IMG/VR virus record: IMGVR_UViG_3300006805_000057
Location: 1-40,599 of that record
Source: a virus
Reading direction: 5' to 3' (one strand)
DNA length: 40,599 nt
Both the position numbers and the translations under genes were made by a program. This document shows positions 1 through 40,599 of this stretch, in pieces; position 1 is the stretch's first letter, and every line of letters begins with the position of its first letter. The notes under the pieces are model-generated. The model searched no databases. It had not been told where the DNA came from and was given only the letters and a program-made list of their open reading frames with translations.

Positions 1-12
1 CTCAATGTTCCC
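1..12. repeat. 12-bp terminal direct repeat, left copy
   Basis: The window begins with CTCAATGTTCCC and ends with the same 12 bases. The repeat lies upstream (in transcription sense) of the terminase genes, where lambda-type phages carry cos. It is either a cohesive end represented at both termini or leftover overlap from circular assembly. Confidence 0.85.
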
Positions 13-40
13 TACGCCTGAACGATTCCAATGGGACCCG

Positions 41-91
41 TAAATATTTTATAAATAATTTACTAAAATCGTGTAAATGCATCTATTTACA
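41..91 (-). promoter_or_regulatory. AT-rich control region with sigma70-like promoter and inverted repeat
   Basis: This is the most AT-rich stretch of the genome. On the minus strand a -35-like TTTACA (77-72) and a -10-like TATAAA (53-48) are separated by 18 bases. A perfect 7-bp inverted repeat, TGTAAAT-N6-ATTTACA (72-91), overlaps the -35 box and would suit a dimeric regulator; further TTTAC half-sites flank it. Transcription would cross the junction into 40517 and the terminase genes, so this is the likely late promoter. It overlaps the 3' end of the gene at 83-529. The promoter and operator roles are inferred from sequence only. Confidence 0.5.
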
Positions 92-529
92 TTCCTTTGA
101 CACTTTATTTACTTTTACATTTATGCCACGAGGGGGCCTGCAAAGGGCTTGGAGGTGGGAGAGGGCGTCCTGTAGTTCTGGGAAGTGGAGGGACATGGCT
201 TGGTGGGCGCGGGAGAGCTTCTGTTCTATGGCTTGGCGGGAGGTGGCATGGTGGGAGGCTTGTTCTTGGTAGGTCTGGGTGAGGGCGGAGAGGTCGCCTG
301 ATTGGATGTGGAGGTAGAGCCAGAGGGCGTCGGGGTTGTCTTGTCCTAGGGAGGCGAGGCGTTGGAGCCAGAGGAAGGGGGAGGATTCGTTGATGGGTGG
401 GCCGTCACGCCATTCAATGAGGCGGGCGCATATCTCGGCTACTAGGGCGGTTTCTGTGGGCGTGGTGGGGCGAACCGGGTTAGGGAGGTTGTCTATGTTC
501 CCATTTGGGTGGTGGCCGTCCTTGACCAT
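83..529 (-). CDS. Hypothetical protein, helical, possibly DNA-binding
   Basis: A 148-residue protein that I do not recognise. After a proline-rich N-terminus, the second half (about residues 75-130) is predicted helical and rich in Gln, Ala and Leu, a pattern seen in helix-turn-helix or sigma-like regulators but without a clear signature. Its ATG shares one base with the stop of the gene upstream (TAATG), so it is probably translationally coupled. It is the last gene before the genome junction, and its final codons lie in the AT-rich control region that precedes the terminase unit. A late-gene regulator is conceivable from position alone. Confidence 0.75.
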   Translation of the reverse strand: MVKDGHHPNGNIDNLPNPVRPTTPTETALVAEICARLIEWRDGPPINESSPFLWLQRLASLGQDNPDALWLYLHIQSGDLSALTQTYQEQASHHATSRQAIEQKLSRAHQAMSLHFPELQDALSHLQALCRPPRGINVKVNKVSKECK

Positions 530-726
530 TAGCGTGCAACCATTGGGGGTGCGGCTTTAGGGGTGCGGCGCGATACAGGCTCAAAGCAAACGCTGTATCC
601 TTGGTATCCAATTAGAATGATTAACCACACAGGGCTAGTTGCAAGGATTACAACGATACAAATAAGCCCAATGATGGGCTTTAGCCAAATAGGGGCATTT
701 TGAATGCTGGTGATAACTTTATTCAT
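529..726 (-). CDS. Small two-segment membrane protein
   Basis: A 65-residue protein with a long hydrophobic stretch (about residues 12-45) that can span the membrane once or twice, followed by a basic, proline-containing tail. The ATG at 726 was chosen because it forms a TAATG overlap with the upstream stop; the frame stays open further upstream, but only as an antisense-like extension. A TAATG overlap also joins it to the next gene. Holin-like function is possible but not supported beyond topology. Confidence 0.7.
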   Translation of the reverse strand: MNKVITSIQNAPIWLKPIIGLICIVVILATSPVWLIILIGYQGYSVCFEPVSRRTPKAAPPMVAR

Positions 727-929
727 TAGCGTAAGCCTGCAAGGGGGGCGCGGACTAGGCGGTGGATAGTGTCGGGGGCTTCGTGGGGGGCGATCTGTTG
801 GGCGGTGCGGACCATGCGGATGCGGGCGTTGAAGTCTGAATCCACTTGGCGCTTGGCGGCGCGTAGTTGGGCCAAGGCGGAGTTGGTCTGGTTGCCCCAG
901 TTCTGTGTCCAACTGTTAGGGTTTGGCAT
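726..929 (-). CDS. Hypothetical small basic protein
   Basis: A 67-residue Arg-rich, mostly helical protein of unknown function. It starts inside the last 14 bases of the glycosyltransferase-like gene and ends with a TAATG overlap onto the small membrane protein, so it is a coupled member of the same unit. No motif is visible. Confidence 0.65.
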   Translation of the reverse strand: MPNPNSWTQNWGNQTNSALAQLRAAKRQVDSDFNARIRMVRTAQQIAPHEAPDTIHRLVRAPLAGLR

Positions 930-1704
930 AGTGGGCGATGTCAGAGGCTAGGATTTCAGGGGGGCGCATTTCCCCGTTTTTACGTAGTGTGGAGAACTCG
1001 GCTGCCATGTCATCACAAATTGAGATGCCTTTACGCTTCATGGCGTAGTGGATTAGGGTCTCGGGGTGGAGGGGTGCGCCCTCTGCGATCATGGCGGGGA
1101 TGTGGTCGTAGGTGGTGAAGTAGGCTTCTGCGGCCTTGGCACCAAGGAGGGCAAAGCGGTCATTGCACCCACCAAACCGGCCCCACCAAGGAGTAAATGC
1201 CACCTCCCTAATGCCATTGCCAATTGTAATCATTCTATTGTCGCCTTCGTAGCCAGCCATATGCATTTTCTTAGGTATTCCGTGTGGGACATTGAACGAG
1301 TGAAACCATAGGTCAGGGCGAATCCGAATAATCAGGTCTGCCGGGTCGTTCGATTCCTGATACAGCCTCCACCCTTCCCGAAGCATCCAAAGCTGACCAA
1401 GGACGGCTTGAGGGGATACGCTGATAGCGTAGGGCTCATGCATGTAGTGCGAGCGGGGGCCGTTCCATGTGAGGGGGCAGCCTTCCGGGATGACCATTTC
1501 GGGCTGCTGAAGGGCTTCAAACGAAACCTTGGTTTCGGGGGGGACAAATGCCGCAAGGCGTTCCACCTTCAACGCGTCCTCATCTGCATGGGTGGCAACG
1601 TAGAACTTGGCCCCCGGGAAATGCCGCAGCACATGCCAAATCTGATTAGGGAGGCACTTGTCGAAGGAGCGGAGCGCCCCTGTGTATAGAATGGCAACTT
1701 TCAT
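916..1704 (-). CDS. Glycosyltransferase-like protein
   Basis: A 262-residue cytoplasmic protein. It has the layout of glycosyltransferase-like proteins that open with a beta strand and small-residue loop (MKVAILYTGALRSF), carry a mid-protein IRIRPDLWF segment where the family has its RPD signature, and continue with an aromatic FGGCNDRFALLG segment. These features suggest sugar transfer, but the substrate is not evident. It is coupled by ATGA overlap to the small gene upstream and sits at the end of an island with a radical SAM enzyme and a methyltransferase-like protein. A role in modifying a glycan of the host surface or virion is the simplest inference. The family assignment is from pattern only. 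Confidence 0.7.
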   Translation of the reverse strand: MKVAILYTGALRSFDKCLPNQIWHVLRHFPGAKFYVATHADEDALKVERLAAFVPPETKVSFEALQQPEMVIPEGCPLTWNGPRSHYMHEPYAISVSPQAVLGQLWMLREGWRLYQESNDPADLIIRIRPDLWFHSFNVPHGIPKKMHMAGYEGDNRMITIGNGIREVAFTPWWGRFGGCNDRFALLGAKAAEAYFTTYDHIPAMIAEGAPLHPETLIHYAMKRKGISICDDMAAEFSTLRKNGEMRPPEILASDIAHYAKP

Positions 1705-1913
1705 TTGATTCGTGCGTCGATGTCTTTTGCCCCCATGAAGCGGGCGGCGTTAAGCAACTCTTGGGCAGATACGAGCGATTGCGCCTCCCCAATCCTTACA
1801 ATTACTGAATCGGTAAATGTGCCCACAAGCGAAACCCTAGGTTGATTCCCGTGCTGAACGAAAATCACTTCTTTGGGCTTTAGCGACCCATCTTCGTATG
1901 AAGTAAAAGCCAT
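1701..1913 (-). CDS. Hypothetical small protein
   Basis: A 70-residue mixed alpha/beta protein with no recognised motif. Its ATG forms TAATG with the stop of the coiled-coil gene upstream, and its stop forms ATGA with the glycosyltransferase-like gene downstream. It could be an accessory subunit of the island, judged from position alone. Confidence 0.7.
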   Translation of the reverse strand: MAFTSYEDGSLKPKEVIFVQHGNQPRVSLVGTFTDSVIVRIGEAQSLVSAQELLNAARFMGAKDIDARIK

Positions 1914-2134
1914 TATGTCTTAGCCTTCTCCAGTTCCGCAATCTTGGCTTGGGCCTGCTTCAACTGTTCTTGCAGGGTGGCGATTTCAATACCTGCGCGG
2001 GCATCTAAGTCCTGAAGCTGGGAGGTGGTATTGTCCCGCTGGGCGCGGTAGGTGTTAGCGCGTTGCGTTTCGTAGGCGAGCTTTTGCTGTAGCTCGGCAA
2101 TGGTGGGTTCACTGACTTCGGGTTTCTTTTTCAT
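1913..2134 (-). CDS. Small coiled-coil protein
   Basis: A 73-residue protein, predicted coiled coil from about residue 10 to the C-terminus (heptads of Leu/Ile/Ala with many Gln, Glu and Lys). Its start overlaps the radical SAM stop (ATGA). It lies between the radical SAM enzyme and the glycosyltransferase-like protein, so it may be an oligomerising partner. No enzymatic residues are visible. Confidence 0.75.
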   Translation of the reverse strand: MKKKPEVSEPTIAELQQKLAYETQRANTYRAQRDNTTSQLQDLDARAGIEIATLQEQLKQAQAKIAELEKAKT

Positions 2135-3513
2135 GTGAGTGTGCGCTGCATGTTTTCGGCCTTGCGCTGCCCATCTCCATCAATGGCAAACCGCTCATTG
2201 GTTGCGTCAGGGTATGCGGTCAGGTGTTGGCCTTGTGCGATGGCGTCTAGGGGCGTTCCGCTGATGGTGGCCGTCCCGGATAACTGATGGGTGGAGTGGA
2301 GGCCGTTCTTATAGAGGCGTTCAATCATGCGAAGCGTCATGTTCGCTTCCTCGGGGGTTTCTCCGGGGAGTCCGACCGTCCATGTCGTGTGAACCTTAAG
2401 CCCAATTCCATTCAGGTGGGGCAGGATTCGCGTTTCGATGTCCACAAGGTCTAGGCGTTTGCCTACGATTTTGTTCACAACCCGGTCAGACCCCGACTCC
2501 ATCCCGATTTTGACCCCCGTGCATCCCGCGTCCTTCATGGCTGTCCATGTCTCTAGCTTGATCGTATCGGCTCGGCACATGGCATTCCAAGGGAGTCCGA
2601 TTCGCTTCATGGCCGCAGCAATTCCGAGGGTGTGCTTGTCGCCCAAGTTCTCCGTATCTCCATCTAGGCGGATTGACTGGATTCCGGGGTTTATGGCCAG
2701 CCGGTGACGTATGAAGGATTCAACGTATTCAGGCGTATAGTAGCGGACGGTGCGCTTGCCCTGCCCGTCTGGGTCGTTGTTGGTCATCACGGCCGGGAAG
2801 GCACAGAAGCAACACTTCCAGAAGCAGCCCCGATTAGTCCAAAGCGTTAGCTCGGGGGATTTAGCCCCAGCAGGGCAGGAATCATGATAGGCGAGCGCGT
2901 ATTTCTCATCAAACATCAGGAACGGGGCGTTATTCATCTCCTCTTGCGTCAAAAACTCATGCTCAAAGGCATTATGTTTTGGAATCGCATGATCCATAAC
3001 CACCCCACCTCCAGTTGGGTTGTTCCACTCGTAAAACTTTATCGCCCGCACTACTCCCTTTTCATATTCTCCCATTACGGCTGCATAGCCTAGTGCCGTA
3101 ATTTCTTCGTGGCGGGTGGTCGTTATCGTTCCGGTAATGATGATCTGTGTCTTGGGAGACATCCTTTGCACCATCTTCAAAAGCTGTTTGTCGTGTTCCC
3201 ATGAAGGGGTGGCCGTCTCGCAAACGATGTAATCGGGCTCCTCTTTGGCGATATAGCCCAGATAGGTCTGGTAGGACTCCCGCCTAGAAATGGAGTCGCG
3301 GAGAGTCACAGTAGCCTCAGGAAAGGCCCTAGCGCACCACGCAGCGGCAGATTGGAGAAAGATTGGCTGCGGGCAGTATTCACCGTAAGCGGGCGCGTCT
3401 GGCCGGCTGTTAGTCCGCATCGTGAACGGCCAGCGCGAGCCCGCCCGAATGCCAGCACGCAAATGCTCGCCCTCTTTTTGCCACCACGGCCCGTTTGAAA
3501 AAAGCACTTTCAC
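2131..3513 (-). CDS. B12-binding-type radical SAM enzyme
   Basis: A 460-residue protein. Residues about 45-165 form an alternating alpha/beta domain resembling the cobalamin-binding domain of B12 radical SAM proteins, but without the DxHxxG motif, so any cobalamin would be bound without that His. The radical SAM cluster motif CxxxCxxC is at Cys230, Cys234 and Cys237; later GMESGSD and TTWTVGLPGETPEE segments match the SAM-binding and TIM-barrel strands of the family. Relatives perform methylations or rearrangements on unactivated carbons. The GTG start overlaps the upstream TGA (GTGA), coupling it to the methyltransferase-like gene. The substrate is unknown; a sugar, lipid or peptide target is inferred from the flanking genes. 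Confidence 0.9.
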   Translation of the reverse strand: MKVLFSNGPWWQKEGEHLRAGIRAGSRWPFTMRTNSRPDAPAYGEYCPQPIFLQSAAAWCARAFPEATVTLRDSISRRESYQTYLGYIAKEEPDYIVCETATPSWEHDKQLLKMVQRMSPKTQIIITGTITTTRHEEITALGYAAVMGEYEKGVVRAIKFYEWNNPTGGGVVMDHAIPKHNAFEHEFLTQEEMNNAPFLMFDEKYALAYHDSCPAGAKSPELTLWTNRGCFWKCCFCAFPAVMTNNDPDGQGKRTVRYYTPEYVESFIRHRLAINPGIQSIRLDGDTENLGDKHTLGIAAAMKRIGLPWNAMCRADTIKLETWTAMKDAGCTGVKIGMESGSDRVVNKIVGKRLDLVDIETRILPHLNGIGLKVHTTWTVGLPGETPEEANMTLRMIERLYKNGLHSTHQLSGTATISGTPLDAIAQGQHLTAYPDATNERFAIDGDGQRKAENMQRTLT

Positions 3514-4040
3514 TTGATTCTCTCCAAAACAGTCAACCCATTGCAGTTAGGGAAGGACTCTTTGATGGCCCACGGGGAGGAGGCCAGAAATTCCAGCATG
3601 GCCCGGCATACTCCGTCTCCATAGCGTTCATCCCGTTCTGGCAAGGTGTCGTGCATGATGATAAATCGGGAGACTGATTCAGCTTGGCGAAGGTCGGCCT
3701 TAACCGACTCATACTTGTGGCATCCGTCGATAAAAAGGAGGTGCGTCAGCCCGATCTTGAATCCTTCCGCATGGGTGTCTTGCTGGTGGAATTGCCATGT
3801 CACCTTGGGGATTTCCGGTGGGAAGAACTGTTGATTTGCAATGTCGTAGCTGTGCATCGTCCCCCCGTTGGTTGAGAGTCCAAGAAGGAGGGCGGTGGTG
3901 CTGTTTCCGGTTCGCGTCCCTATCTCGGTAACATGACGGCACATTGAAGCGTATCTAGCCAGAGTTGGAAGGTGTTCCCAAATGTCGTCGTGGACCTCGG
4001 GCCGCTTACACCGTTCGTTAAACAATTCTTGGATGTTCAT
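3510..4040 (-). CDS. Class I SAM-dependent methyltransferase-like protein
   Basis: A 176-residue Rossmann-fold protein. A glycine-containing motif I (VTEIGTRTGNSTTALL) near residues 36-52 would bind SAM; FIDGCHKYESV and IIMHDT correspond to the acidic and DxHxY-type segments of Methyltransf_24/cephalosporin-hydroxylase-like proteins. Members act on sugars or small molecules. It is the first gene of the putative modification island and is preceded by a 58-bp gap. The downstream radical SAM gene starts within its stop codon. Confidence 0.8.
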   Translation of the reverse strand: MNIQELFNERCKRPEVHDDIWEHLPTLARYASMCRHVTEIGTRTGNSTTALLLGLSTNGGTMHSYDIANQQFFPPEIPKVTWQFHQQDTHAEGFKIGLTHLLFIDGCHKYESVKADLRQAESVSRFIIMHDTLPERDERYGDGVCRAMLEFLASSPWAIKESFPNCNGLTVLERIK

Positions 4041-4098
4041 TTTGTGCTCAACCTAATTCGTTTTATTCAATGGGGCAAACCCCTACCAATGGGCAAGC

Positions 4099-4398
4099 CT
4101 AAACCCCCTCCCCCTCAGAGATGGAGCGCAAAAGTTTGAGGGCACCCCGCGCGCCTTTAGTGGTTTCTTCGTCTCCAAGTCCGCATCTTGCAGCGAAATC
4201 ACATGTCTCGTGTCCGCTTTCCAGCAATGCCTCAAATGCCGCCACCGCCCCCGACTGCCTGACCATCTTGGCGGCGGCGGAGAGGATGACTTGTTCAGCC
4301 ATCGACATGTTAAGCCTCATCCTAACTTCTCCACCGGGAAGCAGGGCGTTTCCAAGGATTAGTTCCGCCGCTTGCTTGGCTATCTCCTGCGGGGTCAT
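4099..4398 (-). CDS. Hypothetical helical protein
   Basis: A 99-residue Ala-rich helical protein of unknown function. A TTG two codons upstream overlaps the previous stop, but the ATG at 4398 is preferred because a GGAGG lies 7 bases before it. It is the last gene before the modification island. No motif was recognised. Confidence 0.7.
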   Translation of the reverse strand: MTPQEIAKQAAELILGNALLPGGEVRMRLNMSMAEQVILSAAAKMVRQSGAVAAFEALLESGHETCDFAARCGLGDEETTKGARGALKLLRSISEGEGV

Positions 4399-4400
4399 GG

Positions 4401-4793
4401 TCAATCCTCCGGGAAGAAGTCGGAAGCGTCGGGGTTCTTGGGCCAGTTGGTGATCGTGCCGTCTCCGGCTATGCTGAGTTCCACCGTGTCTCCAAAGCTG
4501 CCGGGGACGATGCGATGGGGGACGTAGTCCTCCTCAATAGCCGCAACGACCTTGCCCTCCGCGTTCAACAACGTGTAGGTGCCGCCATCCTTGACGGTCA
4601 GGTGAATGTCGGCGGTTCGCCCTACCGGCCAGTCACGAATCTTGCCCGTGTCTATGTCCACGGCTGCCGCCCAAGTCTCTCCGATGCGGAAGGGGAAGTC
4701 GTTGGGGATTTCTTCTTCCTCGTAACGAATCGGCAGCACCATGTAGATAGCCACCACTTCTTCCTGTCGCGTAGTTGGTATTTCGATTTTCAT
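4401..4793 (-). CDS. Conserved phage hypothetical protein
   Basis: A 130-residue acidic, beta-rich protein. Segments such as IPNDFPFRIGETW, DIDTGKIRDWP, TYTLLNAEGK and the C-terminal TNWPKNPDASDFF resemble a widespread phage protein of unknown function that I recall from many siphoviruses of Proteobacteria. No catalytic residues are obvious. It starts just after the gene upstream. Confidence 0.75.
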   Translation of the reverse strand: MKIEIPTTRQEEVVAIYMVLPIRYEEEEIPNDFPFRIGETWAAAVDIDTGKIRDWPVGRTADIHLTVKDGGTYTLLNAEGKVVAAIEEDYVPHRIVPGSFGDTVELSIAGDGTITNWPKNPDASDFFPED

Positions 4794-4797
4794 AAGA

Positions 4798-5280
4798 TTA
4801 GTGTTTCCGCCCCTCCTTAGCGTCCTCGGCGGGGAAACTATCGATTATATCTTGGGCTGTTTTGTAGTAGCCGTCATACTTGGGGTTGCTGGTGTCCTTG
4901 CGGCCCAGTCCAAGCAGGGCAGCTATCGCCTCCCTCGCGCGCTCGCTCCATGACTGGAGGGCGGTGAGCTGGGAGCGGTCGTTGCGGTGCATGGCCTCCC
5001 CGTAGGCACAGACGGCCTCCATTTCGGCCAGTTTTGCCCGCAACCCCTCCGTGGCCTTGTCGGCTTCGATTGAGTCGATGATGAACTGACGGGCGGCCGC
5101 TAGACCAGTGGCGAACTCCACCGCAGAGGGCGAATTGTTCTTCCAGTCCATTGCGTAGTCGATTCCGGCGAGGGCTTCCTTGGCTCGGGCCTCCCTCGCT
5201 TCCTGTGACGGGGTGGGTGGTTGGGTGGGGTTAGTCATGGTGATATTGGTTTCGTGAAGTGGCGTGGTAAGTGAGGTCAT
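4798..5280 (-). CDS. Hypothetical helical protein
   Basis: A 160-residue acidic, largely helical protein without a recognised motif. The start at 5280 forms an ATGA overlap with the gene upstream; an in-frame ATG at 5238 is an alternative because the first residues are low in complexity. Neither start has a clear Shine-Dalgarno sequence. Confidence 0.65.
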   Translation of the reverse strand: MTSLTTPLHETNITMTNPTQPPTPSQEAREARAKEALAGIDYAMDWKNNSPSAVEFATGLAAARQFIIDSIEADKATEGLRAKLAEMEAVCAYGEAMHRNDRSQLTALQSWSERAREAIAALLGLGRKDTSNPKYDGYYKTAQDIIDSFPAEDAKEGRKH

Positions 5281-6416
5281 GGTGATTTGTGGTTGAGGGC
5301 GGCGTCGTAAGCCTTGGTGAGTTCCGAGCGAAGGGACTTACCAGGTTCAAGCAGATCGGTGCGCCACTCGTTGTTCTCTTGGTCTGCCCAGTCGAGCATT
5401 GCGCTATCCTTCCGCGCCTCCACCAGCTCGGCATGGAACTTACGGCACTCGTCTTGCTCGACACGCAAATCATACTGCGTCTTTTCTAGTTCAGTTGTGG
5501 TCTGTGCCAGCTCGGCATTGGCGGCGGTGAGGTCAGCCAAAAACTTCTCGGCGGCTTCTCCGTTGCGTCTGCTATTAGCCGATGCAATGGACAGGTTGGA
5601 CACCGCTTCATCCCGCTCGCGGCGGAGGGTGGCGAGTTGGGCGACAACTTCACCGTGGCGGGTTTCCATCGTCTGACGCAGGGTGCGCTCGGCCTTCAGT
5701 TGCTTCACGGCATCGCCCCAAAGCCATTGGGTGTTTTCTTGGTCCTTGGTCAGCCTGCCCACCTCGGACTGGGCTGCGGCCAACTCGGTGCGTAAAACGT
5801 AAACCTCATCAAGACGCTCCTCGTAAGACTTGCGCCACGAATCAACCATTTCGCCCCGATACTTGCTTTCCGCAAGGGCCTCATCCCGCTCCTCCCTCAT
5901 CGCGGCCAGTTGGGCGGATGCTGAGTCAGCGGGGGCGTGGCGGAGCCGGTCAATCACACCAAGAACGTCCGCCCTAAAATGCTCGTATCCGTTTTTCCAG
6001 TTGCCGTCAAAGTTCTCATCGCAATGAAGCGCACCAACCTCATCCAAAATATCAGACCATTGCAGCGCATGAACTGCCTTTTTATCATGCCATGCGCCAC
6101 ATGCACAAGGCCCGTTATCCGTGTCGCATTTAACCCCGCCGTTACTTCCGAAATCCCGCTCCCCCTCCGTCGCCTGCTCGGTGGGTGAGGTGGCGGGCTG
6201 GTCCTGCGCCTTCTCTTGATCGTATATCCAGTTGAGAATCGCGGTTTCCATTGCGTCGAGACCGTTGCGGTAACACTCATCCGCCACCTTGAGCGCATCG
6301 CCTTCAAGGTCGTCATAGCCGGCTGGCGGCGAGCCGGCTGCGCTTTCGTTGGCCGCGTCCTTGATGGAACGAAGGTCTCGTTTTAGGTCGCTGATGCGGT
6401 GGATTTGGGTGGTCAT
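5277..6416 (-). CDS. Large coiled-coil protein with Cys-rich motif
   Basis: A 379-residue protein. A helical N-terminus is followed by a compact Cys/His motif near residues 97-109 (CDTDNGPCACGAWH, a possible metal site), then a globular stretch, and then a long coiled coil from about residue 165 to 345 (repeated EERDEA/RRERDEA heptads, many Ala, Glu, Leu and Arg). It resembles the long coiled-coil proteins found in early regions of phages but has no enzymatic signature. ATGA overlaps join it to genes on both sides. Confidence 0.75.
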   Translation of the reverse strand: MTTQIHRISDLKRDLRSIKDAANESAAGSPPAGYDDLEGDALKVADECYRNGLDAMETAILNWIYDQEKAQDQPATSPTEQATEGERDFGSNGGVKCDTDNGPCACGAWHDKKAVHALQWSDILDEVGALHCDENFDGNWKNGYEHFRADVLGVIDRLRHAPADSASAQLAAMREERDEALAESKYRGEMVDSWRKSYEERLDEVYVLRTELAAAQSEVGRLTKDQENTQWLWGDAVKQLKAERTLRQTMETRHGEVVAQLATLRRERDEAVSNLSIASANSRRNGEAAEKFLADLTAANAELAQTTTELEKTQYDLRVEQDECRKFHAELVEARKDSAMLDWADQENNEWRTDLLEPGKSLRSELTKAYDAALNHKSP

Positions 6417-6619
6417 TTGGAGGCCCCTCCCAGTCCCATTGCCGACAAGCAGACCTTAGCAACGTCACGGTATTTGTTTTGAACGTGGTCGCCTTGATGC
6501 TTCCACGCTAGGGTCGGAAACTCCTCGTAATTCCAGACAGAATTATAGTGGGCAACCGCCAAGTCGGCATTATAGCCAACGATTTTCTTAATCGTGAGAC
6601 CGTAGCGTGTGGTAATCAT
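6413..6619 (-). CDS. Hypothetical small protein
   Basis: A 68-residue basic protein of unknown function, coupled by ATGA overlap to the coiled-coil gene downstream. Its own ATG overlaps the TGA that ends the frame at 6616-6751, suggesting a coupled gene also lies immediately upstream. Confidence 0.7.
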   Translation of the reverse strand: MITTRYGLTIKKIVGYNADLAVAHYNSVWNYEEFPTLAWKHQGDHVQNKYRDVAKVCLSAMGLGGASK

Positions 6620-6751
6620 TTTGTGACTGGATTTCGTTGTTCGTTTGAGCTGCCGTAGTGGCAGCCCGATTCCATAAGATACCAGATAGCTTGCTTCCCG
6701 TCTTTAGGAATTGGGAGGCTCGTTTGTAATGGGGCGGAGGGGCGATTTCAT
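6616..6751 (-). pseudogene. Short gene split by a +1 shift
   Basis: An ATG at 6751 overlaps the stop of the gene upstream (TAATG) and encodes 15 codons ending in TCC-TAA-A. Skipping one base at that point opens a frame that continues with PKDGKQAIWYLMESGCHYG and ends in a TGA overlapping the next ATG at 6619. Both junctions match the overlaps used throughout this genome, so a single gene of about 44 codons interrupted by one base is likely. No ATG, GTG or TTG starts the second frame upstream of its internal Met. Causes could be a sequencing error, decay or programmed +1 frameshifting. Confidence 0.5.
6632..6645 (-). promoter_or_regulatory. AACGAA tandem element
   Basis: The minus strand reads AACGAACAACGAAA, identical to the element before the gene at 7599. 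Here it lies about 13 bases before the ATG at 6619 and inside the second frame of the split gene. Function is unknown. Confidence 0.4.
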
Positions 6752-7119
6752 TAGTGAACTAGTTCTAGCTGGCGGGGTTCGGGAAGGACGAATCGGTTCC
6801 GGGCCAACCAAGTCAGGGCCGTGCTTCTCTTTGCCCCATTACAGGCCCATACGTTCGTTTTACAGCCCTTCCGGGTGGGGGAGGTGGCCGTGCGCCGTCC
6901 AACACATGTAATGAGCCCCATTGAAGCCAAAGAGCCCACTGTGAGGCCGCTGATGTGAATGTCATCCCCGACTAGTTCGCCCACCAAGACTTCATCTGCC
7001 GTGAACTCACCGCCTTCTAGCGCCCGATAGATGACCGCTGCTTGGCAACGACGCAGGGGCTCAGGGTGATAGGCCACCTTAAGCAGAACCGCCCGCATGA
7101 AGCCTAGATCGGTGCTCAT
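6751..7119 (-). CDS. Winged-helix-like hypothetical protein
   Basis: A 122-residue basic protein. The central section (about residues 25-85) has a helix, a short helix, then VGSLASMGLITCVGRRTATSP, which matches the recognition-helix and wing layout of winged-helix proteins found in phage early regions. DNA binding is plausible but unproven. ATGA overlap with the gene upstream; TAATG overlap onto the split gene downstream. Confidence 0.65.
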   Translation of the reverse strand: MSTDLGFMRAVLLKVAYHPEPLRRCQAAVIYRALEGGEFTADEVLVGELVGDDIHISGLTVGSLASMGLITCVGRRTATSPTRKGCKTNVWACNGAKRSTALTWLARNRFVLPEPRQLELVH

Positions 7120-7406
7120 AAATCGGGCCTCCCCTCAAAGAACCCCTCATGCGGGATTAGACCTTCTTGCTCTTGGGAGATTCGGTCACAGGCGGGGACG
7201 ATCTTGCGGAACTCCACCGCGTTCCACCCGTGCATCCCTTCTTCGTCTCTGAATTGCTCAAAGCAGAGATAGAGGGTGTCGCTATAGCGCGTGGCCGTGA
7301 CGAGATACGTGACGCCTTTCTTCGGGCAAGGAAAGTTGGGAATAAATGGTTCGTCCCATCCATCAGAAACGCAAACCGCCCGATCCCCCGCCTTCCAATT
7401 ACTCAT
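7116..7406 (-). CDS. Conserved small beta-rich phage protein
   Basis: A 96-residue protein beginning WKAGDRAVCVSDGW, with GVTYLVT and LYLCFEQF strands: an SH3-like or beta-barrel pattern seen in small phage proteins of unknown role. The ATG at 7406 is chosen over an upstream TTG because a GGGAGGG lies 7 bases before it. It overlaps the previous gene by 8 bases. Confidence 0.7.
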   Translation of the reverse strand: MSNWKAGDRAVCVSDGWDEPFIPNFPCPKKGVTYLVTATRYSDTLYLCFEQFRDEEGMHGWNAVEFRKIVPACDRISQEQEGLIPHEGFFEGRPDL

Positions 7407-7599
7407 GGCGAAGCCCTCCCGCAAAATCCTTCATTGCTTGGGCGGTGGCCGGGAATCCCATCTTGGCCGTTTCCTCCGCAACCCTCTCCATGTTCTCCTT
7501 TATGGCCGCGAGGTGGGACGAAAAGAGGGGGGCGCGTTGATCGACTACGGCAAGCCCCCTTTCGAGGGCGCACTTATCGGTGAATGTCGGGTTGTTCAT
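7399..7599 (-). CDS. Hypothetical helical protein
   Basis: A 66-residue helical protein without motifs. It begins a short unit: the 25-base gap before it holds a tandem AACGAA leader directly in front of the ATG instead of a Shine-Dalgarno sequence. Confidence 0.65.
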   Translation of the reverse strand: MNNPTFTDKCALERGLAVVDQRAPLFSSHLAAIKENMERVAEETAKMGFPATAQAMKDFAGGLRHE

Positions 7600-7613
7600 T
7601 TTCGTTGTTCGTT
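7600..7613 (-). promoter_or_regulatory. AACGAA tandem leader element
   Basis: The minus strand reads AACGAACAACGAAA immediately before the ATG at 7599. Related copies stand before the genes starting at 18466, 11060 and 10518. It may be a translation-initiation or regulator-binding element; the role is unproven. Confidence 0.45.
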
Positions 7614-7624
7614 AGGTTTATGGG

Positions 7625-7882
7625 TTAACAATGACTGTGGGGGTGCGCTTTGAGGAGAGCGCGTAGCTCTTTTCGTTTCAGGTCTAGGGCATCTCGCTTG
7701 GTCTTGAGCTTCTGGGTAGTTCCCCAGACCCAAGACACGCGAATAGCATGGTCTAGTTTTGAAATCTCGCGGTCAGCCTTCCGCATCTTCTTGTGAATGG
7801 TCGAGCGAGCACGACTCGAACGTGCGCCTCCGGTCTTGCTCCGGTGTTCTTGTCCACCTAAACTATCACTCGTTAAATTCAT
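7625..7882 (-). CDS. Small basic helical protein
   Basis: An 85-residue, very Arg/Lys-rich helical protein, possibly nucleic-acid binding. The ATG at 7882 was chosen because it overlaps the upstream stop (ATGA); the longer reading frame merely runs antisense of that gene. Function unknown. Confidence 0.65.
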   Translation of the reverse strand: MNLTSDSLGGQEHRSKTGGARSSRARSTIHKKMRKADREISKLDHAIRVSWVWGTTQKLKTKRDALDLKRKELRALLKAHPHSHC

Positions 7883-8253
7883 TTTAGTAATCCTAGCTTT
7901 CTGGCCCAATCTCCATGCCGATGAATCCATCGATGGGAAAGAGGAGAAACGGCCAGCCAAGTATTTGAGTCCAAGTAATTCTTTCCCGTTCTGTGCTCCC
8001 GGTGATGAATCTCAGACGCGGGCGGCGGCGGGATGTTGTCTAGCCATCCATCTTTTCCGGGAGTGAGTCCAACCGGAGCACCCCAAAGGATAGTCATATA
8101 AGCCTGACAGGTGGGATGCGCCTCCAAGAACGCCTTGCGCTTCACCGAATAGATACGGGCCTCCCGCTGCCGCTTAGAACTCATCTTGGGGATGCGCTTG
8201 CGCGGGGCCTTCCCCTTGGGCTTACGATTTAACCACTCGGCTAGGGTTTGCAT
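7879..8253 (-). CDS. HNH-endonuclease-like protein lacking zinc cysteines
   Basis: A 124-residue basic protein. A Lys/Arg-rich N-terminus is followed by an HNH-like core: SEIHHREHRTGKNYLDSNTWLAVS and then SHRWIH. This matches the small phage HNH family in which two CxxC pairs hold a structural zinc, but here the positions read CQAYM and SPLSH, so the zinc site is incomplete. It may be a metal-ion-only variant or a non-catalytic relative. The start at 8253 overlaps the previous gene by 13 bases; the frame is open further upstream without good support. Confidence 0.65.
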   Translation of the reverse strand: MQTLAEWLNRKPKGKAPRKRIPKMSSKRQREARIYSVKRKAFLEAHPTCQAYMTILWGAPVGLTPGKDGWLDNIPPPPASEIHHREHRTGKNYLDSNTWLAVSPLSHRWIHRHGDWARKLGLLK

Positions 8254-8444
8254 GGGGAGAATCGGCCTTTGAGCACCTTCCATCCCAAGCGTTTCATTGC
8301 GCGCCGAGAGGCAATAACGCGCTTCCAATATTTTGTGCGAAAATCGCCGTTCTGATAATCAAACGCGGAGCACCAAGCATCCCAAGTGTCTTGATATATT
8401 CCCCGCATTTTCCCAGACGGTCCGTATAGTGCGTATATGTTCAT
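8241..8444 (-). CDS. Hypothetical small protein
   Basis: A 67-residue basic protein with many aromatic residues and no recognised motif. The ATG at 8444 overlaps the upstream stop (ATGA), which sets the start; the frame is open further upstream but only opposite the previous gene. Confidence 0.7.
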   Translation of the reverse strand: MNIYALYGPSGKMRGIYQDTWDAWCSAFDYQNGDFRTKYWKRVIASRRAMKRLGWKVLKGRFSPCKP

Positions 8445-8752
8445 TTGAAAAGCTCCGGCCTGTCCTTCTTGGTGATGACGTAACGCATTGTGCGGGGAGG
8501 GAATAGGCAGGACGATCTTTCTTTTGAACCACATCGCCTTACCTGCTTAGGCTTGGGGAGGCGGCGACGGTCCACTTTGGGGCAGATGGGGAGGCGGGCG
8601 ATTCCGGCTTCCTCGGGGAGTCTCACCATAAGTTTAATCTCTTCGTTTGTGTGGCCTAGAATGCCGTTTTCAGAACACATAGGCCCCTTCAGGATTCCCG
8701 CCTTAATGGCAGCCTGAACGGTTTCTTTGGGTTGGATTAAGCCGGTGCTCAT
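8441..8752 (-). CDS. Hypothetical basic protein
   Basis: A 103-residue protein of unknown function. The segment around residues 30-55 (LGHTNEEIKLMVRLPEEAGI) could form a helix-turn-helix-like pair, followed by a basic tail. Coupled on both sides by ATGA overlaps. Confidence 0.65.
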   Translation of the reverse strand: MSTGLIQPKETVQAAIKAGILKGPMCSENGILGHTNEEIKLMVRLPEEAGIARLPICPKVDRRRLPKPKQVRRCGSKERSSCLFPPRTMRYVITKKDRPELFK

Positions 8753-9204
8753 GTTTCGAGGCCGCAGCGGCGGCGGAGGTTGGTTAGAGTTCCGCTTTTC
8801 TGGATTCCATAATCGGACAACGCTTGGTCCAGCATTGGGGCAATGAGCTTCAAATCCTCCCGGTTCTGCCTGTCGCGGTAGGCGAGGGCGGCGTGCCAGA
8901 CAGCCGGAACTGTGAAAGGAGCTGGGGCGTATAATGCGTTCTTGTATTGCTCTACAATCTTAGGCCACTCCGTGTTAAACCATGCAATGGCCGCCTCCCC
9001 ATCCTTCTCCCTCTGCGTCAGCTCCTTCACGGGAGGGGCGGGGAGAACGGCGGGCTTCCAGTGGGTAAACCCACTACCCGGAATGGTTCCATGATTAAAC
9101 AAGTATGCTCCTTCGGATTCCCCGGAAAATGCCCATAACGGAAAATCCTTCTCAGTCGGCCTCCGCTCGCTCATCTTAATCCAGCCGTCGTTTTGTGTGC
9201 TCAT
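8749..9204 (-). CDS. DUF551-like phage protein
   Basis: A 151-residue protein. The N-terminal 55 residues (WIKMSERRPTEKDFPLWAF, then FTHWKPAVLPAPP) have the W...ERxP...THWxPLPxPP layout of DUF551 domains, small beta domains common in phage early regions. The C-terminal 90 residues are helical and unassigned. Function unknown. Confidence 0.75.
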   Translation of the reverse strand: MSTQNDGWIKMSERRPTEKDFPLWAFSGESEGAYLFNHGTIPGSGFTHWKPAVLPAPPVKELTQREKDGEAAIAWFNTEWPKIVEQYKNALYAPAPFTVPAVWHAALAYRDRQNREDLKLIAPMLDQALSDYGIQKSGTLTNLRRRCGLET

Positions 9205-9210
9205 AAATTA

Positions 9211-9555
9211 TTATTGGGTAAACTCCACTTCTACGCCGTGGGCACGAAGAAGGGCGATAACGGCAGCCCGCGCAAACGGCCCCTCTGCTTCAACGTCTTC
9301 TTCATCGCCGCCCGTCCAAAGCGTCATCAGGTTCGCGGCACTCTCGTAGGTCCACCAACGATCTGACTTCTCCAACCAAGGAAGCACGGCATCGGCGGAT
9401 TGGGTGAATGGAGGGATTGCCACGTTTTCGTCATACCCAAATTCCATGTTCGGGCAGCTTGCTAGCATTGTGTGACTGCTACACGCTTTCCACCCAGCCA
9501 CCTTCTCAGCCAAGGCGGCGTTCAGTTCGTCGTTAGATGGGTTTGTTAGTTTCAT
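9211..9555 (-). CDS. Phage ABA-sandwich-domain protein
   Basis: A 114-residue acidic protein. LNAALAEKVAGWK, then PPFTQSADAVLPWLEK and a C-terminal EGPFARAAVIALLRAHG follow the pattern of the small phage ABA-sandwich family, which has no known activity. The ATG at 9555 overlaps the upstream TGA (ATGA); a longer upstream reading frame is not supported. Confidence 0.8.
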   Translation of the reverse strand: MKLTNPSNDELNAALAEKVAGWKACSSHTMLASCPNMEFGYDENVAIPPFTQSADAVLPWLEKSDRWWTYESAANLMTLWTGGDEEDVEAEGPFARAAVIALLRAHGVEVEFTQ

Positions 9556-10130
9556 TGGATAGAAATTGTGTATCGCACCCCCTTCCGCTTCCCTAGACAC
9601 TTCCAAATAACCCCGAGGGCGAACAAGAGGGAGATGGGCTGGGAGTTTCGCTTGGTGCGGCGGTAGAGGGCGGGGTGTTCGTCCAGAAGGAGGGCTTCGT
9701 CGCGGGGGGAGGCGGGCGAAACCATGAAGTCGTAACCGCCCGCAATCCCTCCGGTGAAACGGACCACACCAACCCAACCGACAGAATCAAGCAACTCCTC
9801 AAGCAAAAGCGCGTCGTCTGACGGGTCATGATCTTCCGGGGTTGGGTCCGGCTGAAGCGGGATGCGCCTTTCGTCCTCCGGCTCCTCAAGCACAAGCAGC
9901 CATTGCTGGTCTAGCTGACGGCCTAAGATTTCTGTCAGTAGGGAGAGCGCCCGAAGATTTGAGCCCCCCTGCCCTACCAGAGTCCCCATGCAGGCAGCGG
10001 GAGCCCCAACGTGAAAGTCGGTCCTCCCCGCCAAGAACGTGGCCCGAAAATCAAAACGCTCCCACTCCCCCAGCATGGCTGAGATTACGCGCTCTAGGTG
10101 GGCTCCTTGGATTTCGATCTTGTTAGACAT
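9552..10130 (-). CDS. KH-domain RNA-binding-like protein
   Basis: A 192-residue protein. Residues about 5-80 resemble a KH domain: two helices and strands, then GTLVGQGGSNLRALSLL with the GxxG loop (Gly54-Gln-Gly-Gly57) that contacts RNA or single-stranded DNA. An acidic linker follows, and the C-terminal half (about 125-175) is an unassigned alpha/beta region with a basic end. KH proteins are uncommon in phages; a role in RNA control or host-RNA targeting is inferred. The ATG at 10130 is preferred over an in-frame TTG at 10154. Confidence 0.7.
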   Translation of the reverse strand: MSNKIEIQGAHLERVISAMLGEWERFDFRATFLAGRTDFHVGAPAACMGTLVGQGGSNLRALSLLTEILGRQLDQQWLLVLEEPEDERRIPLQPDPTPEDHDPSDDALLLEELLDSVGWVGVVRFTGGIAGGYDFMVSPASPRDEALLLDEHPALYRRTKRNSQPISLLFALGVIWKCLGKRKGVRYTISIQ

Positions 10131-10518
10131 TAGCGGGGGTGGCCTTGAGTTCAACGAAGCTTACAGACTCAGAGTAATAGCCATTGGATTCGCCCACCCA
10201 TTCGATGAAAAAGCCGGAATAGCTACCGCCGTTAATAATGAACGTGGTGCGGGTGGCCGACTCACTTGCAGGAATATTCTGTTCGATCTTTTCCTCGGCC
10301 TCGTGAACCTCCAAAGGATTGTCGGCGTTTCCATAAAACGAGGAGTGCCGAGTGATTTGCACCGACTCGCAGCAATCCTGTTGGTGATACATCTTGAACA
10401 CGCGCCCAGATGCCGTCTTTAAAATCACTTCCTCGCTTCCATCCTTTAGTCCATCAACGGAAATCAGGCGTTCGCCCTTAAGCGCCACCGCAAAGTTACT
10501 GTCAGCTTGGTTGTTCAT
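10123..10518 (-). CDS. DUF7448-like phage protein
   Basis: A 131-residue protein. The core reads VFKMYHQQDCCESVQI, then AEEKIEQ, FIINGGSYSGFFIEWVGESNGYYSESVSF, matching a common phage family built around a MYHxQDCCE motif and a SNGYYSE motif. The conserved Cys/His/Glu residues suggest a metal or catalytic site, but no function is established. A recurring AACGAA leader precedes its ATG. Confidence 0.8.
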   Translation of the reverse strand: MNNQADSNFAVALKGERLISVDGLKDGSEEVILKTASGRVFKMYHQQDCCESVQITRHSSFYGNADNPLEVHEAEEKIEQNIPASESATRTTFIINGGSYSGFFIEWVGESNGYYSESVSFVELKATPANV

Positions 10519-10527
10519 AGATTCGTC

Positions 10528-10535
10528 TTTCGTTA
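10528..10535 (-). promoter_or_regulatory. AACGAA leader element, short form
   Basis: The minus strand reads TAACGAAAGACGAATCTATG up to the start at 10518. The one before 11060 reads AACGAAAGACACGAATATG, so the two leaders are clearly related. Confidence 0.4.
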
Positions 10536-10593
10536 ATCTCCCCTCAGCGAGCCCCCAATAACTTAACCTAGGGAGGAGAAGGGGGAGGGCGGG

Positions 10594-10854
10594 TTAGGAT
10601 TGGGCGGGGGATGGTATTGGTTCGCGGTTTTTTGATTTCTTGGGAGCGGGCGCACCGTCCGCGCATTCCGGGCAATAATGAACTTCAGTTCTATATCGGC
10701 CGCGTGATAAGGTTACCCACCCGCGAGTCTTCGCCTCTCTCTTTGCGGCCTTCACGCAACACTTCGCATGAGTAGAACGATTATCGCGCACCGTAACGCA
10801 CGCTAGACAATTTAACCCATCGCAGGAAACCGCCGCTGTTACAGAAAGGCTCAT
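10594..10854 (-). CDS. Small zinc-ribbon-like phage protein
   Basis: An 86-residue protein with CDGLNCLAC, a CCVKAAKREAKTRGW helix and HYCPEC near the C-terminus; the paired cysteines could form a zinc site. Similar short Cys proteins occur in many phage early regions with no known role. The ATG at 10854 overlaps the upstream TGA. Confidence 0.75.
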   Translation of the reverse strand: MSLSVTAAVSCDGLNCLACVTVRDNRSTHAKCCVKAAKREAKTRGWVTLSRGRYRTEVHYCPECADGAPAPKKSKNREPIPSPAQS

Positions 10855-11060
10855 TCGTAATTCTGCCACTCTGTAGGCTGTTGGTCGTTCTCATCCCACG
10901 TTGCATTTAGGATGCCCATCATTCCGGGAATGCGGGTTACCCATCTATCGTTAAGATAATCCCAATGCCAAAGGGCATTAACCTGTCCGTGCTTTGGGCT
11001 GCGGAGGCGAACAAGCGTTCCGTCTCGCGGGGCTGTTTCGATTGGATTCCAGTCATTCAT
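10851..11060 (-). CDS. DUF551-like small protein
   Basis: A 69-residue protein starting WNPIETAPRDGTLVRLR and ending PTEWQNYE, the pattern of a widespread small phage/bacterial domain related to DUF551. Function unknown. It opens a short unit behind a tandem AACGAA leader. Confidence 0.8.
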   Translation of the reverse strand: MNDWNPIETAPRDGTLVRLRSPKHGQVNALWHWDYLNDRWVTRIPGMMGILNATWDENDQQPTEWQNYE

Positions 11061-11069
11061 ATTCGTGTC

Positions 11070-11083
11070 TTTCGTTATTCGTT
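11070..11083 (-). promoter_or_regulatory. AACGAA tandem leader element
   Basis: The minus strand reads AACGAATAACGAAA, 10 bases before the ATG at 11060 and followed by a third partial copy (CACGAAT). Confidence 0.45.
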
Positions 11084-11257
11084 ATCGGAGCGTGATTGCA
11101 TCCGACTCCCCCGACTAAAACCCCACTCCACCCCTACAGGCAAGCTCTTAGTGTTTAGAAGGGGCGGTTGTGTTTGTAATGGCAGTTGGTTCTGGGTAAC
11201 AGTGACGACAACTCTAGGCTTCCCGTGGCGTTTCAGAATTTCATGCGTTCTGGCCAT
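11075..11257 (-). CDS. Hypothetical small protein
   Basis: A 60-residue basic protein with no motif. The start is uncertain: ATG at 11257 gives a 25-base overlap with the gene upstream, and an in-frame start at 11275 is also possible. Its 3' end contains part of the AACGAA leader of the next gene, which weakens the call. Confidence 0.4.
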   Translation of the reverse strand: MARTHEILKRHGKPRVVVTVTQNQLPLQTQPPLLNTKSLPVGVEWGFSRGSRMQSRSDNE

Positions 11258-11475
11258 ATTCCGCGTGAAACCCAATCGTCTGCCTCTTGTGTCGTTGCGA
11301 GCATGTTATCTTCCTTCATTTGATCGAAGCACTTTTTGCAGGCGCAACCGTAGAAAGCACATCGATGAACGCCGTCAAAGTCGCAATCGTCCCCAAGCGT
11401 GATTGTTGGAAAGCCAAATCCATCTTCGCCTTCGTCATCTTTTAGCTCGTGCCCGCAGGATGCGTGAACACTCAT
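11233..11475 (-). CDS. Small Cys/His-rich protein
   Basis: An 80-residue acidic protein. CGHELKDDEGE and RCAFYGCACKKCFDQ place one Cys-x-His and four more cysteines in a pattern suitable for zinc binding. No family is recognised. Confidence 0.65.
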   Translation of the reverse strand: MSVHASCGHELKDDEGEDGFGFPTITLGDDCDFDGVHRCAFYGCACKKCFDQMKEDNMLATTQEADDWVSRGIWPERMKF

Positions 11476-11480
11476 TTTGC

Positions 11481-11603
11481 TTAGTGGTTGCGTGGTTTCG
11501 TTAGTGGTCTGCCGCCTAGTTTTCCATTTGCGCGGGATGCCCTAGCCTTGGCCGGAGATTTAATCCGACCAAGGGCGACAGCGGCTTTGTTTTTCTTGCT
11601 CAC
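11481..11603 (-). CDS. Small conserved basic protein (ALGR...GGRP type)
   Basis: A 40-residue protein starting at GTG 11603, which overlaps the upstream TGA as GTGA. The sequence contains AAVALGRIKSPAKA and ANGKLGGRP, matching a short basic conserved protein found in many bacteria and phages next to small regulatory genes. The match and the coupled start make it a real gene despite its size. Function is unknown; DNA binding is possible given its charge. Confidence 0.75.
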   Translation of the reverse strand: MSKKNKAAVALGRIKSPAKARASRANGKLGGRPLTKPRNH

Positions 11604-11818
11604 TTGGAGCGTTCCTCCGGGGACTTGAGACCCCCAAGAAATTCAATGACGGGCGTTTCCTTGCGGAGCGCGGCGTATTCGAGTTCCAGCTTAACGGTGT
11701 TGATGATCTTCCCGGCAGCGTTCACCAATTCCTTGGCAACAGGGGCCTCAACCTTATCTTCGCGGAGTTCGGTGAAGACCTGACATAGTTCGTTACGGAG
11801 TTCTAGGACGTTTTTCAT
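11600..11818 (-). CDS. Conserved small phage protein
   Basis: A 72-residue helical protein (KNVLELRNELCQVF, AGKIINTVKLELEYAALR, PVIEFL) closely resembling a small protein present in many phage early regions. Its role is unknown. ATGA overlap with the gene upstream and GTGA overlap with the gene downstream. Confidence 0.8.
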   Translation of the reverse strand: MKNVLELRNELCQVFTELREDKVEAPVAKELVNAAGKIINTVKLELEYAALRKETPVIEFLGGLKSPEERSK

Positions 11819-12327
11819 GTTTTGTTTCGCACGAGGCGTTTTAGTTGGATTTGTATTTTCTTAACCTCGACTAGTTCTTGCGGCCAGTCGCGTGCCGAAA
11901 TTGGAGAATATTTGGAAAGTTGTTCGCGGGCGTAATCGTCAGCAATGGCTGCAGAACGCTTGCGAGACCACTCCCGCTGACGAAGGCGCGTCCTTTCACG
12001 ATATGAGGCAGCCTGTCCCGACACGCGCCGGGCCGCGCAGTATTCCCGCCCCTTTGCCCGCCGCCGCTCAAGGTCCGCCAGATAACGTTTGCGTCGATTC
12101 ATCTTTGCGCGTTCAGGATTAGCCTTCCGCCATGCAGCGGATTGAGCCGCGACCTTGGCTTTATTCTTGAGATAATACCTCCGGGCAGATTCCTTGTGCT
12201 TCAATCTGATCTTTTCATCAGCCGCATATTTCATTCGGGCATTAACCCGCTTCCTCTCAGAAACGGCTGGTCTCTGATTATACGCTTTCCTGTATTCCGG
12301 TTCCCATGATGGATATTTAGCTGGCAC
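11815..12327 (-). CDS. Arg/Lys-rich protein, HNH-associated type
   Basis: A 170-residue, very basic protein. Residues about 20-130 are long charged helices with loosely repeated KY/RYY-K-NK...WRKANPE units, as found in the N-terminal arms of some phage HNH proteins, but no HNH residues follow. The C-terminal ISARDWPQELVEVKKIQIQLKRL segment is recurrent in phage proteins of unknown function. Nucleic-acid binding is likely. It starts with GTG at 12327 and is the first gene after the terminator at 12461-12498. Confidence 0.7.
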   Translation of the reverse strand: MPAKYPSWEPEYRKAYNQRPAVSERKRVNARMKYAADEKIRLKHKESARRYYLKNKAKVAAQSAAWRKANPERAKMNRRKRYLADLERRRAKGREYCAARRVSGQAASYRERTRLRQREWSRKRSAAIADDYAREQLSKYSPISARDWPQELVEVKKIQIQLKRLVRNKT

Positions 12328-12460
12328 GCTTTATCTAAAAACCTAACGCTTGGTTTCCGTCAATGCTAACTTCGTTATTCTGGGCCTCCATCTTTGTAAT
12401 CGGTCCGCCCCCTTCCGTAACGTAGTGAAGGAATCAGGGGGACTCGTTTGGGGGGCCAAT
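12328..12460 (-). other. Leader between terminator and next gene
   Basis: Noncoding leader of the 12327 unit. It contains a TTGACG without a well-placed -10 box, one AACGAA copy, and an 18-codon ATG frame (12391-12335) ending 8 bases before the GTG, which could be a leader peptide. No promoter can be assigned confidently. Confidence 0.4.
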
Positions 12461-12498
12461 AAAAATCCCCCGACTTCTCTTTTGAGACAATCGGGGGC
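12461..12498 (-). terminator. Rho-independent terminator
   Basis: On the minus strand a 7-bp CCCCCGA/TCGGGGG stem, extended by an imperfect TCTC/GAGA inner stem around AAAA, is followed by ATTTTTATT. It lies 15 bases after the stop at 12513 and ends the 13505-12513 unit. Confidence 0.85.
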
Positions 12499-12512
12499 GT
12501 TATAACTTGAGT

Positions 12513-12761
12513 TTACTTCCCGGAGGGGCGCTTATCGAGGTCCTTCTCTGCAAGGATTGCCGCGAGGTCATCGACATGCAGGCAATCGCACATGCACGCG
12601 CCGGTTTGCTGACTTGGCGCTGCAATCATTCCGTTACAATAATCGTTTCCCGGGGTGGCATCATAAAGGATGCCATAGGACACGATTTTAGCGGGACCGC
12701 TGCTAGTCAGTTGGATGATCTTGTCGCCGTTTTTAGCTTCTCTGCCGTTTCTGTAGTGCAT
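12513..12761 (-). CDS. Conserved small phage protein
   Basis: An 82-residue protein. MHYRNGREAKNGDKI, GILYDATPGNDYCNG and CLHVDDL match a widespread small phage protein (a KOW/SH3-like beta fold is possible) of unknown function. It is the last gene before an intrinsic terminator. Confidence 0.8.
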   Translation of the reverse strand: MHYRNGREAKNGDKIIQLTSSGPAKIVSYGILYDATPGNDYCNGMIAAPSQQTGACMCDCLHVDDLAAILAEKDLDKRPSGK

Positions 12762-12762
12762 T

Positions 12763-13173
12763 TTATTTTTGGTTGGATTGTTCGTTTAACAAGGGAGGGT
12801 TGTATTCGGGTGCGGTAAGTAGCGTGAGCCGTTTAACGCCGGAATGAAGGCGTTTCTTTCTGGCAATGACAAGCTGACTTTCCGACTCGTGCAAGATTTC
12901 GTCAGCCTCCATTTGCGTTATGGCATAGCCGAGTGAGTAAAGGCGGTGAATCTCAAGGCCGGTGAAATAACGCTTCAGTTGGTCAATGGTGCGGAACGCG
13001 CACCCGACGAAATGCTCAGGACGCGCCTTGCTTGCGAAGTCCCAACCAAACTCCTCCATAACGGAAGGCCGGCCCGTTTCCGCTCGGCTCTCATCAACCC
13101 ACCTGTGCGAGAATCCGAGGCGATAGGGCCCGCGTCCTTCCTTGTCCTGAATCCGGTAAACTGTGGTTGTCAC
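12763..13173 (-). CDS. Conserved phage protein
   Basis: A 136-residue protein. VYRIQDKEGRGPYRLGFSHRW, then GCAFRTIDQLKRYF and LGYAITQMEADEILHESESQ, belong to a family common in phages of Proteobacteria and others, with no assigned function. The arrangement of strands, a gating helix and a C-terminal beta region suggests a small globular domain. The GTG start overlaps the upstream TGA (GTGA). Confidence 0.8.
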   Translation of the reverse strand: MTTTVYRIQDKEGRGPYRLGFSHRWVDESRAETGRPSVMEEFGWDFASKARPEHFVGCAFRTIDQLKRYFTGLEIHRLYSLGYAITQMEADEILHESESQLVIARKKRLHSGVKRLTLLTAPEYNPPLLNEQSNQK

Positions 13174-13505
13174 GCGAACCCTTGGTTTGATTCAACGCAG
13201 ACCCACCGGCCCGGGCCTTGGCGCTGAAAAGTCTCTCCGTGCATCGGTCCCATCTTCATGATCTGCCAATCGTGGTCAGGGTATTTTAGTGCCGCGTCCT
13301 CCGCATCCCGAACCGTCCAGATTTCCCCATCATGCGTTTCCTGATAAACGCACTCGTCATCCTTCGTAACATGAGCGGAGCCGAAACCCACCGCAATGGG
13401 CATATCCATGTGAGCTATCTGGCAGGCCGTAGAACAGCAGGCGCATCCAATGTGGATGTCCTTGGCTTCTACTGCCGGTAATACTTTCCATGCTTCTTTA
13501 TTCAT
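13170..13505 (-). CDS. Conserved Cys-rich small phage protein
   Basis: A 111-residue protein with an N-terminal IGCACCSTACQ cluster followed by a beta-rich domain (VGFGSAHVTKDDECVYQ, WTVRDAEDAA, DWQIMKMGPMHGETFQRQG). The pattern recurs in phages next to the family encoded downstream, so the pair probably works together. The early Cys cluster may bind metal. First gene after the 13846-13878 terminator. Confidence 0.75.
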   Translation of the reverse strand: MNKEAWKVLPAVEAKDIHIGCACCSTACQIAHMDMPIAVGFGSAHVTKDDECVYQETHDGEIWTVRDAEDAALKYPDHDWQIMKMGPMHGETFQRQGPGRWVCVESNQGFA

Positions 13506-13845
13506 GTTTAATCCTATTTAATACTTCGTGTTTGCAAGAGCCCAGCACGCTTTCCTCCCCTCAGAGCAGGGAGATTAGCGTCAGACATTCCAGAAGCCTT
13601 CGTGTTTGCTGAGGCCCATCCGTGAAACTCATCACGGCTAGCTAGGAGTCTTTGAGAACGGCGGCGAAATACCGTCCATAGTGGGCTCCCCCTGATTTCC
13701 GCTTGCCCCGGGTTACCCCGAGACTTCCCGATGCTGAAAGCGTGCTCCAAAGGACATCGGCTAAACTAACTGGAATGAACGTCCATCAACGAACTCGGCC
13801 CGATGGCTTGGCCGGCTCCTGATGTAACGCGAGGACAGGAAAGCG
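13506..13845 (-). other. Long structured leader or intergenic region
   Basis: About 340 bases between a terminator and the next coding start. On the minus strand it can form several hairpins: CTCGGG-GTAA-CCCGGG with a GNRA loop (near 13690-13705), CCGTGA/TCACGG (near 13621-13638), and others. A 12-bp direct repeat CTTCGTGTTTGC occurs at 13524-13535 and 13598-13609. A TTG-started frame of 78 codons (13750-13514) spans most of it, but its codon use is unlike its neighbours and it has no motif, so I do not call it a gene. A structured RNA or regulated leader is possible. Confidence 0.5.
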
Positions 13846-13878
13846 AAAACCCCCGAACTAGAGTCAGTAGTTCGAGGG
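13846..13878 (-). terminator. Rho-independent terminator
   Basis: An 11-bp stem (CCCTCGAACTA paired with TAGTTCGGGGG, one G-T pair), a 7-base loop and a TTTT tail on the minus strand, about 115 bases after the stop at 13993. It closes the early unit that begins near 18466. Confidence 0.85.
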
Positions 13879-13992
13879 CTTTCATGAAGGGATTACTCCC
13901 GCACACTAAAGTCTTTCGTCACGCCTGACTCGCGTTCGATGGGGCATAGTCAGTAGTCCTTTCCCTGATGCGTCAAGCAGGTTTTTCACCCG

Positions 13993-14226
13993 TCAAGCCC
14001 GTTTCGCCTCTTTCTTAGCGATGGCCTTCTGTTCGTCTAGGCGCTCTTTTTGAAGGGAGGCCTGATAGTCGGGGTCGTCCTCGTAATAGACCGCTTCTGG
14101 GGGCTTAGGAACGCCGTTGCTGTGGCAGGGAGGGGAGTGGCCGGCGGGGAGGTTGCACCAGTCCCAAGGGGCGCTTATCAGGGGCGCAACCGGGGCTCCC
14201 CTCCAGCTTCGGGCGCACACCCTCAC
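13993..14226 (-). CDS. Hypothetical small protein with Cys/His motif
   Basis: A 77-residue protein. The N-terminal CARSW...WCNLPAGHSPPCHS segment could bind zinc; the C-terminal half is a charged helix. The start is uncertain; GTG at 14226 is used because no ATG is in frame. It is the last gene before the terminator at 13846-13878. Confidence 0.55.
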   Translation of the reverse strand: MRVCARSWRGAPVAPLISAPWDWCNLPAGHSPPCHSNGVPKPPEAVYYEDDPDYQASLQKERLDEQKAIAKKEAKRA

Positions 14227-14323
14227 GAAAGGTAATCCCCGCCCCCGTAACCCGCAGCAAGGTTCCCTCCAAAAATAGGGGCTGCGGATTCCGTCTCTTT
14301 GCGGTGGTTGCTGGGGAAGGTGG

Positions 14324-14515
14324 TCATTGGGGTGGGGGCTTGGGTCCGTGGCGATGCGTCAGGATTTCAAACCAACACATGATGGCGAAAAAAAGTATCA
14401 TTCGCTCGGCCATGCTGGCGTCTGCCATCCATCCGACAAATACGGCGAGAATCATAGCCCAAAGCGGCTTACCCCAAGACTCCCACCGCTTATGTGATTT
14501 AGATTCGTTGTTCAT
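14324..14515 (-). CDS. Small membrane protein
   Basis: A 63-residue protein with a hydrophilic, basic N-terminus, two hydrophobic stretches (about residues 17-33 and 38-52) and a short basic proline-rich end. It probably sits in the inner membrane as a hairpin. ATGA overlap with the SWIM-type gene upstream. A gap of about 100 bases with no supportable feature follows it. Confidence 0.7.
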   Translation of the reverse strand: MNNESKSHKRWESWGKPLWAMILAVFVGWMADASMAERMILFFAIMCWFEILTHRHGPKPPPQ

Positions 14516-14760
14516 TGGGCTGCGAGGTGGTTTCTCATTTCTTCAATGTAGCACTCTAGGGCGAACTGGCGAGCCGCTTTCAGGTGATAACAACGATAGG
14601 GGAGGCCCGTCGCTAGTTCGCGCTCCCTCCGCTTACAGACATAGGAAGCGCACCCGCATTGCCCTTCGACTATATCAACTAGGTGGGTCTGGTCGGGGTG
14701 GGTGCGGCTCGCCACGCGATACCGCCCAACCTCCCCCATTACTGGCGTTACAAGGCTCAT
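14512..14760 (-). CDS. SWIM-type zinc-finger protein
   Basis: An 82-residue protein. RYRVASRTHPDQTHLVDIVEGQCGCASYVCKRR followed by YRCYHLKAAR fits the CxC...CxH pattern of SWIM zinc fingers, which bind DNA or proteins. Free-standing SWIM proteins are common in phage early regions. Coupled on both sides by ATGA overlaps. Confidence 0.8.
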   Translation of the reverse strand: MSLVTPVMGEVGRYRVASRTHPDQTHLVDIVEGQCGCASYVCKRRERELATGLPYRCYHLKAARQFALECYIEEMRNHLAAQ

Positions 14761-14957
14761 GCTTTAGAGCAGCGCCCAAAGTAAATGAAGGCTACAACCC
14801 TTCCTTGTTGTCTCGCTTCTTCCTCGGTTTGTTGCATGTGGTAGTTTGGCTCGGCGGGATGGCCGTAACGCTTTCTAATCCATTCATCCCAACGGGGAGA
14901 TTTCGTTATGGAGTCGCTATGCTTCTGCCCACGGGAGCGCTTTGAGGGAAGGGTCAT
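14757..14957 (-). CDS. Hypothetical small basic protein
   Basis: A 66-residue basic protein with an aromatic cluster (WDEWIRKRYG) and no assigned domain. ATGA overlaps on both sides. Function unknown. Confidence 0.65.
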   Translation of the reverse strand: MTLPSKRSRGQKHSDSITKSPRWDEWIRKRYGHPAEPNYHMQQTEEEARQQGRVVAFIYFGRCSKA

Positions 14958-15223
14958 GCGTGGCGAAGGCGCTCTTTAATCCAAAAAGCCAAGCGGACCA
15001 ACCACGCCGGTGCGTTCAGCACGAACCACAGCGGGAGCGTAACACCGCGCTCGGCTTCATCCAAGGACTTCGCTAATTCTGCCGCGCCGTTTATAAGGAA
15101 GTCCTCCCACTCCTTTTCTTCATCGTCCAGATAGGTTATCTGGCACTGGGTGGCAACTGTCACAGAACACGGTTCGCCCCCCTGATACGAAATAAAAATT
15201 AGGTTGTTTGAGCTTGTGGTCAT
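14954..15223 (-). CDS. Hypothetical protein with C-terminal hydrophobic helix
   Basis: An 89-residue acidic protein, with a central beta region and a C-terminal hydrophobic or amphipathic helix (about residues 62-80) that may be a membrane anchor. The ATG at 15223 is chosen for its ATGA overlap with the replication gene; an in-frame start at 15262 lies deep in that gene. Confidence 0.65.
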   Translation of the reverse strand: MTTSSNNLIFISYQGGEPCSVTVATQCQITYLDDEEKEWEDFLINGAAELAKSLDEAERGVTLPLWFVLNAPAWLVRLAFWIKERLRHA

Positions 15224-15795
15224 GCTTGGCGGGCCATCGGTGGCGTATTCGCTATAATCCATTTTTGGCTAGGGAGGTCAATGGCAGCCCAAGAAATGTT
15301 CTCTGTGACAAAGCGGGACTCGGGGTGGGCGAACCGCCACCCTTCCGGCTCACTCAACAGGACGGCCTGTTTCTCGTCTTTCTCTGCCTTTCCTGTGCCC
15401 TCCCACCAATACTTAGGGTCATCTAGGTAGCACCTGTTTCCAAACCACGTAGCGGGCAAAGGAATGAGGCTGCTGCCTGATTGGGAGACGCGGCGGGAGT
15501 GTGACCACCGGGCAACGGCTGAGGCGTATTCGGTGGTTCCCTCCAACACTCGTTCAAAGCCGTCTTGGGCGATGGCCTTTGTTATGGCGATCTTCCCCGC
15601 TTCGCCCCCCTGCCGGCGAGGATAGACGTTAAAGATGGAGTCCGCCCGCGCATCAATCGCCCCCCGCTTGCGCTCCTTCACCCCCTTGGCCCATTCCTGC
15701 CTAGCTACGGCCTTCCACTCATCGGGCAAAAGACGGCGGTTTAGGCGCTTCGCCTCCGCACACAAGGCTTCGTAAAGGCGGTCTATGGCGTCCAT
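15220..15795 (-). CDS. Phage replication-initiation/helicase-loader-like protein
   Basis: A 191-residue protein. The middle part (about residues 55-135) reads FNVYPRRQGGEAGKIAITKAI...EGTTEYASAV...IPLPATWFGNRCYLDDPKYW, the recurrent C-terminal module of phage replication-organiser proteins that recruit the host helicase (functionally like lambda O/P or DnaD-type proteins). No winged-helix origin-binding domain is recognisable before it. Since the genome encodes no helicase, primase or polymerase that I recognise, this is the likely link to the host replisome. It shares one base with the gene upstream. Confidence 0.75.
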   Translation of the reverse strand: MDAIDRLYEALCAEAKRLNRRLLPDEWKAVARQEWAKGVKERKRGAIDARADSIFNVYPRRQGGEAGKIAITKAIAQDGFERVLEGTTEYASAVARWSHSRRVSQSGSSLIPLPATWFGNRCYLDDPKYWWEGTGKAEKDEKQAVLLSEPEGWRFAHPESRFVTENISWAAIDLPSQKWIIANTPPMARQA

Positions 15796-15980
15796 TAGCG
15801 GGCGTTCCGAATAGCAGAGGCTAGGGAGGAAAGACGGGATGGGGTAAGTTTGTTCTCGTAGGCTAGGGCCTTGAGCAAACCATGCGGGCGCTTACCCGGC
15901 CACAGGATGTATTCAAGGGCTACTAGCCAAGCCTTAGACCGGCGCGGCCCCTTCCTTATATAGTTTGGCGGGTAGGTCAT
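15795..15980 (-). CDS. Hypothetical small basic protein
   Basis: A 61-residue basic, helical protein; the C-terminal KALAYENKLTPSRLSSLASAI could be a helix-turn-helix. The ATG at 15980 overlaps the upstream TGA (ATGA); the codons before it are not needed. It sits directly before the replication gene, so an origin or replisome role is possible. Confidence 0.65.
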   Translation of the reverse strand: MTYPPNYIRKGPRRSKAWLVALEYILWPGKRPHGLLKALAYENKLTPSRLSSLASAIRNAR

Positions 15981-16270
15981 TCTAGGCTCCAATGTTTAAG
16001 TTCGTGCTTCAGGCAAAGGTCTTCCATCGCGGCTTCTTCAGTCGATCCCCATCCTGTCGTCATGTCCCCGTTCTTACCGCACTCATCGCAAAGGAATTGG
16101 GCAATGTTGTCTTTCCCGGTGACGCCGGGCGCAAGGCCAGCGGCCCACGTGTCGTCATCCCCGAAGCGGTGCTCCTCGTCAAAGGACATAGTGACCACTC
16201 CATGCTCCCGCATCCATTTCAGCTTAGGGCTAGGCGACTCTGGAAGGTCTGCGAATAGCTCTGTGCTCAC
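15977..16270 (-). CDS. Hypothetical protein with zinc-ribbon-like motif
   Basis: A 97-residue acidic protein. FLCDECGKNGD near residue 60 and a later CLKHELKH could complete a zinc site. The GTG at 16270 forms a GTGA overlap with the upstream stop and is preferred over the longer open frame. Function unknown. Confidence 0.7.
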   Translation of the reverse strand: MSTELFADLPESPSPKLKWMREHGVVTMSFDEEHRFGDDDTWAAGLAPGVTGKDNIAQFLCDECGKNGDMTTGWGSTEEAAMEDLCLKHELKHWSLE

Positions 16271-16461
16271 GCCCCACCCCCGATCATAGAAAGAATGGCG
16301 AGGGAGGCGGCGATAATCGCCCACCCCCACAAGGCCCCCGCCAACCTGTCCAAAGCCCTATCGTCCTTCCAAGACTTATAGTGCTTCTGAGATTTGAGGC
16401 AGAGGAAGCCCAGTCCTGTAAGGAGGGTGGCGAGGAGGGCGAAAAAGAGGGGGTGGTTCAT
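16267..16461 (-). CDS. Small two-TM membrane protein
   Basis: A 64-residue protein with hydrophobic segments at about residues 3-22 and 44-61 separated by a basic loop (KSQKHYKSWKDDR), so both ends probably face the same side. Coupled to genes on both sides by ATGA/GTGA overlaps. No family recognised. Confidence 0.75.
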   Translation of the reverse strand: MNHPLFFALLATLLTGLGFLCLKSQKHYKSWKDDRALDRLAGALWGWAIIAASLAILSMIGGGA

Positions 16462-16631
16462 GGGGTGGGCGGCTTGGGGTGCTGAACGAAGTTGCCCTTT
16501 AACCAGTTGGTGAGGGTTTCAAACGACTCAAAAACATGTCGGTTCGTGGTCGTGTCCATAAACGGCGCTCCCGCTTCGCTAACGATATAGCCGTTCTCTA
16601 CTGATTCGATAATAACTCTGTCGCGTGTCAT
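16458..16631 (-). CDS. Conserved small phage protein
   Basis: A 57-residue protein (starts MTRDRVIIESVENGYIV; FESFETLTNWLKGNF) resembling a small phage protein in which a short beta hairpin is followed by a FxxLxxWL helix. ATGA overlaps with both neighbours fix its start and stop, so it is a real gene despite its size. Function unknown. Confidence 0.75.
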   Translation of the reverse strand: MTRDRVIIESVENGYIVSEAGAPFMDTTTNRHVFESFETLTNWLKGNFVQHPKPPTP

Positions 16632-16915
16632 GGTTTGTATCCGTATTTGAGGTTAAACGCTTTCAGTTCGTCTCTTTCTATCTGTTCTCGCTTAAGGAGG
16701 TGGGCGTCCCACCAAGGGTCTGGTGAAGAAAGGGGGCGAGGCGCATTGACTGGCTTTCGCGTGGTCAGAGCATCCTGAATATCAGGGCAGCCCGCTAAGG
16801 ACGCCCCACCCCCAAAGTATTCTATCGGGTCGAAGCGGTGCAGGGCCTCCCGTTGGTCTGCTAGGTGGCGCTGTTCATCGGTGTGCCGCTGGGCTTCTTC
16901 CATGCGTAGGCTCAT
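16628..16915 (-). CDS. Hypothetical helical protein
   Basis: A 95-residue protein whose N-terminal third is a charged, His-rich helix and whose C-terminus contains a WWDAHLLKREQ helix. No motif recognised. The ATG at 16915 directly follows the stop of the SSB-like gene; an open frame further upstream is only the complement of that gene's end. Confidence 0.65.
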   Translation of the reverse strand: MSLRMEEAQRHTDEQRHLADQREALHRFDPIEYFGGGASLAGCPDIQDALTTRKPVNAPRPLSSPDPWWDAHLLKREQIERDELKAFNLKYGYKP

Positions 16916-16917
16916 GG

Positions 16918-17577
16918 CTAGAAAGGAACATCTTCGTCTAGGTTTTCCTGAGAGACGGTGGAAGCGGGGGCGGGTTGCTCCTGCGTGTGGCGGTCGCTCA
17001 TTTCCTTGGATTGGTTGATGAGGGTGCGGAGCCATTCGGGGAGATTGGCCGGGAAACTTGGTTCTCCCCCGTCCATGTCCGACAGGGAGAACAGAAGCTT
17101 TTCGTTTTCCAGATTGGCCTTGGTCATTCCCTTGGGGAGAGCTGACACACTCGCCACATTGGCGTAGGTCTTCCCGCTGTTCTTGCCGCTACCCGGCTTG
17201 TGAACCACGGAAAGCATACAGTTTGCCCCGATCAGTTTGGTAATGTCGAAGCCGGAAAGCTCCTCCCGCGTGAACTGCTTTGCACGCCATGACTCCAGCA
17301 CCTTGCGGAGATTCGCCTTGTCTCCAAGGGAGAGGGTGTAAACCGCCGAGATAGCACGGGGTTTATCAACGGTCTTGCTCGGGTCGTTCTTGTCCTTGAA
17401 CTGGCCGCGTTCCTGCGGGAGTTCCCACAGGATGCAGACCTTACGGGCGTCCGCGAACTGCGGGTTGTTGGACATTTGCGTGCCGAGGTCCACGACGCCG
17501 TAACAAACGGCTTGGTGAGAACCTGCCGGAATGGGCTCGAAATCCGAGCCGCCTTTATCAGATGCAATGATGGGCAT
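16918..17577 (-). CDS. Single-stranded DNA-binding-like protein
   Basis: A 219-residue protein. The N-terminal 150 residues form a beta-rich, OB-like domain (IPAGSHQAVCYGVVDLGTQ, KVCILWELP, SAVYTLSLGDKANLRKVLESW, IGANCMLSVVHKPG), typical of phage SSB analogues. The C-terminus is a disordered linker ending in LDEDVPF, the acidic tip by which SSBs recruit replication and repair proteins. It would coat single-stranded DNA during replication and recombination. It is unrelated in primary sequence to E. coli SSB. Confidence 0.8.
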   Translation of the reverse strand: MPIIASDKGGSDFEPIPAGSHQAVCYGVVDLGTQMSNNPQFADARKVCILWELPQERGQFKDKNDPSKTVDKPRAISAVYTLSLGDKANLRKVLESWRAKQFTREELSGFDITKLIGANCMLSVVHKPGSGKNSGKTYANVASVSALPKGMTKANLENEKLLFSLSDMDGGEPSFPANLPEWLRTLINQSKEMSDRHTQEQPAPASTVSQENLDEDVPF

Positions 17578-17609
17578 AACAGTTTTATGTTTGTGGTTTA
17601 TTGTTTGGA

Positions 17610-17810
17610 CTAAATTTCTTTCGGAGTTCCCCGATGCTCCCCGATGGCCCGCACCCTAGCCAGCTCATCCTGTATTTCCTTGGGGCTGGCCGTGGGGAGG
17701 GTAATGGGCTTCTTGCTGAAAGAGTGGAGCGCCCCGTCCATCATGGACTCGGCCCCCATCTGGAAGAGGTCCCGGGATAGGGGCGTGCTGAAGCGGTGGG
17801 TGGTTTCCAT
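17610..17810 (-). CDS. Hypothetical small protein
   Basis: A 66-residue protein beginning with a METTHRFSTPLS segment, then helical. Start ATG at 17810 is directly after the upstream TAA. No motif recognised; its position before the SSB-like gene suggests a replication-unit gene. Confidence 0.65.
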   Translation of the reverse strand: METTHRFSTPLSRDLFQMGAESMMDGALHSFSKKPITLPTASPKEIQDELARVRAIGEHRGTPKEI

Positions 17811-17811
17811 G

Positions 17812-18099
17812 TTAGGCTTGGGCGGTCTGGTTTTCGCGGGCGGTGATGGCATCGCGTTGGGGCTTCGTCTTGGCGTAGTCGGGAATCGCGTCCATGTGAA
17901 CGTAACCGGGCTCGTGATAGCATGACGGCACCTTGACCTTGTGATAAGCCTCCCGAATCCACATCGGCGTGCTAGAGCAAAGGCGGAACTTGCTCACCAG
18001 TTTCGCATCCTTGAGGGACCAACAGCGGGCCACCCCAAGCGAGTTATTCCCGTTGTAGAAATTATTCCGGCACCCCCTGCAATGTTCAGTCGTATTCAT
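17812..18099 (-). CDS. Conserved Cys/His-containing phage protein
   Basis: A 95-residue protein. HCRGCRNNFYNGNNSLGVARCW near the N-terminus and PSCYHEPGYVHMDAIPDY near the C-terminus match a recurrent phage early protein and could hold one zinc ion (three Cys plus His). Function unknown. Confidence 0.75.
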   Translation of the reverse strand: MNTTEHCRGCRNNFYNGNNSLGVARCWSLKDAKLVSKFRLCSSTPMWIREAYHKVKVPSCYHEPGYVHMDAIPDYAKTKPQRDAITARENQTAQA

Positions 18100-18100
18100 G

Positions 18101-18466
18101 TTACTCCTTGCTGAGCTGTGCGGCGGCGCGGGCCTCTAGACGCTCGGCAAAAGCGATAGCCTGTTCGGCTTCCATCCGCAATGCTTTAGCCTTGGAAAGC
18201 GCGCCCTCTGTAATTTGCTTGGCCATCGCCTCCTTTAACGTGGTGGCAGAAGTGTAACCGCCGCCGTCTATATAGGCTTTCGCCTCAACCTCATACTCGC
18301 CGTTGGTTTGCTTGGTAACGGCAAACGAAACACTGACGTAACAAACCCCCATGTCGCTGGAAAGCTGTTTGCTCGCCTCTGTGAGGAAAGAAACAATTTC
18401 GGATTCAGTGATTTGGTGCGCAGCTTGACCGGCTGCGGGCGGGATGGAATTAGCTGATGTGCTCAT
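18101..18466 (-). CDS. Hypothetical protein, first gene of early unit
   Basis: A 121-residue protein with an N-terminal helical part, a central beta region (VCYVSVSFAVTK, YEVEAKAYI) and a C-terminal Ala/Glu-rich helix. No family recognised. It is the first gene of the early unit, behind an AACGAA leader, and would be the earliest transcribed. Confidence 0.7.
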   Translation of the reverse strand: MSTSANSIPPAAGQAAHQITESEIVSFLTEASKQLSSDMGVCYVSVSFAVTKQTNGEYEVEAKAYIDGGGYTSATTLKEAMAKQITEGALSKAKALRMEAEQAIAFAERLEARAAAQLSKE

Positions 18467-18678
18467 ATCTTTTCGTTATTCGTGTTTCGCCAGAAGCCTG
18501 ATTGCCTCCGACACCCCGACCCAATCAGAGCGCGCCTCCCCTTTCAAGATTTAGTGCGTTAGAGCTGTTGGGTTATTTTGTAATGCTTGACGGGGAAAGG
18601 CGCATCAGTTTTGTTTCGCGCCGTTGAAGACAACTACAACAGGCACGAAGACACAAACCGTTTAACGCGGAGTGTTTC
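18467..18678. other. Early control region
   Basis: About 210 bases without a supported gene, upstream of the first early gene and of the tRNA. A promoter for the early unit must lie here, but I see no convincing -35/-10 pair. GCTTGACG (18585-18592, plus strand) also occurs twice on the other strand near 13971-13998. The leader element at 18471-18483 lies at its left end. Confidence 0.5.
18471..18483 (-). promoter_or_regulatory. AACGAA tandem leader element
   Basis: The minus strand reads ACGAATAACGAAA, 4 bases before the ATG at 18466, matching the elements before 11060 and 7599. Confidence 0.45.
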
Positions 18679-18754
18679 GCCGTTGTAGCTCAGTTGGTAG
18701 AGCGACTGTTTCGTAAACAGTTGGTCGCAGGTTCAAACCCTGCCAGCGGCCCCA
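18679..18754 (+). tRNA. tRNA-Thr (anticodon CGT)
   Basis: A 76-base cloverleaf: acceptor GCCGTTG pairs with CAGCGGC (one G-T pair); D stem GCTC/GAGC around AGTTGGTA; anticodon stem ACTGT/ACAGT with loop TTCGTAA, anticodon CGT reading ACG; T arm GCAGG-TTCAAAC-CCTGC; CCA is encoded. The G1-C72 and C2-G71 pairs fit threonine identity, while a C at the discriminator position is unusual. It is the only supported gene on the plus strand and lies between the two transcription units. It may supply a codon used more by the phage than by its host. Confidence 0.95.
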
Positions 18755-18863
18755 ATTTTACAAGCTTGCGTTCAAATGTAAAACGCCCCACCTTACCGAT
18801 AACAGGCCAGAGCACTTCCCCTGAGAAGGAAGAAACGCAGCGCGCAGCAGCAGTAACCTTGAT

Positions 18864-18899
18864 GGGCGGGGAGATGCCGACAAGCAAACCTCCCCGCCC
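18864..18899. terminator. Strong hairpin at end of late unit
   Basis: A perfect 10-bp stem GGGCGGGGAG/CTCCCCGCCC with a 16-base loop, 8 bases after the last late stop codon (18908) on the minus strand. There is no T-tract on either side, so it may act as a transcript-end stabiliser or a factor-dependent terminator, and could also limit transcription from the tRNA side. Confidence 0.6.
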
Positions 18900-18907
18900 T
18901 GACTATT

Positions 18908-19000
18908 TCAGAAGCGATCAGGCGACACCCAATTAGCCAACAGTCTAAGCCGCTTGGCGGTCCAGTAACGAAGGGAGGTCCAGATATGCTTTAGGTTCAT
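18908..19000 (-). CDS. Very small basic amphipathic protein
   Basis: A 30-residue protein (MNLKHIWTSLRYWTAKRLRL...), Trp- and Arg-rich and able to form an amphipathic helix. Its ATG overlaps the stop of the XhlA-like gene (ATGA) and it ends the late unit. A membrane-active or lysis-accessory role is possible by position only. Confidence 0.55.
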   Translation of the reverse strand: MNLKHIWTSLRYWTAKRLRLLANWVSPDRF

Positions 19001-19239
19001 GAGGTGGGGAGGTTTTTGAATACGACCGCGATTAGCCCAACGACAAAGGCGGAGATAAGCAGCCAGTTTATCCGCATGAGGGAGTCCCGCAATTCGATGA
19101 GGATTTCATTTGTGCGGGCCTGCTCAAAGGACATTCGGGCTTGCTCTGCAAACAGTCCCGGGGCCTCCCGCATGTTGTCGGGGTCGCCGTAAATTGCCTT
19201 ATGATGCATGTTAACCCTCTCCTTTATGTCGTCGGACAT
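18997..19239 (-). CDS. XhlA-like/holin-like membrane-anchored protein
   Basis: An 80-residue protein. A charged helical N-terminus (about residues 1-55, probably cytoplasmic) is followed by a single C-terminal membrane span (RINWLLISAFVVGLIAVVF) and a short tail. This topology matches the haemolysin XhlA family, which cooperates with holins in phage lysis. It lies at the end of the late unit with other small membrane proteins, where lysis genes are expected. Confidence 0.65.
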   Translation of the reverse strand: MSDDIKERVNMHHKAIYGDPDNMREAPGLFAEQARMSFEQARTNEILIELRDSLMRINWLLISAFVVGLIAVVFKNLPTS

Positions 19240-19241
19240 TG

Positions 19242-19739
19242 TTAAGCCTTTTGTATGCCCTGAGGGCCTTCAGAATGTAATACGCTAGAAGGACTGCTTG
19301 CAAGGTGAACACCCCGGCCACGACCGGCCAGAAAGGCACCCACGCTATTCCAGACATGCAGGAAGGTATCATAGCACGCTAGGAGCTGCCCCACCGCCAC
19401 CCACCCAAGGACGGTTTCATAATGGGAATAGATTATGTCCTTCCCCGTCGCTAGATCGTAAAAACACAGGGCATGGGCTGTCCACGCGATGAGCAACAAC
19501 CCCACCTGCATAAAAGCCGTCCGGTTCGGTGAGAAGCGAAGGAGGGCGAGAATCGTAAGCGTCTCGACTAGGGCCGGGAACACCAGCTTCCACGGGGCGT
19601 TCATCCACCGGAGGGAGGCCATTAGGAAATGAGACCCCACCCCGGCAATTAGAAGCACCCGCAACGCCGTCCTGTCTCTTGGGCTTGAGAAGGCCCAGAG
19701 CAGAACGAGCGCGAGCAAGTAGCTTGTGAACCAGTCCAT
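19242..19739 (-). CDS. Multi-span membrane protein, holin candidate
   Basis: A 165-residue protein with about four or five hydrophobic segments (near residues 3-18, 25-41, 50-67, 76-92 and 105-135) and a polar C-terminus. Within a late-end cassette of small membrane proteins it is the best holin or antiholin candidate, but it has no family signature. It starts one base after the stop of the 29-codon gene upstream. Confidence 0.6.
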   Translation of the reverse strand: MDWFTSYLLALVLLWAFSSPRDRTALRVLLIAGVGSHFLMASLRWMNAPWKLVFPALVETLTILALLRFSPNRTAFMQVGLLLIAWTAHALCFYDLATGKDIIYSHYETVLGWVAVGQLLACYDTFLHVWNSVGAFLAGRGRGVHLASSPSSVLHSEGPQGIQKA

Positions 19740-19829
19740 TTACTTTTTCTTGGGCTTCTTCGGCTTGGTGGGCTTGGCAATGCGGGATTCGTCTGACGGG
19801 CGCGGGGGCTTTTCGCTGTCTGAGGGCAT
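19740..19829 (-). CDS. Very small Lys/Pro-rich protein
   Basis: A 29-residue protein ending in a Lys-Pro repeat (AKPTKPKKPKKK). ATG at 19829 and TAA at 19740, directly before the ATG of the multi-span membrane protein. Codon use is like its neighbours. Its charge suggests binding to membrane or nucleic acid; function unknown. Confidence 0.5.
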   Translation of the reverse strand: MPSDSEKPPRPSDESRIAKPTKPKKPKKK

Positions 19830-19909
19830 GGTGGTTGTTGGGTTTAGGTTTCACTTCGCCTAAAGCATAAAGCTTCGGGCTGCGGGCTGAAGGTGAAAGA
19901 GCGCCTTTC

Positions 19910-20542
19910 CTAAGGTTGAGGCTTATCAGTTGGGACGGGTTCGTAAAGACCGCGATTATGGCCCAGCCAGAGGGCACCCCCACCAACGAGGGCAGCAATT
20001 CCTACGGCATAGAACCACGAAGGGAGGCCGGACACTTTCCACGCCATGAAGAACACAATGGAAGCGGCTCCGCAGCAAATAGCCGGAGTAGGATAGGCGC
20101 GGTAAACAAAGAAGCCGGCAGCCAAGGCCGCAATGATCGAAGCGTAAAGCAGGGGCCTCCCCTCCGCAGCGTCTATCTCATGCTTACGGACTGACGTATC
20201 GATTGTGCCGGTGGAGGCGTCCGTGCGGGATTCCGTCTTGTGGAACTCGGTAGGGCCGTTGGGCTGAATCTCGGTAACTTCCCGGGCGGGTTGGGCGGGG
20301 GCCTTCTCGGTGGCCGCCACGGCCTCATATTTGGTCACAGTGACCTTGGAGCCTTCGGGGAGGGGCACGGATACCCCCGCCTCCGATTTAGCCACCGTAG
20401 CGGGTTTACCGGCGTCTCTGACTCCTTGGACGGTCACGCCTTCGGCTTTGATTCGCCCCACCCCTAGCAAACTACAACCGCTAAGAGCTAGCGCAAGGCA
20501 GCCGACACCTGCGCTACAGAGGTAACGGGCTTTCTCTCGATA
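19910..20542 (-). CDS. Lipoprotein-like membrane protein, start unresolved
   Basis: The open frame encodes, near its useful beginning, a signal-like segment (basic YREKAR, then CLALAL) ending in LSGC, a typical lipobox with Cys at 20476. A Pro/Glu/Ala-rich middle follows and three hydrophobic segments occupy the C-terminal 85 residues. No ATG, GTG or TTG precedes the lipobox in this frame near the overlap; the first usable codon is TTG at 20470, just after the Cys. The first 55 bases overlap the 3' end of the peptidase-like gene in the -1 frame. It may be expressed by frameshifting, from a non-standard start, or the sequence may contain an indel. A spanin-like role is conceivable. Confidence 0.5.
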   Translation of the reverse strand, partial: YREKARYLCSAGVGCLALALSGCSLLGVGRIKAEGVTVQGVRDAGKPATVAKSEAGVSVPLPEGSKVTVTKYEAVAATEKAPAQPAREVTEIQPNGPTEFHKTESRTDASTGTIDTSVRKHEIDAAEGRPLLYASIIAALAAGFFVYRAYPTPAICCGAASIVFFMAWKVSGLPSWFYAVGIAALVGGGALWLGHNRGLYEPVPTDKPQP

Positions 20543-20922
20543 AACCGAATAACCCCAACGATTCCGGGGCCGTCCGACTCGTGAAGGACTTTTCGCTTGG
20601 GGGTCCAGCCGTCGTTTTTCCGGTTCGCCATGCCAGAGGTGAGAACCGCCCGCTTGTTCTGGGCCGTCATGGTGTGGGTCGCCCCTTTCCCGTCGCTCCC
20701 CCGAACAATCCAAAGCAGTTCTCCCACCTTTAATTCCATCCCATCCCTGTAGGGCTCGTAATGGAAATACTCGCCCCCATGAATTAGAGGCTTCATGCTC
20801 CCGGTGAACTGAAAGGGCTCCGTGTGCCGGCGAAGGCCCATCGATACAGACGCCCCACTCGGAACAAACACGGGCTGCCCCATGAGCCCCCCGGCTAACA
20901 GAAGGAATAGAATTAGTTTCAT
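20488..20922 (-). CDS. Secreted S24/S26 signal-peptidase-like protein
   Basis: A 144-residue protein. Residues 1-16 form a signal peptide. TGSMKPLIHGGEY (Ser42) matches the catalytic-serine box of signal peptidase I and LexA-like peptidases, with later strands at ELKVGELLWIV and a THTM...GMANRKND...GVIRFI stretch corresponding to the H-R/GDxN-x-D/G-x-V layout. The usual general-base Lys is not obvious, so activity is uncertain. A secreted peptidase in a tail-to-lysis junction could process virion or envelope proteins. The lipoprotein-like frame overlaps its 3' end. Confidence 0.65.
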   Translation of the reverse strand: MKLILFLLLAGGLMGQPVFVPSGASVSMGLRRHTEPFQFTGSMKPLIHGGEYFHYEPYRDGMELKVGELLWIVRGSDGKGATHTMTAQNKRAVLTSGMANRKNDGWTPKRKVLHESDGPGIVGVIRFIERKPVTSVAQVSAALR

Positions 20923-20976
20923 GGACTAAGGATAGCATGGGGCGGGCGTCCCGGGTATTACATTGGGAGGGCGTTT

Positions 20977-22641
20977 TTACCAAGCCGGAATGTAGCGGGT
21001 TGTCCCGTTATCGTTAATGGGAATCCACTTAGTTGGGTTGCCGGCCGTGGGAGCGTTTGTCAGCGTCCCAAGTTGAGCAGCCGCCCCGTTTGTGAATGCC
21101 TGATTGCTGGCGATCATCGTTGTGGAATTGGTCGTGATTAGGCCGGCATTGTTAACACTGAACTTGGAGGCGCTTCCAACCTGCGCATCAATGAGCAACT
21201 GCGCCCCGGAGCCCACCGCTGTCTGGGTGCGGTTGATGAGCAGGTCGGTGTTGGCGGCGGTGCCGGATAATTGATTATACGACGGCGTGACACTGATGAA
21301 GTTATTTGTCCCGCTAGCTGCTGAATCGGCGCTAGATTGAGTAAAGGAATAATAGCTCTTCCCCGCAAATGACGTGCCGGTGATCGTAGCCGCAAAGAAA
21401 GGCGCCGTAACGCGATTGAGTGTGATCTGAGAAATAGCTGAAGACGCGCCTGTCCCTATCAAACGCAGCGCCCTTGGAATTCCAGTTCCGGCAGAAATAG
21501 TTCTAAGTATTGCCACGTTGCCGCTGAATAACGTCTCCACTCTCTCATAGTTCGTCGTCTGGTCCACCGTGTTGTAGAGCTGGAGGCCGGCAGTAGCGGT
21601 CGATGGCATGGACATTCCAGTGTCCGTGCCCGTCAGGAATGTCTGCGCAGCACTGCCTGAAGTGGTGCCCTGAAGGCTTAGCGTCCGGCTCGCCCCTGTG
21701 CCCGCCGTGATGGTCAGGTTGCTGGCCCCGCCAGTCCAAGAGCCCACAAGCGCTGAGAGTGCGTTAGCTGCATTGGATTCAAGAATCATCGGCGCCCCGC
21801 CACCACTTGAACTGATTCTTCCGCCAACAGCCGTCAGGCGCGTGGTGGATGCGCCAAACCGGGAGTTCACCGTGAAGTCACCTGTTACCGTGGCCCCTTG
21901 GGTTGCGTCTAAAACTAGAGCGTTTGTGGCAACCGAGCCAGATGTGGTGGTTTGGAGGGTGAGCGTCCGGCTCGCCCCCGTGCCCGACAGTATGTTCATG
22001 TTGGATGCACCACCAACGATTGAACCCGAAAGGACCGCGAAGGTGGTTCCATCGAACGTGAACGCCTGCGAGGCCAGCGCGCCGCGCGCGAACACGTATT
22101 TGTTGGGCGCGTAGAAAACGGTTTGATTATTTCCTGCGGAGGCTAATCCGCCTGAATATGCGGAACCCGTCTGTGATATGTTAAAGAAGTCCCCGCCATC
22201 AGCGGAAATTTGCTGGAAACCTTTCAGGAAATTGGTTTGCCCGGTGCCGCTCGCGTAGAACGAGGTTCCGCCATCAACGGCGCGGGTGTTATTGACCAAT
22301 TTTGAGATTAGCACGGACCCTGTTCCGCTCGGAGTAATAGAAATACTTTGATCGGACCCCCCCGCCGTAAACGCCAACGACCCCGCCCCCGTAATCCCAA
22401 ACCCAGCCGGGACTGTCAGGGTGGGGGTGGAGTAGGTGAGGTCTGAGGCGATAACGGAGGTGGTCCCGTTCCCGAGGATTAGGCGAGTGGCCGTAAGGGT
22501 GCCCGAGGCCGTCACATCACCTGAGCCCGTGCCGATTCCGTTCGCGCTACGGAACAAAGCCGCCGTGACAGGGGACAGAATAACCCCGGTCGTAGAATTG
22601 ACCGTTAAAGCGCCGCTAGTGGGTGTAGGAGGGGTGGCCAT
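20977..22641 (-). CDS. Tail-fibre-like protein
   Basis: A 554-residue protein, almost entirely small and polar residues (Gly, Ser, Thr, Ala, Asn). Repeated beta units such as SGTGASRTLTLQTTTSGS and AGTGASRTLSLQGTTSGS recur, and the C-terminus GNPTKWIPINDNGTTRYIPAW is typical of short terminal segments on phage fibre proteins. QLLIDAQVGSASKFSVNNAGLI resembles segments of phage shaft proteins. It is probably a trimeric beta-helical fibre that touches the host surface. No intramolecular chaperone domain is visible. Confidence 0.75.
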   Translation of the reverse strand: MATPPTPTSGALTVNSTTGVILSPVTAALFRSANGIGTGSGDVTASGTLTATRLILGNGTTSVIASDLTYSTPTLTVPAGFGITGAGSLAFTAGGSDQSISITPSGTGSVLISKLVNNTRAVDGGTSFYASGTGQTNFLKGFQQISADGGDFFNISQTGSAYSGGLASAGNNQTVFYAPNKYVFARGALASQAFTFDGTTFAVLSGSIVGGASNMNILSGTGASRTLTLQTTTSGSVATNALVLDATQGATVTGDFTVNSRFGASTTRLTAVGGRISSSGGGAPMILESNAANALSALVGSWTGGASNLTITAGTGASRTLSLQGTTSGSAAQTFLTGTDTGMSMPSTATAGLQLYNTVDQTTNYERVETLFSGNVAILRTISAGTGIPRALRLIGTGASSAISQITLNRVTAPFFAATITGTSFAGKSYYSFTQSSADSAASGTNNFISVTPSYNQLSGTAANTDLLINRTQTAVGSGAQLLIDAQVGSASKFSVNNAGLITTNSTTMIASNQAFTNGAAAQLGTLTNAPTAGNPTKWIPINDNGTTRYIPAW

Positions 22642-22644
22642 AAA

Positions 22645-23838
22645 TTAAGCGGGTGCTGAACTTCCGGTCTGGTCCGGGTAGGCGTAGCAAGCCCCAGCCG
22701 CACCAGCCACGCCCATGTAATGAAACTTTCCGGTGGTTGAGTTGTAGGCAGCCGGCACCAAGTCCAAGAACGTCCCGATTAGTTTCCACACATACGCATT
22801 GGTTGATGCGTTGTAGTCGTAGGGCTGAATCCAGATTGGGTGAGAGGTGGCCTGCACCCCCGCCGTCAGCCGGTAGAACATCGACAAAAGGCCGGTGTGG
22901 GTGCCTTCCCCGTCAGTGACCGTAACGGAAAAGTTGAGAAGGACAACGGACCCCGAAGGCATCTGACCAGATGCTGTCGGCAATCCGCCCAACTTGGTAG
23001 AATCAACCACCGCAGAAACAAGGCCAGTGATAGAGGGGCGATTCTGAACGTAGGCAACAGACGGGAAAGGGGTGGGGTTAAGTGCCGGCACTTCAAAGTT
23101 GCTCGCCCTAATCGTAACGGGGGTTTGGTAGTAGGACGCTACATTCCCATCCGGGTCCAAAACCTCCGCCTGAAGGACAGTGGTATATTGGGTGAAGTTT
23201 CCGATAACCTCCCCTTGGCTGATTAAAAGGGAAATGGCCTCCGCTGTGTTTGTGGTGAGCGTTCCGGTCCACCCAGCCGCAGGGGTGACAATCGTTGTCC
23301 AAGTGTCCTGTGTGGTGATGGGCTGCTGACGAATCTGAATGGCCGACTGCTGGCAATGGGTTGAATCGCCCGCCTGAAGCGAAGTAATGCCAATATCACC
23401 TGATGGGATAAGGGAGATACCTGAAGCCGTCAGGGCCGTCTTGCTGCCAACCGTAACCCAAGAAACAAAGAAGTTGGGATAGGTGCCGTTTACCTTAACG
23501 CCGCCCTCATTGGTAACGGTCGTCAGGGCGTTCAGCGCCAGTTCAATAGCAGCCGCGTCAGACGCCACGCTAAGGGCATCTGTGGTCTGCCCGCAGGTCA
23601 GGGTATAGGAACCACGCTCAGGCCCCAGGTTAACGTCTCCTATCGTTACACGGAGGGTATAGGCGGGGTTTCCAGAGAATGATTCAACCGTGCCTTGGTT
23701 GTTGAAAACCCAGTTGTGCGCCCGGGTATCACCAATGACCAAAACCGGGAAGGCTTCCGGCACCCGATTGGTCAGCGACTTAACCCGGCTTCTGGCTATC
23801 TCGGAAAGAGATGTATCGATGTAATGTGTGATAGCCAT
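22645..23838 (-). CDS. Beta-rich distal tail protein
   Basis: A 397-residue beta-rich protein of unknown family. Residues about 60-160 (AYTLRVTIG...AAAIELALNALTTV...GGVKVNGTYPNFFVSWVTVG) form a module also found in the 620-residue tail protein upstream (ATIQSTLNALADV...GISFTCTGG). Position between the adhesin and the fibre indicates a baseplate or fibre-attachment role. A TTGACA...CTAAAG box lies directly in front of its start. Confidence 0.65.
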   Translation of the reverse strand: MAITHYIDTSLSEIARSRVKSLTNRVPEAFPVLVIGDTRAHNWVFNNQGTVESFSGNPAYTLRVTIGDVNLGPERGSYTLTCGQTTDALSVASDAAAIELALNALTTVTNEGGVKVNGTYPNFFVSWVTVGSKTALTASGISLIPSGDIGITSLQAGDSTHCQQSAIQIRQQPITTQDTWTTIVTPAAGWTGTLTTNTAEAISLLISQGEVIGNFTQYTTVLQAEVLDPDGNVASYYQTPVTIRASNFEVPALNPTPFPSVAYVQNRPSITGLVSAVVDSTKLGGLPTASGQMPSGSVVLLNFSVTVTDGEGTHTGLLSMFYRLTAGVQATSHPIWIQPYDYNASTNAYVWKLIGTFLDLVPAAYNSTTGKFHYMGVAGAAGACYAYPDQTGSSAPA

Positions 23839-23840
23839 GT

Positions 23841-23863
23841 CTTTAGTAAGGGCGTTTTGTCAA
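23841..23863 (-). promoter_or_regulatory. TTGACA-N11-CTAAAG box
   Basis: Minus strand TTGACA (23863-23858) and CTAAAG (23846-23841) stand just upstream of the start at 23838. The same arrangement occurs before 29224, 37236 and the capsid gene. No -10 at normal spacing is present. Confidence 0.45.
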
Positions 23864-23870
23864 GGTGAGG

Positions 23871-24875
23871 TCAGTAGATTGTCAGGGTGCCGGAAGTCGT
23901 AAACGTGTGGATTGTATTGCCTCCAACATGGGTAATCGTTCCGCCCGTGCCACGAGCCGGTCCGGGATAGGAGATAATGCAAACGCCGTCGCCGCCGTCC
24001 CAGCCAGCGTTACCCGTGCTTCGCCCACCACCACCACCTCCCAATCCATCTGTGCCAGCCGAGCCGGAGTTTCCACCGTCGCCACCACCGCCAGTTCCAC
24101 CCGTGCCGAACACAAGACCATTGCTGAACGAGCAGCCACCACCACCACCACCGTAATAAACCGGGGTTCCTGAAATATCGTATAGAATACCGGCGCCACC
24201 AAGGCCCGGGGCGCTGTTGCCAGTTGCGTTAAGTCCACTTGAACCCGCACCGCCGCCACCGCCAGCCGGGAATGGGGAACCAGTAAATGAGCCGTTTCCG
24301 CCACCGCTCCCGCCTTGGCTTCCCCCTCCGCCATTGGTTGTTCCGGCAGACCACGCACCACCGCCACCACCGCAACCGCCACTAAGGCCCGTTTGCTGGC
24401 CGTTGTTACCGGTATTACCACCGCCACCACCGCCGACTGCATTGAACGTAAAGGCTATGGTGTTTGTGCCGCTGGTTCCCTTGGTTCCCGATGTGCTCAC
24501 AACGGAGCCGGCTCCGCCTGTTCCAACAACAATAGTGTGGGGTCCGGATTCTATCTCATAATCTTCAATGTAGAATCTACCGCCGCCACCACCGCCACCA
24601 CAGGAACCACCACCGCCACCACCAATAAGAAGCATCTTGGCAAATAGGGGGCCAAAAATGTTTTGTCCGGGAGCCAGCTGAGAACTCAGCAGCGATGAGC
24701 CCGCAGACATTTGCATGGCGCCATAACCAATGCTCTGGCCGGTGTTGTTGTTTATCTGAAACCGAAGCCCGGCAAAAGCATTCAGAACTGAGTAAGCCCT
24801 TTTAAGGTCCCGCATCCGGGCAGGGTTCATCAGGTCCGGGATACTTTTGGGAAGGATTATTCTGGGCGTGTTCAT
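23871..24875 (-). CDS. Polyglycine-rich tail adhesin
   Basis: A 334-residue protein. An N-terminal helical module of about 65 residues (LPKSIPDLMNPARMRDLKRAYSVLNAF) probably attaches it to the tail; residues about 85-310 are dominated by Gly runs, sometimes 6 or 7 in a row, alternating with short variable loops. This layout matches glycine-rich phage adhesins such as S16 gp38, in which polyglycine helices support host-range-determining loops. The last 25 residues form a beta segment. A receptor-recognition role is a strong inference. Confidence 0.8.
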   Translation of the reverse strand: MNTPRIILPKSIPDLMNPARMRDLKRAYSVLNAFAGLRFQINNNTGQSIGYGAMQMSAGSSLLSSQLAPGQNIFGPLFAKMLLIGGGGGGSCGGGGGGGRFYIEDYEIESGPHTIVVGTGGAGSVVSTSGTKGTSGTNTIAFTFNAVGGGGGGNTGNNGQQTGLSGGCGGGGGAWSAGTTNGGGGSQGGSGGGNGSFTGSPFPAGGGGGAGSSGLNATGNSAPGLGGAGILYDISGTPVYYGGGGGGCSFSNGLVFGTGGTGGGGDGGNSGSAGTDGLGGGGGGRSTGNAGWDGGDGVCIISYPGPARGTGGTITHVGGNTIHTFTTSGTLTIY

Positions 24876-25075
24876 TGAAGAACAATGGTCAAAATGCCCG
24901 CATCTCCGTTGATCTGGATTGTCCCCTTCCCAACCAGCGCTCCGCTTGAATCCCTAATCTCCGCCTTTAGCTGCATCAGGGCGTTAACCAAGTCTTCCGC
25001 CCGTTGCAGGTCTGCCTTCCTCTGTGGGGTGAGGAAGTCAGCAAGGTTTGCCGGTGGGATGATCTTTTGAATCAT
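24872..25075 (-). CDS. Small paralogue of the adhesin N-terminus
   Basis: A 67-residue protein. LTPQRKADLQRAEDLVNALMQLKAEIRDSSGALVGKGTIQI aligns with MNPARMRDLKRAYSVLNAFAGL...GQSIGYGAMQM at the start of the adhesin. It therefore looks like a free copy of the attachment module, encoded immediately upstream with an ATGA overlap. It could cap or fill positions on the same tail site. Confidence 0.75.
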   Translation of the reverse strand: MIQKIIPPANLADFLTPQRKADLQRAEDLVNALMQLKAEIRDSSGALVGKGTIQINGDAGILTIVLQ

Positions 25076-26937
25076 TAGACATCAACGAAGTCGTCGGGGT
25101 AGATTTGCAGGGAATCTACAATGTAGATTTGAGGGGCTTCGGGCCAAGGCTTGGGGCCGTTGCTTTGGTAGGTCTGGAACCCGCCACCCGCACCCACCGC
25201 GTTAAGCAGGGCCATAGAGTTCTGCTGAAGGCCGATCTCGGGCTGAATGTCTGCCGGGGTGGTGATGCCAGCGGTAACGCCGGGTAGGTAGAAGTCTCGT
25301 TTTACCCGCGTGCGAATCAGGGCTGTTCCGCCAGAGTATCCGGCACCATTTGACCCCGCAAACTCATACGCCAAAGACTGTCCTGAGGTGGGGACTCCAA
25401 TGGTGTTTGCATCGATGACGGCCCAGCTTCCCGGCGCGGCCAAGCGATAAATCAGGAATGAATCGGCCCCATATATAAGGCGATTGGATGCGCTGAATCC
25501 GTGTCCCGTTACCGTGAATGTGTCCGTCAGGCAGTAAGTTTCCGTGGCAGGCTCCAATACCCCCCGATAGCTTGTGTTATTCGTGGTAACGGTAAGCCCG
25601 CTGCTGTTCATCGTAACCGGGGAAACCGCTGCGGTTTCAACGCTGCGGGTTAAGGTAAAGTTGCCCCCGTTTGTGTCCGTCAGGGGATTTGCCGTTCCGC
25701 CCGTGCAGGTGAATGATATTCCGTCGGCAACAACATCCGCCAAGGCGTTAAGGGTGCTTTGAATTGTGGCCGACGAGGCATTATAAGCTATGCCCGCCGA
25801 GGTGCTGGTCTTGTATGTGAGCGTAAAGGTTCCAGCCGTGGCATATCCCACAACCACCGCACTGACTGATTCCTTCACGAAAAACCCGCTGCTTCCGTAA
25901 AGGTATCCTGCGTAAATCTCGGGAGCTAGGTCTTGGGTGTAGTAGATCGAATCCGAGAACGCCCCGGCGGTTCCCAGTATGCCGGCATCAAGAACGGTGA
26001 AGGGCGTGTTTACCTGAATGGCGAAAGCAGACCCGGCCCCACTCGGGATTGTGGGAAGGGGGAGGTATTGGCTCCCCTCGTAAATGTATTGGGTTGACGG
26101 GATGCGGGCATATCTCCGCGAAAATGACGCCCGCTGAAGCTGGTCAATGCTAATGTCAGACTCGTAAGCCAGATAAGCAAAGGTATCGATGGACGGCAGC
26201 CAAGACGGCGAGCTGATTGACCGGGATACGGTCGTTGTAGAAATGTAAGGCCCAACCGAGGACGCCAGTTGAAGCTGTGCGCCCCACACATAGAAACCCT
26301 TGGTGATGTCGCCCGCGTAGCTGATCGTTGAAGCATCCGAGGCGCTTTGAATGAAGACCGCCCCGGACCCGGTTGCCACTGTGCATACAATGGAGCAGCG
26401 ATAGGAGCCGTCCGGCATGGCGAGGATTGAGCCGGTGCCACCCGAAGCTGTGCCCACCGTTCCCGCGCTAATGTTGAAGAAGCAAGTGAAGTTGGATGCC
26501 CCATCGTTCACCTTGGCGTAAACGTAGTCCCGTCCAAGGCCACCAGCCACGAAGAAGGAGAACACATAATTTCCCGCAGTAAACGCATAGGTCTGGGTTA
26601 CATAGTGCTCCGCGTTCGTAACCGTCTCTAGCACCTTGAACATATCCACAACGCCATTATCCGGATTGGCCCTCCCCGCTGCCGTAGGGGTTGCGTTGGT
26701 GGAGGTCCAAGTAGTGGTGAAGGTCTGCGACTGAAGGAGGTAATTCGTGTAAGTGGTCCGCGCCCCAATCAGGGGGGCATAACTCGCCGGCAGGATGCGG
26801 TAATTCAGCTCCGTGATTTTGGAGTAAGTATTCGGCGGGCTAACCTCGTTTAGCAGCGGCCAAATGGGTTTGTCGGCTCCTACCTGAAAGCCTGCGGTCC
26901 ACTGACCGTCATTGTAGAATGTGGGTTGGGTGGGCAT
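25075..26937 (-). CDS. Large tail protein with carbohydrate-binding-like module
   Basis: A 620-residue protein. Residues about 60-235 (TNYLLQSQTF...TWT...PDNG...DMFKVLE...YVFSFFVAGGLGRDYVYAKV...MPDGSYRCSIV...GFYVWGAQLQL) match the jelly-roll, carbohydrate-binding-like modules of phage tail and head-fibre proteins. Residues about 370-460 contain a beta module shared with the 397-residue tail protein. The C-terminus is specific. It follows the tape measure and probably forms the distal tail or a receptor-binding component. Confidence 0.7.
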   Translation of the reverse strand: MPTQPTFYNDGQWTAGFQVGADKPIWPLLNEVSPPNTYSKITELNYRILPASYAPLIGARTTYTNYLLQSQTFTTTWTSTNATPTAAGRANPDNGVVDMFKVLETVTNAEHYVTQTYAFTAGNYVFSFFVAGGLGRDYVYAKVNDGASNFTCFFNISAGTVGTASGGTGSILAMPDGSYRCSIVCTVATGSGAVFIQSASDASTISYAGDITKGFYVWGAQLQLASSVGPYISTTTVSRSISSPSWLPSIDTFAYLAYESDISIDQLQRASFSRRYARIPSTQYIYEGSQYLPLPTIPSGAGSAFAIQVNTPFTVLDAGILGTAGAFSDSIYYTQDLAPEIYAGYLYGSSGFFVKESVSAVVVGYATAGTFTLTYKTSTSAGIAYNASSATIQSTLNALADVVADGISFTCTGGTANPLTDTNGGNFTLTRSVETAAVSPVTMNSSGLTVTTNNTSYRGVLEPATETYCLTDTFTVTGHGFSASNRLIYGADSFLIYRLAAPGSWAVIDANTIGVPTSGQSLAYEFAGSNGAGYSGGTALIRTRVKRDFYLPGVTAGITTPADIQPEIGLQQNSMALLNAVGAGGGFQTYQSNGPKPWPEAPQIYIVDSLQIYPDDFVDV

Positions 26938-28100
26938 TAGCGATTAGTTCCGAATCCGTTTACCTGAAGCCGGGTGTTAAGTTCTGAAACGCCCTTGGAT
27001 ACTTCCGTAAGAACGTCCGTTTGACGGTTCTGAAGCTTAAGGGGGTCTCCAATGGTAGAGACTTGAGACGCAAAGATGCCCTGCCCCGCCGCGTCTTGAT
27101 AGTTGGGGTTGAAAACGTAGTCGCTTATGTTGCTCTGCCGACCGCGAAGCGCCTGAATGCGGCTTTGCAGGGCCGGCAGTTCAAACTTGCCGATGCCGGC
27201 CCCGCTCATCTTGTAGGTATCAACCTGCTTCTGTAGCGCGTCAATTTCCTGCTGAATGTCCCGGGATGCGCTTTGAATAAGCATCTTCTCGTATTCCTGT
27301 TGCTTGGCCGGGTCGAAATACGTCTGGAATCCTCCAATAGCCTTAGCTACGCCAAGGTCCCCAGAAGCGGTCATCTTGCTTTTAGCAATTTCTGCTTCGG
27401 CCTTTGCCGTGTCCTTCACTAAGGAATTACGAATTGATTCTTGTTGGTTAAGATTTTTTTGTAATTCTACCTCTAACGCAACGGTGTTAACGCCAGCCGC
27501 TTTATCTAGACGAATTTGTCTTTGAAGAAGATTCTGTTCCTTGATCAACTGAACGAGTTTTTCCTCAGGTTTTAGAGCGTCAAATTTTAGCCTAGCAAGT
27601 TCGGCCTGAAGGTCTCTCAGGTTCTTAGCCTCCTCGTCTGCGGCCTTTCTGGTTTGATCGGCCATGTCTTCCTTCCATTTCTTTTCTTCCTCAAAGAATT
27701 TCATCCGCGCTTCCCACACAATTTCCTGCTGGCGAAGAGCCCGCTGTGCATAGTCCTCGTCCCTCTTTTCTGCCCTAGCCTTGGCTTCATCTCGCTTCTT
27801 CTCTTGTGCGTCAGCCGCCTTATCAGTGCTCTCCACCAGTTTCTTTAGGCGTTCTTCCTCAAGCTCAGAAAGCCCGACCCAAAGACGGGCAATCTTTTCC
27901 GCGATGGCCTGAAAGTTAATGCCAAGCGCAACCGCTAGCGCTCCGCCAAGCGAGCGAAGATTGCCAAACTTCTTCCCGAGTCCATCCAGAGCAGAGCCAA
28001 ACCCACGCGTGAATTGCTCCCCAGCCTGAGTTGCCTTATTAAGCTCTCCGCGAAATTCAGAGGTATCAGCCCCCAGTTTAACTACAAGTGAATCGGCCAT
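26937..28100 (-). CDS. Tape measure protein, short
   Basis: A 387-residue protein. The N-terminus (LVVKLGADTSEFRGELNKATQ) is typical of tape measure proteins; a hydrophobic helix (about residues 50-75) and long coiled coils follow, and the C-terminal third is less regular. At roughly 1.5 angstroms per residue it would set a tail shorter than 60 nm, which is short for a siphovirus. The ATG at 28100 shares a base with the chaperone stop (TAATG), so the open frame upstream is not used. Confidence 0.75.
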   Translation of the reverse strand: MADSLVVKLGADTSEFRGELNKATQAGEQFTRGFGSALDGLGKKFGNLRSLGGALAVALGINFQAIAEKIARLWVGLSELEEERLKKLVESTDKAADAQEKKRDEAKARAEKRDEDYAQRALRQQEIVWEARMKFFEEEKKWKEDMADQTRKAADEEAKNLRDLQAELARLKFDALKPEEKLVQLIKEQNLLQRQIRLDKAAGVNTVALEVELQKNLNQQESIRNSLVKDTAKAEAEIAKSKMTASGDLGVAKAIGGFQTYFDPAKQQEYEKMLIQSASRDIQQEIDALQKQVDTYKMSGAGIGKFELPALQSRIQALRGRQSNISDYVFNPNYQDAAGQGIFASQVSTIGDPLKLQNRQTDVLTEVSKGVSELNTRLQVNGFGTNR

Positions 28101-28771
28101 TAGTTGCGGGCGTTGATCGTTTCCAGAAACCGTTTGGTGCAACGGTTCTCGTCTGCATCGTAATACTTCGCTTCTTTCCCTAGCGCCCTGCGGTCAATGC
28201 ATCGGGCGAGCTGGTAGAGCTGTTTAATAGGGGTGTGGCGAACCGGGGCCGGGAGCGGCCATTGCTTATACTCCCGCGAGAACATATCGACTAACTGGGC
28301 CTCCAAAGAAGCCGCCAGCGGTTCCGTAGGCTCCTCCGTCTCCACATGGGGAAGACCGTCCTTGAAGGTGGCGGCGATAATCTCGTGAATATCCAGACAC
28401 GCCTTGTAGAAGTTGTGGATAACCACCTGATGCCGGTTTTTCCATGTGGAACCCTTGCGGAGCGCCTTCCTGATTCTCCACATTTGCAGCCACTTCCAAC
28501 GAAGGGAGGCAATGGGGCTGTCGGGATTAAACTGGGGAGAGCAGAACCAAATGAAATTGCGAAGGTCCCCCTCGGTGGGAATCCGGTCCATAAAGTAGGC
28601 GCTTCCAGTCCCAACCAGAAGCGAGTGAATAGCCGGGGTGATCGGGGAAAGTTCAATCCCAAGGACCGTCTCGGGAACCATTGCCCATGCCTCCGCCCTC
28701 CGCTTGTGGGCTCCCGCCCTGATAAGCGCAATCTGGGCCTGATACTCCTCTATGCTGCGTGCTGGTTCCAT
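28100..28771 (-). CDS. Tail assembly chaperone candidate
   Basis: A 223-residue helical, basic protein placed directly between the tail-tube candidate and the tape measure, where gpG/GT-type chaperones occur. No family signature is visible, and I find no slippery site that would yield a frameshifted longer product. The ATG at 28771 is preferred over an upstream TTG. Confidence 0.55.
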   Translation of the reverse strand: MEPARSIEEYQAQIALIRAGAHKRRAEAWAMVPETVLGIELSPITPAIHSLLVGTGSAYFMDRIPTEGDLRNFIWFCSPQFNPDSPIASLRWKWLQMWRIRKALRKGSTWKNRHQVVIHNFYKACLDIHEIIAATFKDGLPHVETEEPTEPLAASLEAQLVDMFSREYKQWPLPAPVRHTPIKQLYQLARCIDRRALGKEAKYYDADENRCTKRFLETINARN

Positions 28772-28837
28772 TGAAAAGAAAACCCGCGCCGTTGAAGGGA
28801 CGCGGGCTGGCAAGTGGTTTTTAGCGCCCCCCTTGTC

Positions 28838-29224
28838 TTAGTTTATGACTTCCGTGGCGTCGAACTGCCAAGACTTAAGACCTTCCGTGGTCTGGGGATT
28901 GGACATGTTCTGAATAATGTAATTGGTGTTGGTGGCGTTGCCCGCGTAGAGGGCGGCGGGGAACTTGGTCATCTGGGCAGGGGCGTTTGTGTTTGTGATA
29001 CACATGACCGTGCCGCTGAACTTCTTGAAGTCGCGCACATGGGACGAGGCGAAGGGAAGCCCGTTCTGGTCATACTCAAAAGCCGAGCGAACCGGGGAAT
29101 CCGGCTTCAGGTCCTTCAGGATGTAGTTAACGTTGGACGAGGTATTGCCAGAGTCCGGGATGGCGACGAGGACTGAGCCGCGAATCAGACCACCATCGGA
29201 ATAAGTGTTGGGTTGGGATGCCAT
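28838..29224 (-). CDS. Tail tube protein candidate
   Basis: A 128-residue beta-rich protein (GSVLVAIPDSG...VNYILKDLKPDSP, a long loop, FSGTVMCITNTNAP, LYAGNATNTNYIIQNM, SWQFDATEVIN) of the size and position expected of a major tail tube subunit. It lies behind its own TTGACA...CTAAAG box, consistent with high expression. The family is not certain. Confidence 0.6.
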   Translation of the reverse strand: MASQPNTYSDGGLIRGSVLVAIPDSGNTSSNVNYILKDLKPDSPVRSAFEYDQNGLPFASSHVRDFKKFSGTVMCITNTNAPAQMTKFPAALYAGNATNTNYIIQNMSNPQTTEGLKSWQFDATEVIN

Positions 29225-29242
29225 AGATTAGTTGGGTTGCCG

Positions 29243-29265
29243 CTTTAGAAAGCGCCCCTTGTCAA
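29243..29265 (-). promoter_or_regulatory. TTGACA-N11-CTAAAG box
   Basis: Minus strand TTGACA (29265-29260) and CTAAAG (29248-29243), 18 bases upstream of the start at 29224. GCGCTTTCTAAAGCGG can form a small hairpin. Confidence 0.5.
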
Positions 29266-29286
29266 CCAATCCGCCGACCCAAACGA

Positions 29287-30000
29287 CTAAGCCAATTGAT
29301 GCCGCACCCGGATATACCTAGGCTCACGGGGCTTGCCCGACTCAAAAAAACCCATGTGCTGAAAGGTAACTTGGGTTCCGATAGGGGTAAGTTTGCCCCG
29401 AATGTGGAACTCCACCCCGTTCTTTAGCCTGAGAAGAAGCGACTCCTTGCCCTCTTTGTGGCCGATAACAACCCCCTCCGCGTCCTGAGCCGGCTTGACC
29501 TTTCTCATGCCTGCGGACGGGCCTCCCTCATAAACGGACTGGGGATGCCTCAAAACAACCCCTTCCCCCCCACGGGCCATTACATCGCCAAGGAAGGCAT
29601 CTAAATGCGCTTGGGATAGGCAGACCTCCTGCTTGATAACTTGGGCGTAAAGGCCAAAGGATGCAGCTTTTAGTGCCCTATACGTGTCCGTAAAGAAATC
29701 CGAACTAGAGGCAGCGTCTATGATCTTCAGGGAGAGCCCCCGCCAGTCATCGGAACGGAGACGCTTGGCCAATCCCTCAAAGGAGCCGTGACCACCCCAG
29801 ATTTCGCAACGAAGGGCAACGTCCGGTAATTCAGCAGTGAACCAATCCGGGGCGTTTAATTCCACCCCTTCAATGGTCGTAAGTTTGCCGTTTTCCCAGC
29901 CAACCCCCCAGCCATCGAACTTTTCCGACATAAGCCAGCCCACGGGCGAAGCCTTTCCGGTCCATTCCTTGGCTAGCATGAAGTCCATGCCAGAAGCCAA
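29287..30000 (-). CDS. ATP-dependent DNA ligase, minimal
   Basis: A 237-residue enzyme. The adenylation motif SEKFDGWG has the nucleotidyl-accepting Lys27; LRCEIWGG (Glu66) is motif III, EGVVLRHP (Glu146) motif IV and MRKVKP (Lys167, Lys169) motif V. An OB-like C-terminal region of about 60 residues completes the minimal two-domain form. It would seal nicks with ATP. The unusual feature is its location: inside the late tail module, between the tail-terminator and tail-tube candidates, not with the replication genes. Confidence 0.85.
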   Translation of the reverse strand: MASGMDFMLAKEWTGKASPVGWLMSEKFDGWGVGWENGKLTTIEGVELNAPDWFTAELPDVALRCEIWGGHGSFEGLAKRLRSDDWRGLSLKIIDAASSSDFFTDTYRALKAASFGLYAQVIKQEVCLSQAHLDAFLGDVMARGGEGVVLRHPQSVYEGGPSAGMRKVKPAQDAEGVVIGHKEGKESLLLRLKNGVEFHIRGKLTPIGTQVTFQHMGFFESGKPREPRYIRVRHQLA

Positions 30001-30024
30001 ATGCCCAAACGCGCTAGCGTCAAC

Positions 30025-30564
30025 TCAACTACCCCATGCGGTAGGCAAAATGGAAAATAAACCCGCCCATGTAATCTCCATAACGTCTTGGTCAAAGTCC
30101 CAATCCGTGTAAGGGACGCACCCCTGAAGATTCAGGAACTTGACCGAATAATACGGCAGATTTTCAACCCCGAACGGCCCGCGAAGCGTGGTGTTCATGT
30201 CCCCCGGTGCGCAGTTCAGGTCGAACAGGGTCAAGATAAGGGCCGCGTCCTGTTGGTGTTGGCTAAGGATGGCCGGCACAAGCCCGCTAGGGCCGTCTGC
30301 GGGCCTTAATGTGCGGAGCCTGATAGTCAGGTTGAACTCGTATGCCGTGGCCACAATAGCGCCCGTATCGGGCCTCTGGCCCCACTCCACTGACCTGCTC
30401 AAAGCCGTTACAATCTCGCCAGAGGTGGGACCTTGTTGAAATTGGTCGCTTGGGATACTGAAATAGTCATCAAGCCGGTTGGTAATCAGGCATTGGCGCG
30501 CCCCCGTGCTGATGTTGTCAGCAAAGTTATGGATTTTGATTTCTAGGTCTGAAGGGGTGTTCAT
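30025..30564 (-). CDS. Tail-terminator/minor tail candidate
   Basis: A 179-residue alpha/beta protein. Its position after the 278-residue connector protein and before the tail tube fits a tail terminator or head-tail closure protein. The ATG at 30564 overlaps the upstream TGA (ATGA). No family signature. Confidence 0.55.
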   Translation of the reverse strand: MNTPSDLEIKIHNFADNISTGARQCLITNRLDDYFSIPSDQFQQGPTSGEIVTALSRSVEWGQRPDTGAIVATAYEFNLTIRLRTLRPADGPSGLVPAILSQHQQDAALILTLFDLNCAPGDMNTTLRGPFGVENLPYYSVKFLNLQGCVPYTDWDFDQDVMEITWAGLFSILPTAWGS

Positions 30565-31397
30565 GCGGCGGAGAGATAAGCCCTCATCCAAGGATAAGAC
30601 CGGCTGGCGGCCTGAATGCTTTTGAATGCACCGTTACCAAAGACGCGGCGATAAAGCCCAACTCGCCCCGCCAGCACCCCCGCAAGGGTCCGGTCTAGCC
30701 CCGCCTTGGCGTGATAGGGGAGCGAGTTAATCAGGGTCACAAAGTAGCGTCCAGCGTTCTTTTCCTCGGTTTCGGATGCGGTTCCGTTGATGTATCTTTG
30801 ACCCTTAGACGACATGGCAAGACGCGCCTTGGCAATACCTGCAGGCGATATGCCTCCACCGGGAATCTTGGCTAAGTCCACACCCAATTTGTCGGCAATC
30901 TGAATAACCGATTGCCGCGCAAGTCCGGCGGATGATTTACCCAGTTCCGTGGCTTTTTTAATGGCATTTTCGGAATCAACCAACGCCCTTTCGATTGAAA
31001 GCCAATCTTCGTCTTTCCAATGAAAGTTTCTTGGTGAAAATCCAAACGTTTTGACGTTCATCACCCCGGCCTCACGCCAAGGTTTTCCACGCTTGCCTTG
31101 GGTCTTTACCCATAGACGGCCCGCAAGACCTCGCGTGCCGGTGTTGATCGTAATGGCCCCCGGAGCGGCGTCTCGGCCAGCTTTCGTATAACCCAAATCA
31201 TGCAACGCCCGTTTTCTGGCGCGATATTCTACCTTATCCCGGGTTGCTACCTTCGTTCGCCCCGCCCACGTCTTCAGGATGGCCCCCGCCTCCCCTTTCG
31301 TGACTTGTTTTTCAGAGAACCCAGTCAACCGGGCAATGTCCTTCAGTCCCGCGCTTAGTTTGGCGGTTACTTCAGGGCCATTGATAACTTTCATCAT
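30561..31397 (-). CDS. Head-tail/tail completion protein candidate
   Basis: A 278-residue basic protein, helical with a central region rich in Gly and Lys. Position suggests an HK97 gp10-like or minor-tail role, but no signature is seen. Start at 31397 (ATGA overlap); an adjacent ATG at 31394 is equally possible. The open frame before it is not used. Confidence 0.5.
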   Translation of the reverse strand: MMKVINGPEVTAKLSAGLKDIARLTGFSEKQVTKGEAGAILKTWAGRTKVATRDKVEYRARKRALHDLGYTKAGRDAAPGAITINTGTRGLAGRLWVKTQGKRGKPWREAGVMNVKTFGFSPRNFHWKDEDWLSIERALVDSENAIKKATELGKSSAGLARQSVIQIADKLGVDLAKIPGGGISPAGIAKARLAMSSKGQRYINGTASETEEKNAGRYFVTLINSLPYHAKAGLDRTLAGVLAGRVGLYRRVFGNGAFKSIQAASRSYPWMRAYLSAA

Positions 31398-31732
31398 GAG
31401 GTAGGCTGGTTGAGCTGGACCGTGATGGCATAATGGGCCGCCCCATATACCTCCACCTGCTTTCTGGTCCATTGGGTGGCGTTAAACAGGGATGGGGCCG
31501 TAATCGTAATGGCCCCCCGCTGGCCGGGCATCTGGGAAAACTGGCTACGGGTTGCCAGAATGACCATGACCGCCCTCCCCTGATAGCCGCCCGTCAGCAT
31601 TTGGGTCGTTACCTCGGGATTGTTGATGGTCCCGTTATAGGTCCCGTCATCCATCTCAAAAACAACCTTAGTCCCGATGTCGGCCATGCCTTCATCCTGA
31701 ATCTCGGTGAACATTTCATCCGATTCGCTCAC
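31394..31732 (-). CDS. Head-tail connector candidate
   Basis: A 112-residue beta-rich protein (VVFEMDDGTYNGTINNP, then AVMVILATRSQF, GAITITAPSLF, ITVQLNQ) of the size and position of small head-tail connector or stopper proteins. The GTG start overlaps the glycosyltransferase stop (GTGA). Confidence 0.55.
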   Translation of the reverse strand: MSESDEMFTEIQDEGMADIGTKVVFEMDDGTYNGTINNPEVTTQMLTGGYQGRAVMVILATRSQFSQMPGQRGAITITAPSLFNATQWTRKQVEVYGAAHYAITVQLNQPTS

Positions 31733-32562
31733 TTCTTCTCCTCAAAGGTTGCCGGGTCTGGTGCCGCAAGAAGCCAAGCCTTGATTTGCTCCTCGCTGTA
31801 GCCGTATTTGTGGTAAAGAAGGTCAACAACATCGGTGTGACCCATGCGAATGAGCGGGAATACCGTCTTTCCGATGTGCCCAAGCTGAACCGAGCAATCC
31901 ACATTGATGTCAAACCCTGCACGGCGGGCCAGATCGCAGAAATACCAGTCTTCAGAGCGGTAAGAGCGGTTACGCGAGCCAAACGGGAAGAAATCCCACC
32001 GGGTTTCCGTGTCCGGGTCCCCCTCATAGCAGAAATTATCGGGGTCTTCCTTTAGCATCATGTCCCGGACCTTCTCAAACACATCCCGGCGGATACAAAG
32101 GAAGCCAGTCCCGGCGCTTTTCACCTTCATCAGGTGTGTAACTGGGTCTTCGTCGGCAAGCTTACCCTCCAAACAGGGCTCAAGCTTGGCCGACTTCTTG
32201 AAATACACCCCCGCACACACGGGAAGGTTGTGGGCCACAATGCGGTCAAAGTGGACCGGCTCAAAAACGATGTCGGAATCAATGAAAAACAGGAAATCCG
32301 CCTTGGTCTGGGTAAGGAAACGCCACGCCTGATAATTGCGCTTACGCCCAATAGCGGCATCACCTACGCCCCAGTCCCGGATAATCAGGCTGTGACATTT
32401 CTCCATAGCCCCAACAAGGGAGTCCATGAAATGACACTCGGCCTTCCACTCGTAAGCGGAAGCCCCGACGTAAACAACGGGGCGGGGACGGTCCTTGAAC
32501 GGGATAACAGCGGGAGAATCCCCCCGCGTCTGGGTCTCAGGCTCTACAATCAATGTGCTCAT
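31729..32562 (-). CDS. GT-A glycosyltransferase, family 2-like
   Basis: A 277-residue cytoplasmic enzyme. VVYVGASAYEWK opens a GT-A Rossmann-like fold; FFIDSDIVFEP carries the DxD motif for the metal-nucleotide sugar; SEDWYFCDLARRAGFDINVD corresponds to the acceptor-site ED segment of family-2 enzymes. It is inserted among head genes and is expressed with them, so it may glycosylate a capsid or tail protein, or a cell-surface target late in infection. The sugar and acceptor are not evident. Confidence 0.85.
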   Translation of the reverse strand: MSTLIVEPETQTRGDSPAVIPFKDRPRPVVYVGASAYEWKAECHFMDSLVGAMEKCHSLIIRDWGVGDAAIGRKRNYQAWRFLTQTKADFLFFIDSDIVFEPVHFDRIVAHNLPVCAGVYFKKSAKLEPCLEGKLADEDPVTHLMKVKSAGTGFLCIRRDVFEKVRDMMLKEDPDNFCYEGDPDTETRWDFFPFGSRNRSYRSEDWYFCDLARRAGFDINVDCSVQLGHIGKTVFPLIRMGHTDVVDLLYHKYGYSEEQIKAWLLAAPDPATFEEKK

Positions 32563-32667
32563 ATGGGAAATTGGCGTGCCCGGCAGAGCGGCCCCAGTTA
32601 CCCGGAGCCGCCTGCCATGTTGAGCACGTTGGAATGGCGGTGAATTAATCCGCCAAGGTTAAGGAAC
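32563..32667 (-). other. Gap with small hairpins
   Basis: About 105 bases between the decoration-like gene and the glycosyltransferase. It holds short inverted repeats on the minus strand (TGGCGG/CCGCCA near 32634-32654) but no T-tract and no clear promoter. Confidence 0.5.
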
Positions 32668-33060
32668 TTAGCTGGGGTTATACTGCTTCTGGCCAACGAT
32701 ACCGAGGCCTACGGGATAAACCGTGTTGACGCCCGAAACCGTCATGACCACGCGCATGTAACGGCGCACCGCACGGGTATCGAGGTCATAGACCTGATAG
32801 CTGTTGGCGTTCGTCACATTGGTGAACGTGGCACCGGAAACGGCGGCATAGCTGGAGTTATCGGCGGAATCGTAGATAGCCGCCTGAAGCTTGCTGTTAG
32901 CATCACCGGCAGTATTGGCACCAGCGTTCAGGATGACGCCGACCGCACCCTGATAGGGGGCGAGGTCGAAGTTAACCGTGTTGGTGTTGCCCGTGATGGT
33001 GGTCGAAGGAGTCAGGACGGAGAACGTCACCGAGCCCGGAAGATCATAATCTGCACTCAT
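32668..33060 (-). CDS. Head decoration-like protein
   Basis: A 130-residue beta-rich Ala/Thr/Ser protein directly downstream of the capsid gene (TFSVLTPSTTITGN, AVGVILNAGANT, YQVYDLDTRAVRRYMRVVMTVSG). Composition and position suit a trimeric decoration or head-fibre protein such as lambda gpD. No family is certain. Confidence 0.65.
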   Translation of the reverse strand: MSADYDLPGSVTFSVLTPSTTITGNTNTVNFDLAPYQGAVGVILNAGANTAGDANSKLQAAIYDSADNSSYAAVSGATFTNVTNANSYQVYDLDTRAVRRYMRVVMTVSGVNTVYPVGLGIVGQKQYNPS

Positions 33061-33088
33061 GTTGTTTTAGTTGGTTGAGGGTTGCAGG

Positions 33089-34984
33089 TTACTGGGCAGC
33101 GGAGTCCGTCGAGATACAGAAGGACTCAGGGTGACGGACTCCGAAGTCCGTCAGGATGCAAACGGTGATGGCCACCTGATTCTGGAGGGCCAGAGTGTAG
33201 GGGTCCACAACCACATCCATGCCGGCCCAATCCGCCATGATGGCCTGATTGAACGCGCCGAAGATAACCTGATTGGCCACGCTGAACGGAGCAGTCGCCG
33301 CAGTCGGGAACTGGTTCGTGACGTTCATCGGGTAGTTGTTCGCCTTGTTGTCCGGCGAGCACAGGAAGATCGGGAACGTAGAACCGAGCTGGGCGATTGT
33401 CTTCCACTTGTTGCGAACAGTGATGTTCGTCAGCCAGTTCATCGCGCCGATGTCGGCGTTGTCGCTCATGATCGCGGTCTCAAACTCAAGAACCTTCGCC
33501 AGAGTGGCGGTGGTTGAGAAAGTAACCGTGTTGATGTTGGGCGTGTTGATGATGCCGAGGGGCTGCGCGTTACCCGTGCCAGCGATGCCCGCGAGGTCCT
33601 TGGCGATAGCCAGAACCTTCATGAGGTCATCACGAACGAAAGCCTCGGGGTCGATTGACGACTGAGCGAGGAACTGCTTCGTGTAGGCCGTGCCGGCAGA
33701 CAGGCGCTTGGGGGTAAGACCAAGCTGGGAAACGGTCTGCTGGGTGCGGGTGACGGTGCCAGCCTCATCCAGCCAGTAGCCGGTAGCGGCGGCGGTCTGC
33801 TTCGGAATGGCAATGTTGCCCTGAAGGCCCGTCATGTTGATGGTGCCAAGCTGATTCAGCAGGGTCTTGTTGCGGAGCAGTTCGATCAGCGAACCACCCA
33901 GAACATCGGTCTGCACAAACGCACCAGCACCCGTGAAGGCGGTGGCCTGAAGGGCGCGTTGACGGAAGCCCGGCGAGACGCGCATAAGCGCCTGCGTGGT
34001 TTCCTTGTCCGCAAACTGGGACATGTCATGCGGGACGGTAAAGCCGGCTGCCGGCTCCTCACGCTTGTAGAGCTTGGCAGCAGCCTTGGACGCCTCGCCT
34101 TCCAGACCGTCAACCGGTTTGTTGTTGGCAAGGCAGTTGATGGCGCGGAGCAGGCTGTAACGCTTCTGCTCCTTCTGGCTCATGCCGATGTCCGGACTGG
34201 ACTGAATCGGCTTGGACTGAAGGACCTCCTCCATCACCATCTTACGGAAGGAGTCGAGGGTCATCTTGGACGTGATGGCGTTGTTCCGCTTTTCAGCAGG
34301 AACGTTATACTTGTCCGAGATTGCGAGAATCTCAGAGCAACGGGTGGCCTCAAGACCGGACGCCTGATTAACGGCGGCCTGAACGTCTGAGGGAGGGGTG
34401 GCGGCGGTGGCCGCAGCGGGTTCGCTCATGGTAATAATTGGTTTGTTGACTGGCTCGGTTGCTGACCGGCCCACGCCTACCGAGTTGTCGGCGGGGAGGC
34501 TGACGAGGCTCACTTCGTAGGGTTCCCAAGAGTCAACGCGGTAGGTCTCCCCCGCCTCGTCTTTCTCATCTAGAACCATACTTTTCACGCGATACCCCAC
34601 GGATACCTTCCGAATGATACCGTCCTGAACGTCCTGAAAATACTGCATCGCCTCGGGGTTCTTGGAGAACCGGACTTGGGCTCGGGCTTTGCGGTCAATG
34701 CCGATAGAAACCTGTTCAATCACGCCAAGGACTTTCGCGGGGAGGTGGTTCCACAGAAGGGGAGCACCGTCCCGAAGCCGGCCCATGTCGCATGACTTCT
34801 CATCGCATTGAAGAATCTCTTTTCCGAAATACCGCTCAACAGGGGTTTCCGAGGCAAACGCCAGCTCACAAGTGCGCTTCTCCGCGTCGATAGCTTCTCT
34901 ATTAAAGGTCAACTCACGGTGAAGGGTGCGCAAACGGGGGTCGTTAACGTCAATCTTCTTGGGCTCTTTGGCGACTGCTGGCAT
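33089..34984 (-). CDS. Fused prohead protease-scaffold-HK97 major capsid protein
   Basis: A 631-residue protein. Residues about 20-175 are a HK97-type (S78/U35) prohead protease: LLWNHLP gives the catalytic His80 and RKVSVGY gives Ser128, followed by WEPYEVSLVSLPAD. Residues about 185-325 are a polar, helical scaffold-like region, and about 335-631 the HK97-fold capsid domain (DVLGGSLIELLRNKTLL through PQFPTAA...). An internal ATG at 34429 (MSEPAAA) could also produce scaffold-capsid without the protease. Separate genes are usual; fusion is unusual. TTG at 35005 is an alternative start. Confidence 0.85.
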   Translation of the reverse strand: MPAVAKEPKKIDVNDPRLRTLHRELTFNREAIDAEKRTCELAFASETPVERYFGKEILQCDEKSCDMGRLRDGAPLLWNHLPAKVLGVIEQVSIGIDRKARAQVRFSKNPEAMQYFQDVQDGIIRKVSVGYRVKSMVLDEKDEAGETYRVDSWEPYEVSLVSLPADNSVGVGRSATEPVNKPIITMSEPAAATAATPPSDVQAAVNQASGLEATRCSEILAISDKYNVPAEKRNNAITSKMTLDSFRKMVMEEVLQSKPIQSSPDIGMSQKEQKRYSLLRAINCLANNKPVDGLEGEASKAAAKLYKREEPAAGFTVPHDMSQFADKETTQALMRVSPGFRQRALQATAFTGAGAFVQTDVLGGSLIELLRNKTLLNQLGTINMTGLQGNIAIPKQTAAATGYWLDEAGTVTRTQQTVSQLGLTPKRLSAGTAYTKQFLAQSSIDPEAFVRDDLMKVLAIAKDLAGIAGTGNAQPLGIINTPNINTVTFSTTATLAKVLEFETAIMSDNADIGAMNWLTNITVRNKWKTIAQLGSTFPIFLCSPDNKANNYPMNVTNQFPTAATAPFSVANQVIFGAFNQAIMADWAGMDVVVDPYTLALQNQVAITVCILTDFGVRHPESFCISTDSAAQ

Positions 34985-35005
34985 TTTAGTAATGGGTTTT
35001 GTCAA
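34984..35005 (-). promoter_or_regulatory. TTGACA-N10-CTAAAA box
   Basis: Minus strand TTGACA (35005-35000) and CTAAAA just before the capsid ATG. The upstream CTGAAGGTTGACAAAA string is shared with the box at 37240-37262. It also overlaps the portal stop codon. Confidence 0.45.
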
Positions 35006-36615
35006 CCTTCAGACTTTGCCTTGTTGGCTGGCTTGGCCTGTTTGGCTTCCGGTTCTTGGTCTAGTTCGTCCTTAACTTCGTCCGGGGACTCCGCGACGGA
35101 CGGCATATCAACGTCATTCTCCTCAGCGAACTCGTCCTCCCGAGCCGTGTCCCGAATGATGTCTTCAAAGTCATCGGAGGTGTTTTCGGAAATAACCTTC
35201 GTGCGGCTCGTAAGCCGGTTATTGATCGCCAGCACGTCAGCCTGAACGTCCTTGAGCGGGTCAACCCACGGCCAGCGGCGGGGGCGGAACTCAGCCTGCT
35301 TGAACTTGGCCAGCTTGGAGAATGGCAGGGATGTGCCCGTGAAAGGGTTCTTGAGTGAACCATTCAGGAGGGAAATCTCCAGCCACTTGGCAAAGACGGG
35401 CTGCTGCCAGCGGGCAATAAACCAGCTCTGTTGCGCCTTGTAGCCTTCCCGGTCATCCAAGACGCCGGCCCGAATGCTTGAGTAGTTCACGTTCTCAAGA
35501 TCGTTCGCCAGCGTGTTGTAGTTCATGTTCACGCCAGCACCAATGCGGCGCACCCGTGACTTGATGAAGTCGGCGTAATAGGCGTCAGGGTATTTCGGGT
35601 CGAAGGACTGGAACTCCATGCCATAGGGCAGTTGCTCCATAGCACCCGGCTCCGCATCGGTAATGAGGTTTCCCGCTTGGTCTTTGCTGCCGTCATAGGG
35701 GTTTCCGTCCGCTGCCTTCTGGACAAAGAAACCCATCTTGGCCGCACCCGTGCGAGCCGCGACAATCGCCGCCTCATCGAAGCCATCCAGCATCTTCAGG
35801 TCCCGCATGATCGGAACCAGCCAAGACACATCCCGGATTTGCGTAATACGCTTACGCTTGAAAAGATGAATGTAGTTATCAACGGGGTGGCGCTCGGAGT
35901 AATAGCCTTCCGTGTTCCACCACATTTGGTCACCGGGGTATTCCTTTAGCAGCCAGTAGCCCACGGCTTTCTGGTAATAGTTCACCTCAACGCCCATGCG
36001 AATCTGGGACTGTGGCTCCACCTCGTTGCCGGCCACCATCGTATTCTTGTAGTCGTCAATGATGTCGCCCTCAAACAACTGAAGCCCAAAGCCGAAATCA
36101 TTCATTGACGGGTCAATGATGAACTTGGTCAGGGTGTCGCCGTCGCGGGCCGTGTTGCGGAGTATGAGACGCCCGCCCTCGTTCAAACTCATGTCGTTTG
36201 TGACGAAGGGATTTTTGCACCATTCTTTCCATGCGGTTTCGATTATGCGGATTGCCGCGTCATCCAACTTGAAGACCGGCTTCCCGTCCTTGCCGCGCAT
36301 CAGGTCGCCCGCCTTGCTTTGTAGGGTAATGCCGTGATGATCGAAGACGTTGTTAACAAGGGATTCTAGGTAACGATTAATGTAGGGTTCGTTCCGCTCC
36401 AGCTCCCGCGCACGCCCGCGTAGAACGCGCATACGGGTCCGCATCTCGGCGTCTCCCGTAGTCAGAGGGGAGGCCCAGTCGAGCGTGAGCCGATCCCAGT
36501 TGGCCGCGTCAAAGCCCCGCTTGTTCAAGTTGGGCATCTGGCGTTGCGGGGAACGCTGGCCACCCGAGGCGAACCCCTTGGCCGCGCCCTTAAGACGTGA
36601 GAGGAAGGAGGGCAT
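35002..36615 (-). CDS. Lambda-type portal protein
   Basis: A 537-residue protein of the lambda gpB portal family. Conserved parts include WASPLTTGDAEMRTRMRVLRGRARELERNEPYINRYLESLVNNVFDHHG near the N-terminus and VRRIGAGVNMNYNTLANDLENVNYSSIRAGVLDDREGYKAQQ in the stem and wing region. The C-terminal 85 residues are acidic and disordered. Twelve copies would form the DNA channel at one vertex and dock terminase. Gene order terminase, W-like, portal, protease matches lambda. Confidence 0.9.
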   Translation of the reverse strand: MPSFLSRLKGAAKGFASGGQRSPQRQMPNLNKRGFDAANWDRLTLDWASPLTTGDAEMRTRMRVLRGRARELERNEPYINRYLESLVNNVFDHHGITLQSKAGDLMRGKDGKPVFKLDDAAIRIIETAWKEWCKNPFVTNDMSLNEGGRLILRNTARDGDTLTKFIIDPSMNDFGFGLQLFEGDIIDDYKNTMVAGNEVEPQSQIRMGVEVNYYQKAVGYWLLKEYPGDQMWWNTEGYYSERHPVDNYIHLFKRKRITQIRDVSWLVPIMRDLKMLDGFDEAAIVAARTGAAKMGFFVQKAADGNPYDGSKDQAGNLITDAEPGAMEQLPYGMEFQSFDPKYPDAYYADFIKSRVRRIGAGVNMNYNTLANDLENVNYSSIRAGVLDDREGYKAQQSWFIARWQQPVFAKWLEISLLNGSLKNPFTGTSLPFSKLAKFKQAEFRPRRWPWVDPLKDVQADVLAINNRLTSRTKVISENTSDDFEDIIRDTAREDEFAEENDVDMPSVAESPDEVKDELDQEPEAKQAKPANKAKSEG

Positions 36616-37236
36616 TTATTGAACGGGCGGGACGCCCTCTTGATACCAGTTCGCCTGATTGTTCATCGGGGGGAATTGAACTAGGATGTTCTTTTTCCCA
36701 CCCAGACCGGCAGCAAAAAGAATGGCGTCCTGTTCGCTCTGAACTTCCTCCCGCATCCGGTTGCGGAGGGCCGTTAGTTTAGTCAGGTCCTGAATGGAAT
36801 AAGACTGGCCGTTGACGGAGGCCGAGGAAACCTTACGGGAAGCCAACGCCAGCAAAGCAGTCTCGACAGCCGCAAGAGTTGCTTGGGCAAACGTCAGATT
36901 GGACGCCGCTCCCTCGACAAACGCCGCAGGGTTCGGTTTGATCGTAACCTTGGGGAACCACGTCTCCACGGAGAAGCGGTCAGTCCCATCAGAGACGTAA
37001 GCCTGAATCGAATAGAGGCCCGGCTTCCAGTCCGCCGTTACCGTGTCGGCCACCTCAACAACGTAGTTAGCTGTTTGGAACGTGGCCGCCGTCAGTTTGA
37101 TCGTAGTCGGGCCACGCAAAACATAGTTGAGGGTCCAACCCTCAGAAGCGGGAAAGTCGCTTACAACCCTATACCAGATAACGGTATCACCCGCAGTAAT
37201 CTGTTGCGGTTCTTTGTAGCTGGGTTGGGATGACAT
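36616..37236 (-). CDS. gpW-like connector protein with Ig-like domain
   Basis: A 206-residue protein. The N-terminal 105 residues are beta-rich and Ig-like (TAGDTVIWYRVV...WTLNYVLRGPTTIKL...GLYSIQAYVSDG); the C-terminal half (VNGQSYSIQDLTKLTALRNRMREEVQ) resembles the fold and sequence of lambda gpW. The gpW position between large terminase and portal supports head-tail joining. The added domain could be displayed on the capsid or neck. Confidence 0.65.
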   Translation of the reverse strand: MSSQPSYKEPQQITAGDTVIWYRVVSDFPASEGWTLNYVLRGPTTIKLTAATFQTANYVVEVADTVTADWKPGLYSIQAYVSDGTDRFSVETWFPKVTIKPNPAAFVEGAASNLTFAQATLAAVETALLALASRKVSSASVNGQSYSIQDLTKLTALRNRMREEVQSEQDAILFAAGLGGKKNILVQFPPMNNQANWYQEGVPPVQ

Positions 37237-37239
37237 CGG

Positions 37240-37262
37240 CTTTAGAAAGCCGTTTTTGTCAA
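37240..37262 (-). promoter_or_regulatory. TTGACA-N11-CTAAAG box with hairpin
   Basis: Minus strand TTGACA (37262-37257) and CTAAAG (37245-37240), just before the start at 37236. CGGCTTTCTAAAGCCG forms a 7-bp hairpin. Confidence 0.5.
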
Positions 37263-37265
37263 CCT

Positions 37266-37451
37266 TCAGCCACTAATAGCTTTGGGTAACTCCGGGTCTG
37301 CGGAAAGGATGGCCGCGAGGCGTTCGGCGGATTGGGCGGAGCACACGTCTCCAGTCTTAAGGTCCTTGGCCATCCAACTCTGTCCCTTACGGACAATGCC
37401 GCGCCCCTCCCGCACACTCAGCCACTTCAGGAATGTTTCAGCGGGGGTCAT
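37266..37451 (-). CDS. Hypothetical small protein
   Basis: A 61-residue basic protein with an N-terminal amphipathic helix. It overlaps the upstream gene by 14 bases and ends just before the TTGACA box. Function unknown. Confidence 0.6.
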   Translation of the reverse strand: MTPAETFLKWLSVREGRGIVRKGQSWMAKDLKTGDVCSAQSAERLAAILSADPELPKAISG

Positions 37452-37707
37452 TCTCAGGGGCTGGGAACCTAGCTGCCTTGGACTTGGTTACAATCTCAAT
37501 CACGAACTCAGCCGCATCCCGATTTCCTTGGCTGACCGCATCAAGAAGTTCATCGCTTAAACTAAAGTCCACAAAACACCGGGGCCTTTCTTCCACGGGC
37601 TCCGGTTCAATGACGCGGAACGAGTGGACACAGCCAGCGCCTCCCATGAGATAAACCTCATGATTCGGATAAAGCCCACGCAGGGACGTAAGCCATGCCA
37701 TCTTCAT
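37438..37707 (-). CDS. Hypothetical protein
   Basis: An 89-residue protein of unknown function in the packaging module. No motif. ATGA overlap with the gene upstream. Confidence 0.65.
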   Translation of the reverse strand: MKMAWLTSLRGLYPNHEVYLMGGAGCVHSFRVIEPEPVEERPRCFVDFSLSDELLDAVSQGNRDAAEFVIEIVTKSKAARFPAPENDPR

Positions 37708-37889
37708 TTGCCGTCCTTTGGTTTGGCGATTATCAATTCGCCATCCCTACAGAAGTCCAGCCACATGCGGTTTACTTCCGCCTGCCACTTCGCTCTCAGT
37801 GGTTCCAAGTAAACACGCCGATATTCATCATCCTCTCTCATGATTTGTTCTGAGAGCGTGATCGGCCTAATTGGCTTAATCTCGTTCAT
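37704..37889 (-). CDS. Hypothetical small protein
   Basis: A 61-residue charged, helical protein. Its ATG directly follows the terminase TGA and overlaps the TGA of the overlapping frame at 37886. Function unknown. Confidence 0.65.
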   Translation of the reverse strand: MNEIKPIRPITLSEQIMREDDEYRRVYLEPLRAKWQAEVNRMWLDFCRDGELIIAKPKDGK

Positions 37890-38146
37890 TCACCACCCCT
37901 TAGTCCACCCCCCGGGGCGGGCGCGTCTCGGTATGAAAGGCCGTGGGGGTTGTCTTTGGTGTGGGAGGATTGAAGCAGGCTCGGAAGCGGATGCGGGCTC
38001 CCCTTGTCCCACATCACCAGCATCGGCCTCCCGTCCTCCGTATGGTGAATCAGGGATTCCTTCCCCATCATCTTTGCTAGGCTTGTCCCCAATTCCTCCC
38101 ATGCCTCTCTGTTCTTCGTTTCTTTTCCTTGGGTTGTCGTGCTCAT
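37886..38146 (-). CDS. Overlapping gene inside the large terminase 3' end
   Basis: An 86-residue protein (starts MSTTTQGKETKN; core LIHHTEDGRPMLVMWDKG) wholly inside the last 257 bases of the terminase gene in another frame. Its stop makes an ATGA overlap with the next ATG (37889), as expected for a real, coupled gene here. In this stretch terminase itself has an unusually long Pro/Gly/Asp-rich tail beyond the family's usual end. Probably overprinted. Confidence 0.5.
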   Translation of the reverse strand: MSTTTQGKETKNREAWEELGTSLAKMMGKESLIHHTEDGRPMLVMWDKGSPHPLPSLLQSSHTKDNPHGLSYRDAPAPGGGLRGGE

Positions 38147-39950
38147 ATTTATCTACGGTCTCCTTTAGTTTATGCCAGAGGATTCTGCCCAGTGAATGCA
38201 GGGCTGCAAACGAATAAACGCGCAAATCTATGGCTTCGTTGCGCACCCCGTTATGGTCCTTTGTGAAGATTTGGTAGGGCTTACCAAAGCTGAAGCGAGT
38301 CACCATCTGCTCTGCCGTCAGTTGCTTGTAGTAGTCGTCAGAGAAACCAAAGTCCCGCACCTGTCCATCGCTCTTGATTGGGGCAGGAAAGTGAATGGTG
38401 CGGGGGCCGCCCGGCATCATCACCAGACGGTTGTAAATGGCATACTTGGCCGCTGTCACGCCCACCGGCCAGAACGGCACCCGCGCCCGATTGTTCCGGC
38501 TAGGCTTGGACGGGATAAGCGGCGGGACGCTCGTCCCCACCTTGTTTATGCCCTTACACGCGAACACTCCACGGAACGCCCTCGGCCCGGTGAAGGCTAG
38601 AACCCGGTCCATCGCGTAACCCATATCGATAAGCGCCCGCTCAATCTTCATGGTCATCCCGGTGGCGTGCTTGAACTCCGTCAGCAATAACTGGTCTAGG
38701 TCTTTCCACACCTGATCTTTCCTCGGGTCGCCATACAGGACTTTGACTTGGATAGACCAGCACTCCTCATCCTCACCCCACCCGTCAACCGAAACCTCTA
38801 TGCGGTCCTTCTGAACGTCTGCCGAGGCCGTCAGGATAAGCACCCCACGGGGCAACATATCCAGCGGGTCATACTCCTCCGCGTGTTCCTTGATGCCGTC
38901 CGAGGTAATGGCCGTGTTGGGCTCCTCATAGCACTCCGCAAGCACCGTGTTGATGACGGTCTTCAGGGCTTCCGGCCCCGAGTCCTTCGCTTCTAGGAAC
39001 TCACTGGCAATCTGGTGGAGCCGGTTTTTAAACCCCTTCTTAGCCGGCATGAGGCTGGCCAACTGGTTGAGCCAGTAACCCCTGATACCGTTAAAGGGCT
39101 TGGTCGCAATCCACCGCCCCCCCGAAATCATCGCCTTCCTTTCCTCATCGTTGTGCTCAGCCTGACACTCAGGGCAAACAATCCGCGCCGTTTCTGGCCG
39201 GCTGTTGTCCATCTTCACATCCTTCCACATCAGGACAAACTCATGGGAGCACGCCTTGCACTTACAATGCCACTTCCGAAAGTCCGATTTCTCCAACCAA
39301 TCCCATACCCGAGACTGTCCTTTGATCGTTGGGGATGAGCTGACGACCTGAACGCTCTCCCGGTAGTTGTCTGCACGCTTGAACGCCAAAAGGATAGGGT
39401 CTCCCTCAACGCTGTTTTCCATCGCGTCAACTTCTTCGCAGATGACCCGGGGGCTTTGAATCTGACGGAAGGCTGAGGGGCTGTTGGACCCGATGACTGC
39501 GCACCGCCCACCCGGGAAGCCAATGGAAAACATTGTATTATCCCCGTCCCTGCTCCGCGCCGGTTTCACCTTTCCGCGAAAGCACCGGCTGCTCTCAATC
39601 ATCGGATTAAAGAACTCCTTCTTCCACTTCTTAGCGGAATCCACCGTGGGGTAAACCCACAGGATGTGGCACGGGTCATGATCTATCGTATAGCCCGTCA
39701 GGTTCATTTCGCTTTCTGTCTTTCCCACACGGGAGGCCATACACAGAACCGTCGTCTGCACCTCCGGGTCAAAGAACGACTCCTGCGGTTCCTGCATGAA
39801 TGGAGTGTGCTTAATCCGGTAAGGACCGGATTTCGCTGTAACCCCCGGAGGCAGCGTCCGCTTCTCCTCCGCCCACTTCCAAACATGCTTCTTTTCCGGG
39901 ATGCGAAGGAACCGTTCCGCAATCCGCTTACTGAGCTTCAGGAGCATCAT
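37890..39950 (-). CDS. Terminase large subunit (lambda GpA family)
   Basis: A 686-residue packaging motor. Walker A MASRVGKTE (Lys77), Walker B VICEEVD (about 169-175) and a coupling motif SSPT near 205-209 form the ATPase; Cys229, Cys231, Cys234 and Cys259/Cys262 make the zinc site typical of GpA; the nuclease domain lies about 370-590 (SADVQKDRIEVSVDGWG as its first acidic strand, IDMGY). It cuts concatemers at cos and translocates DNA into the prohead via the portal. The last 80 residues are low in complexity and coincide with the overlapping gene. Confidence 0.95.
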   Translation of the reverse strand: MMLLKLSKRIAERFLRIPEKKHVWKWAEEKRTLPPGVTAKSGPYRIKHTPFMQEPQESFFDPEVQTTVLCMASRVGKTESEMNLTGYTIDHDPCHILWVYPTVDSAKKWKKEFFNPMIESSRCFRGKVKPARSRDGDNTMFSIGFPGGRCAVIGSNSPSAFRQIQSPRVICEEVDAMENSVEGDPILLAFKRADNYRESVQVVSSSPTIKGQSRVWDWLEKSDFRKWHCKCKACSHEFVLMWKDVKMDNSRPETARIVCPECQAEHNDEERKAMISGGRWIATKPFNGIRGYWLNQLASLMPAKKGFKNRLHQIASEFLEAKDSGPEALKTVINTVLAECYEEPNTAITSDGIKEHAEEYDPLDMLPRGVLILTASADVQKDRIEVSVDGWGEDEECWSIQVKVLYGDPRKDQVWKDLDQLLLTEFKHATGMTMKIERALIDMGYAMDRVLAFTGPRAFRGVFACKGINKVGTSVPPLIPSKPSRNNRARVPFWPVGVTAAKYAIYNRLVMMPGGPRTIHFPAPIKSDGQVRDFGFSDDYYKQLTAEQMVTRFSFGKPYQIFTKDHNGVRNEAIDLRVYSFAALHSLGRILWHKLKETVDKYEHDNPRKRNEEQRGMGGIGDKPSKDDGEGIPDSPYGGREADAGDVGQGEPASASEPASILPHQRQPPRPFIPRRARPGGWTKGW

Positions 39951-40350
39951 CCGGTTCGTCCTCCTTGAAGTATTCTTCCGGGTCGATGTCCCGCACCGCC
40001 GCTAGTATGTTCTGCTTCTGCTCTTGGCTAATCTCTTGGTCCCTCACCGCGTCCCTAATGCCAATAGCCCAAGCAGTCCACACTTTTTCCACCTGAGCCA
40101 TAGGAGCCTGTTCCCTGCGGGTCTGGGCGTTCTCCAGTTCAACCTTGTCGGCCTGCTCTCGGGTAAGGCGCGTGCGCTCCGCCTTGGCGTCGGTGTATAA
40201 CGCCTTAAGGATTTGCTGCGTGGTGTAATAACCCTCCGCATCAGGGGCCTCTCCCTGCTGGGTCAGCCTCGCCTTGAGCGTGTCCCGATGAACGTCAAAC
40301 TCGGTTTGAGCAAAGTTGAGAGACCATTGGATAGGGCCGGTTGGCTTCAT
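39928..40350 (-). CDS. Terminase small subunit (Nu1-like)
   Basis: A 140-residue protein. An N-terminal helix-turn-helix-type domain (SLNFAQTEFDVHRDTLKARL) would bind the packaging site; a Lys/Glu/Arg-rich helix (TRLTREQADKVELENAQTRREQ) oligomerises; the acidic C-terminus binds the large subunit. Size and order match lambda Nu1. It overlaps the large subunit gene by 23 bases. Its ATG overlaps the upstream TGA (ATGA). Confidence 0.85.
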   Translation of the reverse strand: MKPTGPIQWSLNFAQTEFDVHRDTLKARLTQQGEAPDAEGYYTTQQILKALYTDAKAERTRLTREQADKVELENAQTRREQAPMAQVEKVWTAWAIGIRDAVRDQEISQEQKQNILAAVRDIDPEEYFKEDEPDDAPEAQ

Positions 40351-40517
40351 GCTGCGTGTCTCGCCCTCGTTCCCATCCCGGCTCCATATAGCGCAAGCGC
40401 CAATATGATCTTATCATCAACCACGGATGGCGTTTGATAAGACTGAGATACGCTATTCTTTCGTCCCGCTACGCGAAGCTTTATAAACCAATCAAAGTCA
40501 GCCGTTTTTGTCGTCAT
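40347..40517 (-). CDS. Small protein before terminase, first late gene
   Basis: A 56-residue protein (MTTKTADFDWFIKLRVAG...) ending in a TGA that overlaps the small terminase ATG. The overlap, ATG start and codon use support a real gene. KIILALALYGAG could be a helix of a DNA-binding domain, but no family is recognised. It lies next to the probable packaging site, so it might assist cos recognition. Its first codons contain GACAAAAACGGCT, the same 13 bases as in the TTGACA box at 37240-37262. Confidence 0.65.
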   Translation of the reverse strand: MTTKTADFDWFIKLRVAGRKNSVSQSYQTPSVVDDKIILALALYGAGMGTRARHAA

Positions 40518-40587
40518 TATGTCTCTAGTTTGCTAAGTGCTGTATGCCGCTAATTTGTGAAACTTCTGTCCCTAGAAAAGAGCCTCG
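40518..40587. other. Probable packaging-site region
   Basis: About 70 bases upstream of the first late gene with no coding potential, next to the terminal repeat. By comparison with lambda (cos directly before nu1) this and bases 1-40 are the likely cos/terminase-binding region. No repeats of a Nu1-binding type were recognised. Confidence 0.4.
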
Positions 40588-40599
40588 CTCAATGTTCCC
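40588..40599. repeat. 12-bp terminal direct repeat, right copy
   Basis: CTCAATGTTCCC, identical to bases 1-12; see the left copy. Confidence 0.85.

Follow-up and report, generated by a model that had tools for sequence, protein, structure and literature searches.

The capsid and tail-tube proteins of mycobacteriophages carry glycans (Freeman 2023, as cited in PMC12619734 and PMC12691614), and the A197 glycosyltransferase of the archaeal virus STIV has the STIV capsid protein as its suspected substrate, the passages of PMC10551542 consulted naming neither a methyltransferase nor a radical-SAM enzyme as its partner. Two radical-SAM enzymes are also relevant here: AprD4, a 1,2-diol dehydratase from an antibiotic pathway that acts on the sugar paromamine (PMC5461906), and HpnJ, which turns a glucosamine-bearing hopanoid into a cyclitol ether after a glycosyltransferase step (PMC12583986). 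Two papers on marine or archaeal-virus data mention radical-SAM genes and glycosyltransferase genes, each on their own (PMC7150976, PMC9723712), and our literature search found no description of a gene set combining a methyltransferase, a radical-SAM enzyme and a glycosyltransferase. The present locus had been described at first as unlike any standard phage module, a view that was not supported, since phages that keep glycosylation genes next to structural ones are already known; the element that is new relative to those modules is the radical-SAM enzyme.

The window, the whole stretch of 40,599 nucleotides analysed here (IMG/VR virus record IMGVR_UViG_3300006805_000057), carries the features collected in Table 1, hereafter MT, rSAM, GT and GT2 for the enzymes. 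The best reading, to which we give somewhat better than an even chance, is that this cassette glycosylates a virion protein with a modified sugar. As in the mycobacteriophages there are glycosyltransferase genes, here with a putative action on virion proteins; the window differs in adding MT and rSAM, and comes from a group of uncultured phages.

Table 1. Features of the cassette and of the genome ends in the window
Feature	Coordinates	Strand	Description
Methyltransferase (MT)	3510-4040	minus	176 aa; class I SAM methyltransferase, Methyltransf_24 (PF13578)
Radical SAM (rSAM)	2131-3513	minus	460 aa, GTG start; HpnJ/AprD4-like
Coiled-coil ORF	1913-2134	minus	73 aa; conservation with the cassette not seen in relatives
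Small ORF	1701-1913	minus	70 aa; found in the window only
Glycosyltransferase (GT)	916-1704	minus	262 aa; GT-A fold; cassette core gene
Second glycosyltransferase (GT2)	31729-32562	minus	GT-A, GT2-type; beside major capsid and decoration genes
Conserved gene preceding TerS in relatives	83-529	minus	final gene ahead of the genome end
12-nt end repeat CTCAATGTTCCC	1-12, second copy 40588-40599	no strand	inferred cohesive end (cos)

The original prediction of three tailoring enzymes was confirmed for all three by profile or fold evidence. rSAM matches PF04055 above the cut-off (E 2.8e-14) and carries the cluster motif CxxxCxxC as CFWKCCFC, the motif being present in 49 of 49 family members. Its AF2 model (pLDDT 93) is matched over the full length by radical-SAM enzymes, the best of the structural matches listed being AprD4 with paromamine (6fd2; Z 29.2, rmsd 3.1, 389 aligned), followed in that list by a match at Z 25.6. 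The two proteins share a two-domain layout at 19% identity, and no AprD3-like reductase was recognised in the window. In the NCBIfam ranking HpnJ is closest (TIGR03471; 104.7 bits against a cut-off of 577.6), then PhpK, ApyD and AprD4 (NF033070; 51.8 bits against 500), all far under their cut-offs; HpnJ acts on a glucosamine already attached to its acceptor, but that acceptor is a lipid. The N-terminal domain of rSAM shows a cobalamin-domain-like Rossmann fold in the model and scores 31.3 bits against the B12-binding PF02310, just under the 32.1 cut-off. The DxHxxG motif is absent, as had been pointed out, but its absence does not make the phage enzyme an oddity: it is missing from the N-terminal B12-like domain in the 49 phage and bacterial members, the few pattern matches all lying outside that domain, and is therefore a family trait. 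Some B12 radical-SAM enzymes also lack DxHxxG, so the missing motif is not decisive on cobalamin. A need for cobalamin is not supported; the closest structure, AprD4, to our knowledge binds no cobalamin, and the N-terminal domain may resemble a B12 domain in fold only. rSAM likely remodels a sugar by radical chemistry, and its family, probably sugar-acting and represented in bacteria by Azospirillum, Pelagibacter relatives, Magnetococcales and cyanobacteria, is now within the reach of biochemistry.

GT gave weak sequence matches only (DUF7796, phrog_13607) and a PDB sequence search with its profile returned nothing useful, so fold comparison was used instead. The AF2 model (pLDDT 85) shows a GT-A fold, aligned by VIA-align at Z 11-13 to GT6, COLGALT1 and Mnn9 glycosyltransferases (COLGALT1: Z 13.3, 188 aligned, rmsd 3.2) and by Foldseek to GT6 enzymes at E about 1e-5, in comparisons that cover the listed PDB families and do not thereby exclude others. 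The R-x-R-x-D, DR and HPE motifs are invariant in 27 members, and on its predicted structure the protein is a GT-A-fold glycosyltransferase. Structure prediction thus recovered both of the folds sought, radical-SAM and GT-A. GT2 matches the glycosyltransferase family phrog_34859 (E 3e-5) and also phrog_1574, while its family profile matches STIV A197 (2c0n, E 4e-5), likewise a viral glycosyltransferase with a capsid protein as suspected target. It adjoins the capsid gene and is the sole cassette-linked gene within the head block of the window. MT matches PF13578 above the Pfam gathering cut-off (E 7.9e-10; 40 bits against 26.3), and its family profile matches PDB 6g7d, entitled 'Methyltransferase domain protein' (E 5e-6), which may be a sugar O-methyltransferase, an identity that we do not count as evidence. 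MT itself is likely a sugar O-methyltransferase.

The run from MT to GT occupies the genome end in the window, before the inferred cos and TerS and outside the head block. Neither this position, nor the siting among head genes in relatives, nor GT2, nor the optional nature of rSAM had been noticed at first. Its genes had been proposed to form a coupled island of five, joined by overlaps. The overlaps are there (GTGA for MT/rSAM, ATGA for rSAM/coiled coil, TAATG for coiled coil/small ORF and ATGA for small ORF/GT), but overlaps of 1 and 4 bases are frequent genome-wide (e.g. 4401/4404, 5277/5280, 13170/13173 and 35002/35005) and the chain extends beyond GT into 726-929, 529-726 and 83-529. The five genes are therefore not set apart by them, and we rejected the overlaps as a sign of special coupling. 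A five-gene operon was rejected as well, because neither small gene accompanies the enzymes in relatives. The coiled-coil ORF gave background coiled-coil matches only in Pfam and PHROG scans and has no clear orthologue adjoining other rSAM genes; the small ORF has no family match in those scans and no homologue in the related loci fetched. A role as partner genes is thus supported for neither. No promoters or terminators scored above shuffled sequences. Homologues of gene 83-529 stand directly ahead of TerS, or of MT or rSAM (L012-L014, L031 and others).

A scan of viral contigs with a single rSAM sequence found nothing, and a three-sequence profile reached the relatives. In one related phage (G001), with TerL, portal and MCP 50-53% identical to those of the window phage, the genes form a single run of MT, rSAM, a second methyltransferase (MT2), GT and GT2-FkbM, located after the capsid gene, between the decoration gene and a homologue of window 30561-31472; MT (46% identity) is again just ahead of rSAM, and the GT2 homologue is an FkbM fusion immediately after GT. 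The proposed co-occurrence was upheld for the enzymes, though not for the small genes: viral contigs yielded 14 rSAM clusters, and GT is present in all 13 that are testable, the contig of the remaining one (L048) ending right after rSAM. rSAM and GT distances are correlated over 14 loci (Mantel r 0.56, p 1e-4). Among 40 GT clusters in viral contigs, 26 have a PF13578-like methyltransferase, 21 have GT2, and 23 have TerL, portal or MCP on the same stretch, which measures about 20 kb or less; about 15 show no recognised head gene nearby, and other capsid families may escape the scans.

The majority of rSAM clusters are surrounded by genes for terminase, portal and capsid, with MT, rSAM and GT amid head genes in G001, L016, L022, L024, L031 and others, and the rSAM/GT cassette spans at least three capsid families (phrog_617, phrog_1005 and phrog_1328). 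Two gene orders recur, TerS-TerL-[rSAM]-MT-GT-portal-GT2 and portal-MCP-decoration-GT2-rSAM-MT2-GT. One rSAM lineage (the L025 group) instead has DnaB and clamp genes in its vicinity, and in L024 an epimerase-family gene follows rSAM-GT. Linkage of phage glycosyltransferases to virion structural genes is accordingly seen both in the window, with GT2 by the capsid gene, and in relatives. Between phages that are 84-91% identical, rSAM alone is cleanly present or absent (1,408 nt versus 21 nt) with MT and GT kept, which makes rSAM a probable tailoring step that plugs into a glycosylation module linked to the capsid genes.

In the pathway that we infer, the module is tied to particle assembly and has GT, MT and GT2 as its core. 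The glycosyltransferases would most likely transfer host-made nucleotide sugars, in the cytoplasm late in infection, onto new capsid, decoration or tail protein, and MT would O-methylate the sugar. Several observations count against this reading: the window has no recognised gene for sugar-nucleotide synthesis, its MT-rSAM-GT run lies outside the head block, the L025 lineage of rSAM has other neighbours, and about 15 of the 40 GT clusters lack a recognised head gene nearby. As an optional add-on, rSAM would generate a 5'-deoxyadenosyl radical and remodel the sugar by dehydration or deoxygenation (as AprD4), ring rearrangement (as HpnJ) or C-methylation. The resulting rare glycan could adjust adsorption or conceal the particle from whatever binds it. 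That a widespread set of uncultured tailed phages covers its virions in a sugar which a dedicated radical-SAM enzyme has rebuilt, this step being gained or lost as a single gene, is a tentative proposal that we rate slightly below an even chance; if so, no earlier case is known to us in which radical-SAM chemistry serves the glycan of a virus particle itself. Drawings of phages usually show bare protein. The cassette predicts rare, enzymatically rebuilt sugars on the virions of a large uncultured group, with close relatives differing by one tailoring enzyme. Matched pairs with and without rSAM, such as L141 against L142, L144 and L147, would allow tests of how virion sugars affect adsorption, competition between phages and survival of the particles.

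The output had originally been left wide, as a modified sugar, lipid or peptide located on the host surface or the virion, or a modified small molecule; a modified sugar at either of these two places is supported in direction, and the small-molecule or peptide option is less favoured. Modification of a host-surface glycan, in which LPS, capsule or another envelope glycan is altered to block re-infection by competing phages, is possible but on balance unlikely. The neighbours of bacterial rSAM genes speak for it as well as for the virion reading, being most often sugar epimerases, glycosyltransferases and methyltransferases, so that glycan genes predominate, and the closest full-length bacterial homologue found in annotated records (44%, on Azospirillum plasmids) sits in a surface-polysaccharide-like cluster with epimerases, glycosyltransferases and FkbM methyltransferases. 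Cyanophage GT homologues also lie in sugar clusters: Synechococcus phage S-8S53 has a GT relative (24%) amid glycosyltransferase, epimerase and pyrophosphorylase genes, but it is a 177 kb cyanophage that carries sugar-nucleotide genes and in which no radical-SAM relative was found. Against a host-surface target, Pfam and PHROG scans of the window proteins recognised no membrane glycosyltransferase, flippase or Gtr-type membrane gene, the equipment of prophage seroconversion (GtrA/GtrB/GtrS); the relatives' genes lie inside the late head and packaging block and not with lysogeny or early genes, and GT2 remains beside or within the head block.

The enzyme matches bear on two further explanations. 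In small-molecule or RiPP-like tailoring, rSAM and MT would modify a peptide or metabolite; the NCBIfam families that come next after the best one for rSAM include PhpK (phosphinate) and ApyD (RiPP), and the small ORFs might encode precursor peptides, but these ORFs are not kept with the cassette in relatives, the conserved partner is GT rather than a RiPP leader-binding protein or transporter, and HpnJ and AprD4 are the best sequence family and structure, which makes this explanation improbable. Still less probable is DNA hypermodification, in which the phage would escape restriction because the glycosyltransferases and rSAM act on a modified base in its genome. Phage glycosyltransferases with such a function exist (Pyle 2024, as cited in PMC12619734), yet in structure GT and rSAM are matched best by enzymes that act on sugars and proteins, and the Pfam-scanned window proteins include no recognised thymidylate synthase, hydroxymethylase or other base-modifying partner, a search that is not exhaustive because most early genes have no known function.

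Outside the viral contigs, tblastn against 50,697 cultured-phage records gave no rSAM or MT relative and three GT matches, all distant; the G001 rSAM gave one match to phage records, weak and partial. Assigning a host through TerL failed: matches at E < 1e-100, at 36-39% identity, came from a single genome among 388 in the phylum of an Opitutaceae MAG and a single one among 385 in an alphaproteobacterial class. GT was found in 3 of 273 genomes of the order of the Opitutaceae. In two Opitutaceae an rSAM-GT pair immediately follows two tandem flagellin genes, a protein-glycosylation setting that speaks for the virion reading in these two genomes.

The original prediction assigned five overlapping ORFs at 916-4040 to a methyltransferase (MT), a B12-type radical-SAM enzyme (rSAM), a glycosyltransferase-like protein (GT) and two small proteins. 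An ORF and junction check places all five on the minus strand and reproduces the ORFs and overlaps exactly; the overlaps themselves carry little weight, since 1- or 4-base gene overlaps are frequent throughout the genome. We read the cassette as a virion glycosylation system: while particles assemble, a virion protein would receive a sugar of host origin from the glycosyltransferases, MT would methylate that sugar and rSAM would remodel it. Phages that glycosylate their virions are already on record: PMC12619734 states that the capsid and tail-tube proteins of mycobacteriophages carry glycans.

Features of the cassette, its relatives and the window
Feature	Position	Strand	Basis or setting
MT, class I methyltransferase	3510-4040	-	PF13578, 40 bits vs cut-off 26.3
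rSAM, radical-SAM enzyme	2131-3513	-	PF04055, E 2.8e-14; CxxxCxxC
GT, predicted GT-A glycosyltransferase	916-1704	-	AlphaFold2 model and fold comparison
GT2 homologue, window	31729-32562	-	still adjoins capsid and decoration genes
GT2-FkbM-type methyltransferase domain fusion, related phage G001 (L005)	13080-14732		directly after GT, head gene block
Typical order 1			TerS-TerL-[rSAM]-MT-GT-portal-GT2
Typical order 2			portal-MCP-decoration-GT2-rSAM-MT2-GT
Typical order 3, different capsid family (phrog_1005)			MCP-GT2-type GT-MT-rSAM-GT-epimerase-GT
rSAM-GT pair, Opitutaceae (L055)	5915-10051		bacterial
rSAM-GT pair, Opitutaceae (L057)	5637-10054		bacterial
tRNA-Leu (CAA)	7798-7872	-	
tRNA-Thr (CGT)	18679-18754	+	strand opposite to genes
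ATP-dependent DNA ligase-like gene (phrog_114)	29287-30000		amid structural genes
Small gene	16458-16631		42% relative directly 3' of rSAM in G001; far from rSAM in window

Sequence matches of GT were weak only. Its AlphaFold2 model, built from 27 relatives (mean pLDDT 85), resembled GT6 enzymes (Foldseek E about 1e-5), COLGALT1 (VIA-align Z 13.3, 188 residues, 3.2 A) and, at Z 11-13, Mnn9 and GT6 enzymes, and the related entries of the viral structure library were cyanophage and giant-virus proteins, one with a DUF7796 domain. The B12-binding match of rSAM fell below threshold (31.3 vs 32.1 bits), and DxHxxG was found in the B12-like stretch of none of the family members compared. By sequence rSAM is nearest to HpnJ (104.7 bits), followed by PhpK, ApyD and AprD4, all far under their cut-offs. 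The best structural match of its model (pLDDT 93) is AprD4 with its sugar substrate bound (Z 29.2, rmsd 3.1 over 389 residues); MgmA (25.6) and the B12 enzymes CysS, OxsB and TsrM come next. Both HpnJ (PMC12583986) and AprD4 (PMC5461906) act on a sugar already linked to something.

A three-sequence rSAM profile retrieved 39 viral and 59 bacterial loci; the viral rSAM clusters number 14 at 85% identity. GT was present in all 13 testable viral clusters, the 14th ending right after rSAM. A search that started from GT instead returned 119 loci, grouped into 40 clusters, with a PF13578-like methyltransferase in 26, GT2 (a second GT-A glycosyltransferase) in 21 and rSAM in 19, a twentieth carrying rSAM at the opposite contig end; TerL, portal or MCP lay in the same stretch (at most about 20 kb) in 23. 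rSAM and GT distances were correlated (Mantel r 0.56, p 1e-4, a test that ignores shared phage ancestry). Three phage loci without rSAM (L142, L144 and L147) match the rSAM-bearing L141 to either side of its rSAM gene, with 84-91% nucleotide identity in aligned flanks of roughly 3-7 kb and 10 kb; exactly at the rSAM position they have 21 nt in place of 1,408 nt, with MT and GT retained. Among the viral loci compared rSAM implies GT and not the reverse; the simplest reading is that rSAM acts on the product of GT.

The 40.6-kb window represents a tailed phage. Almost all its genes lie on the minus strand, and its products include a GpA-type (lambda-like) large terminase, a lambda-type portal and a protease-capsid fusion. 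Exactly 12 nt are common to both ends (1-12 and 40588-40599). Two related contigs (L013 and L014) likewise each have a 12-mer common to their own two ends (GTGTTGGCGTCA, GTGTTGGTGTCA), and in a third, L012, a 12-mer of this kind (GTGTTGGCGTCC) is contig-internal at 7138, 68 bp before TerS. As 12 is, to our knowledge, no assembler word length, these matches suggest a complete linear genome with lambda-like 12-nt cohesive ends, which would put the island at the end of the genome, immediately ahead of cos and, after circularisation, next to TerS. In G001 (IMG/VR 3300020119_000141), whose TerL, portal and MCP are 50-53% identical to those of the window, MT (46%), rSAM (48%), two small ORFs, a second PF13578 methyltransferase, GT (37%) and the GT2-FkbM fusion form a single run downstream of the capsid and decoration genes. 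The window GT2 lies outside the originally predicted island.

A virion protein is the probable acceptor because the cassette lies beside capsid genes of at least three families (the third, phrog_1328, in phage L029), because GT2 matches STIV A197, a suspected capsid glycosyltransferase (PMC10551542), and because of a flagellin parallel: in two Opitutaceae genomes the rSAM-GT pair is directly downstream of two tandem flagellin genes, which suggests a flagellin-glycan pathway. The exception in location is the L025 group, with the cassette near DnaB and clamp genes. The main rival reading has the cassette modify the host surface; scans of the window proteins recognised no Gtr-type membrane gene. 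We consider DNA modification unlikely, as none of the window proteins scanned could be recognised as a base-modification partner. The analysis establishes the folds, the co-occurrence, the gene location and the one-gene indel; for virion glycosylation we infer the sugar substrate, a virion-protein acceptor, the order of steps and the benefit.

Our searches of the open literature brought up no description of the radical-SAM plug-in, of an MT-GT-GT2 core that recurs in uncultured-phage head modules, or of the lack of close rSAM relatives among 50,697 phage records. The phage members split off on one side of a tree branch (SH-aLRT 92), so rSAM appears to be a settled phage gene and no recent pick-up; the window rSAM pairs with that of L012 (support 98). 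The genes around bacterial rSAM members mainly encode sugar epimerases, glycosyltransferases and methyltransferases; of 122 neighbour proteins, 20 matched the epimerase family. On Azospirillum plasmids (L008, L009) the rSAM relative, 577 aa long with an extra C-terminal stretch, is flanked by sugar epimerases and glycosyltransferases inside a surface-polysaccharide-like cluster.
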